NCBI RefSeq assembly: GCF_003418935.1 | Contig: NZ_QVMT01000010.1 | Location: forward strand, 1 to 64,000 | DNA: 64,000 nt | Reading direction: 5' to 3' | Origin: Emticicia sp. C21 | GTDB lineage: Bacteria; Bacteroidota; Bacteroidia; Cytophagales; Spirosomataceae | Shown: piece after piece, positions 1 to 64,000 of the stretch | Layout: each line of letters starts with the position of its first letter | Numbering within the stretch: position 1 is the stretch's first letter | Translations under genes and position numbers: made by a program | Notes under the pieces: model-generated | What the model saw: only the letters and a program-made list of their open reading frames with translations | Told to the model about the DNA's origin: nothing | Database searches by the model: none

Positions 1-80
1 ACTTCCTTAACGACTTGAAGCTTAAAGCTTAGCGTATAATCTTTTTGTGTACGCTTCACATAGTTGTTTTGATTTCCCAT
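1..80 (-). CDS. IS3-family transposase OrfA, N-terminal fragment
   Basis: An ATG at 80-78 opens a frame beginning MGNQNNYVKRTQKDY and continuing TLSFKLQVVKE to the window edge. This is the typical N-terminus of IS3-family OrfA proteins, where a basic stretch leads into the helix-turn-helix (the YSxEFKxxVV pattern). Only 26 codons are visible, so it cannot be said whether the element is intact. OrfA binds the IS ends and is normally fused to the DDE transposase OrfB by frameshifting; neither can be checked here. Confidence 0.7.
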   Translation of the reverse strand, partial: MGNQNNYVKRTQKDYTLSFKLQVVKE

Positions 81-122
81 CTTCGATACTTTTTAATGTA
101 TCGCTATTTCAGGACGTGACAA
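1..122 (-). mobile_element. End of an IS3-family insertion sequence (partial)
   Basis: The left edge holds the 5' end of a transposase gene on the minus strand. It is preceded by a short hairpin (CGATAC at 84-89 with GTATCG at 98-103) and then by a tip that reads TGTCACGTCCTGAAATAG outward-in on the minus strand (about 105-122). A transposase start close behind a tip with a small hairpin is normal for IS3-type elements. The exact boundary and any target duplication cannot be fixed because the other end lies outside the window. Confidence 0.6.
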
Positions 123-152
123 GTTAAACAAATAAACATGAGAGTTAATTTC

Positions 153-1409
153 TTACCAGCTCTTTTTCTTATGCCCACTAATGGCAAAATATAATATAAA
201 TATATAACAGATTGCCATTATCCAAAACCCTCTTTGTGGGTTCACCTCACCACCCATTTCAGCATAAGCTAGAGGAATTATTCCACCACCTGGTCCTATG
301 CCCATAATGAGCAGCGCAGAGCCAATTTTAGTGAACTTACCCAGACCTTTTATAGCTAATGGGAAAATAGAAGGCCACATGAGTGCATTTGAAAGTCCCA
401 TTAGGGCAATACAATAAACAGAAGTATAGCCGCTAGTGAATATGGCCGCTATTGTAAATATTAACCCAAGAATGGCTGAATATTTAAGCGCATTTTCCTG
501 TTTAATATATTTTGGGATTGCTATTATTCCCACAAAGTATCCGACTAGCATGGCTCCAAGAGTATAAGCCGTAAAATTCTTGGCTTCATCCAGACTAATA
601 CCAATATTTTTGCCGTATTGGCCAATGCCATCTCCTGCAATCACTTCTGCACCTACGTAAAATATGATAGCAAATACCCCCAATATAAGATTCGGGAATG
701 CAAATACCGAATCTTTTTGAGTTTTACTTTCCTTATTATCTTCCCCTTCTTCTTTTACTTCTGGAAGCTTTGAAAACCAGAATAAAACAGCCACCAAAAT
801 AAGAAAAATAGCCAAAGCGATATATGGTGTGTTAATTCTTTGCGCAAGGTCATTTAACAGGATTTCCTTTTCATCTCCCTGCGCGGTTTTTAGCTTGCCT
901 TCTAAATCTCCAATACCTTTTAATACAACGGCACCTAATATAATTGGAGCTAGAATTCCAGCAAATTTATTAGCTACACCCATAATGCTTATTCTCTTAG
1001 CAGCACTTTCAATTGGCCCTAAAATACTCACATACGGATTTACAGCTGTTTGTAGTAGCGAAAGTCCAGCACCTTGTACAAATAACCCGGTGAGAAAAAG
1101 CGAGAAAGTACGAGAATTTGCGGCCGGAATAAAAATTAACGAACCTAAAGCCACAATAATTAGACCTATAACCATACCATTCTTAAAGCCAACCTTGCTC
1201 AAAATAAAAGAAGATGGAATCGATAAAAAGAAATAAGACATATAAAATGCCGAAGTAACTAAGAATGCTTGTGTATCTGTTTCTAGTTCACAGGCAATTT
1301 TTAAGAACGGAATAAGCGTTCCATTTGTCCAGGTAATATATCCAAAGGTGAAAAACAATACCCCAATCATAACTAAGGGCATTAAATAACTTTTATTATT
1401 TTGTTCCAT
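153..1409 (-). CDS. Sugar MFS transporter, FucP/GluP type
   Basis: A 418-residue inner-membrane protein with the hydrophobic pattern of a 12-helix major facilitator. The N-terminal helix (FFTFGYITWTNGTLIPFLK) and the following FLVTSAFYMSYFFLSIP are characteristic of the fucose/glucose-galactose:H+ symporter group common in Bacteroidota. The loop between the two halves (about residues 215-235) is charged, as expected. It probably imports a monosaccharide by proton symport. The next gene upstream on the same strand is a GH109-like oxidoreductase-fold protein, so the two may form a small sugar-use unit (66-bp gap). The exact sugar cannot be read from the sequence. Confidence 0.85.
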   Translation of the reverse strand: MEQNNKSYLMPLVMIGVLFFTFGYITWTNGTLIPFLKIACELETDTQAFLVTSAFYMSYFFLSIPSSFILSKVGFKNGMVIGLIIVALGSLIFIPAANSRTFSLFLTGLFVQGAGLSLLQTAVNPYVSILGPIESAAKRISIMGVANKFAGILAPIILGAVVLKGIGDLEGKLKTAQGDEKEILLNDLAQRINTPYIALAIFLILVAVLFWFSKLPEVKEEGEDNKESKTQKDSVFAFPNLILGVFAIIFYVGAEVIAGDGIGQYGKNIGISLDEAKNFTAYTLGAMLVGYFVGIIAIPKYIKQENALKYSAILGLIFTIAAIFTSGYTSVYCIALMGLSNALMWPSIFPLAIKGLGKFTKIGSALLIMGIGPGGGIIPLAYAEMGGEVNPQRGFWIMAICYIFILYFAISGHKKKSW

Positions 1410-1474
1410 ATCAATAGGGTTAAAAAATCAGGTGACTGATCTGTAAGACTAATTTGTTTAGGTTATAACTAATT

Positions 1475-2815
1475 TTAATAATCATCATTCAAACCAAATG
1501 TTCTTTTTCTGTTACGCCATTTGCCTCTGGTAAAGTCAGGAATTTCAACTGATGAACTTCCTCTGGCAATAGATAATTCAGAAAGTGGGCTGATTGCACT
1601 CCAGGCCGCTGCATCATAGACATCAATTGGAGGCGCAACTTTTCTTTTAATTGATTCAATAAATGCTCTTATAACGAAAAAGTCCATTCCTCCGTGTCCT
1701 GCATTAACAGCATCCTGTTCAAATCTTTTCCATAATGGATGATCATATTGTTTTGCATAATCTGCAAAAGGCTCCCATGTATCATGCTTTTTAGAAGTAC
1801 CTTCAATATATATCTGGTTGCCATCATTCATCCAGATTCCTTTAGTTCCCTGAGCCCTGAAACCTAAAGAGTAGGGGCGAGGGCTACTTGTATCATGAAT
1901 AATCACAATATTTTCCCCATTCGCACATTGAATCGTAGTGGTTACAATATCGCCTAATTTAAATTTTACTTTAGCATTTGGGTGGTTTTCTCCTCCATTA
2001 TCTACAATATAGTTGTGCATCCCACGTGCTTTTGTTGCCATTGAAGTTAAATACAGGAATTGATTCCCGTAATTAATATCCATCCAATGGGCCACAGGTC
2101 CTAAACCATGCGTAGGATATAAATCTCCATTTCTATCTATAGAATGTTGGGTTCTCCAACGGGCTTCACTAAAACCCTTTTCTCCAAACTCTACGCCTTT
2201 TCCATAAGCAGATTTACCATCGTTCAGTTTTACAAAACGTAAATCATGCTGGTAACCACAATGTCCATAAAGCATTTCGCCAAACATTCCTTTTCTCACC
2301 ATGTTCAGAACAGCCATAATATCGCGTCTGTAGCAAACATTTTCTAATATCATACAATGCGAACCTGTCTGCTCAAAAGTATCAACCAGATCCCAAGATT
2401 CCTGTAATGTTACCGTAGCTGATACCTCAACTCCGGCATATTTTCCAGCTTTCATCGCCGCAATAGCCATTGGCACATGCCATTCCCAAGGGGTTGCAAT
2501 CACTACACCATCCAAATCATCTCTTTTCACCATATTCTCAAAATCTCTTTCACCTTTGGTATATGCCACCGGAATCGGCTTATTGAATTTCTGGATAATT
2601 TTGTTGGCTTCAGTAATGGAATTTTTGTCAATATCACAGATAGCAGTCACTTCAACATCAGGGCGATACATCACTTGTTGGAGGTGAGTTCTGCCTCTTA
2701 AACCTACACCAATAAAGCCTAGTCTTATTTTTTTGTCTTCTATAGGATTCTTTTTTACAATAAAAGGTACGGTTGATGTAGCTAGGCTTGCAGAAATAAA
2801 GTCGCGTCTGTTCAT
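1475..2815 (-). CDS. Gfo/Idh/MocA-family protein, GH109-like
   Basis: About 446 residues when started at the ATG at 2815, which gives the Tat-like N-terminus MNRRDFISASLATS; the frame extends 18 codons upstream only from a TTG. A Rossmann NAD-binding motif, GFIGVGLRGR, lies at about residues 33-42, followed by an acidic residue after the second strand (ICDID). The pattern CYRRD (161-165) and YPTHGLGP (233-240) match glycoside hydrolase family 109, which uses bound NAD+ to cleave alpha-N-acetylgalactosaminides by an elimination route. The twin-arginine start suggests periplasmic export with the cofactor already bound. Other members of this fold are plain sugar dehydrogenases, so the GH109 substrate is an inference. 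Confidence 0.8.
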   Translation of the reverse strand: MNRRDFISASLATSTVPFIVKKNPIEDKKIRLGFIGVGLRGRTHLQQVMYRPDVEVTAICDIDKNSITEANKIIQKFNKPIPVAYTKGERDFENMVKRDDLDGVVIATPWEWHVPMAIAAMKAGKYAGVEVSATVTLQESWDLVDTFEQTGSHCMILENVCYRRDIMAVLNMVRKGMFGEMLYGHCGYQHDLRFVKLNDGKSAYGKGVEFGEKGFSEARWRTQHSIDRNGDLYPTHGLGPVAHWMDINYGNQFLYLTSMATKARGMHNYIVDNGGENHPNAKVKFKLGDIVTTTIQCANGENIVIIHDTSSPRPYSLGFRAQGTKGIWMNDGNQIYIEGTSKKHDTWEPFADYAKQYDHPLWKRFEQDAVNAGHGGMDFFVIRAFIESIKRKVAPPIDVYDAAAWSAISPLSELSIARGSSSVEIPDFTRGKWRNRKRTFGLNDDY

Positions 2816-2912
2816 AGTTTGGTTAAGAAAGATTTTATGCAAAAAAATAGACTTATTCCACAATTTCAAAAGTTTAGGGTATAAATATTATTTTATTCGT
2901 GGCATATTCACT

Positions 2913-2920
2913 TATTTTTG
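2913..2920 (+). promoter_or_regulatory. Candidate -7 element (TATTTTTG) for folE
   Basis: TATTTTTG fits the Bacteroidota -7 consensus TAnnTTTG and sits 25 bp before the folE ATG, leaving a short leader. No clear TTG -33 element is present at the usual spacing. Confidence 0.35.
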
Positions 2921-2945
2921 CAGTAGAATTATCGTGTGGAATTTG

Positions 2946-3626
2946 ATGAATGATAAAAATAAAAATATTGACTTCAAACATTCGTCTATTGACGAAATAG
3001 GCGAAAACCACTTTTCTTCTAATCCGGAAACACCTCTTCGGGAAGACGCGTTTGAATTAGATGATGACACAAAGATTGAATTAATAGAAACGCATTTCAG
3101 AGAAATTATGCATATTCTGGGCCTCGACCTTTTAGACGAGAGCTTGAGAGGTACACCGCATCGTGTAGCGAAAATGTATGTAAAAGAAACTTTCTCCGGG
3201 CTTAATCCTGAGAATAAACCAACTATGACGCTTTTCACTAACGATTATAATTACAATGAAATGTTAGTTGAAAAGAACATTCAGTTTTATTCTAATTGTG
3301 AACATCATTTTGTGGCAATTATCGGGAAAGTTCATATAGCGTATATATCAAGTGGTAAAGTAATTGGTTTGTCAAAACTTCATAGGATTGTAAATTATTA
3401 TGCACGTCGCCCTCAGGTTCAGGAACGCATGACCATGCAAATTGGAATCGCTCTTAAATCTGCTTTAATGACTGAAGATGTAGCGGTGATTGTAGATGCT
3501 GATCATCAATGTGTTTCATCAAGAGGTGTAGGTGACCAATCAAGTTCTACTATTACTGCTTTTTATGGAGGTGTTTTTAAGGAAGAAGAGAAAAAGAATG
3601 AGTTTCTAAAGATTTTAAGTATTTGA
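2946..3626 (+). CDS. folE: GTP cyclohydrolase I
   Basis: Converts GTP to 7,8-dihydroneopterin triphosphate, the first step to tetrahydrofolate (and queuosine precursors); cytosolic homodecamer. With the ATG at 2946 the protein is 226 residues, normal for the family. The frame runs further upstream, but that part has no family similarity and runs antisense through the neighbouring gene. Visible motifs: GTPHRVAKMY (69-78), zinc ligands in NCEHHF (Cys118, His121) and HQC (Cys189), and the core GLSKLHRIVNYYARRPQVQE (141-160). The N-terminal 35 residues are polar and variable, as usual. It stands alone, divergent from the GH109-like gene. Confidence 0.95.
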   Translation: MNDKNKNIDFKHSSIDEIGENHFSSNPETPLREDAFELDDDTKIELIETHFREIMHILGLDLLDESLRGTPHRVAKMYVKETFSGLNPENKPTMTLFTNDYNYNEMLVEKNIQFYSNCEHHFVAIIGKVHIAYISSGKVIGLSKLHRIVNYYARRPQVQERMTMQIGIALKSALMTEDVAVIVDADHQCVSSRGVGDQSSSTITAFYGGVFKEEEKKNEFLKILSI

Positions 3627-3758
3627 TTTCATTATTATAAGGCAGTATGACCATTGGATAAATTGGTATATTAATAGTTTGGAGGTGAGAAAAACATTCT
3701 TAATTTTGTCATTAATATCATAACTTATTTACTACCAGTTAATTACTCCCTTAGCTTT

Positions 3759-4754
3759 ATGAAAAAAACTCTACGTATCGTAGGCTACGTTCTGCTGTTT
3801 GTTGTTGTAGCCGGTGCCGCAGCATTATCCTATGTAAAATTTGCACTTCCAAACATTGATGCCCCCCAAGACCTGCATGTAGAAGCCACTCCTGAAAGGA
3901 TAGAACGCGGCAAGTATTTGGCCTATCATGTTACAGTTTGTATGGATTGCCATAGTGCCAGAGATTATAGCGTATTTTCAGCTCCACTGGTAGCCGGTTC
4001 TGATGGAAAAGGTGGCGAAGTATTTGATCAGAAATTTGGTTTCCCAGGCAAATTCATCGCCAGGAATATTACTCCATTTAATTTAAAAGATTGGACTGAC
4101 GGAGAAATTTATCGTGCAATCACTTCTGGAGTCAAGAAAGATGGAACGCCGATTTTCCCTGTTATGCCTTATGCATATTATGGCAAAATGGATAAGGAAG
4201 ATATTTATTCGATTATTGCATTTGTGCGCACACTGAAACCAATAGAAAATACAACAGAAGAGCCAAGGGCCGACTTCCCAATGAATTTTATTCTGAATAC
4301 TATTCCGGCGGAAGCAAATCACGGGAAATTACCGGATCCAAGTAATGAAGTAGAATATGGTAAATATCTCGTATATAGCGCGGGGTGTTTTGAATGTCAT
4401 ACTAAACCAGACGATAAAGGACAAAAAGTGTCCGGTATGGATTTCGCCGGAGGTTGGTCATTTAATTTAGGAGACGGTAAAACCGTTACCTCTGCCAATA
4501 TAACCCCTGATAAAGAAACAGGTATAGGTAATTATACTAAAGAAGCATTTATTACAAGATTTAAAACTTATGCTGATAGCACTTATAAAGCTCATCCGGT
4601 AGGTAAAGGAGAGTTCAATACAATTATGCCCTGGACAATGTATGCCGGTATGAGTGAGAAAGATTTAGGGTCGATTTATGAATATTTAAAAACGGTTAAA
4701 CCAGTTAAGAACCCGATTGAACGCTTTATCTATAAGCCTGTAGCAAAATTATAA
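3759..4754 (+). CDS. Membrane-anchored diheme c-type cytochrome
   Basis: 331 residues with an uncleaved-looking N-terminal helix (about 6-26) and two haem-binding motifs, CMDCH (61-65) and CFECH (210-214). Each sits in a cytochrome-c-like domain with a later Met-containing segment (VMPYAYYGKM; TIMPWTMYAGM). The protein would be tethered to the inner membrane with both haems in the periplasm and pass electrons between dehydrogenases and terminal oxidases. Its partner is not encoded next to it. A hairpin terminator follows directly, so the gene is probably monocistronic. Confidence 0.85.
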   Translation: MKKTLRIVGYVLLFVVVAGAAALSYVKFALPNIDAPQDLHVEATPERIERGKYLAYHVTVCMDCHSARDYSVFSAPLVAGSDGKGGEVFDQKFGFPGKFIARNITPFNLKDWTDGEIYRAITSGVKKDGTPIFPVMPYAYYGKMDKEDIYSIIAFVRTLKPIENTTEEPRADFPMNFILNTIPAEANHGKLPDPSNEVEYGKYLVYSAGCFECHTKPDDKGQKVSGMDFAGGWSFNLGDGKTVTSANITPDKETGIGNYTKEAFITRFKTYADSTYKAHPVGKGEFNTIMPWTMYAGMSEKDLGSIYEYLKTVKPVKNPIERFIYKPVAKL

Positions 4755-4782
4755 TCGTATTAGAATAGAATTATTATTTATG

Positions 4783-4812
4783 AAGAGTAGCTGTAAAGGC
4801 TACTCTTTTCAT
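4783..4812 (+). terminator. Rho-independent terminator after the diheme cytochrome gene
   Basis: AAGAGTAGC (4783-4791) pairs perfectly with GCTACTCTT (4799-4807) around a 7-nt loop, followed by a short T-rich stretch. Confidence 0.7.
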
Positions 4813-4898
4813 TTGCCGGTTTTCAATAAAAATCGACCATTCAACAGTTAATCGAAACCATCAATCAATTGTATATTTCATGGCCTTTGTAGGCTGAA

Positions 4899-4906
4899 TA
4901 CTTTTG
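4899..4906 (+). promoter_or_regulatory. Candidate -7 element (TACTTTTG)
   Basis: Matches TAnnTTTG and lies 34 bp before the ATG of the NTF2-like gene. No well-spaced TTG was found upstream. Confidence 0.35.
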
Positions 4907-4940
4907 TATCAGAAAATCAAACAAAATTTATACAAAAGCT

Positions 4941-5354
4941 ATGAAAAAATTCATTGTATTATCTGTTCTTGTTATTATCTCTATAGCAGCCAAACTTCCA
5001 AAAAATTCTAGAGCTGAAATCGCCAGAAAAGGCTTTGCTGCTGCAATCAATAAAGATGCTGACGCTTTTATAAATATGTGTGATGAAAATGTGGTGATTA
5101 GCTTTCATTCAGATGATTCAGAGGTTCCAAAATCTGTATTTAAAGGAAAAGAAGGCGCAAAAGCATTTATGGAACACCGGAATAAATTCGAGGTTTATAA
5201 TTTTACCAATATGCAATTCAAAGAATTAGGTGAAAAAGTCATTATTACTGGACGTTTTGAAGGTAAATTGACGGGTAAAGCGGCCTATACAAAGGAGTAT
5301 GTAGGAGTGGCGGTTTTCAAAAGTGATAAAGTATTATATTATTATGCGTTTTAA
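4941..5354 (+). CDS. Secreted NTF2-like (SnoaL/DUF4440-type) protein
   Basis: 137 residues: a signal-peptide-like start (MKKFIVLSVLVIISIAA) and then the cone-shaped NTF2-like fold pattern. A helix with NKDADAFINMCDENVVISF is followed by FKGKEGAKAFMEHRNKFEVYNF and two C-terminal strands ending VGVAVFKSDKVLYYYAF. Members of this superfamily bind small hydrophobic ligands or act as isomerases, but no catalytic residue set can be assigned here. The gene is flanked by its own promoter candidate and a terminator, so it appears to be a single-gene unit. Confidence 0.7.
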   Translation: MKKFIVLSVLVIISIAAKLPKNSRAEIARKGFAAAINKDADAFINMCDENVVISFHSDDSEVPKSVFKGKEGAKAFMEHRNKFEVYNFTNMQFKELGEKVIITGRFEGKLTGKAAYTKEYVGVAVFKSDKVLYYYAF

Positions 5355-5377
5355 GAATTAAAAATGCTGATATAATT

Positions 5378-5411
5378 AAACGGGCTTAATGAAATTTCAT
5401 TGGGCCTGTTT
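5378..5411 (+). terminator. Long hairpin terminator after the NTF2-like gene
   Basis: The two 17-nt arms (5378-5394 and 5395-5411) pair throughout if G-T wobbles are allowed, with AAACGGGC opposite GCCTGTTT at the base. The T-rich end fits rho-independent termination. Confidence 0.65.
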
Positions 5412-5534
5412 ATGTATTGAGGCTTTGGCAGGACTAAAATTTCACTCAGATTACATCAAATAAAATTTCTACATATATTTCTAGCAGAATTACCATTTAT
5501 CCATAAAAAAGTTCGTAGGTTTCGGCAAGCAAAC

Positions 5535-5542
5535 TACATTTG
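5535..5542 (+). promoter_or_regulatory. Candidate -7 element (TACATTTG) for the SPFH gene
   Basis: TACATTTG fits TAnnTTTG, 32 bp before the start codon. A weak TTC at 5512-5514 is the only -33 candidate. Confidence 0.35.
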
Positions 5543-5574
5543 ATACATTAATTTTAACTAAACCATCAAATCCC

Positions 5575-6510
5575 ATGAGTGCTATCATAACTTTAGTCGT
5601 AGTTATCATCGTATTATATCTGTCCGTAGTAATAGTGCAGCAAGGAAATGTTGCTGTTATTACCATTTTTGGGAAGTATCAACGTATCATGACACCGGGA
5701 CTTAATTTTAAGATTCCATTTATCGAATACGTTTTTCGAACCATCTCTATTCAGAACCGCTCTGCTGAACTCCAATTCCAAGCTATTACGAATGATCAGG
5801 CGAATGTGTACTTCAAGGCGATGTTACTATACACTGTAACAGACCAACAAGAAGAGTCAATCAAAAACGTAGCTTTTAAGTTTATTGATCAGGCTAACTT
5901 TATGCAAGCGTTAGTTCGCTCAATTGAAGGCTCGATCAGAAGCTTCGTAGCAACCAAAAAACAGGCTGAAATCTTAAGCCTACGAACCGAAATCGTGGCA
6001 GACGTAAAAGAAAACCTTGATCATATTTTATTAGGCTGGGGCTATCATTTAATTGATTTACAAATCAATGATATTACATTCGATGAAGAAATTGTCCGTT
6101 CAATGGCAAAAGTGGTGGCATCAAATAACTCAAAAGCAGCAGCTGAGAATGAAGGACAAGCTTTATTAATCACTAAAACCAAAGCTGCAGAAGCGGAAGG
6201 TAATTATATCAGAATCCAGGCAGAAGCGGAACGTGAAGCCTCAAGATTGAGAGGACAAGGTCTGGCTCAGTTTAGAGAAGAGGTAGCAAAAGGTATGGCC
6301 GTTGCTGCTAAAGAGATGGAAAAAGCAAATCTGGATTCTTCATTAATCTTGTTCTCTCTCTGGACAGAATCGTTGAAACATTTTGCAGAAGAAGGTAAAG
6401 GTAACGTTATTTTCCTGGATGGCTCTGTTGACGGGATGGAACGCACCATGAAACAACTGCAGGCCATGCATCAGAAAGATGTAAATGATAAAGCGGGCAT
6501 TAAGAAGTGA
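5575..6510 (+). CDS. SPFH/band 7 (stomatin-prohibitin-like) membrane protein
   Basis: 311 residues: one N-terminal membrane helix (about 3-21), then the band 7 domain (VQQGNVAVITIFGKYQRIMTPG onwards), then a long Ala/Glu-rich coiled coil (AENEGQALLITKTKAAEAEG, about 198-235). This is the layout of slipin/HflK-like proteins that form oligomeric rings at membranes, often controlling proteases or organising lipid microdomains. No NfeD or HflC partner is adjacent, so the partner is unknown. A 25-bp stem terminator separates it from the convergent lysE-like gene. Confidence 0.85.
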   Translation: MSAIITLVVVIIVLYLSVVIVQQGNVAVITIFGKYQRIMTPGLNFKIPFIEYVFRTISIQNRSAELQFQAITNDQANVYFKAMLLYTVTDQQEESIKNVAFKFIDQANFMQALVRSIEGSIRSFVATKKQAEILSLRTEIVADVKENLDHILLGWGYHLIDLQINDITFDEEIVRSMAKVVASNNSKAAAENEGQALLITKTKAAEAEGNYIRIQAEAEREASRLRGQGLAQFREEVAKGMAVAAKEMEKANLDSSLILFSLWTESLKHFAEEGKGNVIFLDGSVDGMERTMKQLQAMHQKDVNDKAGIKK

Positions 6511-6511
6511 C

Positions 6512-6569
6512 ATAATTCATAAACAAAAATGGTAGCTTGGAAAGGCTACCATTTTTGTTTATGAATTAT
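6512..6569. terminator. Bidirectional terminator with a 25-bp perfect stem
   Basis: Arms 6512-6536 and 6545-6569 are perfect reverse complements with an 8-nt loop (ttggaaag). The GC core (GGTAGC/GCTACC) is flanked by A-rich and T-rich runs on both sides, so it can end transcription from the SPFH gene (plus) and the LysE-family gene (minus, stop codon at 6571-6573). Confidence 0.85.
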
Positions 6570-6570
6570 A

Positions 6571-7176
6571 CTAAAATATGTCGTAAATCAACTTCATTCC
6601 AATTCCAATAAATACTATTCCTGAAACATATTTTACTCGTTGAATTGTCAGATTATTCATTCTACTTTTTATTTTATCAGCAAAAATGGCAAAAGCAGCC
6701 TCCATGACAAAAATCATGATTACACAGGTAGTAAAATAAGCGGTTTCGTCATAAATATCATACTTATAACCCTTTAGTGTAGCAGATACAACCATCCACG
6801 AAATAAAATTTACCGGATTAATTACATTTAATAGGAAACCTTTTCCAAAAAAATAAAAGAAACGAGCTATTTTAAAATCCTGTATTTTGGAAGGCGTTTT
6901 AGAGTTGCTGAATTGTGCAACCCCAAGTCCCACTAACAGTAAAGAACCAAATACACGCGAATAAGTAGCAAAATGCGGAATATCAGGTAGAAATGAAGTG
7001 CCTAAATATGCAATGGCAATCATAATAATATCTCCAAAAATAACACCTAAAGATATTTTTACTCCTGCCATATAGCCATAATCAATGCTATTCTGAATCA
7101 ATGCAAAAAATACGCTCCCAAATCCAAAACTAAGTACTACTCCGGTAAAAAATCCTAAGGAAATCGCTTCAAGCAT
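6571..7176 (-). CDS. LysE-family translocator
   Basis: 201 residues with about six hydrophobic segments. The N-terminus is typical of LysE/RhtB amino-acid exporters: ISLGFFTGVVLSFGFGSVFFALIQNSIDYG. In this inner-membrane family such proteins export amino acids or related metabolites. It lies 25 bp downstream of the Nudix gene on the same strand and is probably co-transcribed with it. The canonical GPxxxxV motif of the first helix is replaced by a serine/glycine-rich version, so the substrate cannot be predicted. Confidence 0.8.
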   Translation of the reverse strand: MLEAISLGFFTGVVLSFGFGSVFFALIQNSIDYGYMAGVKISLGVIFGDIIMIAIAYLGTSFLPDIPHFATYSRVFGSLLLVGLGVAQFSNSKTPSKIQDFKIARFFYFFGKGFLLNVINPVNFISWMVVSATLKGYKYDIYDETAYFTTCVIMIFVMEAAFAIFADKIKSRMNNLTIQRVKYVSGIVFIGIGMKLIYDIF

Positions 7177-7201
7177 ATAGGTGTTATAGGTGTTTTAGTG
7201 T

Positions 7202-7759
7202 TTACAAAAGTTCGGGAAATCGTAAAAGCATTGATTTGAGTATGCCTGCTACACTCATAGAATCTGTAATTTTGTCGGCTAGTACCATCTCATAGGCTTC
7301 TTTGAGAGGGACTTTTTTAATTTGTAATTGCTCTGTTTCTTCTGGCTGACTTGCGGTTTGGGTAAGGTCTTCTGCAAGAAAAATAAAAGCTTCTTCGCGG
7401 CAAACAGAGTTAGAGGTATGAAGCTTTGAAATCATCGTCCACTTTTGGGCAATCAATCCGGTCTCTTCTAAAAGCTCTCTTTTAGCTGTCTCCAATATAT
7501 CTTCTCCCTCCGGACTTCCTCCCTCTGGTATTTCCCAGGAGTACTCTTCAATCGGGAATCTATATTGTCCTACAAGCCAGGTATTACCTTCTTGATCAAT
7601 TGGCACAATTCCAATGGCTACATTTTTAAAATGAACTGTGCCATAAATTCCTTTACCACCGTTTGGATTCAAGACATTCTGATGGACGACTTTTATCCAA
7701 TTATTTTCATATTTTACCTCTGAGTCGAGGATTGTCCAAGGATTACTTTTCTCATTCAT
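7202..7759 (-). CDS. Nudix hydrolase, ADP-ribose pyrophosphatase-like
   Basis: 185 residues containing a perfect Nudix box, G-x5-E-x7-RELLEETGL, at about residues 80-102 (GGSPEGEDILETAK then RELLEETGL). It coordinates Mg2+ for cleavage of nucleoside diphosphates linked to another moiety. The preceding strands (NTWLVGQYRFPIEEYSWEIP) are typical of the ADP-ribose/ADP-sugar pyrophosphatase group, where the E-P segment before the box contacts the substrate. It is first in a two-gene unit with the LysE-family transporter. Confidence 0.88.
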   Translation of the reverse strand: MNEKSNPWTILDSEVKYENNWIKVVHQNVLNPNGGKGIYGTVHFKNVAIGIVPIDQEGNTWLVGQYRFPIEEYSWEIPEGGSPEGEDILETAKRELLEETGLIAQKWTMISKLHTSNSVCREEAFIFLAEDLTQTASQPEETEQLQIKKVPLKEAYEMVLADKITDSMSVAGILKSMLLRFPELL

Positions 7760-8207
7760 TTTGCGAAATTATAATTTTTTACCCAAGGTTAAAAAATTAT
7801 GTAAATAATTCCCTTCTAACTTTAAATGCAAATAAATATTTTTTGATATGGACCTTTTTCAAAAATATATATTGATAATTTTTATATGTAACCTTTGGAT
7901 TTTAAAATAGGCACTCTTTAAATGTAATTTTTTTGTTAATTTTTAACAATTTAAAACGTTTGCATAAGTTTTTAACCAATTTTATTGATGCACCTATTTT
8001 TATATTTACTCTTAATATAATACTATTGTAATAGTTTTTAATATTGCGCCAAAACTTAAATACTCTAACCCTATTTTTTGTTGCTCCAGAATTTACATTT
8101 TCTTGATAAATTCTTCATTCAATACTAGAAATAGAAAAAGCAAAATTTTATATTTGAATCGTAATATTATTACACTGTTTTTATTAACCTAATTTTATAT
8201 TTTTTTC
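7760..8207 (+). other. Long AT-rich region before the first susC
   Basis: 448 bp with no convincing gene. It separates the divergent Nudix and susC genes and must hold both promoters. Visible items: TATATTTG at 8149-8156, which fits the -7 consensus and is 51 bp before the susC ATG; a 6-bp inverted repeat ACTATT-GT-AATAGT at 8022-8035; and AAAACGTTTGC near 7951-7961, a sequence of the kind bound by LacI-family proteins (weak). It lacks the structured leader and operator found at the other two susC loci. Confidence 0.45.
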
Positions 8208-11200
8208 ATGAAACAATCCTACTCTATTCCAATTAGGGCGAGAGCCCTGATTTTGCTATTCTTTATCCTAGGGTCTGCTGCCTACGCTCAAAGAAAAGTA
8301 ACTGGTAAAGTTGTTGATTCCGATGCCCAAATTGGTCTTCCGGGAGTTACAGTCCTTATCAAAGGTGGTACAAAAGGTACATCAACAGATGCTAATGGAA
8401 ATTATTCATTAGATGTTCCGCAAAATGGTGGTACTATCGTTTTTTCATCGATTGGTTATGAAACAAGAGAAGAAGCCATTGGCAACCGCTCTGAAATTAA
8501 CATTTCTTTAAATGCTGATACCAAAGCACTTAACGAGGTGGTAGTAACAGGTTATGCTTCTCAACGTAAAAAAGACATTACAGGTGCTGTAACTGTTGTA
8601 GGTGCTAAAGAGTTAACAGCAACGCCAACAGCCAGCGTTACGCAAATGCTACAGGGTAGAGCTTCTGGTGTTACTGTTGGTAACGACAACTCTCCTGGAG
8701 GTGGTACCATGGTTCGTATCCGTGGATTTGGGTCAATTAACAATAACAGCCCATTGTATGTAATTGATGGCGTGCCTACACAAGGAACCTTGAACCAGAT
8801 AAACCCTAACGACATCGAGTCAATGCAGGTGTTAAAAGATGCTTCTGCAGCTTCTATTTATGGTGCTCGTGCTGCTAATGGGGTGGTTATCATTACCACT
8901 AAGAAAGGTAAACCAGGTGAGCCGAGTTTTACATTTGATTTCTATACAGGTACTCAAAGACCTGGTAAAATGCTTAACTTGTTGAATACCAAAGAATTAG
9001 GTGAGTATTTATATCAGGCAGATTTAGGTGCTGGAAAAAATCCCTCAGTTACTTCTCCTTCGGTTCAATATAAATTCGGTCCTAATGGTGAGCAAACGAT
9101 TGCTGATTATATTTATCCGAACGTGTACGGAACATTGCCTGCCAACTATACTTATACAAATGATATTGCTGACCCTAACTTAGGTAAAACAGCGTACAAC
9201 ATTACAAAAGCAAATAAGGAGGGTACTAACTGGCAAGATGTAATCTTCGATCCAGCCCCAATTTCAAACTTCCAGGTTGGCGCAAGTGGTGGCTCAAATA
9301 ATGCAAAATATGCTATTTCAGCTAACTATTTTAAACAAGATGGTATTTTAAGATATACTAAATACAACAGATACTCTGTCAGAGCAAATACCGAATTCAA
9401 GAAAGGTAGATTTACTTTTGGTGAGAACGTAACAGTATCATACGACGAAAGACAAGGAATCACTAATAACGATGAGTCAAACCCTATCATGTTTGCGATT
9501 CGTGTACACCCGATAATCCCTGTTTTTGATATCACGGGTGGTCCGGCTGCTTTAGGTGGTACTAACAGTTCGCCTTACAACGGTTTTGCAGGAAGTAAAG
9601 GCGTAAACTTAGGTAATGCACCAAACCCATTAGCAAGATTGTATCGCGAAAAAGATAACATTACAAAAGGTGTTCACGTTTTCGGAAACGTATTTGCAGA
9701 GTTAGACATCATCAAAGGTTTAAAAGCAAGAACCAGCTTAGGACTTGAATACAACCTGTCGAACAGATCCGAGTATTTCCACCGTGATATTGAAGCTGCG
9801 GAAGCCAGAGCTGCCAATAGCTTGAACGTTATCAATAACTACGATAGATCAGTTACCTGGTTTAATACCTTAAATTATAATAAAGAATTTGGTGCACATT
9901 CATTGAATGTTCTGGTAGGTACAGAGGCCGTTACTACTTATGCATTTGGTTTCCAGGCTAACAGAAGTGGCTTCGCTTTCGATGATTTAGAATATCGTTA
10001 TCTTGATGCTGGGTCTGCTTCTGGTTTAAATAACTCGGGTGGTGGTGCCACTATCTCTGCGTTGTTCTCTCAGTTCGGTAAAGTTAACTACTCTTTCAAA
10101 GATATTTATCTGGCTGACTTCACACTACGTCGCGATGGTTCATCTCGTTTCTCTGCAGCTAACAGATATGGTGTGTTCCCTGCGTTCTCGGTAGGTGTTC
10201 GTTTGTCTGAATACTCTTTCATGAAAGACCTGAAATTCTTAAACGATATGAAAGTGCGTTTAGGTTGGGGTAAAACAGGTAACCAGTTGATTCCAAACGT
10301 TTATAACGCTTATACACTTTATGCTGCGGATCCTATTCGTAATGCATACGATATCAACGGTACTGGTTCTTCAATCGTAGGTGGTTTTGACCTTGTACAA
10401 TTCGGTAACCCTAATGGTAAATGGGAAACAACTACTTCAACTAACATTGGTTTAGATGCGGTATTGTTCAATAGCAAATTAGAAGTTGTACTTGATTTGT
10501 ATAATCGTGTTACATCTGATATGTTAACGCAAATTGCGATTCCAAGAACTGCAGGTACTGGTACTATTCCTTATACAAACATCGGTGAAGTACAAAACAA
10601 AGGTATCGACGTGGGCTTGAACTATAGAGATAAAGTAGGCGATTTCCGTTATACTGTTGGGGTTAACTTTGCTCATTATAAAAATAATGTTGTTAAGTTG
10701 AACAACGACCCTAACGCTACTATCTTTGGTTTCACTACTCGTCTTCCTGCTATTTCTGCTACCAAAGCGGGTTTACCAATTGCAAGCTACTACGGATATA
10801 TTGTTGATGGTGTAATCAAAGATGATGCTGAAGCAGCTGCAGCTCCTAAATTCGGAACCTATACAAGAGCCGGAACTTTCAAATTCAGAGATGTTAACGG
10901 CGATGGTATTATTACCGCTGCTGACAGAACTATCATTGGTAATCCTCATCCTGACTTTACTTACGGTGTTAATATCAACTTAGGATACAAAAACTGGGAT
11001 TTGACCTTATTTGGACAAGGTTCACAAGGTAACGAAATCTTTAATTATGTTAGATACTGGACAGACTTCAATACTTTCCAAGGTAACAGATCAAAAGAAA
11101 TGTTGTACGATTCTTGGAAAAAACCAGGTGATAATGCTAAACTTCCTCGTTTGAACTCTGGTGATGCTACCAGCCAACAAATCTCTACTTATTTCATTGA

Positions 11201-11462
11201 AGATGGTTCTTATTTCCGTTTGAAAAATGTTCAGTTGACTTACTCAGTACCAACAGGTTGGTCTAAGAAAATTGGTTTAAGCTCTGCTCAGATATACGTT
11301 CAAGGACAGAATATGTTTACAATTACTAAATATACTGGCCTTGATCCGGATATTAACCTAAGAAGATCAGGTACTGATAACCAGGATATCCACATGGGTA
11401 TCGACGAGGGCGCTTACCCTGTTGCAAAATCATACCTAGTTGGTTTGCGTTTAGGATTCTAA
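8208..11462 (+). CDS. SusC/RagA-family TonB-linked outer-membrane transporter
   Basis: 1084 residues: signal peptide (ending near AYAQ, about residue 27), a carboxypeptidase-like beta-sandwich (GKVVDSDAQIGLPGVTVLIK...), a TonB-box-like region (ALNEVVVTGYAS), the plug domain with SIYGARAANGVVIITTKKGK, and a long beta-barrel ending in an aromatic-rich strand (SYLVGLRLGF). It forms the channel half of a SusCD pedal-bin importer for oligomeric substrates. There is no N-terminal STN domain, so direct sigma/anti-sigma signalling is unlikely. SusD follows after 27 bp. The substrate cannot be read; no glycan-active enzyme is linked. Confidence 0.95.
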   Translation: MKQSYSIPIRARALILLFFILGSAAYAQRKVTGKVVDSDAQIGLPGVTVLIKGGTKGTSTDANGNYSLDVPQNGGTIVFSSIGYETREEAIGNRSEINISLNADTKALNEVVVTGYASQRKKDITGAVTVVGAKELTATPTASVTQMLQGRASGVTVGNDNSPGGGTMVRIRGFGSINNNSPLYVIDGVPTQGTLNQINPNDIESMQVLKDASAASIYGARAANGVVIITTKKGKPGEPSFTFDFYTGTQRPGKMLNLLNTKELGEYLYQADLGAGKNPSVTSPSVQYKFGPNGEQTIADYIYPNVYGTLPANYTYTNDIADPNLGKTAYNITKANKEGTNWQDVIFDPAPISNFQVGASGGSNNAKYAISANYFKQDGILRYTKYNRYSVRANTEFKKGRFTFGENVTVSYDERQGITNNDESNPIMFAIRVHPIIPVFDITGGPAALGGTNSSPYNGFAGSKGVNLGNAPNPLARLYREKDNITKGVHVFGNVFAELDIIKGLKARTSLGLEYNLSNRSEYFHRDIEAAEARAANSLNVINNYDRSVTWFNTLNYNKEFGAHSLNVLVGTEAVTTYAFGFQANRSGFAFDDLEYRYLDAGSASGLNNSGGGATISALFSQFGKVNYSFKDIYLADFTLRRDGSSRFSAANRYGVFPAFSVGVRLSEYSFMKDLKFLNDMKVRLGWGKTGNQLIPNVYNAYTLYAADPIRNAYDINGTGSSIVGGFDLVQFGNPNGKWETTTSTNIGLDAVLFNSKLEVVLDLYNRVTSDMLTQIAIPRTAGTGTIPYTNIGEVQNKGIDVGLNYRDKVGDFRYTVGVNFAHYKNNVVKLNNDPNATIFGFTTRLPAISATKAGLPIASYYGYIVDGVIKDDAEAAAAPKFGTYTRAGTFKFRDVNGDGIITAADRTIIGNPHPDFTYGVNINLGYKNWDLTLFGQGSQGNEIFNYVRYWTDFNTFQGNRSKEMLYDSWKKPGDNAKLPRLNSGDATSQQISTYFIEDGSYFRLKNVQLTYSVPTGWSKKIGLSSAQIYVQGQNMFTITKYTGLDPDINLRRSGTDNQDIHMGIDEGAYPVAKSYLVGLRLGF

Positions 11463-11489
11463 TATTATTTAAAAACATTAAAAAAGAGA

Positions 11490-13256
11490 ATGAAAAAATT
11501 AATTATAATAGCACTCTTAGTTGCATCTAACCTTGCTTGTTCTGATGAGTTTTTCAATATAAAACCGCAAGGACGTGCTTCAGTAGATCAGCTTAAGAAC
11601 AAAAATGGTGTTACCGCCCTTTTGGTTGGAGCTTACTCTTTGCTTGATGGTGTGGGTTCTGGTAATACAGGCCGTACCTCAACTGCATCTAACTATGTAT
11701 TTGGTGGAGTTGCCTCAGATGATGCCGTGAAAGGTACTGATGCTGGTGACCAACCAGAACAATCGTTTATTGAACAGTATAACTGGTTGGCAGACAACAC
11801 TTATTTTCTTGGAAAATGGTGGGGTATGTATGATGGTGTAGCTCGTACTAACGAAGTAATTCAGATCGTTAACAGCCCTGAAATTAAAGATATGACCGAC
11901 GCTGAGAAAACTCAGGTAATTGCAGAGGCACGCTTCTTAAGAGCATACTATCATTTCGAATGTAAGAAAATGTGGAAAAATGTGCCTTATATAGACGATA
12001 AAGTTTATGTTGCGGCAGATCCAAACTCTACAAAGATTCCAAACACTGAAGATATATGGCCAAAAATCGAAGCAGATTTCGATTTCGCTGCAAAAAATCT
12101 TCCGGCTGTTCAAACTCAAAAAGGTAGAGCAACACAGTGGTCAGCTAAAGCTTTCCTAGCAAAAGCATATGTTTTCCAAAAGAAATGGGCTCCGGCAAAA
12201 GCTTTATTAGATGATGTTTTAGCTAATTCTGGTAAAAAATTGATGACCAATTATCATGATAATTACAGAAATACTACTAATAACAATGCAGAGTCAATCT
12301 TCGAAGTAGAGTTCTCTATTAACGATGGTACAAACGGTGATAACGGTAACGCAGGTGATAACCTTAACTGGCCTTATTCATCAACTGGTCCTGGTAGAGG
12401 ATGTTGCGGTTTCTATCAACCGTCTCACAACCTGGTGAATGCATTCAAAACTGATGAAAACGGTTTACCATTAATCGGTTCTAAAGTCGATGGCTCAGAA
12501 GATACATTTAACAATGTTGATTTACCAAACGATCAAGGAATTACTGCGGGTACAGCCTTTACGTTAGATAAATCAATCCCTGTTGATCCACGCTTAGACT
12601 GGACAGTAGGTCGTAGAGGTGTTAACTTCCTTGACTGGGGTGGAATGCCAGGCTCTACCTGGGTTCGTGACCAGACCTATGCTGGTCCTTTCATTGGTAA
12701 AAAATGGATGTACTACCTAGCAGAAGAAGGTAGCAGTACTCACTCAACTAACAAACGTAGCGTAAACAATAACTTCAGAATTATTAAATTGTCTAGCGTA
12801 ATTCTTTGGTTAGCAGAATGTGAGATTGAATTAGGTAACTTAGCAAGAGGTGAAGAATTAGTAAATATGATTCGTAACCGTGCAAAAACTGGTAGTGTTC
12901 AGGATGCATCTGTAAATTACAAAATTGAACTTTATCCAGCTGGAACTTTCGCAGCCAAAGGTGCCGATTTTGCAAGAAATGCTGTTCATATGGAAACACG
13001 CTTAGAGTTTGCCATGGAAGGTCACCGTTTCTTCGATTTAGTTCGTTGGGGTATTGCAGAACCAGTACTTAACAAATATGCCAGAGAAGAAGCCGTTGCT
13101 GGTAAAGAGCCATCAGGTAGAACATTCGGAAAACGTGGTTACATGGCAGGTAAAACATTCACCGCTAAAAATAACTACTACCCGCTTCCGCAAGATGAAA
13201 TCTTGAATAGCCAGAAAGACGGTAAACCTGTATTAAAGCAGAACGATGGTTATTAA
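11490..13256 (+). CDS. SusD/RagB-family surface lipoprotein
   Basis: 588 residues. The lipoprotein signal MKKLIIIALLVASNLAC ends at Cys17 and is followed by Ser-Asp-Glu, which resembles the acidic surface-export signal of Bacteroidota lipoproteins. The body has TPR-like helices typical of SusD (AEARFLRAYYHFECKKMW near 150; RLEFAMEGHRFFDLVRWG near 510) and the usual C-terminus with NNYYPLPQDEI. It is the substrate-binding lid for the preceding SusC channel. At 588 residues it is on the long side, with an insert around 270-400. A strong terminator follows, so susC-susD is a closed two-gene unit. Confidence 0.95.
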   Translation: MKKLIIIALLVASNLACSDEFFNIKPQGRASVDQLKNKNGVTALLVGAYSLLDGVGSGNTGRTSTASNYVFGGVASDDAVKGTDAGDQPEQSFIEQYNWLADNTYFLGKWWGMYDGVARTNEVIQIVNSPEIKDMTDAEKTQVIAEARFLRAYYHFECKKMWKNVPYIDDKVYVAADPNSTKIPNTEDIWPKIEADFDFAAKNLPAVQTQKGRATQWSAKAFLAKAYVFQKKWAPAKALLDDVLANSGKKLMTNYHDNYRNTTNNNAESIFEVEFSINDGTNGDNGNAGDNLNWPYSSTGPGRGCCGFYQPSHNLVNAFKTDENGLPLIGSKVDGSEDTFNNVDLPNDQGITAGTAFTLDKSIPVDPRLDWTVGRRGVNFLDWGGMPGSTWVRDQTYAGPFIGKKWMYYLAEEGSSTHSTNKRSVNNNFRIIKLSSVILWLAECEIELGNLARGEELVNMIRNRAKTGSVQDASVNYKIELYPAGTFAAKGADFARNAVHMETRLEFAMEGHRFFDLVRWGIAEPVLNKYAREEAVAGKEPSGRTFGKRGYMAGKTFTAKNNYYPLPQDEILNSQKDGKPVLKQNDGY

Positions 13257-13276
13257 TTGATAATCGAAATAATTTT

Positions 13277-13318
13277 AAAATAGCCAAAGTCATCGACTTT
13301 GGCTATTTTATTTTTTTA
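13277..13318 (+). terminator. Rho-independent terminator after susD
   Basis: A 15-bp perfect stem (13277-13291 with 13295-13309) with a 3-nt loop is followed by a T tract (13310-13317). Confidence 0.9.
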
Positions 13319-13379
13319 TGATTGTTATTATCTTTGAGAAACAATCAACCTGAACTATTCAACTCTAAATAAAGTTTTG

Positions 13380-14906
13380 ATGCCTATTCTCGCCATATCA
13401 GAGTGGACTTCATTTTTTGGCCGCTTTCATCCACTTTTAGTTCATCTACCAATTGGCTTCCTGATTATTGCTAGTGTTTTTGAGATTTTAAAAATTACTG
13501 GTCGCATAAGTGTAAGCCAGGATATTATCCGTGTTGTCTTATTCATATCTGCTGTAAGTGGTACTTTTGCCTGTATTGCAGGATATTTTCTTTCATTGGA
13601 AGGAGGATATAATGAAGAAATGCTGGAAGAGCATAAAATGCAAGGAATATGGTTAGCTGTTTTCTGCTGGGTCGCCTGGTTAGCAAAAAATACCTGGTTG
13701 AACGAAAGGGTAGGGATAAACAAAATTCTATATGCTCCGGCCTTAGTTATTTCTCTGATTTTGATGATGGTTGCGGGCCATCACGGTGGAAACCTCACAC
13801 ATGGAGAAACCTATCTGACTGATAATACGCCACAGCCATTCAGAGCCTGGTTGGGTATGCCCGAAAAAACAGAAAAAGAATCAGACGGTTTGGCCGATAA
13901 ACCGAAAATTCAGAATATCAATGAGGCGATGGTTTATCAGGACATTATCCAGCCTATTTTTAAACAAAAATGTGAACAATGCCATAATGCCAATAAGATG
14001 AAAGGCGATTTAAGGATTGATGAAATAGACTTGTTTAAAAAAGGAGGAAAACACGGAGCTATTTTTGAAGCCAATAATGTGGAGGGAAGTGAGTTTATCA
14101 AAAGAATTCTTTTACCGGAATCAGATGATGATCATATGCCACCGAAAGGCAAAACCCAGATTACTGAAAACGAATTAGAATTAATGAAATGGTGGATTGA
14201 GCAGGGAGCTCCTTTTGATAAAAAAGTTTCTCAGGTTCAAATAAGCGACCCCATTAAACCGATATTATTAAGTTTAGGCGGGGCGTCAGGTGGTAGCTCT
14301 GCATCAGGTGGGGTTAAGCAGGATAAATTTAATATTGAAGAGAAATTATTGAGTGAATCTGTTGATGCTATAAGTGATAATAGCGTAGCTGATTTGAAAA
14401 AATCAGGTGCTCTAATTTTGCCTTTTGCTCAAAATAATAATTTTATTGAAATCAGCTATATCAATAATTCGAAACTATCTGATAATGAATCTTCCATAAT
14501 TACAAAAGCCACCGACCAAACACTTTGGTTGAGATTAAGTGATACGCAAATCACAGACAAAACTTTGGCAGATGTAGCTAAATTGACAAACCTTACCAGA
14601 TTGCATTTAGAGCAAACCAAAATTACTGATAATGGATTAAGTCAGCTAAGTGCTTTAAAGAATCTTGAATATCTGAATCTTATCGGTACAAAAATATCAG
14701 ATTCAGGTATCAGACAATTAGCTTCACTTAAAAATCTGAAGAAATTGTATGTATGGAAAACGGAAGTAACCCCTAAAGGTGCTGAAGAACTAAAGAAAAA
14801 CATTCCGGGTATAAGTATTGATTTAGGAATGACCGAACAGCAGATTGCTGAATTTCTTAAAGCAAAACCAAATGAAACGAGCGACGATGTATATAAGAAA
14901 AAATAA
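13380..14906 (+). CDS. DUF2231-type membrane protein fused to a PSCyt1 cytochrome and leucine-rich repeats
   Basis: 508 residues from the ATG at 13380 (a TTG immediately precedes it). Three parts are visible. (1) Four membrane helices at about 15-155, starting with FHPLLVHLPIGFLIIASVFE, the hallmark of DUF2231. (2) A planctomycete-type cytochrome c domain with CEQCHNANKMKGDLRIDE and DDHMPPKGKTQITENELEL (about 198-285). (3) A C-terminal run of leucine-rich repeats (LTNLTRLHLEQTKITDNGL, LKNLEYLNLIGTKISDSGI, about 385-485). The haem and LRR parts would lie in the periplasm. Its job is unknown; related multidomain proteins occur near sugar-oxidation genes. A terminator separates it from the susCD unit upstream. 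Confidence 0.8.
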   Translation: MPILAISEWTSFFGRFHPLLVHLPIGFLIIASVFEILKITGRISVSQDIIRVVLFISAVSGTFACIAGYFLSLEGGYNEEMLEEHKMQGIWLAVFCWVAWLAKNTWLNERVGINKILYAPALVISLILMMVAGHHGGNLTHGETYLTDNTPQPFRAWLGMPEKTEKESDGLADKPKIQNINEAMVYQDIIQPIFKQKCEQCHNANKMKGDLRIDEIDLFKKGGKHGAIFEANNVEGSEFIKRILLPESDDDHMPPKGKTQITENELELMKWWIEQGAPFDKKVSQVQISDPIKPILLSLGGASGGSSASGGVKQDKFNIEEKLLSESVDAISDNSVADLKKSGALILPFAQNNNFIEISYINNSKLSDNESSIITKATDQTLWLRLSDTQITDKTLADVAKLTNLTRLHLEQTKITDNGLSQLSALKNLEYLNLIGTKISDSGIRQLASLKNLKKLYVWKTEVTPKGAEELKKNIPGISIDLGMTEQQIAEFLKAKPNETSDDVYKKK

Positions 14907-14930
14907 AGGTTGGAGTTAAACTCCAACCTT
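14906..14930. terminator. Bidirectional terminator overlapping a stop codon
   Basis: A 25-nt near-perfect palindrome (12-nt arms around one base) begins at the last base of the plus-strand stop codon and includes the stop codon and last codons of the convergent GH3-like gene. A-rich and T-rich flanks suit termination in both directions. Confidence 0.75.
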
Positions 14931-16478
14931 CTCATAATTCTTCTTAACAAAGTCTTCCCATTCATCAACCAATTTCCCTTTGAGTACTCTTGGAAATTTA
15001 TGCTGTCCGCCTTCTTTCCCTTTTAATTTCATCCAATCGTAGAAAGCCTTAGTCGGCAGCGCTCTTAAGAAAACATTTTTTAGCGCGTGCCCTCTTTCAA
15101 CGGCGTAATCATCATTCAATTCGAAAAGTTTTTTATCAATTAATTCACATAGTTGTTTCTCATCTACTTTATCATCAGTCGCCACATACCATTGGTGTGC
15201 AAATAGTGGAGGGTGCTTAATACCAATAACTGTAAATTCGCGTACATCAATCCCTAGGTCTTTTGATACTAACTCAATAGCATTATTCATGTTATCTACC
15301 GATAAATGCTCACCACACAAACTTAAGAAATGCTTGGTTCTTCCTGTAATCTTTATTTCTGCTCTGTTTTTATTGGTAAATTTCACAGTATCCCCAATCA
15401 GGTAACGCCAGGCCCCCGCACAAGTTGAAATTAATAGCGCATAATCAACATCTTCTTCTACCTCGTGCACCATTAAGGTTTGTGGTTTTGCGGCAATATT
15501 TCCGTCTTCATCAAAATTATTCTCGTTAAACGGAATAAACTCAAAGAAAAGACCTTGATTTAACACTAATCTTAAGTTACCATCCGGGCGATCCTGATAA
15601 GCCAAGAAACCTTCTGATGCCATATAGGTTTCAATATAGATTACAGGTTTGCCAAACAATTTCTCTAAACCCTGCTTATAGGGTTCCAAAGAAACACCAC
15701 CCCAGGCAAAAGCCGTAAGGTTAGGCCATAATTCATGAATATTTTTGAGATTATAGCGCTTGATAATTTTTTCAAGCAAGATGGTATGCCAGGCTGGTAC
15801 ACCTGCCAGAAAACCAATATCCCAGTTTTTGGCATTCTCAGTAATTTCTTCCAGTTTATTGCCCCAATTGCGCTCGGCGGCAATTCTCTGACCTGGTTTA
15901 TAAAAATTCTGAAACCAGAATGGGAGAGTGCCGGTAGTAATACCACTTAAATCACCTTCATAATGAGAATCAACTTCATTAAGTGCAGTACTTCCACCAA
16001 GCATGAGATACCCGGTTTCATAAATATTTGCAGGTAGTTTATTATAATGGCCTAGTGATATAATCTGATTAATACTGGTTCTTTGGATGGCCTTAATCAT
16101 ATCCTTAGTAACCGGAATAGCTTTCGAAGCCGCATCTGAAGTACCCGAACTTAAGGCAAAGTATTTTATTCTACCAGGCCAACAGACATTCTTTTCTCCA
16201 TTACGGGCCTTATACCACCATTCATCGTAAATTTTATTATAATCGTATATCGGAACTAATTCTTTAAATTTTGCATAAAAATCAGTTCCTTTTTCAAAAA
16301 TTGCAGTACTTAATATTTCGTCAAAATGATATTTTTCACCAAACTGCGTATAGCGTGCCTTTGCAATTAGTTTTGTGAAGGCCTTTTTTTGCCATTTCAG
16401 CGGTTTAACTTTTCTTATTTTTTGTATGGTACTCGTAAACTTTATGCTTCCCTTTAATAAACTTCCTAAAACTGCCAT
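14916..16478 (-). CDS. GH3-family acyl-adenylating protein
   Basis: 520 residues matching bacterial relatives of plant GH3 auxin-amido synthetases: LKWQKKAFTKLIAKARYTQFGEKYHF at the start, an ATP-binding SSGTSDAASKAIPVT motif (about 131-145), and the C-terminal domain with GRTKHFLSLCGEHLS (about 377-391). Plant members adenylate a carboxylate and join it to an amino acid. Bacteroidota homologues are common but their substrates are unknown. The next gene upstream on the same strand is surE, 104 bp away. Confidence 0.85.
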   Translation of the reverse strand: MAVLGSLLKGSIKFTSTIQKIRKVKPLKWQKKAFTKLIAKARYTQFGEKYHFDEILSTAIFEKGTDFYAKFKELVPIYDYNKIYDEWWYKARNGEKNVCWPGRIKYFALSSGTSDAASKAIPVTKDMIKAIQRTSINQIISLGHYNKLPANIYETGYLMLGGSTALNEVDSHYEGDLSGITTGTLPFWFQNFYKPGQRIAAERNWGNKLEEITENAKNWDIGFLAGVPAWHTILLEKIIKRYNLKNIHELWPNLTAFAWGGVSLEPYKQGLEKLFGKPVIYIETYMASEGFLAYQDRPDGNLRLVLNQGLFFEFIPFNENNFDEDGNIAAKPQTLMVHEVEEDVDYALLISTCAGAWRYLIGDTVKFTNKNRAEIKITGRTKHFLSLCGEHLSVDNMNNAIELVSKDLGIDVREFTVIGIKHPPLFAHQWYVATDDKVDEKQLCELIDKKLFELNDDYAVERGHALKNVFLRALPTKAFYDWMKLKGKEGGQHKFPRVLKGKLVDEWEDFVKKNYEKVGV

Positions 16479-16582
16479 ATACTAATAAATATTAAATAGG
16501 TGAAGTGCAAATCATCTTAATTCTACAAAGACTATCAGCTAAAATTGCTAAATCTAATAGACAAATCCTACTTTTTTAAGGT

Positions 16583-17350
16583 TTATAGTTTCCATTTCTT
16601 TAATGTTTTAATCTCTGGATACGCAGTTCTGTCTATCTGAACAGGAACAATAGCGACATAATTATTATCCATTGCCCAAATATCGGTGTCTTCACTTTCC
16701 GGTTCGCGATTCACAAAATCTCCTCCCATCCAAAAATAAGGTCTACCATATAAATCGGTTCTGGCATCAAATTCTTCTCTCCAGTAACCATTCGTCTGGC
16801 GACAAATTTTTATACCCTTGATGGGCTCATCAGATTTAGCTGGGAAATTTACATTCAATGCGGTATGAGAAGGAATGCCGTTTTTCAATGACTTTTCAAC
16901 GATTTTTTTCAAAGAACGTTTCACATGTCTGAAATCAGCATCATATTTAAAATCATTTAGTGAAAATCCTATCGCTGGAATCCCTTCAATGGCAGCTTCA
17001 ACCGCCGCCGACATGGTTCCTGAATAAAGTACTGATACTGAGGCATTCATACCATGATTTATACCACTTACAACTAAATCAATTTTTCTGCCTCTTAAAA
17101 AATGGTGTTTTGCCAGCTTAACACAGTCTGCAGGAGTGCCTGAACATTCGTAAGCTTCAATATCTTTAAAAATCTTAGATTTTTTTATGTGGATGGTGCT
17201 ATCTACCGTAATCGCATGACCCATACCTGAATTCGGACTGTCAGGAGCAACAACAAAAACATCGCCCAATTTACTTACTACATCAATTAAAACAGAAATA
17301 CCTTTTGAGGTTATGCCATCATCGTTGGTTACTAAAATAAGTGGTCTCAT
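16583..17350 (-). CDS. surE: 5'/3'-nucleotidase SurE
   Basis: 255 residues with the metal-binding start LILVTNDDGI (Asp-Asp at about 10-11), SPNSGMGHAIT (the Ser and Asn ligand region) and VSGINHGMN (Asn ligand). SurE is a cytosolic survival protein that removes phosphate from nucleoside 5'- and 3'-monophosphates and from polyphosphate. Length and motifs are complete. It is divergent from the GNAT gene. Confidence 0.95.
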   Translation of the reverse strand: MRPLILVTNDDGITSKGISVLIDVVSKLGDVFVVAPDSPNSGMGHAITVDSTIHIKKSKIFKDIEAYECSGTPADCVKLAKHHFLRGRKIDLVVSGINHGMNASVSVLYSGTMSAAVEAAIEGIPAIGFSLNDFKYDADFRHVKRSLKKIVEKSLKNGIPSHTALNVNFPAKSDEPIKGIKICRQTNGYWREEFDARTDLYGRPYFWMGGDFVNREPESEDTDIWAMDNNYVAIVPVQIDRTAYPEIKTLKKWKL

Positions 17351-17453
17351 ATAAATTTTTTAATGAATATCGTACTCATGGCCCTATAAAATGAGGTTAT
17401 AGGTAAGATTGGAATTTTTATGCAAATTAACAAAATGTTATGTTAGCAGAGTT

Positions 17454-17461
17454 TATATTTG
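17454..17461 (+). promoter_or_regulatory. Candidate -7 element (TATATTTG) for the GNAT gene
   Basis: Fits TAnnTTTG, 20 bp before the ATG, giving a very short leader. No TTG at standard spacing. Confidence 0.35.
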
Positions 17462-17481
17462 CAAAGAAAATTCTCTAACAT

Positions 17482-17991
17482 ATGAAACTGACGTATCGAT
17501 ACGCTACAGCCAAAGACATTGCTATTATTCGAGAAATTGCTGAAAAAACATGGTTTGCTACTTATGAGCCTATTTTAGGCAAGCAACAACCTCAATATAT
17601 GTTCGATTTAATTTATAGTGAAGAAGGATTAGAAGAACAGATGAACGCAGGGCAATTGTTTGTCATCCAATATGCTTCAGATGAAAATCAAATCGATGTA
17701 CCCAGAGCGTTTGCATCATATTCAATGAAAGATGATGATGAGAAAATCTATAAATTGAATAAATTATATCTAAATCCTGATTTTCAAGGAGGGGGATTAG
17801 GTAAAAAGTTATTAATTGAAGTTGAAAAGCAAATAAAAGAATCTGGAGGTAATTGGCTTGACTTGAATGTGAACCGTTACAACAAAGCCAAGCTTTTTTA
17901 TGAAAGAATGGGTTTTGAAATCATTGCTGAAGAAGATATACCTATAGGAGAATATTTTATGAACGATTATGTAATGCGCAAGAAATTATAA
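17482..17991 (+). CDS. GNAT-family N-acetyltransferase
   Basis: 169 residues with the acetyl-CoA-binding segment LYLNPDFQGGGLGKKLL (motif A, Q/R-x-x-G-x-G/A, about 94-110) and a C-terminal NRYNKAKLFYERMGFEI (motif B). It transfers an acetyl group to an amine, often the N-terminus of a protein, a polyamine or an antibiotic; the acceptor cannot be predicted. Its 3' end overlaps the convergent YdeI-like gene by 6 bp. Confidence 0.85.
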   Translation: MKLTYRYATAKDIAIIREIAEKTWFATYEPILGKQQPQYMFDLIYSEEGLEEQMNAGQLFVIQYASDENQIDVPRAFASYSMKDDDEKIYKLNKLYLNPDFQGGGLGKKLLIEVEKQIKESGGNWLDLNVNRYNKAKLFYERMGFEIIAEEDIPIGEYFMNDYVMRKKL

Positions 17992-18540
17992 GCGCTTACC
18001 TTCTTCACTGGCTTTTATTAATTTTTCTAACCTTGATAATCGGGTGGCTTCCTGCTTTGCTGTAACAATCCAGCCTGTCATTAATTTGCGATAATAGGGT
18101 GGTTGTTTTTGAAAGAAATCCCATGCCTGGATATTAGTCTTGAAAGTTGCTTGGATTATAGGAGAAAATTCTGCCTCCTCTTTTTCATAGGTATATATAT
18201 TAGACTTATGGTCTTTTCGCTTTTCGTATGCTAACAGGCCTGCTTTTTGCACCAAACCCTTTGGGATCATTTCTTCCATTTTGTTGATATTCACTGTACT
18301 CCAGATACTGGTGGGTCTTCTAGGTGTGAACCGAATACAATAGCTTTCATGGTCTACTGACCTTCTTATACCATCAATCCATCCAAAACACAAGGCTTCA
18401 TCAACCGACTGAGACCAGGTAATACTTGGTTTGCCGGAATCAACCCTATAAAAACCGACTATGAGTTCTTTTTCTTTTTCATGATTTTCTGCTAACCATT
18501 TACGAAAATCTGATTGATGAGGAAAGAAGGTCGGCTTCAT
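17986..18540 (-). CDS. YdeI/OmpD-associated-family protein
   Basis: 184 residues with the family signature SVDEALCFGWIDGIRRSVD (about 45-63) followed by RFTPRRPTSIWSTVNI, typical of the YdeI/bacteriocin-protection group. The molecular function is not established. The protein lacks a signal peptide and is expected in the cytosol. It lies 95 bp downstream of trhO, with a terminator hairpin between them, so it is probably transcribed on its own. Confidence 0.8.
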   Translation of the reverse strand: MKPTFFPHQSDFRKWLAENHEKEKELIVGFYRVDSGKPSITWSQSVDEALCFGWIDGIRRSVDHESYCIRFTPRRPTSIWSTVNINKMEEMIPKGLVQKAGLLAYEKRKDHKSNIYTYEKEEAEFSPIIQATFKTNIQAWDFFQKQPPYYRKLMTGWIVTAKQEATRLSRLEKLIKASEEGKRL

Positions 18541-18565
18541 AAGTAAAATTATTTTCAGTTGCTGA

Positions 18566-18614
18566 AATACAAAAATACCTTAAATCAATTTAAATTCTAA
18601 ACTGATTTAAGGTA
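18566..18614 (-). terminator. Terminator for trhO
   Basis: TACCTTAAATCA (18576-18587) pairs with TGATTTAAGGTA (18603-18614). Read on the minus strand, the stem is followed at once by a T-run (the A-run at 18571-18575). Confidence 0.65.
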
Positions 18615-18635
18615 AAACAATCAATGATTTTGAGA

Positions 18636-19679
18636 TTATAGGCCCAGATCTTCAACTATGTGCAAAGTTTTAGTATTTTTTCTGGTTCTGAATGCGATCT
18701 CTGGCTTATAGCCTTCGGTTGTTTTGGCGTAATAACCGGTTCCATCGTAGAAACGTTTTCTTGGATTTTCCTTACAAACAACTGAGCAAGCACCTTCTAA
18801 TTCATGTCCACATTTTTCACAAATAGGCACATGCTCATTACAATCCGGATTGGCACAGTTTACCATTCTATCACTGATGGTTCCACATACATGGCATTTC
18901 GAAATCACTTCCGGGTTTATTTTATTCACTTCTGTTGTCAGACGATTATCAAAAACATAACATTTTCCATCAAAATCTTCGCCGCCCTCTTCCAAGCCAT
19001 ATTTGATAATTCCACCATGTAACTGATAAACATCTGTAAATCCCTGTGAAAGTAAATAAGCACTGGCTTTCTCGCATTTAATACCTCCAGTGCAGTAAGT
19101 AATAACTTTTTTATCTTTCAGATGCTCAATTTCTTGCATATGGTCTGGCAACTCGCGAAGATTTTCCATATCAAAGGTAATTGCTCCTTTGAATTTTCCT
19201 ACTGAATGCTCATAATTTGAACGCATGTCAACCAATACTACATTCGGATCATTCTTGATAATCTCTTTAAATTCGCTAGGTTCCAAATGCTTCCCAGTTC
19301 TTTCCAAAGGATTAACAGGCAATTCTGAATGAACAATCTCTTTTTTGATCCTCACATACAATTTGGTAAAAGCATGTGTTGGATGGTTCTCAACTTTAAA
19401 ATCTACTTTAGCAAAGCGAGGGTCAGATTTAACCCAGGCCATATATTTGTCACAATCCTCAACTAAGCCTGAAACTGTACCATTGAGCCCTTCCGGAGCA
19501 ACAATTATACGGCCTAGCAGATTGTTATCAATACAATATTGATGGTGAACGTCACGATACTCAACTACATTGTCGATTGGAGAGTATATATAATAGAGTA
19601 ATACTGAGTATTTGCCCTTTTCGTCGATTGGCGATTGATTTGGTGTGTTGTTTTCTGTTGTTATTTCTTCTGTTCTCAT
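18636..19679 (-). CDS. trhO: tRNA uridine(34) hydroxylase TrhO (rhodanese-domain protein)
   Basis: 347 residues from the ATG at 19679 (MRTEEITTEN); the frame extends 29 codons upstream without family similarity. An N-terminal acylphosphatase-like domain (VLLYYIYSPIDNVVEYR, about 20-36; APEGLNGTVSG) precedes a rhodanese domain with the active Cys in YCTGGIKCEKAS (about 192-203). A Cys-rich C-terminal tail follows (CHVCG, CANPDCNEHVPICEKCG). TrhO makes 5-hydroxyuridine at position 34 of certain tRNAs in an oxygen-dependent reaction. All family hallmarks are present. Confidence 0.92.
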   Translation of the reverse strand: MRTEEITTENNTPNQSPIDEKGKYSVLLYYIYSPIDNVVEYRDVHHQYCIDNNLLGRIIVAPEGLNGTVSGLVEDCDKYMAWVKSDPRFAKVDFKVENHPTHAFTKLYVRIKKEIVHSELPVNPLERTGKHLEPSEFKEIIKNDPNVVLVDMRSNYEHSVGKFKGAITFDMENLRELPDHMQEIEHLKDKKVITYCTGGIKCEKASAYLLSQGFTDVYQLHGGIIKYGLEEGGEDFDGKCYVFDNRLTTEVNKINPEVISKCHVCGTISDRMVNCANPDCNEHVPICEKCGHELEGACSVVCKENPRKRFYDGTGYYAKTTEGYKPEIAFRTRKNTKTLHIVEDLGL

Positions 19680-19815
19680 AATAAAATTCAATATTTCAAG
19701 GCGCAGACTTGATTTGAATACTGCAAAATTACAAAAGTTATTTTGATGTTCTATGATTTTAGTCATTTTAGCATTTATTTTGGAAAAAATATCTACAAAA
19801 TAAAAATTTCATTAA

Positions 19816-20457
19816 ATGCACATTGCGATTACCGGGAATATAGGGGCAGGAAAAACTACATTAGCATCAAAATTAGCAGAACATTATGGATGGGAGGTAT
19901 TGTACGAAGCCGTTGAGGGTAATCCCTACCTACCACCGTTCTACGAAGATATGGAAAAATGGGCCTTTCATCTCCAGATTTATTTCCTCAATAGCCGCTT
20001 TGAACAGGTTTTGAAAATTAAAAAACTGGCAGAAGATAAAACCATTATTCAAGACCGCTCTATTTATGAAGATGCTTATATTTTTGCACGCAATTTATAT
20101 GAATCCGGTAAATTTAATGAAACAGATTATCAGACTTACAGAAGTATGTTTAATACCATTACTCAGGCCATTACTCACCCTGATCTGATGATTTACCTGA
20201 GAGCAGATTTACCTAAACTGCAGCGACAGATAAACAAACGTAACCGTGATTTTGAAAGAAATATAGATCCAGACTACCTACTCAAACTGAATGCATTGTA
20301 TGAAGACTTTGTACATCTTTATACTCATGGAAAACTCCTGATTATTGATGTCAACAACTTAGATTATGCAGAAAATGAAAAGGATTTTGAACGTATACTT
20401 GAATTAATAGACAAAAATATTAATGTAGGCACACAGCTGGAAATTAATCCCTTCTAA
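19816..20457 (+). CDS. Deoxynucleoside kinase
   Basis: 213 residues: P-loop GNIGAGKTT (7-15), the catalytic/base-binding DRSIYEDAYIFARN (DRS motif, about 80-93) and a C-terminal lid with RNRDFERNIDPDYL. It phosphorylates deoxyribonucleosides for dNTP salvage, as do the dAK/dGK family enzymes. It is alone, convergent with the LptF/G-type permease gene 37 bp away. Whether it prefers purines or pyrimidines cannot be told reliably by eye. Confidence 0.9.
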   Translation: MHIAITGNIGAGKTTLASKLAEHYGWEVLYEAVEGNPYLPPFYEDMEKWAFHLQIYFLNSRFEQVLKIKKLAEDKTIIQDRSIYEDAYIFARNLYESGKFNETDYQTYRSMFNTITQAITHPDLMIYLRADLPKLQRQINKRNRDFERNIDPDYLLKLNALYEDFVHLYTHGKLLIIDVNNLDYAENEKDFERILELIDKNINVGTQLEINPF

Positions 20458-20493
20458 TAGATAATAGTCTGATAGGTAGATTAATCAGGGTAT

Positions 20494-21966
20494 TCAGACA
20501 GTCTTAAATTCGCGCTTTTTCCTGATTTTTGTTTTCCAGTAAGTCTTGATTTTATCGAAATAAACATCGTAGATGTCGCTGTCAAATAGACGTGCATCGT
20601 TCGTAGCTTTATATAGGAAATAAATACCAAAGGCCAATAATATAGTATTTGGCATCCAAACACCTGCAAGTACGTACCATAAACCCTCTTTGGCATATTT
20701 ATCGCCCAATTGCATTAAAACATACATTAAAATAAAAAATGTAATTGAGATTAAAACCGGCATACCAAAGCCCCCTTTTTTTATAATTGAACCTAAAGAA
20801 GAGCCTATTAAAAACATTACAAAGCAGGAAAACGCCATTGTAAATTTATGCCAGAGTTCTACATCGGCTCGATTGGCATCTTTTAATTTACTTTTTTCAA
20901 TATCGACATTCGTTTTATAATGGTCTTGTACACTTTTGGCTTGAGTAAAGGCTGTCTCAAACGATTCCATCATTTTTGATTCCTCATGTAAGGGTTTCAT
21001 TCTTTCATCAACCCACTTACCTGGTAAAATAACTCTTTTGCTTAAGGTATCTTTAATAATTCGCTTCAAATGATGAGTATAGAATTGATCCATCGAGCCA
21101 AGTTGCACTTTTTTTGCTATTGCAATTTCCTTACGAATGGAATCTACTTGTTTAGAAAGTGCAGGAACATCTTTCATATATTCATGATACTTGAATTGAG
21201 ATTCATCAGTCCTTTTCATCCCGAAAGATTCCAGCGCAAATACCAGCCTGTTTTTTTTGAAAGAGTTTTTTACAAATTGTGTATCATTATAATTTCCCCC
21301 TGAAGTGTTTTTATAATCCACATAATTAACTCCATTATATAGTTCAAACACTAAATAACTATTATCTAACATTGTATACATCTTACCAGAGTCAGCTATC
21401 GTCACATTGATATTCCCCTCGTTAGTACTATGATTATAAATAGTCACTCCTTTTAATGTTTTCCCATCAGGGTATTTTTTTAATACTTTTATTTTATACC
21501 CTGGCAACTCTCCATAAAAAATTCCTTCCTTAATATTGAGTGTAACTTTAGTAGTTTTAACGTCATAGAGCAAACTGTAACCCTTCAAATTGGCCCAGGG
21601 ACTAACCTTATTATTAAACCAGAATGAGAAAATACTCACCCCAAAAGCAAAAATTAAGGTTGGTAAAAGTACTCTTGAAATCGGAATTCCTGATGCCTTA
21701 ATGGCTGTAAGCTCTGAATGTTCGCCCAGATTCCCAAAACACATTAATGAAGCGAGAAGAGTAGCCAGAGGAAGAGAGATAGGTACTGTTATTAATGAAA
21801 AATAAACAAAAAGCTTCGCAAAAACATCATATCCTAAATCTTTACCTACAAAATCGTTGAAGTAAAGCATTAGGAAACGCATTAAAAAAATAAAAACTAC
21901 CACACAGGTAGTTAATATAAAAGGTCCTATAAAAGACTTTATTACTAAGAAATCAATTTTCTTCAT
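20494..21966 (-). CDS. LptF/LptG-family permease
   Basis: 490 residues from the ATG at 21966 (MKKIDFLVIKSFIGPF). Three N-terminal membrane helices (about 10-110) are followed by a large periplasmic jellyroll-like domain (about 120-370) and three C-terminal helices. The N-terminal pattern and PLATLLASLMCFGNLGEHSELTAIKASGIP are diagnostic of YjgP/YjgQ permeases. With LptB these extract LPS from the inner membrane and feed it to the LptC-A-D bridge. Only one of the two paralogous subunits lies here. A coil-forming insert (about 260-350) is typical of Bacteroidota versions. Confidence 0.9.
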   Translation of the reverse strand: MKKIDFLVIKSFIGPFILTTCVVVFIFLMRFLMLYFNDFVGKDLGYDVFAKLFVYFSLITVPISLPLATLLASLMCFGNLGEHSELTAIKASGIPISRVLLPTLIFAFGVSIFSFWFNNKVSPWANLKGYSLLYDVKTTKVTLNIKEGIFYGELPGYKIKVLKKYPDGKTLKGVTIYNHSTNEGNINVTIADSGKMYTMLDNSYLVFELYNGVNYVDYKNTSGGNYNDTQFVKNSFKKNRLVFALESFGMKRTDESQFKYHEYMKDVPALSKQVDSIRKEIAIAKKVQLGSMDQFYTHHLKRIIKDTLSKRVILPGKWVDERMKPLHEESKMMESFETAFTQAKSVQDHYKTNVDIEKSKLKDANRADVELWHKFTMAFSCFVMFLIGSSLGSIIKKGGFGMPVLISITFFILMYVLMQLGDKYAKEGLWYVLAGVWMPNTILLAFGIYFLYKATNDARLFDSDIYDVYFDKIKTYWKTKIRKKREFKTV

Positions 21967-22044
21967 TAAACACATAAATCATTGCCCGCACAAAATTCTT
22001 AAATGAATTTTGTTTGCGCAAGTCTGTTAAGCATATTTAACAAA

Positions 22045-22428
22045 TTATCCACCTACTATTTCCCGAAGTTTATCTACCATTCCGTCCCATAAATCTTCTA
22101 ATTCAGAGGCATCAGTATTGTCAGAATTATCTATTATCTTAAAGAAAGTAGCGTTTGTTAATTCACTTTGTTCTAATTTAAATTCGACGTAATTTCCACG
22201 TTGGTCTTCATTCAGAAAATCAAACTTAGTGGCTTTGTTCATTCTCTGAGAGGTAAGACGTGCAGGATGACTTTCATTATCCCATATAAAGTCAAAATTT
22301 CCGTCATTCACATATTTGACTTTTGATGCAAACCATTGTTGCAATCCTGAAGGAGTGCTGATGTATTGATATAAGACTTTAGGTGATGCCTTAAACTCGT
22401 ACTCCCGTGTAAACTTAAATTTTCCCAT
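22045..22428 (-). CDS. START-like-domain (SRPBCC) protein
   Basis: 127 residues with the helix-grip pattern of small START/AHSA1-like domains: FTREYEFKASPKVLYQYISTPSGLQQWFAS at the N-terminus and an acidic C-terminal helix (DLWDGMVDKLREIVGG). Such proteins hold a hydrophobic ligand or act as cochaperones; no specific role is evident. It is upstream of the LptF/G permease gene on the same strand (78-bp gap), a linkage common in this group of bacteria. Confidence 0.75.
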   Translation of the reverse strand: MGKFKFTREYEFKASPKVLYQYISTPSGLQQWFASKVKYVNDGNFDFIWDNESHPARLTSQRMNKATKFDFLNEDQRGNYVEFKLEQSELTNATFFKIIDNSDNTDASELEDLWDGMVDKLREIVGG

Positions 22429-22538
22429 ATCAAAAAGTCGTTAATCATTCATACCCGATTCTATTTAGTATGAATGAATGATTATTTCAAGAATTTATAT
22501 GAATTTTTCTTAAAATTCATGTTGGTGAATTTTATTTT

Positions 22539-22569
22539 TTGCAATGTATGAAAACTTTCCCTAATTTTG
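22539..22569 (+). promoter_or_regulatory. Bacteroidota-type promoter for the tRNA gene
   Basis: TTG (22539-22541), a 20-bp spacer and TAATTTTG (22562-22569) match the -33 TTG / -7 TAnnTTTG arrangement, ending 58 bp before the mature tRNA. This is the best-matching promoter in the window. Confidence 0.55.
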
Positions 22570-22627
22570 CAACATAATTTAAAAACGAGGGCAAACAGCA
22601 CTTAATTTTTAGGTTCTTTTATATTTT

Positions 22628-22701
22628 GGCGGGGTAGCTCAGATGGTTAGAGCGTAGGATTCATAACCCTAAGGTCGGCAGTTCGATCCTGCTCCCCGCT
22701 A
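22628..22701 (+). tRNA. tRNA with CAU anticodon (elongator tRNA-Met most likely)
   Basis: A 74-nt cloverleaf. The acceptor stem GGCGGGG/CCCCGCT has one G-U pair at its end, and the discriminator is A. The D arm is GCTC...GAGC, the anticodon loop is TTCATAA, and the T arm is GGCAG-TTCGATC-CTGCT. The anticodon stem closes with an A-C mismatch. The 1-72 pair and the absence of three G-C pairs in the anticodon stem argue against initiator tRNA. A lysidine-modified tRNA-Ile cannot be excluded from the anticodon alone. The CCA end is not encoded. Confidence 0.93.
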
Positions 22702-22712
22702 CATTGATAATC

Positions 22713-22750
22713 AAGCAGTTACATATCAAAAATGTAACTGCTTTTTGTTT
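22713..22750 (+). terminator. Terminator after the tRNA gene
   Basis: AAGCAGTTACAT (22713-22724) and ATGTAACTGCTT (22732-22743) form a 12-bp perfect stem with a 7-nt loop, followed by TTTTGTTTG. Confidence 0.85.
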
Positions 22751-23013
22751 GTGTAATACCCTGCAAATGAAATTAAGTAAGGACTAGCCCAATATATCTC
22801 TATTATTTAATCGCCTTATTCCAATACTTCGTAAGTTAAGCGATATTTTAGATTTAATGCTACCAGAACAGTATTATTTTTCATTTTAATTATTTCTGCA
22901 AAAATATATCCGAGTACCAAAATCTATATTTTAGCAATTAAAGGTACCTTAAAGAGCGAATAAAGGAATTTTTTCTATATTTTATATAAGAAAACCAATA
23001 AAATTGAAAAATA

Positions 23014-23038
23014 TTAATCTACTTATTTGGTAGATTAA
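23014..23038 (+). promoter_or_regulatory. Inverted-repeat operator candidate, copy 1
   Basis: TTAATCTAC (23014-23022) is a perfect inverted repeat of GTAGATTAA (23030-23038) with 7 bp between. The same half-sites recur with a longer spacer at 35658-35693 and 44834-44865. This copy overlaps the -33 region of the predicted susC promoter, a position suited to a repressor or a co-binding activator. Confidence 0.55.
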
Positions 23039-23058
23039 ATATAATAATAGTAGCTTTG
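23027..23058 (+). promoter_or_regulatory. Candidate promoter for susC-susD-molybdoenzyme operon
   Basis: TTG (23027-23029) and TAGCTTTG (23051-23058) with a 21-bp spacer fit the -33/-7 consensus of Bacteroidota. The inverted repeat at 23014-23038 overlaps it. Confidence 0.45.
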
Positions 23059-23229
23059 TTATAATCTTAGGTTATGGAGACTGAAAATATTTATTGAAGC
23101 AAGATTTAACTGATGAGGTCATCACTTATAAAATCAAATAAAAAGAATCTGACGATTAAAGATTAAGATAAATCGAAGCTATTGAATTGAAATTGAGTGT
23201 TCGTTTAGGAAACTCGGTTAACACACAAC

Positions 23230-23370
23230 GTTTATAAAAAGCCTAAAAATGCCACTCTTGCGGGAACAAGAGTGGCTGGTCAAATAAAAGGCTCATTTGC
23301 GGAATGATTCAGGAGATTGCCAGGCAATCGTCCCGGTACCTTATTGTTTAATTTAACCATTACAAAGTAA
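23230..23370 (+). promoter_or_regulatory. Structured 5' leader of susC, shared with the 44.7-kb locus (copy A)
   Basis: Three hairpins in a row: GCCACTCTTG/CAAGAGTGGC with loop CGGGAA (23251-23276); TCATT/AATGA in GGCTCATTTGCGGAATGATTC (about 23290-23310); and GATTGCC-A-GGCAATC (about 23315-23329). A conserved tail, TACCTT...TTTAACC...ACAAAGTAAATG, runs into the start codon. Copy B on the minus strand (44619-44755) has the same order, and in one stem a G-C pair is replaced by A-T while the third hairpin is kept in shape but not in sequence. This suggests a functional RNA, perhaps controlling translation or termination. It matches no riboswitch class known to me. Confidence 0.6.
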
Positions 23371-26300
23371 ATGAAAAAAAATGTACTTGTACAGTTTTTA
23401 TTGGCTATTCTGCTGATTCCATCGATAATAATAGCCCAGAATACCGATGCCACCATTAATTCTACACTTTCCGGGCGGGTTATTGACGAGAAAACTAACG
23501 AACCACTTATTGGTGCTACCGTTCAGATTAAAGGCACAACGCACGGTGTTATTACTGATGCTGAAGGTAAGTTTCAATTCAGAACCGGACAGAAAATTCC
23601 TTATATACTTATAGTTAATTATATAGGATATGAGTTAAAAGAAGTTTTGGCCAATACAAACACCATTACTATCACACTTCAAACCAATGCCAAACAATTG
23701 AGCGAGGTAGTGGTGGTTGGATACGGTACTCAGGAACGTAAAAACCTTATTGGCTCCATAACAAAAGTTGACCCTACAGAAGTAAACGCCATTCCGGTTG
23801 GAAGCATTGATGCCCAACTACAGGGTAAAGTTTCAGGCGTTCAGATTTCTTCGCCAACGGGTGTACCCGGTGAAACGGTTAATGTAAGAGTGCGTGGTGC
23901 TACGTCAATTAATGCGGATAATGATCCTTTATATGTAATTGACGGGGTTTTTGTGAATAGTAATAGCTTGCAAACGATTAGCACCGGTGGTAAATCAACC
24001 TCACCAATTGCTGACCTGAATCCTGTTGATATTGAGAGTATTGAGGTATTAAAAGATGCCGAAGCAACAGCTTTATATGGTTCAAGAGGGGCAAATGGTG
24101 TGATTTTAATCACTACCAAAAGGGGAAACTTTGAGCAAGCGCCGAAAGTAAACTTTAATGTAAGCTATGGACAAGCCAAAGCCATAAAACTTTGGGAGTT
24201 GACCACAGGCCCGGAACATGCGCAATTAGTAAATGAATGGTGGATTAATACAGGAAAAGATACGCCTTCATTGAACAGAACAACTGCCAACCGTCCGTTC
24301 AGACCAGTTTCAGAAGGTGGGAGAGGATTACCGGAAGAACAACAGACATATGATAGATTAGGTGAAGCATTCCGTACTGCTACATTGCAAAGCTATGATA
24401 TCTCACTGGTCGGAGGTACTAAAACAACCAGGTATTATATTGGTGGAGGATACAACTCTCAGGAAGCAATTTTAAGACCTATTACATTTAATAGAGCGAG
24501 TTTTAAAGTAAACCTTGACCAGAAAATAAATGATAGAATCCAGATTGGTGTAAGTAATTCGTTCAGTCGCACCTATCGTAATCAGGCACGTGCAGGAGAT
24601 GGTCCACAAGGCGGTTTGTTACAAGCAGCATTACATACACCAACTTATCTTTCTCCTACTGAAAACGGTGTTTTCGTGGGCCGTGCAGGTTTTGATAACC
24701 TAACATTACTCCTTCAGAATTACGATGTCCACTCAACCAGCTTGCGCTATGTTGGTAACTTATATGCCGAAGCAGAACTATTGCCTAACCTGAAACTTCG
24801 TTCAAGTTGGGGAGTTGATTATAATAATTATAATGAATCTGAATACTGGAATACATTTCTATTGCTAGGTGCTCAGGGTGGGCTTGCCACTTCATCCATC
24901 AGCCAGTTTACTTCCTTATTAAATGAGCAAACACTTACTTATCGCCAAAAAATCGGCAAAAAACACTCATTTGGCTTAATAGTAGGGAATACCCTGCAAA
25001 GCGATGTTTTAACCAGAACTTATGCCGAAGGCCGCGGATTTGCCAATAATTCATTCAAAATTATTTCTTCGGCTGCTACGACCATCAGTAGCCAGAACTG
25101 GAGCAAAAGTACTTTGGCCTCTTTCTTCGCCAAAGCAGATTATGGCTTTAATGGAAAATACCTTGTCAATTTTAGCGTGAGAGCCGATGGTTCTTCAAGG
25201 TTTGGTAATGCCCGTAAATGGGGGTACTTCCCGGCCTTTGGTGCTGCATGGAGAATCAAACAGGAAAATTTCCTGAAAGATGTAGCGTTTTTGAGTGATT
25301 TAAAATTACGCACCAGCTACGGAATTGTTGGAAATCAGAATGGTATCGGAAACTTTGCTGCTCAAGGACTCTGGACTGGCGGTGCACCGTACCAAGGTAA
25401 TCCGGGTATTGCACCACAGCAGTTGGCTAACCCGGATTTGAAATGGGAGCGTACTAACCAGTTTAATGTAGGCTTAGATGCCTCATTCCTAAATGGTAGA
25501 ATTGGATTCGAAATAAACTATTATAACAAGTATACACGTGATGGGCTGCTGCAATTGGCATTGCCAAGCACGACAGGGTTTGCCAACTACTGGAGCAACG
25601 CAGCTGAAATCAGCAATAAGGGTTTTGAGCTGAATATCAATACTATAAACTACGAAAGAGGTGATTTCAGATGGACAAGTAACCTGAATCTAGCACAAAA
25701 CGTCAATAAAATTGAAAAACTGGATAACCCGCTTCGTTATGGCAGTCGTGAGTTGATTCTTCAGCAGCAAGGTACGCCATTGTATTCTTTCTGGGTATAT
25801 AAACAATTATATGTGAATCCTGAGAACGGAAATGTGGTGTATGAAGATGTAAACAAAGATGGACAAATTACCGTAGCGGACCGTCAGATTTTAGGCAGTA
25901 TCTGGCCTAAGTTCTTCGGTGGATTCACTAATAATTTAAGCTATAAAGGCTTCGAACTATCAGCATTCCTTGCCTTCCAATACGGAAATAAAGTTTACAA
26001 TCACAATAAGTTTTTTGGCGAAGGCGGTGGTGCTAGAGACGCTGCCCGTATAATTTTTGCCAGCAACAACGCCAGATGGCAGAAACAGGGTGATATTACC
26101 GATGTGCCAAGACCAGACGGAGTAAATGTAAATAACTACCGCGATGGTGGAAGCCGCTGGTTGGAAGATGGCTCATTTTTACGCCTTCGCAGCTTGAACT
26201 TAGCTTATAACTTCCCGAAATCGCTTGCCGCTAAGTTAAAGGCAGATAATTTGAAAATATACATAAACGGTACTAACCTGTTTTTATTAACTAAATATAC

Positions 26301-26412
26301 TGGCCTTGACCCTGAATCAAGCTCGAGCAGTGACCAGAATGCACAAGGTATTGATTTAGGAACTCCTCCTCAGCCCCGTAGCTTTCAGGCAGGTTTAAGC
26401 CTTACTTTCTAA
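23371..26412 (+). CDS. SusC/RagA-family TonB-linked transporter, head of the molybdoenzyme operon
   Basis: 1013 residues: signal peptide (to about residue 22, IIIAQ), carboxypeptidase-like sandwich domain (LSGRVIDEKTNEPLIGATVQ), TonB-box region (QLSEVVVVGYGTQERKN), plug with ALYGSRGANGVILITTKRGN, and a barrel ending in SFQAGLSLTF. Complete and intact, unlike the related gene at 41715-44158. It would import a substrate across the outer membrane with the SusD encoded 28 bp downstream. No glycosidase is linked. The downstream genes are redox enzymes, so the ligand may be a small oxidisable compound rather than a polysaccharide (inference). Confidence 0.93.
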   Translation: MKKNVLVQFLLAILLIPSIIIAQNTDATINSTLSGRVIDEKTNEPLIGATVQIKGTTHGVITDAEGKFQFRTGQKIPYILIVNYIGYELKEVLANTNTITITLQTNAKQLSEVVVVGYGTQERKNLIGSITKVDPTEVNAIPVGSIDAQLQGKVSGVQISSPTGVPGETVNVRVRGATSINADNDPLYVIDGVFVNSNSLQTISTGGKSTSPIADLNPVDIESIEVLKDAEATALYGSRGANGVILITTKRGNFEQAPKVNFNVSYGQAKAIKLWELTTGPEHAQLVNEWWINTGKDTPSLNRTTANRPFRPVSEGGRGLPEEQQTYDRLGEAFRTATLQSYDISLVGGTKTTRYYIGGGYNSQEAILRPITFNRASFKVNLDQKINDRIQIGVSNSFSRTYRNQARAGDGPQGGLLQAALHTPTYLSPTENGVFVGRAGFDNLTLLLQNYDVHSTSLRYVGNLYAEAELLPNLKLRSSWGVDYNNYNESEYWNTFLLLGAQGGLATSSISQFTSLLNEQTLTYRQKIGKKHSFGLIVGNTLQSDVLTRTYAEGRGFANNSFKIISSAATTISSQNWSKSTLASFFAKADYGFNGKYLVNFSVRADGSSRFGNARKWGYFPAFGAAWRIKQENFLKDVAFLSDLKLRTSYGIVGNQNGIGNFAAQGLWTGGAPYQGNPGIAPQQLANPDLKWERTNQFNVGLDASFLNGRIGFEINYYNKYTRDGLLQLALPSTTGFANYWSNAAEISNKGFELNINTINYERGDFRWTSNLNLAQNVNKIEKLDNPLRYGSRELILQQQGTPLYSFWVYKQLYVNPENGNVVYEDVNKDGQITVADRQILGSIWPKFFGGFTNNLSYKGFELSAFLAFQYGNKVYNHNKFFGEGGGARDAARIIFASNNARWQKQGDITDVPRPDGVNVNNYRDGGSRWLEDGSFLRLRSLNLAYNFPKSLAAKLKADNLKIYINGTNLFLLTKYTGLDPESSSSSDQNAQGIDLGTPPQPRSFQAGLSLTF

Positions 26413-26440
26413 GTAATCATCAAAAACGAAATTAAGAAAA

Positions 26441-27778
26441 ATGAGATCATTCAAATATATATTATCTGTTGGATTATTAGCCCTATCAGCTTCCTGCAGT
26501 AATTTTTTAGATGTAAAGCCTTTAGAGTCTATTTCTGACGCCCAAACTATTTTTGATAAAAGCTCAGCTGAAACAGCGTTAAGAGGTGTTTATTCAGCGT
26601 TGAGTAACGGGGGATATTACGGAACGACCTTTCAATCAATCGGCTATTTATCAGGTGATAATATCCAGTGGACAGGGTCACAATCGCAAGTGCAGGAATT
26701 TATCAATAAAAAAATAAATCCTGAAAACTCAACTATCTCAGGTGCATGGACGGCCATCTATCGTACCATTAACAGAGCCAATAATGTTATTGACAAAGTA
26801 CCAATTGTGAAGGATCCGCTTCTGACAGAAGCCTTGAAGAATCAGATAGTTGGAGAAGCCTATTTTATCAGAGCTCTATCGTATTTTGATTTAGCCCGTA
26901 CCTGGGGAGGTGTGCCTTTGATTACCAAACCGACGGCCAACCCGACTGAAAACAGTGGTGTCAAGAGAAGCACTCAGGCAGAAACCTATGCGCTTGTTTT
27001 AAAAGACCTGGAAACCGCAGAGTCATTGCTACCATCAACAACAGATCGTTATCGTGCAACGCGTAAAACTGTGTGGGCTTTACGTTCGCGTTTGCATTTG
27101 TATCTGAAAGAATGGGCGAAGGCTGATGAATACGCCTCAAAACTAATCAGCGATACTAATTATAAACTTCTGAAACCTTATAGTTCATTTTTTGCCAATG
27201 ATGCCAGAGGCACACAGGAATCTGTCTTTGAGATTTTTTACAGTGCTAACGAACAGAATTCTCATCGTGGGCAATGGCAGCCTCAAACGAATGGAGGTAC
27301 TCGCCAATGGGCACCAAACGATGCACTAGTGGCACTTTTAAACGACCCAAAAGTGGGGGGTGGGCGCAGTGCATTGGTTGCAAAAGATAACCAGAATCGT
27401 TGGTATGGGAATTTGTACTACCGTACACCTGCTACTGATCCCAGCTATGTTTTCCGAATCGCTGAATTATACCTGATTCGTGCAGAAGCCAGAGCTAATC
27501 TGGATAAAATAACAGATGGTTTGGCGGATTTGAATGCCATACGCGACCGCGCAAGCATAGATCTAAGCACGGCTTCAACCAAAGAAGAACTTTTACTAGA
27601 TATTGAAAACGAAAGAAGATTGGAATTTGCATTGGAGCCACATCGCTGGTTCGATATAGTCCGTACAGGTCGTGCAACACCCGTTTTCAATATAACAGAC
27701 CAGAACAGGCTTTTATTGCCTATTCCGGTTGGAGAGATTCAGATAGATAAAGCTTTGACCCAAAACCCAGGGTATTAA
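26441..27778 (+). CDS. SusD/RagB-family lipoprotein
   Basis: 445 residues. The lipoprotein signal MRSFKYILSVGLLALSASC places the lipid-modified Cys at about 19. Helical SusD hallmarks are present: VGEAYFIRALSYFDLARTWGGVPL, IAELYLIRAEARANL, ENERRLEFALEPHRWFDIVR, and the classical ending LLLPIPVGEIQ...TQNPGY. It caps the SusC channel on the cell surface. It is shorter than the first SusD of the window (588 residues), which suggests a smaller ligand-binding face. A hairpin without a T-tract follows it, before the membrane-protein genes. Confidence 0.94.
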   Translation: MRSFKYILSVGLLALSASCSNFLDVKPLESISDAQTIFDKSSAETALRGVYSALSNGGYYGTTFQSIGYLSGDNIQWTGSQSQVQEFINKKINPENSTISGAWTAIYRTINRANNVIDKVPIVKDPLLTEALKNQIVGEAYFIRALSYFDLARTWGGVPLITKPTANPTENSGVKRSTQAETYALVLKDLETAESLLPSTTDRYRATRKTVWALRSRLHLYLKEWAKADEYASKLISDTNYKLLKPYSSFFANDARGTQESVFEIFYSANEQNSHRGQWQPQTNGGTRQWAPNDALVALLNDPKVGGGRSALVAKDNQNRWYGNLYYRTPATDPSYVFRIAELYLIRAEARANLDKITDGLADLNAIRDRASIDLSTASTKEELLLDIENERRLEFALEPHRWFDIVRTGRATPVFNITDQNRLLLPIPVGEIQIDKALTQNPGY

Positions 27779-27788
27779 GATTTATAAT

Positions 27789-27826
27789 AATGAAATCTGC
27801 AAGAAGGTAATCTTGCAGATTTCATT
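27789..27826 (+). promoter_or_regulatory. Intercistronic hairpin between susD and the membrane-protein genes
   Basis: A 16-bp perfect stem (27789-27804 with 27811-27826) with a 6-nt loop begins 11 bp after the susD stop. No T-run follows (AAATCCTAAG), so it is a poor terminator. It may instead protect the susCD part of the mRNA or cause partial read-through. Confidence 0.55.
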
Positions 27827-27865
27827 AAATCCTAAGATGACTATTCTTACCTAAAATTTTATACT

Positions 27866-29209
27866 ATGTCTAAAATTCTTGAACTTAACTCTCAAAGTCA
27901 CTGGAGTAATTCTGAAAAAACAGCCTTTAAGTTTTTCGGAATTTATTTCTTTTTACATGTGCTACCAATAGATTTACGGTTCTTCAAGCACCTGTTCTCA
28001 ACTAACTGGCTTCATGTACAATACCGTGATATTTTCTATTTATCAAGGTATTCACCAACATTTACAGGCTATGATAGCTTTATTAATTGGTTAATTATTA
28101 TCATTATTGCCGCTATCGGCACATTTCTTTGGGATAAAATTTATACCAAAGAAATAAATTACGATAAACTTTATTACTGGCTGAGAGTACTGGTACGTTA
28201 TCGATTAGCCATAGGTATTATTGCTTATGGTTTTTTAAAATTCTTCCCAATTCAGGCACCATTTCCATCTATCAGTAATCTGAATACCAATTATGGTGAT
28301 TTCAATGCCTGGAAATTATTTTCGCTTGGATTGGGAGTTGTACCCAATTATCAGTCTTTTCTAGGTTTGGTTGAGATTATCAGCGGTTTATTGCTTTTGA
28401 ATCGCAAAACCACAACTATTGCTACCTTGATTATATTACCATTTGCAGGCAATGTTGCTATTTCAAATATAGCTTATGAGGGCGGCGAATATGTGTATGC
28501 TTTCTATCTGGTTAGCTTGGCACTTTACCTTTTCGCTTTTGACGCTATTCGCTTGTTCAACCTACTATCACTTGATAAACCAACGGCTCCAAATCGTTTC
28601 CAACCGGTTTTTAGTGGTAATTGGAAGCGCTATCGTATTGGACTAAAAACGATTTTCATTTTGTTTTTTGTAGTTTTTTATGGCCTCAGGACATATGCTG
28701 GCTATAAAAACAAAGGCTATCATTTCCCCAAAACTAAAGGAATTGAAAATATCAGCGGATTATATAATGTAAGCGAATTCAGATGGAATAACCAGGTGAT
28801 TCCGTACTCAAAAACAGATTCAACCCGCTGGCAAAATATTGTATTTGAAAAATGGAATACGATAAGCATTAAATCGAATAAGCATGTTATTATTGAGAAT
28901 TTACCAACCGAAGAGCTTTATAACGATGATGCCAGCCGCATCTATGAACTGGCAGGTACACAAGGACGTCATTACTATAGCTATGATTTTGATTCTACCA
29001 GATCAACACTTTCTCTGCAAAACCGAAACAAAAATCATCCTTTTGATAAATTCTCTTTATCGTTCAAAAAGCTGAATGATTCAACTATTGTATTGTCGGG
29101 AATAAGTACAGGAAAAGATTCAGTCTATGCGGTTTTGAACAAAATCAATAAAAAATACCTGACAATCGAGGCAAAGAAAGCAGGTCGCAGAAATGCCTTA
29201 AAATTATAA
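27866..29209 (+). CDS. DoxX-like integral membrane protein, tandem paralogue 1
   Basis: 447 residues with about six to seven membrane helices between 25 and 285 and a soluble C-terminal domain (about 295-447). It is clearly paralogous to the next gene: both have WLHVQYRDIFYLSR/WLHLHYRDLYDIAR near residue 50-65, a YYWL-x-VLVRYR segment, a YGFLKFFP/FGFTKLTP helix, and the C-terminal pattern YNVSEFRWNNQVIPYS...TRWQNIVFEKW. The first part resembles DoxX/thiosulfate:quinone oxidoreductase-type membrane subunits; this is a resemblance by eye, not a firm match. It probably acts at the inner membrane with the downstream cytochrome and molybdoenzymes. Confidence 0.6.
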   Translation: MSKILELNSQSHWSNSEKTAFKFFGIYFFLHVLPIDLRFFKHLFSTNWLHVQYRDIFYLSRYSPTFTGYDSFINWLIIIIIAAIGTFLWDKIYTKEINYDKLYYWLRVLVRYRLAIGIIAYGFLKFFPIQAPFPSISNLNTNYGDFNAWKLFSLGLGVVPNYQSFLGLVEIISGLLLLNRKTTTIATLIILPFAGNVAISNIAYEGGEYVYAFYLVSLALYLFAFDAIRLFNLLSLDKPTAPNRFQPVFSGNWKRYRIGLKTIFILFFVVFYGLRTYAGYKNKGYHFPKTKGIENISGLYNVSEFRWNNQVIPYSKTDSTRWQNIVFEKWNTISIKSNKHVIIENLPTEELYNDDASRIYELAGTQGRHYYSYDFDSTRSTLSLQNRNKNHPFDKFSLSFKKLNDSTIVLSGISTGKDSVYAVLNKINKKYLTIEAKKAGRRNALKL

Positions 29210-29236
29210 TTCTTACCATTTCAACTCAATACAATT

Positions 29237-30895
29237 ATGTCTGATTCAAACTTAAAGATAGTTCAGGAAGATTTGGGAGTAGAATTACCTGAAGAAACTT
29301 TAGAAATTAAAAAAGCTGCTAAACCACAACCCTGGAAAAACTGGCAAAAAATAGCTTTTCGAATAGCTTTTGTATTTTTCATAGCTATGACATTACCTAA
29401 TAGCCTTGATTGGTACAAAGAGATTTTTACTTTCGACTGGCTTCATTTACACTATCGTGATTTATATGATATTGCCCGTTTCGGATCAGGGCTTAATTTT
29501 TTTGGTAGCCGGATTTTTGGCTCACCTCTTAATGGCTATGCCGTTTGGATTATTACGCTGATTTTTGCCATTGCCGTAGGCATAATCTGGACAGCTATTG
29601 CAAAAATCAGACAAAAAGAAAGTGCAGAATATACCAAACTATATTATTGGCTGAATGTCATTGTTCGTTACCGCGCAGGTATTGGCATCATTGGTTTTGG
29701 CTTCACAAAACTAACACCGACACAATTACCTTATCCTTCATGGGGTGTGCTCAATACCGATTTTGGTGATTTGACATTGCAGAAAATATACTGGTTATCT
29801 ATAGGTATTGTGCCATGGTACGAAGTCTTTACAGGTATTGTTGAGGTAGCCGCCGGAGCATTATTATTTTTCAGAGCTACAACCTTCTGGGGTGCAGTTC
29901 TGCTTTTCGGTGCATTAGCTGATATTGTTTATGTTAATTTTGCATACGATGGTGGTGTACATGTATACAGCTCATATTTCGTATTATTCTCGGCCTTTTT
30001 GCTGATTGCTTATATTCCGAGAATCTACAATCTGTTGATTCTTGAAAAATATACGGTACCATTTGTATACTATCCGGTATTCTCAAATGCATGGCAGAGA
30101 ATTACTCGTATTACCTTAAAAACTGCCACTATTGTCTTATTCCTACCTGTATTTCTTTATCTGGCAATTGTAAACTTTTTGTATGACCCTTACAAACAAC
30201 CAGCTTTGAAGGGTATAAAAGAATTAAGGGGAAATTATAACGTAACAGAATTTAAAATCAATAATCAGGCAATACCTTACTCACCATTAGATACTACCAG
30301 ATGGCAGCAGGCAACTTTTGAAAAATGGACAACCCTGACATTCAAAACCAATAAACCGGTTGAGTTAGACTTATCAAATGGGGGCGGAGCTCCTATGAGA
30401 GACATTAACCGGACTTTTGAGTTAACGGGAGTAGCAGGTGGTCAGCGGGTATTTTATTATGAAGCCGATACTGTAAACCATGTATTGTATTTGCAGGATA
30501 AAAACCGTGGTAACCGTCAGGAAGGTCGTGAGTTTTTAGGTAATAGAACAGATTTTGGTGGAGATGGTAAAACCAATGCTCAAGCCAGGAAAAAAGGAGA
30601 AAAATCGAAAACTGATAATTGGATCCCAAAAGAAGCGAAGGCAAGTATAGGCTCAGAAGACAAGAAAATTGAGCCTATTGCCTATTCTGCACGTCGTACT
30701 AAAGGAATTGCGGCAGAAAGCCGCCCAGGTAAACGTAATCGAATGGTATTGAAGTATAATGTGCTGAATGGTGGAGAAAGAGTTATTCTATCAGGTATCA
30801 ACGAAAATAAAGACTCTATTCATGTGGTTTTAGATCGTTATGATAAGAAATATGCATTATCAAGAAGCACACTTGAAGCTGGGAAATATGATTAA
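29237..30895 (+). CDS. DoxX-like integral membrane protein, tandem paralogue 2
   Basis: 552 residues, about 100 longer than its neighbour. The extra length comes from an N-terminal tail and a Lys/Gly-rich stretch at about 430-500 (NRGNRQEGREFLG, KNAQ-like repeats). The membrane part (about 45-320) and the C-terminal pattern YNVTEFKINNQAIPYSPLDTTRWQ mirror the first copy. The two genes are 27 bp apart and surely co-transcribed, which suggests a heterodimer. Role unknown. Candidates are quinone-reducing membrane partners of the periplasmic oxidoreductases encoded downstream. The haem-free, Cys-poor sequence argues against direct electron transfer through metals. Confidence 0.6.
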   Translation: MSDSNLKIVQEDLGVELPEETLEIKKAAKPQPWKNWQKIAFRIAFVFFIAMTLPNSLDWYKEIFTFDWLHLHYRDLYDIARFGSGLNFFGSRIFGSPLNGYAVWIITLIFAIAVGIIWTAIAKIRQKESAEYTKLYYWLNVIVRYRAGIGIIGFGFTKLTPTQLPYPSWGVLNTDFGDLTLQKIYWLSIGIVPWYEVFTGIVEVAAGALLFFRATTFWGAVLLFGALADIVYVNFAYDGGVHVYSSYFVLFSAFLLIAYIPRIYNLLILEKYTVPFVYYPVFSNAWQRITRITLKTATIVLFLPVFLYLAIVNFLYDPYKQPALKGIKELRGNYNVTEFKINNQAIPYSPLDTTRWQQATFEKWTTLTFKTNKPVELDLSNGGGAPMRDINRTFELTGVAGGQRVFYYEADTVNHVLYLQDKNRGNRQEGREFLGNRTDFGGDGKTNAQARKKGEKSKTDNWIPKEAKASIGSEDKKIEPIAYSARRTKGIAAESRPGKRNRMVLKYNVLNGGERVILSGINENKDSIHVVLDRYDKKYALSRSTLEAGKYD

Positions 30896-30953
30896 TACTT
30901 ATAGATTTATTAGTAATGTCATCATTTTGAGTTTTAAATTCTATTTATAAATC

Positions 30954-31583
30954 GTGATTTATAATCAAAAAACAAGTATAAAATTATCATTGCTACTTTT
31001 CGGTGGAATCTCCTTTCAGGCTTGCTATCAAGCTATGAGTCAGGAAAATTCCACCGAAAAGTATGCAATTGTTTCAAAAAAGAGAGAGATTTCAAATGAT
31101 ACCTTACCCAGTTCATTTGGTTTCGGAAGAAAGGCAACTCAGGTTGAAATTGACCGTCTGGATATTGATGTGCGACCAGATGGTAAGGGGCTACCGGCAG
31201 GATCGGGTTTAGCAGCAAAAGGTAAATTAATTTTTGATGCTAAATGCTTTGCCTGTCATGGAGTAGGTGGTATTGGTGGACCAAATGGTTCGTTGGTAAC
31301 AAACAAAGCGCCAGTAGCTGCTGCGCGGAAAGAAAAAACAATTGGAAATTATTGGCCTTATGCTACTACTGTTTTCGATTATATCCGTCGGGCAATGCCA
31401 TTTAATGAGCCAGGTTCACTCACAAATGAAGAAGTCTATCATCTGACAGCCTATCTGCTAAGAGCCAATGAAATTATTGATGAAAATACAGTTATCAATG
31501 CTAAGACCTTACCTAAAATTGAGATGCCTGCCAGAGATTTATTTATCCCTGACGACCGCAAAGGAGGGCCTGAAATCAGATGA
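30954..31583 (+). CDS. SoxD-like monohaem cytochrome c
   Basis: 209 residues from a GTG at 30954; no nearer ATG gives a signal sequence. The N-terminus (IKLSLLLFGGISFQAC) is a signal peptide with a lipobox-like end. The haem motif CFACH is at about 98-102 and the axial Met lies in RRAMPFNEPGSL. The stretch KTIGNYWPYATTVFDYIRRAMPF is typical of the cytochrome partner (SoxD) of sulfite dehydrogenase SoxC. It overlaps the following molybdoenzyme gene by 4 bp (ATGA), so the two are translationally coupled and likely form an enzyme-cytochrome pair in the periplasm. Confidence 0.82.
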   Translation: MIYNQKTSIKLSLLLFGGISFQACYQAMSQENSTEKYAIVSKKREISNDTLPSSFGFGRKATQVEIDRLDIDVRPDGKGLPAGSGLAAKGKLIFDAKCFACHGVGGIGGPNGSLVTNKAPVAAARKEKTIGNYWPYATTVFDYIRRAMPFNEPGSLTNEEVYHLTAYLLRANEIIDENTVINAKTLPKIEMPARDLFIPDDRKGGPEIR

Positions 31584-32833
31584 AAATGGAAAGATTAGTT
31601 GAAATAGCTCAGAAATTTCCGAAGAAACTATCCAGAAGAAAGTTGCTGGGCGGGGCAGCTACTGCCGCAGTTGCTATTATTCAAACGGCAAAGGGTCAGA
31701 CCATCCAGAAAGGGCTTTCTGAAAATCTTATTGGAGATGACCCAACCAAGAAATTCGGTAAGCCTGCGGGAGAAGTTGGAAGCCGATCACCGTTTGTGAA
31801 ATCTGTTAAAAAGCCATCTGATATATCATCACGGTCACCGTTACAGGATTTTTATGGTATTATTACCCCATCTGACTTGCATTTTGAACGTCATCATGCA
31901 GGTGTTCCGGCAATTGATCCTTCTAAGCATGAATTACTTATTCATGGTTTAGTCGAAAAACCACTTATTTTCACTGTAACAGATTTAAAGCGTTTCCCTT
32001 CGGTTTCGCGAATAGCCTTTTTAGAGTGTTCTGGTAATTTCAGAGGTGGTAAAGAAAATCTTACACCTCAGGAAATCTGCGGCTTAACCAGTCAGAGCGA
32101 GTGGACTGGCGTAAAGCTTTCAACGCTTTTTAATGAAGTAGGTGTAAAACCAAACGCAACATGGTTTCTGGCAGAAGGAGGCGATGCTGCTGTTCTGACG
32201 CGAAGTATTCCGGTAAAAAAAGGATGGGATGATGCCATTATTGCCTATGCACAAAATGGGGAACCGTTAAGACCAGAGCAGGGTTTCCCAGTAAGATTAT
32301 TCCTACCGGGTTGGGAGGGTAATACTGGTGTAAAGTGGCTTCGAAGATTAGAACTATCAGATGCACCCTATTATACTCGTGAGGAAACATCGAAATACAC
32401 CGAGCCAATCAAAGATGGTAAATACCGGATTTTCAGTTTTGATATTGATGCACGTTCAATTATTACTTTTCCCTCATACCCACAAAAAGTTGAAAAAGGC
32501 TGGATAGAAATCCGTGGCTTAGCATGGTCTGGCAGAGGAAAAGTTGTGAGGGTAGAAGTAAGCACAGATGCAGGTAAAAACTGGAAGATAGCTCAACTTA
32601 ATGAACCGGTTCTGGATAAAGCCCATATCCAATTCAGGCATTTATGGCAATGGAAAGGGGAGGAAACTGAGATTTTAAGCCGGGTAACAGACGAAACAGG
32701 CTATACTCAACCAACTTTAAAGCAACTATTTGAAGCAAGGGGCAGCGAAGGTGGCTACCATATGAATCCAATTACTGCCTGGCAGGTAAAAAAAGACGGA
32801 GGAGTATTATTTAAGCCTGAAACTTTCAGATAG
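31580..32833 (+). CDS. Tat-exported sulfite-oxidase-family molybdoenzyme (SoxC-like)
   Basis: 417 residues. A twin-arginine signal LSRRKLLGGAATAAVAII (about 18-35) directs the folded protein to the periplasm. The molybdopterin domain contains the Mo-ligand Cys in FLECSGNFRGG (near 150) and VRLFLPGWEGNTGVKWLRRLE (near 240). A C-terminal dimerisation domain follows (GLAWSGRGKVVRVEVSTDAGKNW, about 315-337). SoxC with SoxD oxidises sulfite or sulfur intermediates bound to SoxYZ, but no SoxYZ, A, B or X genes are here. The substrate may be free sulfite or another small molecule. The coupled cytochrome upstream would take the electrons. Confidence 0.85.
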   Translation: MKMERLVEIAQKFPKKLSRRKLLGGAATAAVAIIQTAKGQTIQKGLSENLIGDDPTKKFGKPAGEVGSRSPFVKSVKKPSDISSRSPLQDFYGIITPSDLHFERHHAGVPAIDPSKHELLIHGLVEKPLIFTVTDLKRFPSVSRIAFLECSGNFRGGKENLTPQEICGLTSQSEWTGVKLSTLFNEVGVKPNATWFLAEGGDAAVLTRSIPVKKGWDDAIIAYAQNGEPLRPEQGFPVRLFLPGWEGNTGVKWLRRLELSDAPYYTREETSKYTEPIKDGKYRIFSFDIDARSIITFPSYPQKVEKGWIEIRGLAWSGRGKVVRVEVSTDAGKNWKIAQLNEPVLDKAHIQFRHLWQWKGEETEILSRVTDETGYTQPTLKQLFEARGSEGGYHMNPITAWQVKKDGGVLFKPETFR

Positions 32834-32928
32834 AGTTTCAAAACAATTATTTGGAATTTACAACAAGTAATCAGACTTTAGGATAATCAAATTCTATCTG
32901 TAAGTTTAAAGAAAGTACCTAAGCATTA

Positions 32929-33414
32929 ATGAAAATAGATTTTATTGTAAACGATAAGCCTATCTCTGTTGACGTAGACCCCGATATGCCACTTTTGTGG
33001 GTAGTTAGAGATGAATTAGGGCTAAAGGCAACTAAGTACGGCTGTGGAAAAGCATTGTGCGGCGCATGTACCTTACATCTTGATGGGGACGCTATTCGTT
33101 CATGTTCGTTTCCGGTACAGTATGTTGCCAATAAAAAAGTAAGAACTTTAGAAGGGCTATGTCTCAATAAAGAAACACTGCACCCTATTCAGCAAACCTG
33201 GATTGATGAAAATGTACCTCAGTGTGGCTATTGCCAGCCGGGTTTTATGATGGCTGCTGCTAAATTTATTGAAACCAACGATAATCCGACTGAGGAAGAA
33301 ATAAAATCGGGTATTACAAATATCTGCCGTTGTGGTACACAACCCCGTATCATAAAAGCTATTAAAAGAGCTGTGGCTATTAAGCAATCTACTCAACCTA
33401 AAGATAAGCTATGA
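32929..33414 (+). CDS. (2Fe-2S) subunit of a xanthine-oxidase-family dehydrogenase (IorA-like)
   Basis: 161 residues carrying two [2Fe-2S] clusters: a plant-ferredoxin type site CGCGKALCGAC (Cys39, 44, 47 and 59) and an alpha-helical site with QCGYCQPGFMMAA and ICRCGTQPRI. This is the small subunit of isoquinoline 1-oxidoreductase/aldehyde dehydrogenase-type enzymes, which pass electrons from the Mo centre to a cytochrome. It has no signal of its own and is probably exported with the large subunit by a hitch-hiker mechanism. It overlaps the next gene by 4 bp. Confidence 0.92.
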   Translation: MKIDFIVNDKPISVDVDPDMPLLWVVRDELGLKATKYGCGKALCGACTLHLDGDAIRSCSFPVQYVANKKVRTLEGLCLNKETLHPIQQTWIDENVPQCGYCQPGFMMAAAKFIETNDNPTEEEIKSGITNICRCGTQPRIIKAIKRAVAIKQSTQPKDKL

Positions 33415-35576
33415 CTACTGCCAATACTAAAAAGCTTTCGAGACGTAAATTCTTTCAGAGAGGGGCTATCGTATTAGGTGGGGTGATAGTGGCTACTTAT
33501 CTGGGACGTGGTGTTATAAGAAGATTTGCGGCACAACTGGCAGAAGATATGGATGCTCCCGCATTGATTGCCAATAATGAATCATTAATATGGTTTGAAA
33601 TACTGCCTGATAATACAGTTCTCATCAAATCGCCTAAAATTGAAATGGGACAGGGGATTTTTACCGGTTTTGCCATGCTGGCTGCAGAAGAACTGGATGT
33701 TTCATTAAATCAGATTAAAGTGATTCATGCCAATACTGCCGATGGGCCAGTTGATAGAATCAGTACTGGTGGGAGTAGTTCTACCTCTTCGTTATATAAG
33801 TCAATCAGAGAAATGGCCGCATATATAAGAGAAATGCTCAAAGAAACTGCGGCTAAAAAATGGAGTGTTTCTGTATTTAAAGTTAATACGCAAGATGGGA
33901 TATTGTCTTCCGAAGCGCATAAAATTACTTATGCAGATTTAGCGAAATCTACCATAGAATGGGAAGAGCCTGCGACACCTGAGCTAAGACCTGCCAGTCA
34001 ATTCAAATTTGTAGGCAAAGAAGTAAAGCGTACAGATCTGAGACCAAAAGTTTTTGGCGAACCAATCTATGCCATAGATCAATCCTTGCCAGATATGGTT
34101 TATGCGACTTTACTCCAATCACCTTATATAGAAGCAATTATCAGGCATATGGAAATAAAGGAGGCTTTAAAACAGCTAGGTGTTATAAGGGTAATTCAGG
34201 AAGAGGACCTGGTAGCTGTAATTGCCAAAAACCGTTATGCTGCTGAAAAAGGACTTGAGAAAATACGAGTGGAATGGGATATTCCGGAAAAATGGCAACA
34301 GGCTGAAATTGAAAAATTAACGAAGGTTGGTGTAGGTAATGAGGTGAGTGTTCAAAAAGTTGGTTCTGCAAAGGGAATACTGAAAGAGAATAACGATGAG
34401 GTTTTTACCGAGCAATATCGCACGTCTATTGGAGCTCATGCACACATGGAGCCTAATGGTGCTATCGCCAATTATCACAATGGTAAGCTAAAAATTATTA
34501 TAGGCACTCAAGCACCCGATTTATTGAGAAAGGCTGTTGCCTCAGCACTAGATTTATCTGTTGATGATGTAGAGATAGAACTGACCTTTGCAGGAGGAGC
34601 ATTCGGTAGAAGAATGGATACAAAATTAGCCATCGGCGCAGCCAGAATTTCAAAGATTATTGGAAAACCTGTGCAGCTGTTTAATACCCGCGAGCAGGAG
34701 TTTCTTAATGGAGTTTATCGACCTCAGACACATCATGTATTAGCCGCTAAAATTTCTCAAACTGGTGCTGTTGAAGCCGTTACGCATGACCAGGCTACAC
34801 CTGACCAAATATTTGCACAGATTCCAGCTGATTTGGGTCCTACTGTTTTTGGTGCAGACTTTATTTCTGCAGGTCATGGGGCAAGTATCATGTACAATGT
34901 AGAAAATAAAGCAGCTACTATGTGGCACAATAAATTACCGATAGAGGTGGGAATCTGGCGTGGCGTAGGAATGTTTGCCAATACGTTTGCTATTGAGAGT
35001 TTTTTCAATGAATTAGCTTATAAAACAAGTAATGACCCAATTGCATTTCGAATAGAATTGCTACAAGGAAAGGAGAAAATCAATCAGAGATGTGTTAAAG
35101 TACTAGAAACCCTGAGAGAAAAAAGCGAGTGGAACCAGACAAAAGCTGGTGGTATAGGTAGAGGAATGGCTATTTGCAATGATAGAAAAACAATCTCTGC
35201 TGTTGTGGCTGAAGTTAAGGTTATGGATAAGAAAATTCAGGTAGTAAAAATAACACAAGTAATAGATGCAGGTCTGGCGATTAATCCTGATGGTATTCGG
35301 ATGCAGGTAGAGGGTGCTACCATGATGGGTATTACAGCGGCTTTATACGAGGAAATTATCATTGAGGATGCGCGTATAATCAATAGCAACTTTGATAAAT
35401 ATCCAATGGTGACTTTAGCTGATACACCTAAAATCAATGTCGTAATTGTGGAAGGGGAAGTGGTGCCACTGGGAGTAGGAGAGCCGCCTTTATCGCCTGT
35501 GGCTCCTGCTATTGCTGCAGCAGTTTTTGATTTAACTGGTCAGAGATTGAGAAGTTTACCAATGAAACTTTCCTGA
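33411..35576 (+). CDS. Molybdopterin-binding subunit of an IorB-like aldehyde/isoquinoline dehydrogenase
   Basis: 721 residues. The Tat signal LSRRKFFQRGAIVLGGVIVA (9-28) is followed by the Mo-binding domains. Visible hallmarks: MGQGIFTGFAMLAAEELD, FAGGAFGRRMDTKLA, WRGVGMFANTFAIESF, and the catalytic Glu in LGVGEPPLSPVAPAIAAAV near the C-terminus. It hydroxylates an aldehyde or N-heterocycle using water as the oxygen source. The use of IorB rather than a three-subunit CoxLMS form implies a cytochrome acceptor and no flavin subunit; none is encoded here. It is the last gene of the operon. The true substrate is unknown. Confidence 0.9.
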   Translation: MTTANTKKLSRRKFFQRGAIVLGGVIVATYLGRGVIRRFAAQLAEDMDAPALIANNESLIWFEILPDNTVLIKSPKIEMGQGIFTGFAMLAAEELDVSLNQIKVIHANTADGPVDRISTGGSSSTSSLYKSIREMAAYIREMLKETAAKKWSVSVFKVNTQDGILSSEAHKITYADLAKSTIEWEEPATPELRPASQFKFVGKEVKRTDLRPKVFGEPIYAIDQSLPDMVYATLLQSPYIEAIIRHMEIKEALKQLGVIRVIQEEDLVAVIAKNRYAAEKGLEKIRVEWDIPEKWQQAEIEKLTKVGVGNEVSVQKVGSAKGILKENNDEVFTEQYRTSIGAHAHMEPNGAIANYHNGKLKIIIGTQAPDLLRKAVASALDLSVDDVEIELTFAGGAFGRRMDTKLAIGAARISKIIGKPVQLFNTREQEFLNGVYRPQTHHVLAAKISQTGAVEAVTHDQATPDQIFAQIPADLGPTVFGADFISAGHGASIMYNVENKAATMWHNKLPIEVGIWRGVGMFANTFAIESFFNELAYKTSNDPIAFRIELLQGKEKINQRCVKVLETLREKSEWNQTKAGGIGRGMAICNDRKTISAVVAEVKVMDKKIQVVKITQVIDAGLAINPDGIRMQVEGATMMGITAALYEEIIIEDARIINSNFDKYPMVTLADTPKINVVIVEGEVVPLGVGEPPLSPVAPAIAAAVFDLTGQRLRSLPMKLS

Positions 35577-35657
35577 GATGCCATAAGGCAAGTTTTCCTA
35601 GAAAGAAATATATTAAAATGGAAAAAAATCAACAAAATTTTTGGAAGTGTTGTGAGT

Positions 35658-35693
35658 ATTAATTTACTTTATCTATCGATTAAGTAGATTAAT
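35658..35693 (+). promoter_or_regulatory. Inverted-repeat operator candidate, copy 2
   Basis: ATTAATTTACTT (35658-35669) and AAGTAGATTAAT (35682-35693) are inverted repeats with one mismatch around a 12-bp core containing ATCGAT. Read on the opposite strand, 32 bp of it match 44834-44865 at 30 positions. It lies 154 bp before the hydroxylase ATG and just after the molybdoenzyme operon. Confidence 0.6.
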
Positions 35694-35846
35694 AAAAAAT
35701 CACATGCCAATTTCATTTTTAAGCATCGTAACAATTAGAGAAATTGTAAATAAAAAAGACGTTCACTGTTGTTGTCTTTAGCAAATTACTCTGTATCATA
35801 TTTTACTTCTTACAATCATTATTATTTACCATTAAATTTTTGTAAT

Positions 35847-36677
35847 ATGAAATTTACAGAAAGCACAATCTATTATGAAATTCTTAGCCTACTTATATTT
35901 TTTAGTCTGGCAGAATTCTTTACCGGAGCCTTTAAGAGTGGTAAATGGACTAAGAACGAATGGCATATTACTGTAGCCGGATTAGCTCTCTCAAGTGTAA
36001 TTACACGCCCGCTTAGCTTCTTGTTTACTACGTATGTACTTAGTTATTTTTTCTCTGATTATTATAACTATTTTTCGGATGTATCTTTTTGGGCTGGTCT
36101 CGCAATTACCTGTTTGCTTGAAGATTTTACTCAATACTGGTGGCATAGAGCAGCTCATACTTTTCCTTGGCTTTGGAAGGGGCATAGGGTACATCATAGT
36201 GCTCCTGAAATGAGTGTGCTGCTCTCAGGGCGTAATTCGTGGGTATATTTATTATTATTCCCTTCACGAATCGTATCTGCCACTTTAGTCTTTTTGGGCT
36301 TTGGAGAGGCTTTTATTGTGGGATATTTCCTGAAAATCCTGATTGGCATTGCTTCCTACTCTAGTATCCCATGGGATAAACCTCTTTATAAAATTAAATG
36401 GTTGAGCCCGATTATGTGGGTGATAGAGCGCATCATTTCAACTCCGGCAACGCATCATGCCCATCATGCTGCCAATGACCACGACGGTATTGGTGTCATC
36501 AACGGCAACTATGGGAATATGTTTTTTATATGGGATGTGCTTTTTGGAACTGGTAAGATAACCAGACAATTCCCTGAAAAAATAGGACTTGATGATTACC
36601 ATGAAGAACCTTGGTATGTTCAACTGGGTTATCCGATATTCAAATCAACAAACGAAAAGAGTGAGATGTCTAAGTAG
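35847..36677 (+). CDS. Sterol desaturase/fatty-acid hydroxylase-family protein
   Basis: 276 residues from the ATG at 35847; an upstream in-frame ATG at 35769 adds 26 unconserved residues. Membrane helices surround the eight-His di-iron motifs: WWHRAAHTF (about 118-126), GHRVHHSAPE (about 134-143) and ATHHAHHAAND (about 204-214). It hydroxylates or desaturates a lipid using O2 at the inner membrane. It shares an operator-like sequence with two susC loci, so it may belong to the same regulon. A terminator follows. Confidence 0.88.
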   Translation: MKFTESTIYYEILSLLIFFSLAEFFTGAFKSGKWTKNEWHITVAGLALSSVITRPLSFLFTTYVLSYFFSDYYNYFSDVSFWAGLAITCLLEDFTQYWWHRAAHTFPWLWKGHRVHHSAPEMSVLLSGRNSWVYLLLFPSRIVSATLVFLGFGEAFIVGYFLKILIGIASYSSIPWDKPLYKIKWLSPIMWVIERIISTPATHHAHHAANDHDGIGVINGNYGNMFFIWDVLFGTGKITRQFPEKIGLDDYHEEPWYVQLGYPIFKSTNEKSEMSK

Positions 36678-36696
36678 CAGATTTCTTTGGACCAGA

Positions 36697-36733
36697 AACA
36701 GCCGTTTGATTCAAATGGCTGTTATTCTTGTTT
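36697..36733 (+). terminator. Terminator after the hydroxylase gene
   Basis: A 12-bp stem with one G-T pair (36697-36708 with 36712-36723) and a 3-nt loop is followed by ATTCTTGTTTG. Confidence 0.7.
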
Positions 36734-36877
36734 GCGTATATCTACTAGAGTTATCGATTTTGTAAAGTGAAAAACGTACAATTTACTATATGAACCCTAA
36801 AGTATCATTTTGTGAGAAACCAATAGTAATATCCAAATTTATAAAACTTCGAAATAATAATTTAAACCATCCAAAAT

Positions 36878-37317
36878 ATGAAGACCAGAAATATTATTTT
36901 AATAGCATTACTTAGTTTGTTCAACATGCCAGCATTTGCTCAAGCGCAAAAAGATGAAACTTTCACGGTTGAAGGCTACTATCGGGTAAAATGGGGTTAT
37001 CAGGCTGAGTTCTTAGAATTATATAAGAAGAATCATTATCCTCTATTAAAAAAGCCATCGAAAAAGGTGATTTATTAAGTATTAAACTTGAAAAGCCTCT
37101 TCAACAAGGTATAGAAGAAGGTAGATGGGATTATAGAATTACATTGGTATTCAAAAATGTACAAGCCGCTTTCGACCCTAATCTGACCGAACCCTATAAA
37201 AAAACGCTCTATCCTGACCAGGCCAAATTCAAAAAAGAAGAAGCCCGGCGCTTTGAGATTCTGGATGCTCACTGGGATGTATCAGTTGGAACAGAGAGTT
37301 TAACCCCTAACCCCTAA
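36878..37317 (+). pseudogene. Small secreted protein gene with a -1 frame change at a slippery A-run
   Basis: The first frame (signal peptide MKTRNIILIALLSLFNMPAFAQ, then TVEGYYRVKWGYQAEFLELYKKNHYPLL) stops at 37078 after 66 residues. Moving into the -1 frame at 37048-37054 (A AAA AAG) restores a continuous coding sequence to 37317: AIEKGDLLSIKLEKPLQQGI, then WDYRITLVFKN, then RRFEILDAHWDVSVG. The joined product is about 146 residues, with the signal peptide removed about 124. The product family is not recognised; the first part resembles small dimeric ferredoxin-like (NIPSNAP/ABM-type) proteins only vaguely. It is either a one-base deletion in a homopolymer, a sequencing undercall, or programmed frameshifting. 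The tail overlaps a CCCCTAACCCCT repeat. Confidence 0.65.
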
Positions 37318-37396
37318 AGGGGAATTGCTTACGCATAATTTATGTCTTCTATAGACGGCGGACATTTAGGTATTTTGAGGTTTTTTCGGAATAGAA

Positions 37397-37446
37397 TAAT
37401 TAAACAGATTTCACCGGGCGGCCGCCCGGTGAAATCTGTTTAATTA
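37397..37446. repeat. 50-bp perfect palindrome between convergent genes
   Basis: Every base pairs about the centre between 37421 and 37422 (GG|CC), giving 25-bp arms with no spacer. The middle is very GC-rich and includes a GCGGCCGC site; the outer arms are AT-rich (AATTAAACAG). It most likely works as a bidirectional terminator for the small secreted-protein gene (plus) and the DUF1684 gene (minus), but perfect palindromes of this length are usually unstable. Confidence 0.85.
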
Positions 37447-37488
37447 GCATTTCTCAATCTGGATGGTACTTTCTTATCCAATACAATC

Positions 37489-38370
37489 TTAGTGAGACCC
37501 ACTATATTTTTCACCTGCTTTAATGGCTACCGTCAATTGATTTTCTTTCACAGGTAATGGACAGGTAGCATAAGGAGTCAAAGCACAAGGTGGGTTATAA
37601 GCTTTGTTAAAATCTAAATAGATGTTTCCTTCTGCATCCGGTGCTTCTGCATCCAGAAACCGGCCACTGCCGTAGGTTTCATGCTTACTGGTGGCATCGC
37701 TGAATACGAAGTGTAAATGTTCTTTGGTTCCGGTTGCGGCTAGGCTGTATTCTTTGCCATCAATAGTAAAGAGTAGTTTTCCGGGTGAATCCTGCTCATA
37801 CGTTCTTCCGGTTATATCTGTGATGCTCAGTTTTTTCCCTTCTGTTGGCACAAATTTAGTCTTTAGTTTCCAGCTTTCGTTAATCGGGAAAGTCTCGATT
37901 CCTTTAAAGCCCAACAAAAATTCTCCTTCTAAATCCCGCAGCCGGATGGCATATTTATCACCTCTCTGAATGATAAACCAACGCAAGGTTTTATGTTTTA
38001 AAACAGTAGGCCTATTGCTGATATACGGAAAAAGTCTCGCTTCTGTTACCGGGTCATTTGCTTGTAAAACTGTAGCATTTGGAGCAGATTGAAACGTTAC
38101 CTGGCCTTTGTCTAAAATTACTTTTCCGATAAATGGTTCCGCATGATTGGCAGGGAATACGATGGAGTTCTTTTTATCTCCTCCAATCGTATTTTCCCCT
38201 TCTTCAAGCCAGAATAACCCGGCAAGATTCAGCCAGCCTTCTTCACTTTTGAGACTTTCGATTCTTTTTTGATGCCAGGTTTTGATAGAAACTTCATAAG
38301 GCGTTTCTATTATGAACGAGAATGTTATAAATGATAGTAGCAAAGTCAGAGATTTTATGTAATTGTTCAT
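37489..38370 (-). CDS. DUF1684-family exported protein
   Basis: 293 residues with a signal-peptide-like N-terminus (YIKSLTLLLSFITFSFI, about 4-20) and the conserved blocks of DUF1684: WHQKRIESLKSEEGWLNLAGLFWLEEGENTIG (about 32-63), KTLRWFIIQRGDKYAIRLRDLEGEFLLGFKGI, and C-terminal DFNKAYNPPCALTPYATCPLPVKEN. The Cys pair in the last block is conserved in the family. The function is unknown. It lies last in a run of minus-strand genes with TPR, susD and susC genes, two of which are broken; this one looks intact. Confidence 0.85.
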   Translation of the reverse strand: MNNYIKSLTLLLSFITFSFIIETPYEVSIKTWHQKRIESLKSEEGWLNLAGLFWLEEGENTIGGDKKNSIVFPANHAEPFIGKVILDKGQVTFQSAPNATVLQANDPVTEARLFPYISNRPTVLKHKTLRWFIIQRGDKYAIRLRDLEGEFLLGFKGIETFPINESWKLKTKFVPTEGKKLSITDITGRTYEQDSPGKLLFTIDGKEYSLAATGTKEHLHFVFSDATSKHETYGSGRFLDAEAPDAEGNIYLDFNKAYNPPCALTPYATCPLPVKENQLTVAIKAGEKYSGSH

Positions 38371-38418
38371 AAGAATTAAATGTTTAATGTGAATAAATAT
38401 GTATGATAATCAGACAGA

Positions 38419-40163
38419 TTACAGTGGAAACAGGCTTTTATCGCCTTGTCTTAGTACTTCATTGAGTTTTTCCTGATACTCATGAAGTTTTTGATGGTCG
38501 TTTGTTTGCTTATAGACTTTGTACAATCCCCAGATACCATTGGCACTATTAGGATGTTTTTTCAGAAGTTCCTGATAAGTTTTTTCAGCTTTATCAAACC
38601 TGTCTTCTTTCAAATGCGCTTCGGCCAGACTAATCAACACTGGTCTGGCATAGGTAGGAGGTTCGCTATAACCTAAGTCTTCTTCTTTTTGTCTGGCTGA
38701 TTCGAGTGTCTTAATAGCTTCTTCATACTTGCCTTCGGCACTTTGTATGACCCCTTGCAATTCAAGAGAAGCTACATTCAAATCATTAATGCGCTTGGTA
38801 CTAATCTGGTCTTTTGATACGGATTGATTGCTATTTCTCCATAAATTTGCATCCAATGCTTCTGAATGTTGTCGGGCAAGTGCCGTATTGTTTTTCTTAA
38901 TGGCAGCCACATACCGGAAGCAAAGTGAAAGAGGGCATTCTTATAAGCAATAGCTTTATTGGTGAATAAACTATCTTTATCAATCTGAATCGCAGAGAGC
39001 TTGTCAGCAGCTTTTTGGTAAAAACCAAAACATAATTCCATTTTAGCAGGAGCAATCACACCCTGATAAAAGAATCTGCCTTCATATTTTCTTTTTCTCT
39101 CCTTAGTCGCCGGCATACTTTTCAGCTTTTCGGCATAATAAAGTGCCGTAGCATATCTTCCATCTTCAGCACAGTTAGCAAGCATATAATTGATATTATG
39201 GATATAATTCCAGGCATCTACCTCCGGAATCTTCTGTTCTTTCATGTAAACAGAGTCAACTTTTACTGCGGCAATAAAAGATTCGTAAGCTTTCTGATAT
39301 TCTCCGGCTTTGTAATAGACATGCCCTGGCATATGCACCATATGACCTGAATTCGGTGCGAGTCTTGATAGCGTTTCAGCACTTTGAAAAGCTTCTGTCG
39401 GACAGCAATTTTCTTTCAGGTGAATCCAGTAGTGATGGGCTGCCGCATTTTCAGGATGCTCCCGAAGAATATCTTTGAGTAAGTATTCAGAGTAAATCTG
39501 CCCATCTCTTGGATTGAGCCTGGTATCATATCCGGCCATTTTACTGAGCGCCAGAAATAGTTTAGCGTCTATGTCTTCGGGATATTTATGAATAATTAGT
39601 TCTAATTTAGACTGATAAGCAGCTTTGCCTCCGGTTTTTTCATCATCCCGCAGAAGAATGGCTTCAGCGTATAGTTTTTCTCTGTCTGTAGCCTTCTCTT
39701 TCAATTTTTTAATTTTATCAAGTGCCAGTTTCTGGTCGGGCTTAAACTCATCACCCTCAATCGCTCCAATAGCGCTGTATAAGCCATAGTACGGCATAAT
39801 AGCCAATGAGTCGTGTTTAATGGCCTCTTTGAAAGCACGGTAGGCTTCAAAATCCCAGAAACAATGCAGTAAGGCTATTCCTTGATTAAAATATTGCTGT
39901 GTTTTAGCCGATTTTGTAGTGATTTTAAAATCTACCTCTCCAATACCCTTGAAGAATATTGGAGGAGGTAAATTTGGAACATAGGCGGTTTCTTTGCGAT
40001 ACTCTAAAATATGCTCCAGGTGGCTGTGTCCATCGTGCGTAACACCGCCGTCGTGCGCCTCTGTATGATTCACGGTGTTCTCATGGTTCTGATGTTCACC
40101 GACACGAACCCTTTGGGCATATATTCCTACCGGAATCAATAGAAAGAAAAGAAAACGTAACAT
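38419..40163 (-). pseudogene. TPR-containing exported protein, frameshifted
   Basis: The N-terminal frame (40163 down to about 38915) has a signal peptide (MLRFLFFLLIPVGIYAQ), a His-rich stretch (HQNHENTVNHTEAHDGG) and TPR helices (YFNQGIALLHCFWDFEAYRAFKEAIKHD). After FHFAS at about 38916 it runs into a sequence without family character. The expected continuation is in another frame: YVAAIKKNNTALARQHSEALD, then EGKYEEAIKTLESARQKEEDLG and KAEKTYQELLKKHPNSANG, to 38419. A single missing base in the CC(C)GG area explains this. The intact protein would be about 580 residues and probably periplasmic. Function unknown. Confidence 0.75.
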
Positions 40164-40214
40164 AGCTCTTGGTATAATGATGAATAACTAGAGTAAAAGA
40201 GACAAAACCTGTGC

Positions 40215-41663
40215 TTATTCAAGCAATAATTTATTGGTTACTATCTCGACATTTGGCAATGGGAAAATGTAATTATCCTGCGATGGCAATACTTCAGGTG
40301 CGTTTAATGAACTGCTCGATTTAGCCGGAAGTGGCAGTAGATTTCTGAGCAAATCATTTGAACGGAAACCTTCTCCCAATAACTCTATTCTTCTTTCAGT
40401 CAGAATAGTAGTAACAAGTGCTGATTGTGTTGAAATAGCTGCAGATGGAAATTCATAAGAAACATCAGAACGATTACGAACGGCTTTCAGTAATTCCAAC
40501 GATTTATTCAAATCTCCCGTTTTAGCAGCAGCTTCGGCATAGTTCAATAGAACCTCCGCGTATCTGATAACCGGCATATAATCCAGGAAAGGAGATGGCT
40601 TATTGTATTTCGTCAGGAATTGTACCCCTGAGGCAGTGCGTGAAAAAGTTCTTCTTAAATCGGTAGATTTCCATTCTTTTTCTCCCCAGATACCTGATGG
40701 ATTCAGATTATATTCTGCATTGGCATTGAATACATAGGGAAAAGAAGATTGCCCGGTCACATTATCTAAATCAGTCATTGGAATCGAAAGGATAGATTCT
40801 GTGCTGGTATAATTTGTCGTAAAAATCTCAACGATATTCTGTAACTTATGATTAACCCCTGAACCAGCGCTGAAAGGCGCAGTGGCAGAAACTATTTTTT
40901 TAGCTTCTTCAATGACCTTCTCATAATTACTGCTATTCAAGTACACACGTGTTTTAAGGGCAATGGCACTATTACGATGGGCACGTGTTGTATTTAATAG
41001 AGAGGATGAATAAGTCAAAGGCAAATCAGCTTCTGCTTCATTCAGGTCTTTTATTATCTGAGCATATACTTCAGCTACGGTGCTTCTTTTTAAATCGTTA
41101 TTAGCGGTTGATTTTTCGGCTGTTAAGCGAAGAGGTAAACCCTTAGATGCACCTTTGTTTTCATTATATGGGCGGGCATATAATGTTACTAAAGCATAAT
41201 AACTTAAAGCCCTTAAAAATTTGGCTTCTGCAATGTATTGTTTGGTTAATATTTCACTCACTACTTTAGGATTTGCTTTCAAGCCATCAATCAATACGTT
41301 GGCATTGTTGATAGTACGGTAACCTGCCTCCCAGAAACCCGCTACAAAATTAGAACCTGAGTTGAGGGTCTGATTCCATGCTTCAAATGCTGTAAAAGTA
41401 TTGCTGGTTCTATTAATAAATTCTTCACCCCGGGCCTCAGTATAGGTATAATAATTACCTCCGTAAAAATTAACTCCTTTTGCTGCTTTATAAACACCAT
41501 TCACGAGACCGAGAATACGGTCTGGAGTATCAAAAGCGTTGGCGCCACTAATAGCAGTGACAGGAGAGGGGTTCAGAAGTTTTTCCTGATCACAACCTGA
41601 TAATACAAGAAGTAAGCCTGTGATAAAACCTGTAGATATGATATGTTTAAATGCCTGTTTCAT
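40215..41663 (-). CDS. SusD/RagB-family lipoprotein beside a broken susC
   Basis: 482 residues from the ATG at 41663, which gives a proper lipoprotein signal (MKQAFKHIISTGFITGLLLVLSGC, Cys24, lipobox LSGC). An upstream in-frame ATG adds 12 lysine-rich residues. SusD hallmarks: YIAEAKFLRALSYYALVTLYARPYN, MPVIRYAEVLLNYAEAAAKTGD, LTERRIELLGEGFRSNDLLRN and the usual hydrophobic ending. The gene appears intact, but its SusC partner 52 bp upstream is a pseudogene, so this SusD may be an orphan or may pair with another SusC. Confidence 0.93.
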   Translation of the reverse strand: MKQAFKHIISTGFITGLLLVLSGCDQEKLLNPSPVTAISGANAFDTPDRILGLVNGVYKAAKGVNFYGGNYYTYTEARGEEFINRTSNTFTAFEAWNQTLNSGSNFVAGFWEAGYRTINNANVLIDGLKANPKVVSEILTKQYIAEAKFLRALSYYALVTLYARPYNENKGASKGLPLRLTAEKSTANNDLKRSTVAEVYAQIIKDLNEAEADLPLTYSSSLLNTTRAHRNSAIALKTRVYLNSSNYEKVIEEAKKIVSATAPFSAGSGVNHKLQNIVEIFTTNYTSTESILSIPMTDLDNVTGQSSFPYVFNANAEYNLNPSGIWGEKEWKSTDLRRTFSRTASGVQFLTKYNKPSPFLDYMPVIRYAEVLLNYAEAAAKTGDLNKSLELLKAVRNRSDVSYEFPSAAISTQSALVTTILTERRIELLGEGFRSNDLLRNLLPLPAKSSSSLNAPEVLPSQDNYIFPLPNVEIVTNKLLLE

Positions 41664-41714
41664 CTTCTTTAATTTTAATTGTCCTTTTTTCTGATTCATT
41701 TTTTGGTCTCAGTC

Positions 41715-44158
41715 TTAGAAGTTTACATTGATACCAAAGGTGAAAGTTCGTGCCTGACCCACAGAGTTTTTCTCTACACCCGGCGTGGTGTTTGAATTAC
41801 CATTCACCGAAGATTCCGGGTCTGTGCCTGAATATCTGGTCCATAAGAAAAGGTTTGAACCCTGTGCATATACTCTTACTGTGCTTAAGCCTATTTTTGT
41901 AAATGCCTTGTTATCAGGCAAACGATAACCTAATGAAGCATTTTGTATGCGTATAAAATCTGCTTTTTCGGCATTCGTTGAAACCGGAAATGAAGAACCG
42001 CCTGAAGTCTGGTCATTATATACCAGGCGAGGAACATCCGTAATATCGCCCGGTTTTTGCCAACGATTCAGGATTTCTGTTGAGTTATTGTAAGCGCGTT
42101 GGTCAAGTAGGGTAGCACGTGTTCCATTCATGATATAGTTGCCACCCGAATAACTCAGGTTAATACTTAAGTCGAAGCTTTTATATTTGAAAGTGTTGGT
42201 AAGCCCACCATAGAATGTTGGTAGTGCATTGCCAATCAGATAATAGTCTGCACCTGTTATGGCCGGAGCTTTGGTGCCATCCAGATAAGTCCATTGACTT
42301 TGCCCCGGTAACACTACCTGACTGAATTGCACCTGCTCACCTTTGGCATTGATAAAGATTCTCTGGCCATTTGCAGGATTCACTCCCGCTGTTCTGGCTC
42401 CATATAAACTACCTACCGAATAGCCAACGCGAGTAATATTGGTTGTTTCGTAAGATACGTGAGTAGTACCAACGATATCTGTATTTCCTTCTGCTAAAGC
42501 CGTTACACGGTTTTTCAGTGTTGTAAGATTAAACTAAGCATTCCATGAGAAATCTGATTTACGTAAGATATTGGCATTTATACCCAATTCCAGGCCTCTG
42601 TTATACATGGAGCCTACGTTACCAAGAATAGCATTGCCTGGGATACCCTTAGAAACAGCCTGTGGTGCACTCAGAATCAAACCATCAACATCATTGTTGA
42701 AATAAGTAGCCTCAGGTTTTTAATAATCTCGGCATCCAATGCGAAGTTTGCAATTACCCTGTCATTGGCAGAAGTATAGCGGTTCTCATTTAGTAATGCC
42801 ACTGGATTTCCCCAGTTACTTACGAATTTATTATTACCAACTCCAATCGTATTAGGGCTGGCAGGGTTTACATTATAGCTGCCATCAGGATTGAATGGGC
42901 CTACATTCGGCGGTAGGGCAGTTGCCAAATGAGCCACGCCTACCAGAAAAAAAATTGAACCGGGTAATGAACCCGCATACGGCGATTCATTATAACTGGT
43001 ATTATATGAAAGACCTCCTTTGAATTTAAGCCATGAAGTCAATTCCTGATCGATATTGAATCTTACCGCTTTTCTGTCAAACTCGTTGCCTACCAGAAAG
43101 CCATTCTGCTTTGTATAATTGGCGGAGAAAAAGTAATTGGTAGAATTTGTACCACCAGAAACACTGATATTATGACTTTGCGACACTCCCTGGCGATAGA
43201 TATAATCGTACCAACGAGTATCGACAGGATTGTTATTCGCATCAGTATTCGGAAAAAATAAAGCAGAAGCTACATTATCGTTATTGGCATTGCCACCTAA
43301 AATCTTAGCGTTTAATACAGCTTCGTTTTTAATGGAGATGAATTGCTCTGCATTTAATAATTCAGGTAAACGAACTACATTAGATACGCCCACCCAGGCT
43401 TCATAATTTATACGGGGTTTTCCGGTTTTACCTCTTTTAATAGTGACCAGAATTACCCCACCTGCAGCTCTTGAACCATAAATAGCTGTTGATGCAGCAT
43501 CTTTCAATACATCAATTGACTCAATATCTGCCGGATTTATATCTCCCAAAGGGTTATTAGGTACGGCAGTGCTGGTAGAAATATTACCGGTATTGATTGG
43601 AATACCATCAACTACTACAAGAGGGTATGAACTTAAAGAAATCGAGTTGATACCTCTGATACGGATAACCGGAGGGTTGTTTAATACGCCATTCGGCTGT
43701 GCGATGCTCACCCCTGCTGCACGGCCAGCCAGTGCCTGGTCGAAACTTTGTATGGGTTGCTCTTTTACTACATCACCATTGATGCGTGCTGCCGAACCTG
43801 TAAACTCTGCTTTGGTTTGTGTACCGTAGCCCACTACACGAACTTCACTCAGCAATTTGGCTTCTGAAACTAAGTCGACTGAAAGTGTTGTGCTATTGCC
43901 AACTGTTTTTTCGATAGTGGAGTAACCAATAAATGAGAATACGAGAGTGTTTCCTTCAGTAGCATTAATTTTGTAAGTACCTGTCAGGTCTGTAATGACC
44001 CCGGTAGTACTACCTTTTATGGTTACCGAAACCCCCGGTAGAGCCTCGCTATTGTCCTTATCTTTTACTGTCCCGGTAATTGTTTTTGTCTGGGCAAAGA
44101 GGAGTGAGGATAAGGAAAATAAGAATAAAATAGTGAATGTAAATTTTAAAATTTTCAT
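41715..44158 (-). pseudogene. susC with a large internal deletion and a nonsense codon
   Basis: The N-terminal part is normal SusC: signal peptide (SSLLFAQ), TITGTVKDKDNSEALPGVSV, TonB-box-like LLSEVRVVGYGTQ, plug AIYGSRAAGGVILVTIKRGK, then barrel to EIIKNLRL (about residue 485). There the frame breaks near 42712-42722 and resumes in another frame with EATYFNNDVDGLILSAPQAV, a segment that in intact SusC lies about 235-245 residues further on. A TAG codon at 42534-42536 interrupts the rest (WNA-stop-FNLTTLKNRV), and the C-terminal barrel then continues to 41715. The protein cannot form a full barrel. Its leader is also rearranged (see 44370-44618). Confidence 0.88.
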
Positions 44159-44401
44159 AATGTTCTTTTGTTAAATGACCGAATTTTCTAGGTTATTTCT
44201 TTAAATAATGCAATAAGTATTCCCCAAAGTCTTAAAGACAAAGCCTCCGAAGTGTGTTATAAGAAATGCTGAAAAGGAGTAGGGATATTTAATTGGTCTA
44301 GCCTTAGCCCGGAGCCAATAAACTCTTTACCGTTAAGTTGCCTTCATTGAATGCCGTCAGTGTTAGTCCTTATTGAAAGGACAGAATTGCGAAAGAAATG
44401 G

Positions 44402-44419
44402 TATTACAGATCTGTAATA
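44402..44419. repeat. 18-bp perfect palindrome centred on AGATCT
   Basis: TATTACAGATCTGTAATA is its own reverse complement. A second palindrome with the same core is at 44492-44505. They may be protein-binding sites or short hairpins. Confidence 0.6.
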
Positions 44420-44491
44420 AAAAAGCCTTTCTTACAAAATTTCCGGGGTGGTCGTAAAAAGAAGCTGAAAAGGTTTTAAAACTTACACCAC

Positions 44492-44505
44492 TATCAGATC
44501 TGATA
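44492..44505. repeat. 14-bp perfect palindrome centred on AGATCT
   Basis: TATCAGATCTGATA is self-complementary and shares the core CAGATCTG with 44402-44419, 90 bp away. Confidence 0.55.
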
Positions 44506-44618
44506 CCTTGCCTAAGATGTATCAGACTATTTACTCCTGATTTTATAGCAGAAATAAATCTGGGGTGCCGTTTCAAGAAAATTAGGCCGTAAAACTGTGT
44601 TTTTACGCTCTTTTTCAT

Positions 44619-44755
44619 TTACTTTGTGTTGGTTAAAGATAAAACAAGGTAATGAAAGCTAATTTTTAGCTTTCGAAATCATTCGCAATGAGCCTTTTTT
44701 ATGACCTACCACTCTTGTTCCAGCAAGGGTGGTATTTTTTTGTAATAAACGTCTG
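44619..44755 (-). promoter_or_regulatory. Structured susC leader, copy B
   Basis: Read on the minus strand it repeats the order of copy A (23230-23370): CGTTTATTA; TACCACCCTTG/CAAGAGTGGTA with loop CTGGAA; GGTCA; AAAAGGCTCATTGCGAATGATT; a third hairpin GAAAGCTAA/TTAGCTTTC; then TTACCTT, TTTAACC and ACAAAGTAAATG. One stem pair changes from G-C to A-T between copies, and the third hairpin differs in sequence but keeps its shape. One mismatch has appeared in the first stem, consistent with decay of this locus. Confidence 0.6.
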
Positions 44756-44833
44756 TTCTGGTTTAAATTTATTTAATTGTTTAAGAAACTAGGAGGTTAA
44801 TATTTAGTTTAAAGTGTAGTTTTGAATGTTTAC

Positions 44834-44865
44834 TCTACTAAATCGATAGATAAAATAAATTAATA
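44834..44865 (-). promoter_or_regulatory. Inverted-repeat operator candidate, copy 3
   Basis: 32 bp match the copy at 35657-35688 (opposite strand) at 30 positions, including the ATCGATAGAT core. One half-site is degraded (CTCTACTA in place of AATCTACTT). It lies about 79 bp upstream of the structured leader B. Confidence 0.58.
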
Positions 44866-45176
44866 TTTTAATCCACTCCAAAGTATTTTTAATCTAATTG
44901 CTATATTCTTGATAAAGTACAAGTTATATGTAAATTAATGCTATAATTGGCGATATTATAGCGCAATATTTATAAGCAAACTTTAACAATTTTTTCAAAA
45001 AATAGCTTAATCGCCAAAATAAATTCAATTTTAATAGAAAGTAAGGACTTAGTAAAGTACAATAAAATATATAATCTATATTTTAAGTAGTATATTAAAA
45101 ATATTCTCTCTAACCTTGCAAGCATTAAGCATTGCAAACCTATTCGGCAGCAATCTAAACTTTGCATTATTCTCGT

Positions 45177-46658
45177 ATGAATTTTACTACCAGACTTTTA
45201 ATCGGCATACTCATTTTTCCCTGGTATTCTTATGCCGGAGATTTTGAATTGACACCTAATTTTCAGAAAGCTTACCAGGAAGTTTTTAAATTTAAAGTTC
45301 AGTCAGCCAAGAATATTTTGCTCAGCGAGAGTAAAGAAAGTCCTTTCAGAGCATATCTGGAAAACTACATTGATTTGGTAGAAATGCTTAATTGGGATGA
45401 AGAGCAGTATTATGAAAAAATAAAACACAGGGAAGAAGACAGACTTGATTTAATAGAAGACCTTGATGAGAAATCTCCCTATAATCGATTCCTGCGAGCT
45501 GAAATAAAAATGCACTGGGCATTAATCAAACTAAGGTTTGGACATGAATTTAAAGCAGCCTATAATATTATAGAAGCCTCAAAGCTATTGGAAGAAAATC
45601 AAAAGCTATTTCCTGGCTTTCTGCCAAATTATAAATCATTAGGCTGCCTTCATATTATTATTGGTTCTGTACCTGACAACTTCAGATGGGCACTTAAAAT
45701 TCTGGGACTAAAAGGAAGTGTTAATCAAGGACTCGTAGAATTGGATAAAGCTGCGAAAGACCCGATATGGGGTAATGAAGCGCTATACTGCTCTTATTAT
45801 ATTCAGGCGTTTGTAATAAAACTGGATGAGAAAGAGCAAGTTGCCTTACTAAAGTTTATTGATGCGCAGCCAGATAATCTGAATGTTCATTTTATTGGTT
45901 TGGCTGTTTCACTAAGGTCGAATAATGCTGAACAGGCACAGCGAATTCTGAAAAGACTTCCCACAGGAAATGAGTATCTGGCTTGTCCTATAATCGATTT
46001 ATATAAGGCTGATGTTGCTTTAATGCAAGGGCACTATCAACAATCCACTGGGTTTTATGCAAATTATCTTAGAAACAGTAAGGTAAAAACTTTTCTGAAA
46101 GATACTTATTTTAAGCTATTTTTGACGAATTATCTCCTGAATGGTGAAAAACAAGCCTTGACTTATTTGCTGAAAATACCTTCTGCAGGAAATACCGTTA
46201 GCGAAGCTGATAAAGCCGCTGAAAAATTTTATGAGAATTATTCAAAAAGCCATACACTTCCAAACAAATTATTGCTCCAGGCTAAATTATCCTTAGATGG
46301 TGGATATTTTCCAAGAGCACTTACTTTTATTGAAACAATATCTGAGGATGACTTGATTACACAAAAAGAAAAAACAGAATACTATTTTCTAGCTGGAAAA
46401 GCCTTTCAGAAAAATGGCCAGACAGATAAAGCTACGGCTTATTATCAAAGAGCAATTTCTCTGAATGATAAGCAACATTGGTATTTCGGAGCAGGTTCAG
46501 CTTTACAGCTAGGATATATTTTTCAGGAGAAAGCCCAGAAAAATCAGGCAAAAGCCTGGTTCGAAAAAGCCATTTCGTATAAAAACCATGAATATAAAAA
46601 TACCATTGATAGTAAGGCAAGAGCGGCTCTTTCGGAAATGGGATTCAGAATTGAATAA
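45177..46658 (+). CDS. Exported TPR-rich protein
   Basis: 493 residues from the ATG at 45177. A signal peptide (FTTRLLIGILIFPWYSYAG, about 3-21) is followed by an all-helical protein with recognisable TPR units near the C-terminus (YFLAGKAFQKNGQTDKATAYYQRAIS and LGYIFQEKAQKNQAKAWFEKAIS, about 405-475). The central part (YKSLGCLHIIIGSVPDNFRWALKILGLKGSVNQG) resembles a family of Bacteroidota periplasmic or outer-membrane-associated TPR proteins of unknown role. It is divergent from the broken susC and convergent with the ebo cluster. Confidence 0.75.
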   Translation: MNFTTRLLIGILIFPWYSYAGDFELTPNFQKAYQEVFKFKVQSAKNILLSESKESPFRAYLENYIDLVEMLNWDEEQYYEKIKHREEDRLDLIEDLDEKSPYNRFLRAEIKMHWALIKLRFGHEFKAAYNIIEASKLLEENQKLFPGFLPNYKSLGCLHIIIGSVPDNFRWALKILGLKGSVNQGLVELDKAAKDPIWGNEALYCSYYIQAFVIKLDEKEQVALLKFIDAQPDNLNVHFIGLAVSLRSNNAEQAQRILKRLPTGNEYLACPIIDLYKADVALMQGHYQQSTGFYANYLRNSKVKTFLKDTYFKLFLTNYLLNGEKQALTYLLKIPSAGNTVSEADKAAEKFYENYSKSHTLPNKLLLQAKLSLDGGYFPRALTFIETISEDDLITQKEKTEYYFLAGKAFQKNGQTDKATAYYQRAISLNDKQHWYFGAGSALQLGYIFQEKAQKNQAKAWFEKAISYKNHEYKNTIDSKARAALSEMGFRIE

Positions 46659-46757
46659 TAATTGGTAGTTCAATTTTTTCAAAGAAACATAGTAAAAGAG
46701 CAGCTATAAATTAGAATTGTAAAGCACTTTTAATGTTTTATTCGTAAAAAATTAAAA

Positions 46758-48131
46758 TTAAACTTCTTTTCCGAAAATGCTTTTCCAAATGACATTATAC
46801 ACATCTTTCGCAGCAATCTCATTATTGCGTTTCTGATTACCAATTAGTACAGGATAATACTCCTTGCTAATATCAAGTGTCCCGTGTGAACCTTTGATCA
46901 AATTTGCATTTAATGGAATTACATCCATTCTATATCTGAAACCTAGTAACTTTCTTGCCAATTTATACCCAGCCCTAAGTTTAATAAATGGATTATCAGG
47001 GTTCATAAACATTTCAACAGGATCATAGCCTGGTTTATTATGAATATCTACACTACGAGCAAAATCCGGTGCAACTTTATCATCGAACCAATAATAATAA
47101 GTAAACCAGCTATCTGCTTTTGCCATTAACACTAAATCACCAGCTCTCTCGTGGTTTATATGATGAGCCTTTTTTTCTTCCTCATCCATTATTAAAGCAA
47201 TACCATCAACTTTTGATAATATTTCTTTAATTCGTTCTTTCTGACTTAAATCATTAATATAGACATGCGCAATCTGGTGGTCAGCTGCCGCAAAAGCTTT
47301 AGAGGCTCCACAATCAAGTAACTCAAGACCACTTTCCACCCTCACGGAGATCAAATCATTCTGTCTGAGAATTCGATTAATATGAATCGGATGATTTACA
47401 TTATTTATACCATATTCTGACAGTAGAATTATATTGGCATTTTTCTTCTCGTAGTAGGTCACTAATTCTTCAACCAGAGAGTCAATTTCTTGCAAATCTT
47501 TAGAAATTTTATCAAAGTCGACACCAAACTTTTGTAAACAATAATCTAAATGAGGTAAATAGATTAAGGTTAAAGTCGGGTCATTTTCTTTATCAACCTC
47601 AAGCGTTGCATTCGCAATCCATTTAGAACAATCGATACTTGTAGTTGGACCCCAGAATTTGAAAAGAGGAAATGTACCAAACTTAGCTTGTAATTTATCT
47701 CTTAAATCGGCGGGATAGGTGTAGCAATCTGGAACTTTTACTCCATCTGAATGATATTGAGGTCTGGGAGTAGCAGAAAAATCTGCCGACGAGTACATAT
47801 TATACCACCAGAACATCTTAGAAACGGTAAAATCAGGATTTTTTCTTCGCGCTGCCTCCCATATCTTCTCTGAATGCACCAGTTTATTAGACTGCTTCCA
47901 GAATTTCATTTCGCAAGCCTCACGGTCGTACCACCCATTGCCAACGATACCATGCTTATCAGGATTCTTTCCGGTAATATAACAACTCTGCGAGGTAGTC
48001 GTTACTGCAGGGAAGGCAGGCTTAATATGTGTTAGTTGATTTTTGGCAATAAATTTTTGGAGAAATGGTGTATGTACACCAATCACACTGGTACTTAGAC
48101 CAACAATATCAATAACTACGGTTTTTTGCAT
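46758..48131 (-). CDS. eboF: EboF: alkaline-phosphatase-fold phosphodiesterase of the ebo cluster
   Basis: 457 residues from the ATG at 48131 (MQKTVVIDIVGLS). It belongs to the nucleotide pyrophosphatase/phosphodiesterase branch of the alkaline phosphatase superfamily. The expected nucleophile region is FPAVTTTSQSCYITGKNPDKHGI (about 45-67), and metal-binding positions lie in HLDYCLQKFG, LLSEYGINNVNHPIHINR and KGSHGTLD. No signal peptide is seen, so it is probably cytosolic. It is the last gene of the six-gene set, 73 bp after eboE. In this family the reaction and substrate are not established. Confidence 0.88.
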   Translation of the reverse strand: MQKTVVIDIVGLSTSVIGVHTPFLQKFIAKNQLTHIKPAFPAVTTTSQSCYITGKNPDKHGIVGNGWYDREACEMKFWKQSNKLVHSEKIWEAARRKNPDFTVSKMFWWYNMYSSADFSATPRPQYHSDGVKVPDCYTYPADLRDKLQAKFGTFPLFKFWGPTTSIDCSKWIANATLEVDKENDPTLTLIYLPHLDYCLQKFGVDFDKISKDLQEIDSLVEELVTYYEKKNANIILLSEYGINNVNHPIHINRILRQNDLISVRVESGLELLDCGASKAFAAADHQIAHVYINDLSQKERIKEILSKVDGIALIMDEEEKKAHHINHERAGDLVLMAKADSWFTYYYWFDDKVAPDFARSVDIHNKPGYDPVEMFMNPDNPFIKLRAGYKLARKLLGFRYRMDVIPLNANLIKGSHGTLDISKEYYPVLIGNQKRNNEIAAKDVYNVIWKSIFGKEV

Positions 48132-48203
48132 GATAAATATAAATAAGCTACTTGAACCCAATTAAACGTGAACAGGACTTATCTGTTGTTATTTCAATAT
48201 CGG

Positions 48204-49397
48204 TTAGAGAATACTTTTTACCCAGTTAATTTCCCGGCTAATAGACTCGTTCAGCGGAGCCTGAAATTCTTTAGGTAAAACGCCCCATGTATAGGTCTCT
48301 ATTTCAAGATGTTGAGTAAATGGTTTTTCTTTATGCAAATTAATAGTATCTATTATATCTGACTGTGTTGAACTTAACAAACCATATTGCTCTAAAAACA
48401 AAGGAACATGAAAATGCACTCTCCATGAACTGATGGTATTATCAAATCCAGCAATTGCTTCATTTAAATCTGGAAATTTAATAAAACTTCCATCTTTTTT
48501 TTGTGCTACTACCTGATGCAGGTAGATAGGTTCATTATATAGAGCAATCACATCCAATTTTTCATTGGCTTGATTTGCAAAGTCAACTTTTAAAGCTGAA
48601 CTAATCTGGATTTTCCCAACTTTCAGTTGTTCTGCCTCTAATTTGGAAAGCACATCTATTGGAGATTCAAATCCAACTGCAAAATGACATACATCGTAGC
48701 ATAATTGAATATGTGTTTTAATTGCTTGCGTCGCTTGCTCTGTCGAAAACCCCTTTGCTTGCAGCTGCTCGATTCCTAAAGGAATTAAGTAATTATTGTA
48801 CCAGTTAATAAATTCATCCGAATTTTCAAGAATACCATCTGGCTCTGGTTCTATATCAAGGTGGAGTGTTTTACCACTACTTTCTTTCAAATCTATCAAA
48901 GCTTCAACCACAGAAATCATGTTTTTTGTGGCTTTTATTGTTGCCTCTTTCAAAGCTTCTTCACCTTGCCACCAGAAACGATAGGAGAGAGGAGAAGTTG
49001 AAACCCCACCTTCCGCCAAGTTTTCAGGCAACAGTTTGGCTAATAATTGAAATAAGCGAATACTATAATCTGTTCTCTCTTTCGTTGTCCAATCTGGTGC
49101 ATGTACCTTGTCTTTTACAGCGGAATGGTGAAAATTTCCAAAAGGGAAACCATTCATAGTAAAAACATAGCAATCATTTTCTGTTAACCAGTTTTTGAAA
49201 GACTCAAAATTCTCACTTACCGATAAATCAATGCTTGCCTGATTGGCTAGTCGAAGTCCAATTCCCATAGATGCATCAGGGCAGATGTCAGCCTTGATTT
49301 GAGGAATACTGCTTTGCAAAACGGCAAAATGCTCTTTCCAGTCTTCACCAGGATGTATATTGCTGCAATAGCTTAAATGTCCGTACGGAGTTTGCAT
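48204..49397 (-). CDS. eboE: EboE: TIM-barrel metabolite traffic protein
   Basis: 397 residues. The start QTPYGHLSYCSNIHPGEDW and the barrel strands HLDIEPEPDGILENSDEF (Glu/Asp metal-binding pattern, about 199-216) and IQLCYDVCHFAVGFESP (Asp/His pattern) match the xylose-isomerase-like EboE family. It probably binds a divalent metal and a phosphorylated or cyclic substrate. It sits 3 bp after eboD, so the two are tightly coupled. Family knowledge places EboE with EboA-D in moving or modifying a secondary-metabolite precursor; the reaction is unknown. Confidence 0.9.
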   Translation of the reverse strand: MQTPYGHLSYCSNIHPGEDWKEHFAVLQSSIPQIKADICPDASMGIGLRLANQASIDLSVSENFESFKNWLTENDCYVFTMNGFPFGNFHHSAVKDKVHAPDWTTKERTDYSIRLFQLLAKLLPENLAEGGVSTSPLSYRFWWQGEEALKEATIKATKNMISVVEALIDLKESSGKTLHLDIEPEPDGILENSDEFINWYNNYLIPLGIEQLQAKGFSTEQATQAIKTHIQLCYDVCHFAVGFESPIDVLSKLEAEQLKVGKIQISSALKVDFANQANEKLDVIALYNEPIYLHQVVAQKKDGSFIKFPDLNEAIAGFDNTISSWRVHFHVPLFLEQYGLLSSTQSDIIDTINLHKEKPFTQHLEIETYTWGVLPKEFQAPLNESISREINWVKSIL

Positions 49398-49400
49398 AGT

Positions 49401-50549
49401 CTAGTCAAGGGTTAGTTTCAAACGATCAACAGCAAGCTTCATCAAATCAAAATTTACCTCATGCACTTCTTTACCTTTGCCTAATTTTTCCAATATGGTA
49501 ATAGTTAGTCTTCCACCCAAATGTTCTCTGAATTCATTCAATCCTTCCCAAAGATTCAATTTATCATTCTCTGCTAAAGATTCGTGATACAATGTAAAAC
49601 CTAATTTTTTTAATAAGCTTATAATTCGGGCTGAGTCTTCTCCCGAAATCAAACCGAGTAATTCTGAGTATATAGAGTCAAGCGCTATTCCAATAGCAAC
49701 AGCTTCTCCATGACGAATTTCAAAATTGCTCAGGTATTCTAATTTATGCGCTGCCCAGTGTCCAAAGTCTAACGGTCTGGCCGAGCCCATTTCAAATGGA
49801 TCTCCGCTTGAAATATGATTGGTGTGCAATGCCGCTGATCTGAAAATCTGTTCATTCATAACCAGCAACTCTCGGTCTGCCATTGCACTACCATTTTCTT
49901 CAAGCCATTCAAAAAAATCTAAATCCTTAATTAAGGCAACCTTCACCGCTTCTGAAATTCCCGAGCGCCAATCCCTGTCTGATAATGTTGTTAGGAAATT
50001 GGAATCATTGAAAACAGCAACCGGAGGAGAGAAAGTACCCAGGAAATTTTTCTTACCTAAAAAATTAACACCATTCTTTACACCCACACCTGAATCATTC
50101 TGAGAAAGTACTGTAGTCGGAATACGAATATGTTTCACACCACGATGCGCAATACACGAGGCATAGCCAACCATATCCAGAAAAGCACCACCACCAATTG
50201 CCGCCACAAAAGAATGACGATCAATACCGCATTCATTAATTGCCAGAAGCGTTTTTTCTAAATATTGAGGGGCATTTTTAACCAATTCTCCTCCAGGTAA
50301 AACCAGAATTTCATCGATTAAAGAAATTTGATTTTCACTCTGAAAATATCGTTTTATTGATTCTATTAAATAGGGATGCTTTTGTTCAACTCCTTCATCA
50401 ATCAGGAATAAAATCTTTTTTTGAAAAGTTGTATCACCAAAATTTGTTAAGAAATTGACAAACTCTTTATTGTCAGACGAAAAAAGATTCTGCGTAAAAA
50501 CTATATTAAATGAATATGGGACTTGAAAAGCCTGATTAATGACACTCAT
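49401..50549 (-). CDS. eboD: EboD: 3-dehydroquinate-synthase-like sugar phosphate cyclase
   Basis: 382 residues of the sugar-phosphate-cyclase fold: NAD-binding AAIGGGAFLDMVGYAS (about 136-151), RIPTTVLSQNDSGVGVKNGVNF, and metal ligands in SGISEAVKVALIKD (Glu), DFGHWAAHKLE (His) and IRHGEAVAIGIALD (His). It would cyclise a phosphorylated heptulose-like substrate. Divergence from true AroB (for example FFNLGKKN-type loops) and its location mark it as the EboD branch and not the shikimate enzyme. It is the third step backwards in the colinear order A-B-C-D-E-F. Confidence 0.9.
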   Translation of the reverse strand: MSVINQAFQVPYSFNIVFTQNLFSSDNKEFVNFLTNFGDTTFQKKILFLIDEGVEQKHPYLIESIKRYFQSENQISLIDEILVLPGGELVKNAPQYLEKTLLAINECGIDRHSFVAAIGGGAFLDMVGYASCIAHRGVKHIRIPTTVLSQNDSGVGVKNGVNFLGKKNFLGTFSPPVAVFNDSNFLTTLSDRDWRSGISEAVKVALIKDLDFFEWLEENGSAMADRELLVMNEQIFRSAALHTNHISSGDPFEMGSARPLDFGHWAAHKLEYLSNFEIRHGEAVAIGIALDSIYSELLGLISGEDSARIISLLKKLGFTLYHESLAENDKLNLWEGLNEFREHLGGRLTITILEKLGKGKEVHEVNFDLMKLAVDRLKLTLD

Positions 50550-50593
50550 TGATAAGTTGAAAATAAAATAATCAAAAATTTAAATCCTGTTTT

Positions 50594-51475
50594 CTATGTC
50601 ACGGCAAAAAGCTTGGCTAAACGTATAGAAATAGGTAATAAACAAAGCACAGCTAAAGCAAAAATAATATTGCCTGAAACACTTACCCACGCAGCATTCA
50701 TAACAATTAATGATAAAACGCCTGCTTTTACCGCCTTAACGATATTTGGTCCGATGGGATTATTAATCGCACCAAGTAAAGGCTTGAAAATCAGATATAT
50801 GTGCAAAGCTACAAACGCGACAGCAAACAAAATATTTCCTAATATAAAAGAAACATATAGCTGGCAGCTACTAACTGATATATATAGAAAGGCCGCAAAA
50901 TATAGCGTATTCTTATTACCACCATGAACTTCCCCACGGCTTATCATGGTTATTGCCGCAATATAGCATATTGGCAAAATACTGATTAATCCCCATTCAG
51001 GAATTGCATTTTCTATGATGCTCATCCCTAGAATCAAATTCCCTCCACGGCAAAGACCCATATTGATCGGCCCAAAAAAAGTATGATGCTTTCCTATTTT
51101 GTCATAAAAAAGCGCGCAAATAGCTACAAGTAGGGCAATACCTGCACTAAGCGGGCTATTAATCCAAGCAGCTATTACACCAACCGCCAATAAAGAAATG
51201 CCAAAAACTATCGCGTTTTCTTTAGAAACCTTACCGCTTGGAATAACTCTTTCAGGCCGTTCGACACAATCTAATTCTAAATCAAAAATATCATTGAAAA
51301 CAATACCCCCGCCGTATAATCCAATTGTAGAAATACATAAAAATAATGCCTTCCAGATATCAATTTGTTCTAAGGAAAATGAAAATCCTGCAATAGCAAT
51401 GCCAGCCAGAATGTCGGATATGGCCGTAATAATGTTTGCTGGTCGGGTTAGTTGTAAATAGGGTTTTATATTCAA
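50594..51475 (-). CDS. eboC: EboC: UbiA-family prenyltransferase
   Basis: 293 residues with about eight to nine membrane helices and the two Asp-rich motifs of UbiA enzymes: NDIFDLELD (about 61-69, followed by ERPERVIPSGKVS) and YDKIGKHHTFFGPINMG (about 125-141). It would attach a prenyl chain to a small acceptor at the inner membrane. In ebo clusters this is the only integral membrane enzyme, which suggests that the pathway makes a lipid-anchored or membrane-bound product. It is 44 bp upstream of eboD. Confidence 0.92.
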   Translation of the reverse strand: MNIKPYLQLTRPANIITAISDILAGIAIAGFSFSLEQIDIWKALFLCISTIGLYGGGIVFNDIFDLELDCVERPERVIPSGKVSKENAIVFGISLLAVGVIAAWINSPLSAGIALLVAICALFYDKIGKHHTFFGPINMGLCRGGNLILGMSIIENAIPEWGLISILPICYIAAITMISRGEVHGGNKNTLYFAAFLYISVSSCQLYVSFILGNILFAVAFVALHIYLIFKPLLGAINNPIGPNIVKAVKAGVLSLIVMNAAWVSVSGNIIFALAVLCLLPISIRLAKLFAVT

Positions 51476-51562
51476 GGCCTTATTATATTATTTAGCGATG
51501 ATGTACATTCACTAAAATTAAAATACGTATTATTCTATTCAAAGAATCTACATAAGTATAAA

Positions 51563-52582
51563 TTAGCTAATAATTATTGAGTTTTTCTCAACTCTTGGAA
51601 TCTGCCCACCACGGAGAACTGTATTCCCATTAAATTTCAAATTCTGGTCAACTTCCATGGGTGATTCAAAATCAATTGCATTAATCTGTCCGCTCTGAGC
51701 AAAAGCATCAATGGCATTCTGATAGGTAACTAAGCGAATGTCTTCATCAGAAATTCCCTTGATTTTCATTAAAGCTGCTGTTTTTGGTACAGCCAAGGGG
51801 TCACTAATGCCCCAATCAGCTGCAGAATTAACCATAATTCTCTCTGAACCGTATTTTTTTACGATTTCAACCATGCGCTCATTTCCCATTTTGGTAAACG
51901 GATAAATGGTGAACGCCGCCCAAAAACCTTTTTCAAGTACACTTTCGACGGTTTCTTCATTATTATGATCAATAATAACCATACCAGGGTCAATTCCATG
52001 CTCTAAAGCAATAGACATACTCAATTCTGTTCCTCTTTTCTTATCACGGTGAGGTGTATGTACTTGAACCGGGAGATTAGCTTCTTTCGCTAACTCCAGT
52101 TGTAGACGATAGTATTTTTCTTCAGCGGCTGTCTGGTCATCAAAACCAATTTCTCCAACTCCTACAACCCCTTCTTTATATAGAAAAATAGGAAGTATTT
52201 CCATTACTTGCTCAGCCAAGGCTTCATTATTGGCCTCACGAGAATTTAAACCAATTGTGCAATAATGTTTAATACCAAATTGTGAAGAGCGGAATCTTTC
52301 CCAACCAACCAGACTACTAAAATAATCTTTAAATGATGATAAACCTGTACGAGGCTGACCTAACCAGAATGCCGGTTCTATAATCGCCACCACGCCTGCA
52401 TCAATCAAAGCCGTATAATCATCTGTGGTACGGGAGGTCATATGTATATGTGGGTCGAAGAATTTCATACCTTTAATATAATCGGTATAATTAGCCTGAA
52501 CAGTACTGGCTATTTTGAATTCTTCTGCACTTCCTTCAAAGTGTGAAGGATTCTGTGATATTTCTGAATGCTTCTGACACAT
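51563..52582 (-). CDS. eboB: EboB: TatD-like metal-dependent hydrolase
   Basis: About 339 residues from the ATG at 52582. The frame goes on to a TTG overlapping eboA, and an internal ATG at 52468 (MKFFDPHIHM) is the other possible start. The amidohydrolase motif DPHIHMTSRTTDDY is followed by a TatD-like core: GVVGVGEIGFDDQT, LPVQVHTPHRDKKRGTELS, GMVIIDHNNEETVESV and NSAADWGISDPLAVP. These provide the His/Glu/Asp metal site. The DPHIHM start and SRTTDDY are typical of EboB rather than of DNase TatD. Substrate unknown. Confidence 0.85.
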   Translation of the reverse strand: MCQKHSEISQNPSHFEGSAEEFKIASTVQANYTDYIKGMKFFDPHIHMTSRTTDDYTALIDAGVVAIIEPAFWLGQPRTGLSSFKDYFSSLVGWERFRSSQFGIKHYCTIGLNSREANNEALAEQVMEILPIFLYKEGVVGVGEIGFDDQTAAEEKYYRLQLELAKEANLPVQVHTPHRDKKRGTELSMSIALEHGIDPGMVIIDHNNEETVESVLEKGFWAAFTIYPFTKMGNERMVEIVKKYGSERIMVNSAADWGISDPLAVPKTAALMKIKGISDEDIRLVTYQNAIDAFAQSGQINAIDFESPMEVDQNLKFNGNTVLRGGQIPRVEKNSIIIS

Positions 52583-52614
52583 CTTTTTCGTGGTATTTTG
52601 TGTAATCTCCTCTG

Positions 52615-53433
52615 TTAGTTTTCTAACCCTTCCCAACTAAACACATCAGTCTTCGCCTTTAGTTCTAAATCTCTATGTTTTTTCAGCTCTTCTTTAGCAC
52701 CAGGGAAATCTGTTGCAATACAAACTAAAGTTGCAGCAATTCTATCATGTACACTACTGGAAGAAAATAAATACTGTATATCTTTTAATATTTCTTCATT
52801 CAAAAAATTAATAACCAAGCGCCATGCGTATGCTGGAATTGTTCTCCCGGCCGACCAACGTTCATGCGCTAGATATGAAATTGAATGGGCCAATTCTGCA
52901 TTTGCTCTGTCTAATACACCTTCAATTTTATGTATGGGTTTATCATTAAAGATGCATTTCAAAACCATTTGATTCCAGGCAAGTTCTGAAAAAAGGTTCT
53001 TAGGAAACGGATTCTGAAAGGCAATGGCGTCAAAAACAGGGCCAATATTCGATCTCACAGCATTAGTTGCACGTAGCATCCAATAATCAGGATATGCTAA
53101 AAATGGTAAAGTAGAAATTAAAGCTACTGCTTCATTATTTTCAGCAGTATCAAATAAGGTATCAATTGCTTTTATATAAGAGTCTTTGTCTGAGCTATTA
53201 AATTTAGACAATAGATAAACCCGAACTAATCTATCAAAAGTCCAATTGTTAAATGAAACACCATTAATAGGTTCGGGGTATTGAACGAATTCTTTACTAA
53301 TGAATCTTGGTGCAGCAACAAATGCCGTTTGCAAAGATTGTAAACTTCCGTTGGCTTTTGATTCTATCCAACTTAACTCTTTTGCTGATGCCTGACTTTG
53401 AATTCTGTCAAACAACAAAGAAGAATAATCCAT
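52615..53433 (-). CDS. eboA: EboA-domain protein, first gene of the ebo cluster
   Basis: 272 residues, predicted soluble and helical, with the recognisable EboA segment LAHERWSAGRTIPAYAWRLVINFL (about 186-209) and LVRVYLLSKF. EboA has no known enzymatic motif and may act as a scaffold or binding partner of the other Ebo proteins. It heads the operon; a TAGATTTG promoter candidate lies at 53464-53471 on the minus strand, 31 bp upstream. All six genes eboA-F follow on one strand with gaps of 3-87 bp. Confidence 0.88.
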   Translation of the reverse strand: MDYSSLLFDRIQSQASAKELSWIESKANGSLQSLQTAFVAAPRFISKEFVQYPEPINGVSFNNWTFDRLVRVYLLSKFNSSDKDSYIKAIDTLFDTAENNEAVALISTLPFLAYPDYWMLRATNAVRSNIGPVFDAIAFQNPFPKNLFSELAWNQMVLKCIFNDKPIHKIEGVLDRANAELAHSISYLAHERWSAGRTIPAYAWRLVINFLNEEILKDIQYLFSSSSVHDRIAATLVCIATDFPGAKEELKKHRDLELKAKTDVFSWEGLEN

Positions 53434-53816
53434 TAGTTCAGGTACTTCGTATTGATTTCAAGGCAAATCTAAAGAAGAAATCTGAGCTTATTAGATTATT
53501 TATACAAAAAATAAGATTAAAGTCGACCAATCGGGTAATTTTGTCCTATTGAGTTGAATAGTAAAATTGTTGCTTATTTTAGTTGTGAAAAATTTTTCTC
53601 AAAAAAACTTAAGGATTATTAAAATATTTAATAAAAAGACAATATATTTAATAATTAATTTACTGGGTGAATTACTACTTTTGCTGCCACTCGTCATGCG
53701 ACCATAACCTATAAACACACCTGACCACGGTTATAAATTTCCTCGACGCTTGTTCTATTAAAACTAGAAGATTGATTCCTTATGACCTTACTTTTCGATA
53801 TATATAAAGAATTCGC
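53434..53816. other. Divergent promoter region between eboA and an AlbA_2 regulator
   Basis: 383 bp, very AT-rich, no gene. Minus strand: TAGATTTG at 53464-53471 fits the -7 consensus for the ebo operon. Plus strand: TACTTTTG at 53676-53683 fits the -7 consensus for the regulator gene, giving a leader of about 130 nt. No clear TTG partner is spaced correctly for either. No other structure was recognised. Confidence 0.4.
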
Positions 53817-55427
53817 ATGTTTTCAAACGATTACATTAACTATTTAATAGAAAGAGGGAATGATGAACAAACACAATTATTAAGCACCGTAAAGAAACTA
53901 CCAGTTGATTTTTTTGATACCCTTTGCGCATTTTTAAACACAAATGGAGGCGAGGTTCTCATTGCCTATTCATTTGAGAATGGATTAACAGGGTTGACAG
54001 AAAATGAATTTAATATTTTAGAAAAGAATATTATAGGTGGAATTAATAATGCCAATAAAATTCATCCCAAACCCCGAATTGTGATAAAAACGGTTTTTTA
54101 TCATCAAGAGAGAATCCTATACCTGAAAATCCCAAATAGCCAGTCGGTTCATACAACCAACAATGGTAATTATATTTATGAAAGGCGTGATACCTTAAAT
54201 ATCCATGTCGATAATATCTCCGACCAGCTTCGAATTCAAGAGAGGAAAAGATTCTATTATCCTGATAATAAAATAGTAAGATATATTGAGTCTGAGCATT
54301 TCAATATGGAGGTCTATAATAAAGCAATGAATCTGATATTGCAGACAAGGCCTTCTCATCCTTGGTTAAATATGGACTTTGAACATGTAATGAAAAGTTC
54401 TGGCTTATGGAGAATAGATTTAGAAAGCAAAGATAGTGGTTATACTGTAGCAGCTATTTTGCTTTTTGGAAAAGACGAGGTTATTCGTGCAATTTTCCCA
54501 AGTTTCAGAATAGATGCTTTAAGAGAAAAAGATGGTTTTGATGGCTATTATGACAGAGAAACTTTTACAACAAATCTTATAGATACCTACTATCATTTGA
54601 TGGATTTTGTGCACAAGCACCTCCCTGACTTTTTTGTTATTAATAATACCACAAGAATAGGCATTCGAGATTTAATGTATCGTGAGGTCTTTATCAATTT
54701 TCTGACTCATCAGGATTATAGCTCAGGGCTACCAGCCAAATTTGCCATTACTCATGTAGATGGCACTTTTACAGCCAATAGCAATAGAACAAGTCTGAAT
54801 AAAAATATAGATCCCAATAATTATCAGCCAATACCTAAAAACCCAATTATTGGCAGATTTTTAAGAGAATTGGGACTGGCAGAAGAATTGGGTTTTGGGT
54901 TAAAAAAAATTGCTGCTTTTGTGAGACAGTTTTCTGACGAAAAACCGCAGTTTCATGATGGGCCAACTTTTTTAACCTCAATACCACCGATCACTAAGAA
55001 AAATGCTGTAGATGAGGATCTAGAGAAAAAAGTAGATTTAACAAAAAAAGATGATTTTCTGGTTATTGATTCAATAAGCGATTTCCCGCCGCAAATTTCT
55101 CGACCGCGCCAATTTCCTATTATAAGTAATTCTGTACCTAGAGAAAGTTCTTCCAATAATCCTATGTCTATTTTTGAGGATTTAAGTGAGCAAAAGAAAG
55201 AACGACTTTCAAGTATAGTTTTATTCCTTAACCAATCAAAACATAGTACTACCCAGGTGTTGATAAAGCAATTGGGTGTTTCCAGAGAGACAATAGCCAG
55301 AGAGGTAAAAATACTAAAAGAGCACCGTCTGATTGAATTCAGAGGTGCTCTGAAAAACGGTTATTATTATCTTACTGAAAAAGGACTATCAATTGCAAGA
55401 ATTTTATCAGAAAGTGGCAAGTCTTGA
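53817..55427 (+). CDS. AlbA_2 (Schlafen-like)/RecG-C-type regulator with a C-terminal winged helix
   Basis: 536 residues. The N-terminal AlbA_2 domain (FFDTLCAFLNTNGGEVLIAY, about 33-52; RILYLKIPNSQSVHTTNNGNYIYERRD) is found in RecG-like putative transcriptional regulators. A middle domain carries the usual YREVFINFLTHQDYSSGLPAKF and GRFLRELGLAEELGFGLKKI motifs. The C-terminal 70 residues (LSSIVLFLNQSKHSTTQVLIKQLGVSRETIAREVKIL) form a winged helix. The whole protein probably binds DNA and a nucleotide-like ligand. Its divergent position next to eboA makes it a candidate regulator of the ebo operon (inference). Confidence 0.8.
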   Translation: MFSNDYINYLIERGNDEQTQLLSTVKKLPVDFFDTLCAFLNTNGGEVLIAYSFENGLTGLTENEFNILEKNIIGGINNANKIHPKPRIVIKTVFYHQERILYLKIPNSQSVHTTNNGNYIYERRDTLNIHVDNISDQLRIQERKRFYYPDNKIVRYIESEHFNMEVYNKAMNLILQTRPSHPWLNMDFEHVMKSSGLWRIDLESKDSGYTVAAILLFGKDEVIRAIFPSFRIDALREKDGFDGYYDRETFTTNLIDTYYHLMDFVHKHLPDFFVINNTTRIGIRDLMYREVFINFLTHQDYSSGLPAKFAITHVDGTFTANSNRTSLNKNIDPNNYQPIPKNPIIGRFLRELGLAEELGFGLKKIAAFVRQFSDEKPQFHDGPTFLTSIPPITKKNAVDEDLEKKVDLTKKDDFLVIDSISDFPPQISRPRQFPIISNSVPRESSSNNPMSIFEDLSEQKKERLSSIVLFLNQSKHSTTQVLIKQLGVSRETIAREVKILKEHRLIEFRGALKNGYYYLTEKGLSIARILSESGKS

Positions 55428-55434
55428 GTAAAAT

Positions 55435-57309
55435 TTAGAAAGTCAATCTTTTTACTATCGACTTTTCGACAGGAGCCTCCGTACTTCCATTTCTGAAAAC
55501 TTCGGAATTTTCTGCCAATATTTCATTGAAAAAAGTTACTCTGCGAAGCAAAGACCATTTTTCAGGATGAAGCTTAAACAAGTATTTAATAGCTAATCTT
55601 TGTTGATTGACTTTGCCGTTTTTATAAGTTTTATATCGGTTTACTGTCATGCATTCATTTATTCTTTTTCTACCTCTTGAAGATTTCTTTTCTGCTATTA
55701 AAGTATGAAATTCGCGATAAGCCAATTTATCTAAATCAATAACTTTAATTACATCAAAGTCAATAAAATAGTCACGAGCTGTTTTTTCCAGAAAATCCAG
55801 ATTCTTTCTGACTGTACTGATAGTTTTTGTATTTAAATGAATTTGATATAATGTAGATTGATGTTTGTCTTCATTTATTGAGAAACCGTTCATATAATTA
55901 TTAAAAAGCTTTTCAATTTCAAAACAGTCTATTACAAAGAAATCAGGCTTCCGCAAATTCTGCAAGTAAACATTTACAAAATGCTCTATTGAAATCACTC
56001 CATCGGGCCATTCCTGTTTTGATAAATATTCAATAGCCGATTCGTCTAATACTATGTTGGCTCCGGAATTAATTAAGGAATAATGAAAAATAAATTTGAA
56101 GTCCTCTAATCGTTCATGAAACATAGGTATTTTCAAAACTTCACCTTGCATTATATAATTAAGCAGATGCCATTTGAACTCACCTTTATTGATCATCGTA
56201 TGCAGATTTTTAACACTGCCTACAATTAAATTAAAATCTATTTCAACCCAGTGCTCTTTAGTTGATCCACCTACCGGAATCATATATCCATTTTTAAGAG
56301 CCTTGAATAAAAGTTCTTGATTGCTTATACTTAATTGTTCAATATGATTAATAAAAAGAAACCCTTGATTGGCTTGTTCTAATTTTCCAATCTTTTGTTT
56401 TCCTTCATTAGTTACATATCTATTATTAAGAATTCTCTTATATTGCCCAAATGCCTCAGTCTCAAAATCCTCTTTGCTTATTAGCGCACAATCTAATTCA
56501 ATAAAAGGCACTTCATAAGGAAGATTCCTGAATATATATACAAAAGTCGCTAGGTCTTTAATCTCAATCCCAGACTTACCATAAATCAATATATTGTTCC
56601 CAGATGAAATAGCTTTGATCGTTTCATCAAAAAAGCTTTTAACCAATTTACTTTTACCTAGAAAGGATTTCTCAAAATAGGGGACACGCTTTAGTATTTC
56701 TACATCCTCAATATCTGCGTCTTTGAAGAAAAGGGAGCGAAAAATTTCACGTTCCTGAATAAAAATTTCTCTTTCTGATTTCAGACAATCTAATAGATAA
56801 TTAATAATATGATGTTTTTGGGATTCTATATCTTTTGAGACTTCTGATTTTGCTAAATGAAGATCATCATTCAGTTTTACTATTTTTTCTTCATACTTAT
56901 TTTTTATCAGGCTATTTCTTTTTAGACATTGCTCAATTCTAAAAAGAATCGCTTTAAAGGCGGCAAATTGGCTTTTAGAGTCAACTTGATAGCGTTCTAT
57001 TACATCAAACAAACCACCCTTCTGATAGAGGCTAAAAATGTCTTCATAATTATCTCTTGGCGAAATAATCATGATAGTCGGAATCTCCGGAAAATTCCGG
57101 TTTAACCCCCATGCAAATTCAATACTTTGTTTAGTTGAAGAAAACAAATGCTCATCAATTATAATCGCATCAAAAGCATTAGTAGGGTTGTCTAATAATT
57201 CAAAAATAATTCCCGGGTCTAACTCAATAAAGATGGTATGATTTTTTCTTAACCATAGTAAGAAGTCCGGACGCTCGTTGAAGAACTTTCCTGTAAGTAG
57301 TAGATTCAT
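55435..57309 (-). CDS. Degenerate sigma-54-activator-like protein with receiver-like N-terminus
   Basis: 624 residues. Residues 1-125 resemble a receiver domain that keeps one Asp (AFDAIIIDEHLF) but lacks the N-terminal acidic pair. After a coiled coil (about 130-200) comes an NtrC-type AAA+ domain that is recognisable by order but has lost its key parts. Walker A reads IYGKSGIEIKDLA, the GAFTGA loop is missing (FGQYKRILNNR), Walker B reads GFLFINHIEQLS, and the arginine-finger segment reads GEFKWHLLNYIM. It is therefore unlikely to hydrolyse ATP or activate sigma-54. It may be a scaffold or an antagonist. Convergent with the AlbA_2 gene (7 bp apart). Confidence 0.7.
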   Translation of the reverse strand: MNLLLTGKFFNERPDFLLWLRKNHTIFIELDPGIIFELLDNPTNAFDAIIIDEHLFSSTKQSIEFAWGLNRNFPEIPTIMIISPRDNYEDIFSLYQKGGLFDVIERYQVDSKSQFAAFKAILFRIEQCLKRNSLIKNKYEEKIVKLNDDLHLAKSEVSKDIESQKHHIINYLLDCLKSEREIFIQEREIFRSLFFKDADIEDVEILKRVPYFEKSFLGKSKLVKSFFDETIKAISSGNNILIYGKSGIEIKDLATFVYIFRNLPYEVPFIELDCALISKEDFETEAFGQYKRILNNRYVTNEGKQKIGKLEQANQGFLFINHIEQLSISNQELLFKALKNGYMIPVGGSTKEHWVEIDFNLIVGSVKNLHTMINKGEFKWHLLNYIMQGEVLKIPMFHERLEDFKFIFHYSLINSGANIVLDESAIEYLSKQEWPDGVISIEHFVNVYLQNLRKPDFFVIDCFEIEKLFNNYMNGFSINEDKHQSTLYQIHLNTKTISTVRKNLDFLEKTARDYFIDFDVIKVIDLDKLAYREFHTLIAEKKSSRGRKRINECMTVNRYKTYKNGKVNQQRLAIKYLFKLHPEKWSLLRRVTFFNEILAENSEVFRNGSTEAPVEKSIVKRLTF

Positions 57310-57799
57310 TTGGGATTAGCACGATATAAATTATATACAATTCTAGTCAATCTAAATGCTTTATTATAAGGCATTTAAGGGTATTTTTATGAAGTGAATA
57401 AATCACTTTCAGGTAGATATGGAGTCATAGTTTTTGGCCTTCTTTTAATTTTCATTAATAGGATGTTGGTAAATTTATTGAATTGCAATATTTATCACAA
57501 ATATTTATTATGTCAATTCTGTAATGACACTATAAATACATAATAAATTTCAATACAGATATTTAGACAGGAGAATTATATATAAAAAAACAACTTCAAT
57601 AGCCTTGTCGTAAATGCTTGTGAGTCAAGTAGTTAACTAACTTGTTAAAATTGAAAAATTGGCAATAATCGGAATTTGAGAAAATCAACTAAAAATAATT
57701 GTAGCGAATTATATAGATGTAATTAAGGGAAGAAATTATATAAAAATGTGGAATTCCTGGAAAAATTGGGGTCACAAAGATAGGAAATTGTAGAAGATA
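57310..57799. other. 490-bp intergenic region with one copy of a 52-bp element
   Basis: AT-rich, no gene seen. It contains the element at 57497-57548 (listed separately). The rest shows no promoter consensus or recognisable parS site; a palindrome-like stretch around AGTTAACT (near 57630) is too imperfect to call. Confidence 0.45.
57497..57548 (-). repeat. 52-bp intergenic element, copy 1
   Basis: Matches 60004-60055 at 41 of 52 positions without gaps, including blocks TTATTATGTCA and GACAC with a fixed 10-bp spacing and ATAAATAC. This copy also forms an 11-bp inverted repeat, ATTTATTATGT (57503-57513) with ACATAATAAAT (57538-57548). Both copies lie upstream of minus-strand genes (the sigma-54-like gene here). 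Confidence 0.65.
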
Positions 57800-58687
57800 T
57801 TACGCAGATTTTTTAAATACTTTTTCAAGGTGTGTCATTATTCTTTCTAAATCATGTTGATTAAAAAATTCGATGCTTATACTGCCTGTTTCACCATCTT
57901 CTGATTTCAATGCAACATTGGAGATAAGATTGCCCTCTAAAGATTTAACAGTAGTATTAAAGTATTCCAGAAGCCATAGGTTTTGTGACTGAGAAGTTTT
58001 ATAAGAAGTCTTTTTAGCTAGGTGTTTGGCTAATTCTTCAACCTGTCTAACAGATAAGCCATCTTTTAGTATCTTTTGCAGTATCGTAAATTGTATTTCT
58101 GGGTTTTCTAATGCAATTAGTGCTTTTGCATGTCCCATTGATATTTGTCCTGTAATAATTGTTTTTTGAATTTCTGATGGAAGTCTTAATAAACGAAGAT
58201 AGTTGTTGACAGTACTTCTGTCTTTACCTATTCTTAATGCCAGTTCTTCATTAGTCATTTGATATTCTACTATCATTCTTTCGAAGCTCATAGCAACTTC
58301 AATGGCGTTAAGATTCTCTCTCTGAATATTTTCTATCAACGCCATTAGAGCAGATCCTTCATTATCAGCGTTTCTAATATAGGCAGGAATTTCTGAAAGT
58401 CGGGCTAGTTTACAGGCTCTTAATCTTCTTTCTCCGACAATTAATTCATAATGGTTTCCTTGAACTCTCACCGTTATTGGTTGAATCAAGCCATGGATTT
58501 TGATGGATTCTGCTAATTCAAACAATTGCGGTTCCTTGAAATCTTTCCTAGGTTGATTTGGATTTACCCTGATTAATGATATATCAATATTTTCAACTCC
58601 CTTAAAATGCAGCGATGAACTAAAATTGATTTCAACGTCAGATAACAAAGTTGATAAGCCTCTTGGTTTACTTAAATATTTCATCAT
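57800..58687 (-). CDS. parB: ParB/Spo0J-family partition protein
   Basis: 295 residues with the CTPase/N-terminal domain (RVNPNQPRKDF; LAESIKIHGLIQPITVR; ELIVGERRLRACKLA; LMALIENIQRENLN, about 40-125) and the helix-turn-helix DNA-binding domain (LALRIGKDRSTVNNYLRLLRLP; GQISMGHAKALIAL, about 145-195). A short C-terminal dimerisation segment is present. It binds parS and spreads to segregate DNA. It starts within the parA remnant by a 4-bp ATGA overlap. It looks intact, but its ParA partner here lacks the ATPase N-terminus, so it depends on another ParA or is a relic. Confidence 0.9.
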   Translation of the reverse strand: MMKYLSKPRGLSTLLSDVEINFSSSLHFKGVENIDISLIRVNPNQPRKDFKEPQLFELAESIKIHGLIQPITVRVQGNHYELIVGERRLRACKLARLSEIPAYIRNADNEGSALMALIENIQRENLNAIEVAMSFERMIVEYQMTNEELALRIGKDRSTVNNYLRLLRLPSEIQKTIITGQISMGHAKALIALENPEIQFTILQKILKDGLSVRQVEELAKHLAKKTSYKTSQSQNLWLLEYFNTTVKSLEGNLISNVALKSEDGETGSISIEFFNQHDLERIMTHLEKVFKKSA

Positions 58688-59370
58688 TCTTTCAGAATTT
58701 TTTTATTATTCCTTAATAAAAATTCTTTAGCCAGATTCAGATAGGCAATTGCACCGGCATTTTCAAAGATTAAATCACTACTTCCATAAGCGCCATATTT
58801 ACGATCAACAAAGAAAACGGGCATACCGAAACTAGGGGCATCAGCTAAACGGATATTCCGTGGTATAATAGTAGTGTAAGTTAAATCGTCGAAAGCGGTT
58901 TTCAATTCTTTTACTACTTCTTGCGATAAATTAGTTCTCCCATCATACATTACAGGTATTACTCCTTCAATTTTTAAGTTAATATTGACTTTCTTCTGCA
59001 CTAATTTAATTGTATCTACTAGTTTAGCCAACCCCTCTAAGGTAAAATACTCGCACTGAACCGGTACCAGGCAAGAATCACTGACTACTAATGCATTGAT
59101 AACCAATAAGCCTAGAGATGGAGAATAGTCCATAAAAATAAAATCATACTTGTCAGCATGGCCTTCAATTCTTTCCTTCATAATGGCCTCCCTGCTCATT
59201 TCATTGATAATTTCAATTTCAAAACCTGCCAGGTCAATATGAGAGGGAATCAATTGAAGATTTGGGATATTCGTTTGTTGAATTGAATCTTCAAAAGTAG
59301 AATCACCGACCAGTAATGAATAGATATTGTTTTTTTCAAATTCTTTCGGATTTAACCCAAAACCTGATAT
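58684..59370 (-). pseudogene. parA: parA lacking its 5' end (no Walker A)
   Basis: Coding sequence homologous to ParA can be followed from 59370 (ISGFGLNPKEFEKNNIY, which in intact ParA lies just after the DLDPQGN motif) to the stop at 58684. A TAG at 59371-59373 precedes it, and no ATG is in frame at the right place. The parts present (YDFIFMDYSPSLGLLVINAL, PVQCEYFTLEGLAKLVDTIK, PRNIRLADAPSFGMPV) are well preserved. The missing N-terminal 45-50 residues carry KGGVGKTT, so no functional ATPase can result. The sequence beyond 59371 is unrelated, so a rearrangement or deletion cut the gene. Confidence 0.85.
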
Positions 59371-59422
59371 CTAAAACTACTAATTATTAAGTTCCGATTC
59401 CACTGGGTAAGATATAGAGGTT

Positions 59423-59836
59423 TTAGTCAATTAAATATTGACTGAGTGATTGGTTATAGAAATTTAAGCTTAGTTGTTTACTATTATTGGGCTCAAAGAA
59501 CCTCAGATAATATCCGTTATTATCATGAATTAAAAATTCTCTGAAAACTCCATCACGAGTATCAGTAATAGGACTGATGATATCTACTTTTAACCGTATT
59601 GCCTCCCAAAGCTTATCAAGCTCAAATACTTCAAAATTAATGTAATAAGGATAGTTAATGACAAAATTGGGTTTGGTAGTAAAAATAAATGTGGTTGAAT
59701 GAAGGGAAAATACCACATGAATATCCGAAAGAGCATCACAGTTGATGCCTAAAACCACCGAATAGAAATGCTGAGTTTCTAATAAATTCGGTGTATATAG
59801 CTGTAATGAAATATTTTTAGCCCAGTGTTTTTCCAT
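59423..59836 (-). CDS. VOC (glyoxalase/bleomycin-resistance) family protein
   Basis: 137 residues with the vicinal-oxygen-chelate pattern: first half LYTPNLLETQHFYSVVLGI, second half ISPITDTRDGVFREFLIHDNNGYYLRFFEP. The metal-ligand positions are only partly conserved (a Gln at LQLYTP, a Glu in FFEP), which leaves enzymatic activity uncertain; small-molecule binding is possible. It lies directly upstream of the broken parA and in the same direction. Confidence 0.72.
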   Translation of the reverse strand: MEKHWAKNISLQLYTPNLLETQHFYSVVLGINCDALSDIHVVFSLHSTTFIFTTKPNFVINYPYYINFEVFELDKLWEAIRLKVDIISPITDTRDGVFREFLIHDNNGYYLRFFEPNNSKQLSLNFYNQSLSQYLID

Positions 59837-60225
59837 TGATTGATATGTTTTAAAGGTTTGTTAAAACTTCAACAATAGTGCATAATGGACACAGCGGTAT
59901 AACGATAAAAATCGTGCAAAGAGATAATAGGTATTCATTTTAGTAGTAAAGTTTGGCTTTCGTTTTCAGGGTATTGTAAATGTACCGAATCAAAAAAAAA
60001 ACTACAAATTTTTATTATGTCATTTTTAATGCGACACAATAAATACACAATAAGTGGAATAAAAATTTATAAAAAGAGTGCTTTAGCTCTGAAATGACTG
60101 CTAAAAAATTAAAATATTGCAGTAAGTATCAGGTTCGTACTGGTGTAAACGTCAGAGAAATAGATACTAAATAAAAGAAAAACTGTAGATTAAAGGGGTC
60201 AATGGGAACAAGTTACGATCGAGAT
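59837..60225. other. 389-bp intergenic region with the second 52-bp element
   Basis: AT-rich. It includes the repeated element (60004-60055) and an A-run (59992-60000). A 26-codon plus-strand frame at 60094-60174 has no coding character. Nothing else was recognised. Confidence 0.45.
60004..60055 (-). repeat. 52-bp intergenic element, copy 2
   Basis: Second copy of the element at 57497-57548, with identical spacing of the conserved blocks TTATTATGTCA, GACAC and ATAAATAC. It lies upstream of the VOC gene and of the broken parA. Confidence 0.65.
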
Positions 60226-60570
60226 CTACACTACCAGGTATTTTCGAATAAGCATCAGCATATGTAAATAGGTGCTGTCTTCTTCATATTGCTTTTCGTC
60301 AGAGTAATCAATTTCTTTTAGTCGGTCTTTATCTTTTCTTTCCAGCCACCAATTTCGTAATTGAATAATATATTTTCTTACGGTTCGATATTCATCATTA
60401 CAATTCCAATCAATTACTTCAAGTACTTTATCCTTTTCAAGGGCATCCATAAATATCTGAAAAGCGATATGAAGCAATAGGGTATCTCTCTCTATCCAGC
60501 TATACTTAGGTAGTGATTCAATTTGAACCGGATTATTCGAAAAGGTAAGTTTTCTTTTCTTAGTTTCCAC
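60226..60570 (-). CDS. Unrecognised small acidic/basic helical protein
   Basis: 114 residues, rich in charged amino acids and Trp (YSWIERDTLLLHIAFQIFMDALEKDKV, VRKYIIQLRNWWLERKDKDRL, HMLMLIRKYLV). No signal peptide, membrane segment or known motif is visible. The periodicity suggests helices. The gene lies in a region of remnant partition genes and could be of phage or plasmid origin, but nothing in its sequence proves that. It starts with ATG at 60570. Confidence 0.5.
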   Translation of the reverse strand: METKKRKLTFSNNPVQIESLPKYSWIERDTLLLHIAFQIFMDALEKDKVLEVIDWNCNDEYRTVRKYIIQLRNWWLERKDKDRLKEIDYSDEKQYEEDSTYLHMLMLIRKYLVV

Positions 60571-60888
60571 GAGCTATCAGATAATGATTATAAATTTATC
60601 AGAAATTCCAATAAAGCTTCCGAATTATAGTGAATAAAAATAAAACTTCACCTATTTCTTGCCATTTATTAACTAGCAAATTATAAATATAGTTATAAAG
60701 AGGATTAAAAAATCAGAATATATTGCTCATCAGTCTTTAAAGTAAGTAAGGTAATGGGAAACATTATTTGCCATTACCTTACTTAAATAGTCATTATAAT
60801 TATTCGGTTGAGATTTATGAGACAGCGTAAGTCATAATTTTCCACTGGTGCCTCTGTAGATAGGTGAGGCTAATATAATTAGGCTAAA
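60571..60888. other. 318-bp region with a 15-bp stem inverted repeat
   Basis: No gene. TAAGTAAGGTAATGG (60743-60757) and its perfect complement (60771-60785) enclose a 13-nt loop. The stem is strong, but no clear T-run follows in either direction. It may end the holA transcript (minus strand) or be an isolated repeat. Confidence 0.5.
60743..60785. repeat. 15-bp perfect stem hairpin
   Basis: Arms 60743-60757 and 60771-60785 with a 13-nt loop (gaaacattatttg), 104 bp downstream of the holA stop. Confidence 0.65.
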
Positions 60889-61896
60889 TTAATGTAATAT
60901 CTCAAAAACCAACGTCTGCAATATATCTCCCTCACTTTCTTCACCCGTTTCAACTCCTTTTGATTTTAAGTCAGCAATTTTCAAAGAATGAATCACTGCC
61001 GTCAATTTATGTAGCGAATAATTTCTTGCTGCATTGAGATAGTCTTTAGCAAAAAAACTATTTACTTTTAATAGTGATGCAATTCCGCTTTCTGATTTAT
61101 CATTGGAGGCATGCACTAAAAGTACTTTACTGAAAAAATTATAAAGGATAATCAGAATAGGCTGAATAGGATTATCTTTTGGGTTATTGCCAAAATAGAT
61201 AATAATCTGATTAGCTCTCACCACATCTCTCTGAATCAACGCCTTTTGTAATTCGAAAACATTATATTCTTTACTAATACCTACATATTTCTGAATCGTA
61301 TCCGCATCTATGCCTTCGCCCAATTTTACATTTAATACTACCTTATCAATTTCGCTTGTAAGACGCTTTAAATCATTGCCGATATACTCAATGAGTAATT
61401 GAATGGCTTTCATACTTATTTTAACTCCTTTCGAATGGCAATAGTCTGCCAAAAACTCAGGTAATTGATTATCATATAATTTCTTCGAATTATGCAGCAC
61501 ACCATTTTTGCCAAAAGCCTTTACCCAGGTCTTTCGTTCATCGTGCGCGTTACTAAAAGCTAAAACCAGAATAGTAGATGCCAGAGGTTGTAAGGCATAA
61601 TCTTCCATTAGTTTTTGATTTTCTTTTTGGTCAATCCCTTGAATATGCTGAGCATCTTTTACAATAATCAATTGTCTGTCTGCCATCATCGGAAAACGAC
61701 GTGCATAATTCAATAAGGCTCCCATATTTAAGTCTTTTCCGAATAAAACAAATTCATTGAAGCCCTTTTCATGCGCAGGAATAGCCAGTTGCTGAATTTT
61801 ATCTATTATCTGTTCAATATGAAAGGGCTCCTCGCCATGTAAAAAATACAATGGCTTTAAGGTGTCTTTCTTTATTGATTTAAGTATTTCTGCCAT
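60889..61896 (-). CDS. holA: DNA polymerase III subunit delta
   Basis: 335 residues matching HolA: KPLYFLHGEEPFHIEQIID (N-terminal nucleotide-binding-like start, about 14-32), FPMMADRQLIIVKDAQ (about 68-83), IEYIGNDLKRLTSEIDKV (about 173-190) and VGISKEYNVFELQKAL (about 209-224). It loads the sliding clamp as part of the replicase complex. Length is normal. It ends just before an AT-rich region with a hairpin and is preceded within 3 bp by the acpH-like gene on the same strand. Confidence 0.92.
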   Translation of the reverse strand: MAEILKSIKKDTLKPLYFLHGEEPFHIEQIIDKIQQLAIPAHEKGFNEFVLFGKDLNMGALLNYARRFPMMADRQLIIVKDAQHIQGIDQKENQKLMEDYALQPLASTILVLAFSNAHDERKTWVKAFGKNGVLHNSKKLYDNQLPEFLADYCHSKGVKISMKAIQLLIEYIGNDLKRLTSEIDKVVLNVKLGEGIDADTIQKYVGISKEYNVFELQKALIQRDVVRANQIIIYFGNNPKDNPIQPILIILYNFFSKVLLVHASNDKSESGIASLLKVNSFFAKDYLNAARNYSLHKLTAVIHSLKIADLKSKGVETGEESEGDILQTLVFEILH

Positions 61897-61899
61897 CGA

Positions 61900-62523
61900 T
61901 TATCTTATAATATAGTTATGTGTATAGTTTTTATCGGTTAAAAAAGCCGTGCATTGTTGTACCATTTGTGGGAAAAATAACTTAAAATTCTCATTAAAAA
62001 AATCATAGTGTATTTTTAAATCAGTAACTGCCTTCTCCATATTCGATTTAAATTCCGTTCGTTTCGCAACTCCGGTTAAAGCTCGTTCCATACCCCAGAA
62101 TTCGCTATAATTTTTCAACCAATCATATTTAATCATCGAATCAATCATTGGTTTCATTTTATCAGGTAATACATCCCAATGATTAAGAAACGACTGGTGT
62201 GTACGTTTCCGGAAATCCTCAAACGGCTCTGAAGAATAAGAATACCAATGCTTAGCCAGAAAATGGTCGAAATATATGTCTATCACTACCGAAGCATATT
62301 TGTGATAGTTTTGATATAGTACAGTTTTGCAAGTGCTGACCACAGAATGGGTATCCATAAAACTATCAATTAAACGATGTAAAAGGATGCCATTTTTAAT
62401 ATTTTCCGAAAAATGTTGATTTCGAGGGTGCTCAATTCTGCCAACTACATAGTCTTCCAACAGATTCCCGACTAAAATTTCCTCATTGTCACCAGAAAGA
62501 AATAAATGTGCTAAAAAATTCAT
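61900..62523 (-). CDS. acpH: Acyl carrier protein phosphodiesterase (AcpH-like)
   Basis: 207 residues of the ACP phosphodiesterase family: MNFLAHLFLSGDNEEILVGNLLEDYVVG (1-28) is the diagnostic start, with His/Asp metal ligands in LLHRLIDSFMDTH and IDIYFDHFLAKHW. The enzyme removes the phosphopantetheine arm from holo-ACP. Only 3 bp separate its stop from the holA start, so the two are co-transcribed. Confidence 0.88.
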   Translation of the reverse strand: MNFLAHLFLSGDNEEILVGNLLEDYVVGRIEHPRNQHFSENIKNGILLHRLIDSFMDTHSVVSTCKTVLYQNYHKYASVVIDIYFDHFLAKHWYSYSSEPFEDFRKRTHQSFLNHWDVLPDKMKPMIDSMIKYDWLKNYSEFWGMERALTGVAKRTEFKSNMEKAVTDLKIHYDFFNENFKLFFPQMVQQCTAFLTDKNYTHNYIIR

Positions 62524-62634
62524 TTATAAAGGGCAGAATTTGTACGTTTGTGGCAAAGTTATGAAATAAGAGATAATAAAATATCTAAGTTTCTGTTAGA
62601 TTTATAACCTTAGTGACAAATTAAATTTAAGCAA

Positions 62635-63147
62635 ATGAAAGTTGAATCAAAAAAAGTAGTTACAGCTAGTTACGAATTATATGTGGGAGATGGTGAGGAT
62701 AGAGAAATTATAGAGGTTTCGGACGAATCTGATCCAATTGTGTTTATTCATGGCATGAGTGGACTTCCAGAAGCTTTCGAAACAAATTTGATTGGATTAA
62801 GTTTGGGAGATACATTTGAATTTTCAGTAAGTGCTGAGGAGGGTTATGGAGAAGTGGATACAGAAGCATTAATTGATTTTCCAATAGAAAACTTTAAAAT
62901 CGATGAAGGTAAAGTTCCAGATGGAATGTTGGAAATAGGTAATTTTATTCCTTTTTCAAATGAGGAAGGGCATCGTATGAACGGAAGAGTGGTGGAAGTG
63001 CATCCAGATTTTGTTATGTTAGATTTTAATCATCCATTAGCAGGAGAGACTCTACATTTTAAAGGAAAGATTCTGGCTATCAGAAATGCAAATCCTGACG
63101 AGATTTCACATGGGCATGTTCATGGCCATGGGGGTGTAATTCATTAA
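62635..63147 (+). CDS. SlyD-like FKBP-type peptidyl-prolyl isomerase
   Basis: 170 residues with the FKBP/SlyD layout: VIFIHGMSGLPEAFETNLIGLSLGDTFEFSV-type core (about 39-70), the insert-in-flap domain, and DHPLAGETLHFKGKI-like VMLDFNHPLAGETLHFKGKI (about 120-145). The tail HGHVHGHGGVIH is His-rich and probably binds metal. The protein is a cytosolic prolyl isomerase and chaperone. Its stop codon lies in the terminator hairpin it shares with the convergent deaminase gene. Confidence 0.9.
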   Translation: MKVESKKVVTASYELYVGDGEDREIIEVSDESDPIVFIHGMSGLPEAFETNLIGLSLGDTFEFSVSAEEGYGEVDTEALIDFPIENFKIDEGKVPDGMLEIGNFIPFSNEEGHRMNGRVVEVHPDFVMLDFNHPLAGETLHFKGKILAIRNANPDEISHGHVHGHGGVIH

Positions 63148-63155
63148 TTACACCC
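63132..63155. terminator. Bidirectional terminator containing two stop codons
   Basis: GGGTGTAATT (63132-63141) pairs with AATTACACCC (63146-63155) around a 4-nt loop. The stop codons of the PPIase gene (63145-63147) and the convergent deaminase gene (63144-63146) both fall in the hairpin. Confidence 0.7.
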
Positions 63156-63617
63156 AAACTCTATTACTTCAATACCAAATTTTCTCAAAAAATCCACGCC
63201 CTCATCACTTGGAATGCCTTTATATTTTGCATAAGATTCCTTATAAAACACTTTTTTAATTTTCATCGAAAAAATTACACGAGCACAGGCTATACACGGC
63301 GATAGCGTAACATAGAGCGTACTCCCCTCAAGATTAGCACCGTTTTTTGAGGCATATAAAATCGCATTTTGCTCTGCATGAAGTGCTAATGAGCAACTTC
63401 CTTTTGAATCTCTTGGGCAACCTTCTTCCGGAAAATCCTCATCACAATTGTGTGTACCTGATGGAGGGCCGTTGTAACCTATTGAAATAATTCTCGTATC
63501 TTTAGTTAAAACAGCGCCAACCTGAGCTTTTACACAATGCGAACGTTGGGCAAGGTTTTTAGCAAGATTCATGAAAATTTCATCAAAATTAGGCCTGTCT
63601 TTCATCAATTTTTCCAT
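63144..63617 (-). CDS. dCMP/cytidine deaminase-family protein
   Basis: 157 residues with the zinc site of the cytidine/deoxycytidylate deaminase fold: CSLALHAEQNAILYAS (HAE, about 75-90) and LSPCIACARVIF (PCxxC). A substrate-binding segment (AVLTKDTRIISIGYNGPPSG) and the allosteric-type region (CDEDFPEEGCPRDSKGSC) are typical of dCMP deaminases. It converts dCMP to dUMP for dTTP synthesis; some relatives act in competence (ComEB). Confidence 0.9.
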   Translation of the reverse strand: MEKLMKDRPNFDEIFMNLAKNLAQRSHCVKAQVGAVLTKDTRIISIGYNGPPSGTHNCDEDFPEEGCPRDSKGSCSLALHAEQNAILYASKNGANLEGSTLYVTLSPCIACARVIFSMKIKKVFYKESYAKYKGIPSDEGVDFLRKFGIEVIEFGCN

Positions 63618-63805
63618 TTTAGGTGTTTAATTGTTGACTCTAAGTTTAGGTTATATTGGTTAGTTAAAGATTGGCAAAACTAATTGATAAATGTGAGAAC
63701 ATATTTATCAATTGATGTTTTTTGTTGAATTTATAGATGAATTAGCAACCAGGCTGATTAGTAATATTAAACCACAAGTTGGAGAAAGAAGAATAAACAA
63801 ATATC

Positions 63806-64000
63806 CTAAAAAATAGCTAATCGTGCAGCAACACGCTCTTGTTTAGATGTGACGTTTACAATATATGTACCAGCCTGTAAATCGTAGGTTTTGAGTGTTA
63901 CAATAGTGCTGGGGTAATCAGTAAAACTCTCTGAATATACATTTCTACCTTTAATATCGGTCAAAGAAATAGTAAAGTCCTGGAAGTCAGGTAATAAGAC
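63806..64000 (-). CDS. C-terminus of a protein with a T9SS type A sorting domain (partial)
   Basis: The minus strand is open from the window edge for 64 codons to a TAG at 63806-63808, ending VTSKQERVAARLAIF. The pattern TDIKGRNVYSES followed by LKTYDLQAGTYIVNVTSKQERVA matches the C-terminal targeting domain of proteins exported by the type IX secretion system. The passenger domain lies outside the window, so the function is unknown. It supports assignment to Bacteroidota. Confidence 0.7.
   Translation of the reverse strand, partial: VLLPDFQDFTISLTDIKGRNVYSESFTDYPSTIVTLKTYDLQAGTYIVNVTSKQERVAARLAIF

Follow-up and report, generated by a model that had tools for sequence, protein, structure and literature searches.

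SusC/SusD pairs are mainly known for importing sugars and peptides. In an Emticicia genome, such a pair heads a series of eight genes on one strand (23371-35576 of the window, the whole 64,000-nucleotide stretch of DNA analysed here), together with two membrane proteins, a cytochrome c and molybdenum enzymes. Which of these genes belong together, and what would they do? The original prediction read all eight as one system, taking up a molecule and oxidising it in the periplasm by two different molybdoenzymes. The eight open reading frames are present as described, and both 4-base ATGA overlaps were found, at 31580-31583 and 33411-33414. The features of the locus are:

23371-26412, plus strand: susC, SusC/RagA TonB-linked outer-membrane transporter (TIGR04056, E 6e-251)
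26441-27778, plus strand: susD, SusD family (PF14322, PF07980)
27788-27827, plus strand: hairpin of 17 bp in the susD-mem1 gap (fold z -6.8)
27866-29209, plus strand: mem1, predicted helical bundle with C-terminal beta-barrel, unnamed family (AlphaFold2, Foldseek)
29237-30895, plus strand: mem2, a mem1 paralogue whose longer insert is of low confidence (identity 39%, model pLDDT 74.6)
30954-31583, plus strand: cytochrome c with a single CXXCH and an export-like N-terminus (PF00034, sequence)
31580-32833, plus strand: soxC, SoxC-family molybdoenzyme with a twin-arginine signal (TIGR04555 above cut-off)
32929-33414, plus strand: iorA, neighbour outside the conserved unit (0 of 80 loci)
33411-35576, plus strand: iorB, neighbour outside the conserved unit (0 of 80 loci)
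37489-38370, minus strand: DUF1684 protein (PF07920), found together with the unit in 13 of 79 runs
38419-44158, minus strand: second module, TPR-susD2-susC2, with TPR and susC2 broken in the window

The identities of the uptake pair were borne out: SusC scored 835.8 bits against TIGR04056 (cut-off 368), and SusD was above cut-off for both of its Pfam models. No sugar-active enzyme is encoded in the six-gene core from susC to soxC. In some relatives, the TPR-susD2-susC2 module is placed between mem2 and the cytochrome gene.

A recurrent unit of six genes

Gene content was compared at 80 Bacteroidota mem2 loci out of 217 relatives, a set chosen by mem2, so that all linkage frequencies start from that gene. 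Among them, mem1 was found at 79 loci, susD at 78, susC at 77, the cytochrome gene at 69 and soxC at 68, together with a FAD oxidoreductase at 53 and a YeiH-family transporter at 30. In the mem2 runs, susC and susD were each present in 76 of 79; soxC was absent from 13 of 79, in some cases because the gene is further away or the run was interrupted by an antisense ORF call. ORF calling also missed mem2 in L040 and L108 (one genome) and the cytochrome in L021 and L031, and an antisense ORF call in the susD-mem1 gap kept L076 out of the SusC tree. Recurrence of the gene order rules out mere chance only as far as the sixth gene. Thus susC, susD, mem1, mem2, the cytochrome c gene and soxC form a recurrent unit in Bacteroidota, and the predicted grouping stood for these genes and was not supported for iorAB. 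In searches of open-access literature, no paper listing pointed to the combination of SusCD, membrane pair and SoxC.

At the level of whole genomes, SoxC was above cut-off in 62 of 200 family genomes and a strong mem2 was found in 66 (62 matches above 700 bits plus four fragmentary ones, in G092, G072, G199 and G160); 60 genomes had both. Any mem2 match at E ≤0.001 was present in 111 of the 200. The start-to-start distance between mem2 and SoxC was at most 3.5 kb in 45 of the 60 genomes and at most 12 kb in 53. Mem1, mem2, the cytochrome and SoxC are co-inherited, with correlations of 0.70-0.77 between their pairwise distances. SusCD distances correlated with those of the other unit genes at just 0.50-0.62, as if the uptake pair were exchangeable. 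The unnamed recurrent neighbours of the unit had no substrate enzyme in common.

Spacing within the unit is tight. Median gaps in relatives were 20 bases for susD-mem1 (across 62 relatives), 24 for mem1-mem2, 2 for mem2-cytochrome and 3 for cytochrome-soxC, values that are too short because they were measured from longest-ORF starts. Transcripts ending at the hairpin between susD and mem1 had been named as a possible break in the system. The fold is real (17 pairs, -23.4 kcal/mol, equalled by none of 200 shuffles), and no T-run follows it, but it does not break the unit, the gap being short in most of the 62 relatives. In the closest relative, L050, the gap is 30 bases and holds no stable fold. 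Folds below -12 kcal/mol occurred in 9 of the 62 gaps, with sequences differing from that of the window. The hairpin was rejected as a conserved operon boundary because its sequence is unshared and most relatives have only a short gap; given the other hairpins in these 9 relatives, it may have a lineage-specific role.

The products of iorA and iorB match models of the xanthine-dehydrogenase/aldehyde-oxidase type (Pfam, NCBIfam). Joint oxidation of the imported molecule by a periplasmic SoxC and IorAB, as first proposed, would agree with their adjacency and the ATGA overlaps in the window, and also with the distribution of IorB homologues (matches above 450 bits, 31 of 200 genomes), which are commoner with a strong mem2 (18/66) than without (13/134; Fisher p 0.0016, uncorrected for kinship). 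However, IorAB was found at none of the 80 mem2 loci, and 13 of the 31 IorB genomes lack a strong mem2. In the 18 genomes having both, the two lie within 10 kb in the window genome only; they are 25 kb apart in G049, more than 200 kb apart in 4 and on different contigs in 12. Ten other IorB loci were inspected, their neighbours being judged by eye with Pfam run on L193 only: 8 carry NAD(P)-binding and TetR-type genes upstream, partners of their own that are absent at L198 and L200. IorAB was therefore rejected as a member of the unit, two molybdoenzymes in one system not being supported by these counts. It looks like a chance neighbour, and we regard the eight-gene system as very improbable.

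The molybdoenzyme, its cytochrome and the membrane pair

The prediction of a SoxC-like Tat enzyme held, with 479.2 bits against TIGR04555 (cut-off 420); with its signal, recognised by eye, the protein would be exported. Its nearest solved structure is 2xts_A (E 1.1e-87), entitled sulfite dehydrogenase, which we take to be the SoxCD of Paracoccus, and the two have the stretch REETSKYT in common. Cys150 and Arg104 align with C185 and R138 of animal sulfite oxidase, presumably the molybdenum-binding cysteine and an active-site arginine in the chicken numbering. At the position of Tyr322, which we also assume to be an active-site residue, the enzyme has Ser271, so that the tyrosine is absent, as in SoxC; sulfite therefore need not be its substrate. 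The adjoining protein, predicted to be a SoxD-like cytochrome, is a cytochrome c, but SoxD carries two hemes; having one CXXCH motif, it is not a two-heme SoxD.

Mem1 and mem2 are paralogous, as predicted, and neither has a Pfam or NCBIfam match (Pfam was tried up to E 10). The AlphaFold2 model of mem1 (pLDDT 87.6) shows a helical bundle followed by a C-terminal barrel resembling lipocalins; judging from its hydrophobic helices, the bundle would lie in the membrane. A Foldseek search with mem1 gave an anti-sigma factor as top match (E 1.9e-3), followed by lipocalins and designed barrels, and nothing below E 0.001; for mem2 the best E was only 0.11. In profile comparison with DoxX, mem1 reached 25-31% probability and mem2 just 5-6%, the other families tested giving at most 0.3%. 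DoxX and HTTM profiles resemble each other, and HTTM is unlike mem1 and mem2. Support for the label "DoxX-like" is weak, with these profile values and no Pfam match. Among the distant single mem-like proteins listed, contexts share no theme.

These features bear on one alternative, a lithoheterotrophic oxidation of thiosulfate or sulfane sulfur with mem1 and mem2 acting like a thiosulfate:quinone oxidoreductase (DoxDA). The SoxC-type enzyme of Paracoccus acts on sulfane sulfur, 2xts is the nearest structure and shares both REETSKYT and the loss of the tyrosine, and mem1 weakly resembles DoxX. Yet there is one heme motif where SoxD has two, SusCD should be needless for thiosulfate, and the SoxY model had 0 matches in the 200 family genomes, though it was silent in control genomes too. 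This alternative appears distinctly unlikely.

Sulfur genes around the unit and a proposed function

Sulfur markers were present at 39 of the 80 mem2 loci versus 1 of 16 control loci, the marker set having been picked from relatives that overlap the 80 and the controls being few and mainly from more distant groups. In the window, neither the FAD gene nor YeiH stands beside the unit; the same genome has a YeiH on contig C5. The YeiH homologue in the L131 operon scored 93.7 bits, under the TIGR00698 cut-off of 232.6, while that of L004 is above the PF03601 cut-off. Of 27 listed cases of the family's shorter YeiH proteins, at least 10 adjoin another gene of the sulfite-oxidase family, the pairs having first been picked by eye. 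An encapsulin 2A with its cysteine-desulfurase cargo comes after the unit at L042 and L114 and upstream of it at L130 and L134; the window genome had no encapsulin match. SsuD-like flavin monooxygenases, which we take to be relatives of a sulfite-releasing enzyme, occur at L019, L131, L132 and L133. The SsuD-like gene scored 250 bits, under its model's cut-off of 518, and none was found at the 80 mem2 loci with 10-kb flanks. The core of the unit contains no sulfite-releasing enzyme.

The molybdoenzyme could instead work on a non-sulfur or S-oxide substrate delivered by SusCD, with the adjacent sulfur genes being coincidental. The sulfite-oxidase family is catalytically varied, and 41 of the 80 loci have no sulfur marker. 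Against this, the enzyme exceeds the SoxC equivalog cut-off and sulfur markers are enriched, and we find such a substrate quite improbable.

A sulfur role could also be confined to detoxification, SoxC and the cytochrome oxidising sulfite from elsewhere and the metabolism of the SusCD import merely happening to release it. TSUP and SoxC are tied to sulfite by family name, and SusCD looks exchangeable. The link between YeiH and sulfite is experimental: YeiH confers sulfite resistance in Salmonella, according to PMC12880088. But the constancy of susC and susD in the runs is too high for unrelated uptake, making detoxification alone unlikely.

We favour, at roughly even confidence, a SusCD-coupled sulfur-oxidation unit, which would take up a sulfur compound and oxidise the derived sulfite in the periplasm. 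The SusC/SusD pair would bring a small sulfur compound through the outer membrane, an organosulfur ligand being the likeliest candidate. From their anchorage in the inner membrane, mem1 and mem2 would bind the ligand or a product in the periplasm with their predicted lipocalin-like barrels, and may hand electrons to quinone. Sulfite from breakdown of the compound would be converted to sulfate by the SoxC-type enzyme, its electrons passing to the small cytochrome c. Harm from sulfite would be limited by the YeiH-family transporter, which adjoins the unit in many relatives and is encoded at a separate site in the window genome. Of the predicted uptake and periplasmic oxidation by two molybdenum enzymes, the part resting on SusCD and SoxC is backed by their recurrence; the IorAB part is not supported.

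More tentatively, and with doubt outweighing confidence, mem1 and mem2 might represent a new class of inner-membrane SusCD partners, in which a DoxX-like bundle carries a periplasmic lipocalin for the imported organosulfur ligand, whose oxidation via sulfite is coupled to the respiratory chain. If true, the mem1/mem2 locus would be a SusCD system for sulfur, not sugars, and a widespread SusCD operon with a redox sulfur core would show that Bacteroidota acquire and oxidise sulfur compounds in this way. Two conserved membrane proteins that have no family name would gain a testable context, since the pair is tied to the handling of sulfite and, where a few relatives are concerned, also to sulfur encapsulins.

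Comparison with known systems

Among known systems, the SoxCD sulfane dehydrogenase (2xts) contains the closest solved relative of the enzyme, with REETSKYT and an adjoining cytochrome c partner; the unit differs by its one-heme cytochrome, SusCD and two membrane proteins, and SoxY was not found (with a silent control). In the SorAB sulfite dehydrogenase, a periplasmic molybdenum enzyme is likewise partnered by a cytochrome c that carries one heme (SorB), but the unit's enzyme scored 131.8 bits with the SorA model, far under the cut-off of 600. DoxDA, a membrane bundle plus a second domain, and DoxX recall mem1 through the weak profile match, whereas the pair in the unit is in tandem, has no Pfam match and carries predicted lipocalin-like barrels. 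With YeiE-YeiH sulfite resistance of Salmonella (PMC12880088), the unit has in common a YeiH-family transporter, which adjoins it in relatives, although the operon homologue tested falls under the TIGR00698 cut-off. Finally, as in SusCD polysaccharide utilisation loci, a SusC/SusD pair heads the operon; where those loci act on sugars, the core of the unit carries redox genes in place of any sugar-active enzyme.

Recurrence of the core unit

The eight same-strand genes of the original prediction are present at 23371-35576, in the order susC, susD, mem1, mem2, a cytochrome c gene, soxC (SoxC-family molybdoenzyme), iorA and iorB, and both ATGA overlaps that it described are real. mem1 and mem2 encode tandem paralogous putative membrane proteins; the six genes from susC to soxC are called here the core unit. 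The source genome is 6.64 Mb.

In 200 genomes of the family, mem2 had any match in 111 and a strong match in 66 (four fragmentary), SoxC (TIGR04555) exceeded its cut-off in 62, and 60 carried both strong mem2 and SoxC. SoxC was found without mem2 in 2 genomes, and mem2 without SoxC in 6, one of them with soxC fragments. Of the 60 with both, 45 have the two genes less than 3.5 kb apart from start to start, 53 less than 12 kb and 56 less than 40 kb; in the remaining 4, the genes were 1.3 Mb apart (one genome) or on separate contigs (three). In a phylum sample of 395 genomes, mem2 was found at E <1e-100 in 5 and with any match at 1e-20 in 27, SoxC exceeded its cut-off in 3, and the two adjoined in 2, G503 and the window's own genome. 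These family and phylum counts show a core unit that is frequent within the family and of patchy occurrence outside it. The 80 loci retrieved with mem2, described next, come from genera such as Runella, Spirosoma, Dyadobacter, Chitinophaga, Niastella, Mucilaginibacter, Pedobacter, Hymenobacter, Pontibacter and Flavobacterium.

Among 80 loci retrieved with mem2 (L numbers designate relatives' loci, G numbers genomes), labels anywhere in the locus comprised mem1 (79), mem2 (79), susD (78), susC (77), cytochrome (69), soxC (68), FAD oxidoreductase (53), YeiH-family transporter (30) and S51 peptidase (17). Of the 79 runs of same-strand genes no more than 400 bases apart, 76 contained susC, 76 susD, 67 the cytochrome gene and 66 soxC; median gaps within the core were 2 to 24 bases. 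In L132 (8657-9988) and L133 (12199-13524), a lone mem1-like gene stands downstream of a different SusCD pair and an amidohydrolase gene, some kilobases ahead of cytochrome and soxC. Hairpins below -12 kcal/mol occupy the susD-mem1 gap of L052, L053, L054, L057, L058, L060, L066, L090 and L122, and are unrelated in sequence to the window's hairpin at the same gap.

The iorAB junction and the second module

The predicted co-occurrence of SusCD, the membrane pair and SoxC recurs (mem2 and SoxC together in 60/200 genomes), but its extension to IorAB is not supported: neither iorA nor iorB was labelled anywhere in the mem2-retrieved loci (0/80 each). Close IorB homologues (>450 bits) occur in 31 of the 200 family genomes, 18 of them also with strong mem2; among these 18, IorB lies within 10 kb of mem2 in the window only, and on another contig in 12. 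IorB was commoner with mem2 (18/66) than without (13/134; p 0.0016 without correction for kinship). G049, a genome of the same genus whose SusC is 92% identical to that of the window, has iorA, iorB and a fatty-acid-hydroxylase gene in the window's order, but at 25 kb from mem2 and within a block that also contains DUF1684, TPR, susD2 and susC2. Ten further IorAB loci are all apart from the unit, and in eight of them an NAD(P)-binding gene and a TetR-type gene lie upstream. In the window, soxC and iorA are 95 bases apart and, unlike in many relatives, no FAD gene or YeiH follows soxC; a YeiH homologue is on another contig (C5), away from the unit. The junction after soxC has the appearance of a rearrangement by which the iorAB block came to lie beside the unit.

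The block includes the following feature:

38419-44158, minus strand: decayed second SusCD module (TPR-susD2-susC2), with internal loss in susC2 and frame changes

About 225 internal residues of susC2 are missing and its frame changes, as does that of the TPR gene near 38910. Sequencing error may account for the frame changes in both genes; the module as a whole is decayed.

A terminator scan gave an inverted repeat of at least 20 pairs at 37398-37445, between the fatty-acid-hydroxylase gene and DUF1684. Relatives of another TPR protein (45162-46658) recur near the unit elsewhere, with 75% identity in L137 and, judged by eye, in L004 and L134. The gene at 13377-14906, after another SusCD pair (8208-13256), encodes a protein with DUF2231, a planctomycete-type cytochrome and leucine-rich repeats.

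Uptake pair and membrane proteins

Pairwise distances of SusC and SusD correlated at 0.93 with each other and at 0.50-0.62 with those of mem1, mem2, cytochrome and SoxC, which correlated at 0.70-0.77 among themselves, all of these being coefficients over non-independent pairs to which species history contributes. Where an S51 peptidase gene separates susD from mem1, the SusC proteins (12/74 rows) are set apart from the rest by a branch with full support, so that the uptake pair was probably exchanged together with the peptidase as a cassette. An S51 homologue from L131 scored 136.8, above the cyanophycinase cut-off of 126.6, a hint at a possibly peptide-like ligand in this branch.

The mem1 model (pLDDT 87.6) is helical up to a beta domain that spans residues 298 to 427 or so. 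Foldseek returned nothing below E 0.001 for mem1; an anti-sigma factor came best (E 1.9e-3), ahead of an odorant-binding protein, lipocalins and designed barrels. The mem2 model was poorer (pLDDT 74.6), with nothing better than E 0.11. The pair had been called DoxX-like: profile comparison with DoxX members gave a probability of 25-31% for mem1 and of 5-6% for mem2, the other families tested reaching at most 0.3%. A DoxX-like nature is taken here as no more than possible. As a whole, the locus in the window joins a SusCD head of the ordinary kind to a redox tail that is unusual yet recurrent.

Sulfur context

The cytochrome bears a single heme motif, and the molybdoenzyme a twin-arginine motif. 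Among solved structures, the molybdoenzyme is closest to 2xts, which is titled sulfite dehydrogenase and is the SoxCD of Paracoccus. Mapped on chain 2a9d, Cys150, Arg104 and Arg155 correspond to C185, R138 and R190 of sulfite oxidase, and Ser271 occupies the Tyr322 position (chicken numbering). The stretch REETSKYT is common to the enzyme and 2xts, and invariant in 12/12 aligned sequences, window included. The mapped residues and this stretch are important for catalysis.

Sulfur markers (YeiH, O-acetylhomoserine sulfhydrylase, cysteine desulfurase, TSUP, DASS, encapsulin 2A with cargo, rhodanese, serine acetyltransferase) were found in 39/80 loci versus 1/16 control loci, a difference favoured by the choice of markers from an initial set of relatives, some of whose genomes are common to the 80, and by a small control set drawn largely from groups at a greater distance. 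SsuD-like monooxygenase genes lie near soxC in L019, L131, L132 and L133, each adjoining, or one gene off from, an amino-acid permease gene; the two proteins scored were under the SsuD cut-off, and none was found in the 80 loci (10-kb flanks).

Genes for a type 2A encapsulin and its cysteine-desulfurase cargo are found after the unit in L114, after a pair without soxC in L042, and upstream in L130 and L134. Each of these four loci thereby has a sulfur island close to the unit, which in some also includes genes for serine acetyltransferase and sulfhydrylase. Encapsulin shells occur in 28 of the 200 family genomes, 18 of the 28 also having mem2; the same search found none in the window's own genome.

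Of the 27 shorter YeiH proteins listed from family genomes, at least 10 are encoded next to a different gene of the sulfite-oxidase family, an independent hint that YeiH and such enzymes belong together. Such pairs lie away from the unit in G008, G055, G085, G128, G131, G138, G139, G160, G165 and G006.

A sulfur link of the unit is supported by its context, a support that does not extend to the exact chemistry. Among known systems, sulfite resistance of Salmonella requires YeiH, by a mechanism left unexplained (PMC12880088), and a sulfur role is described for type 2A encapsulin (PMC8049743).
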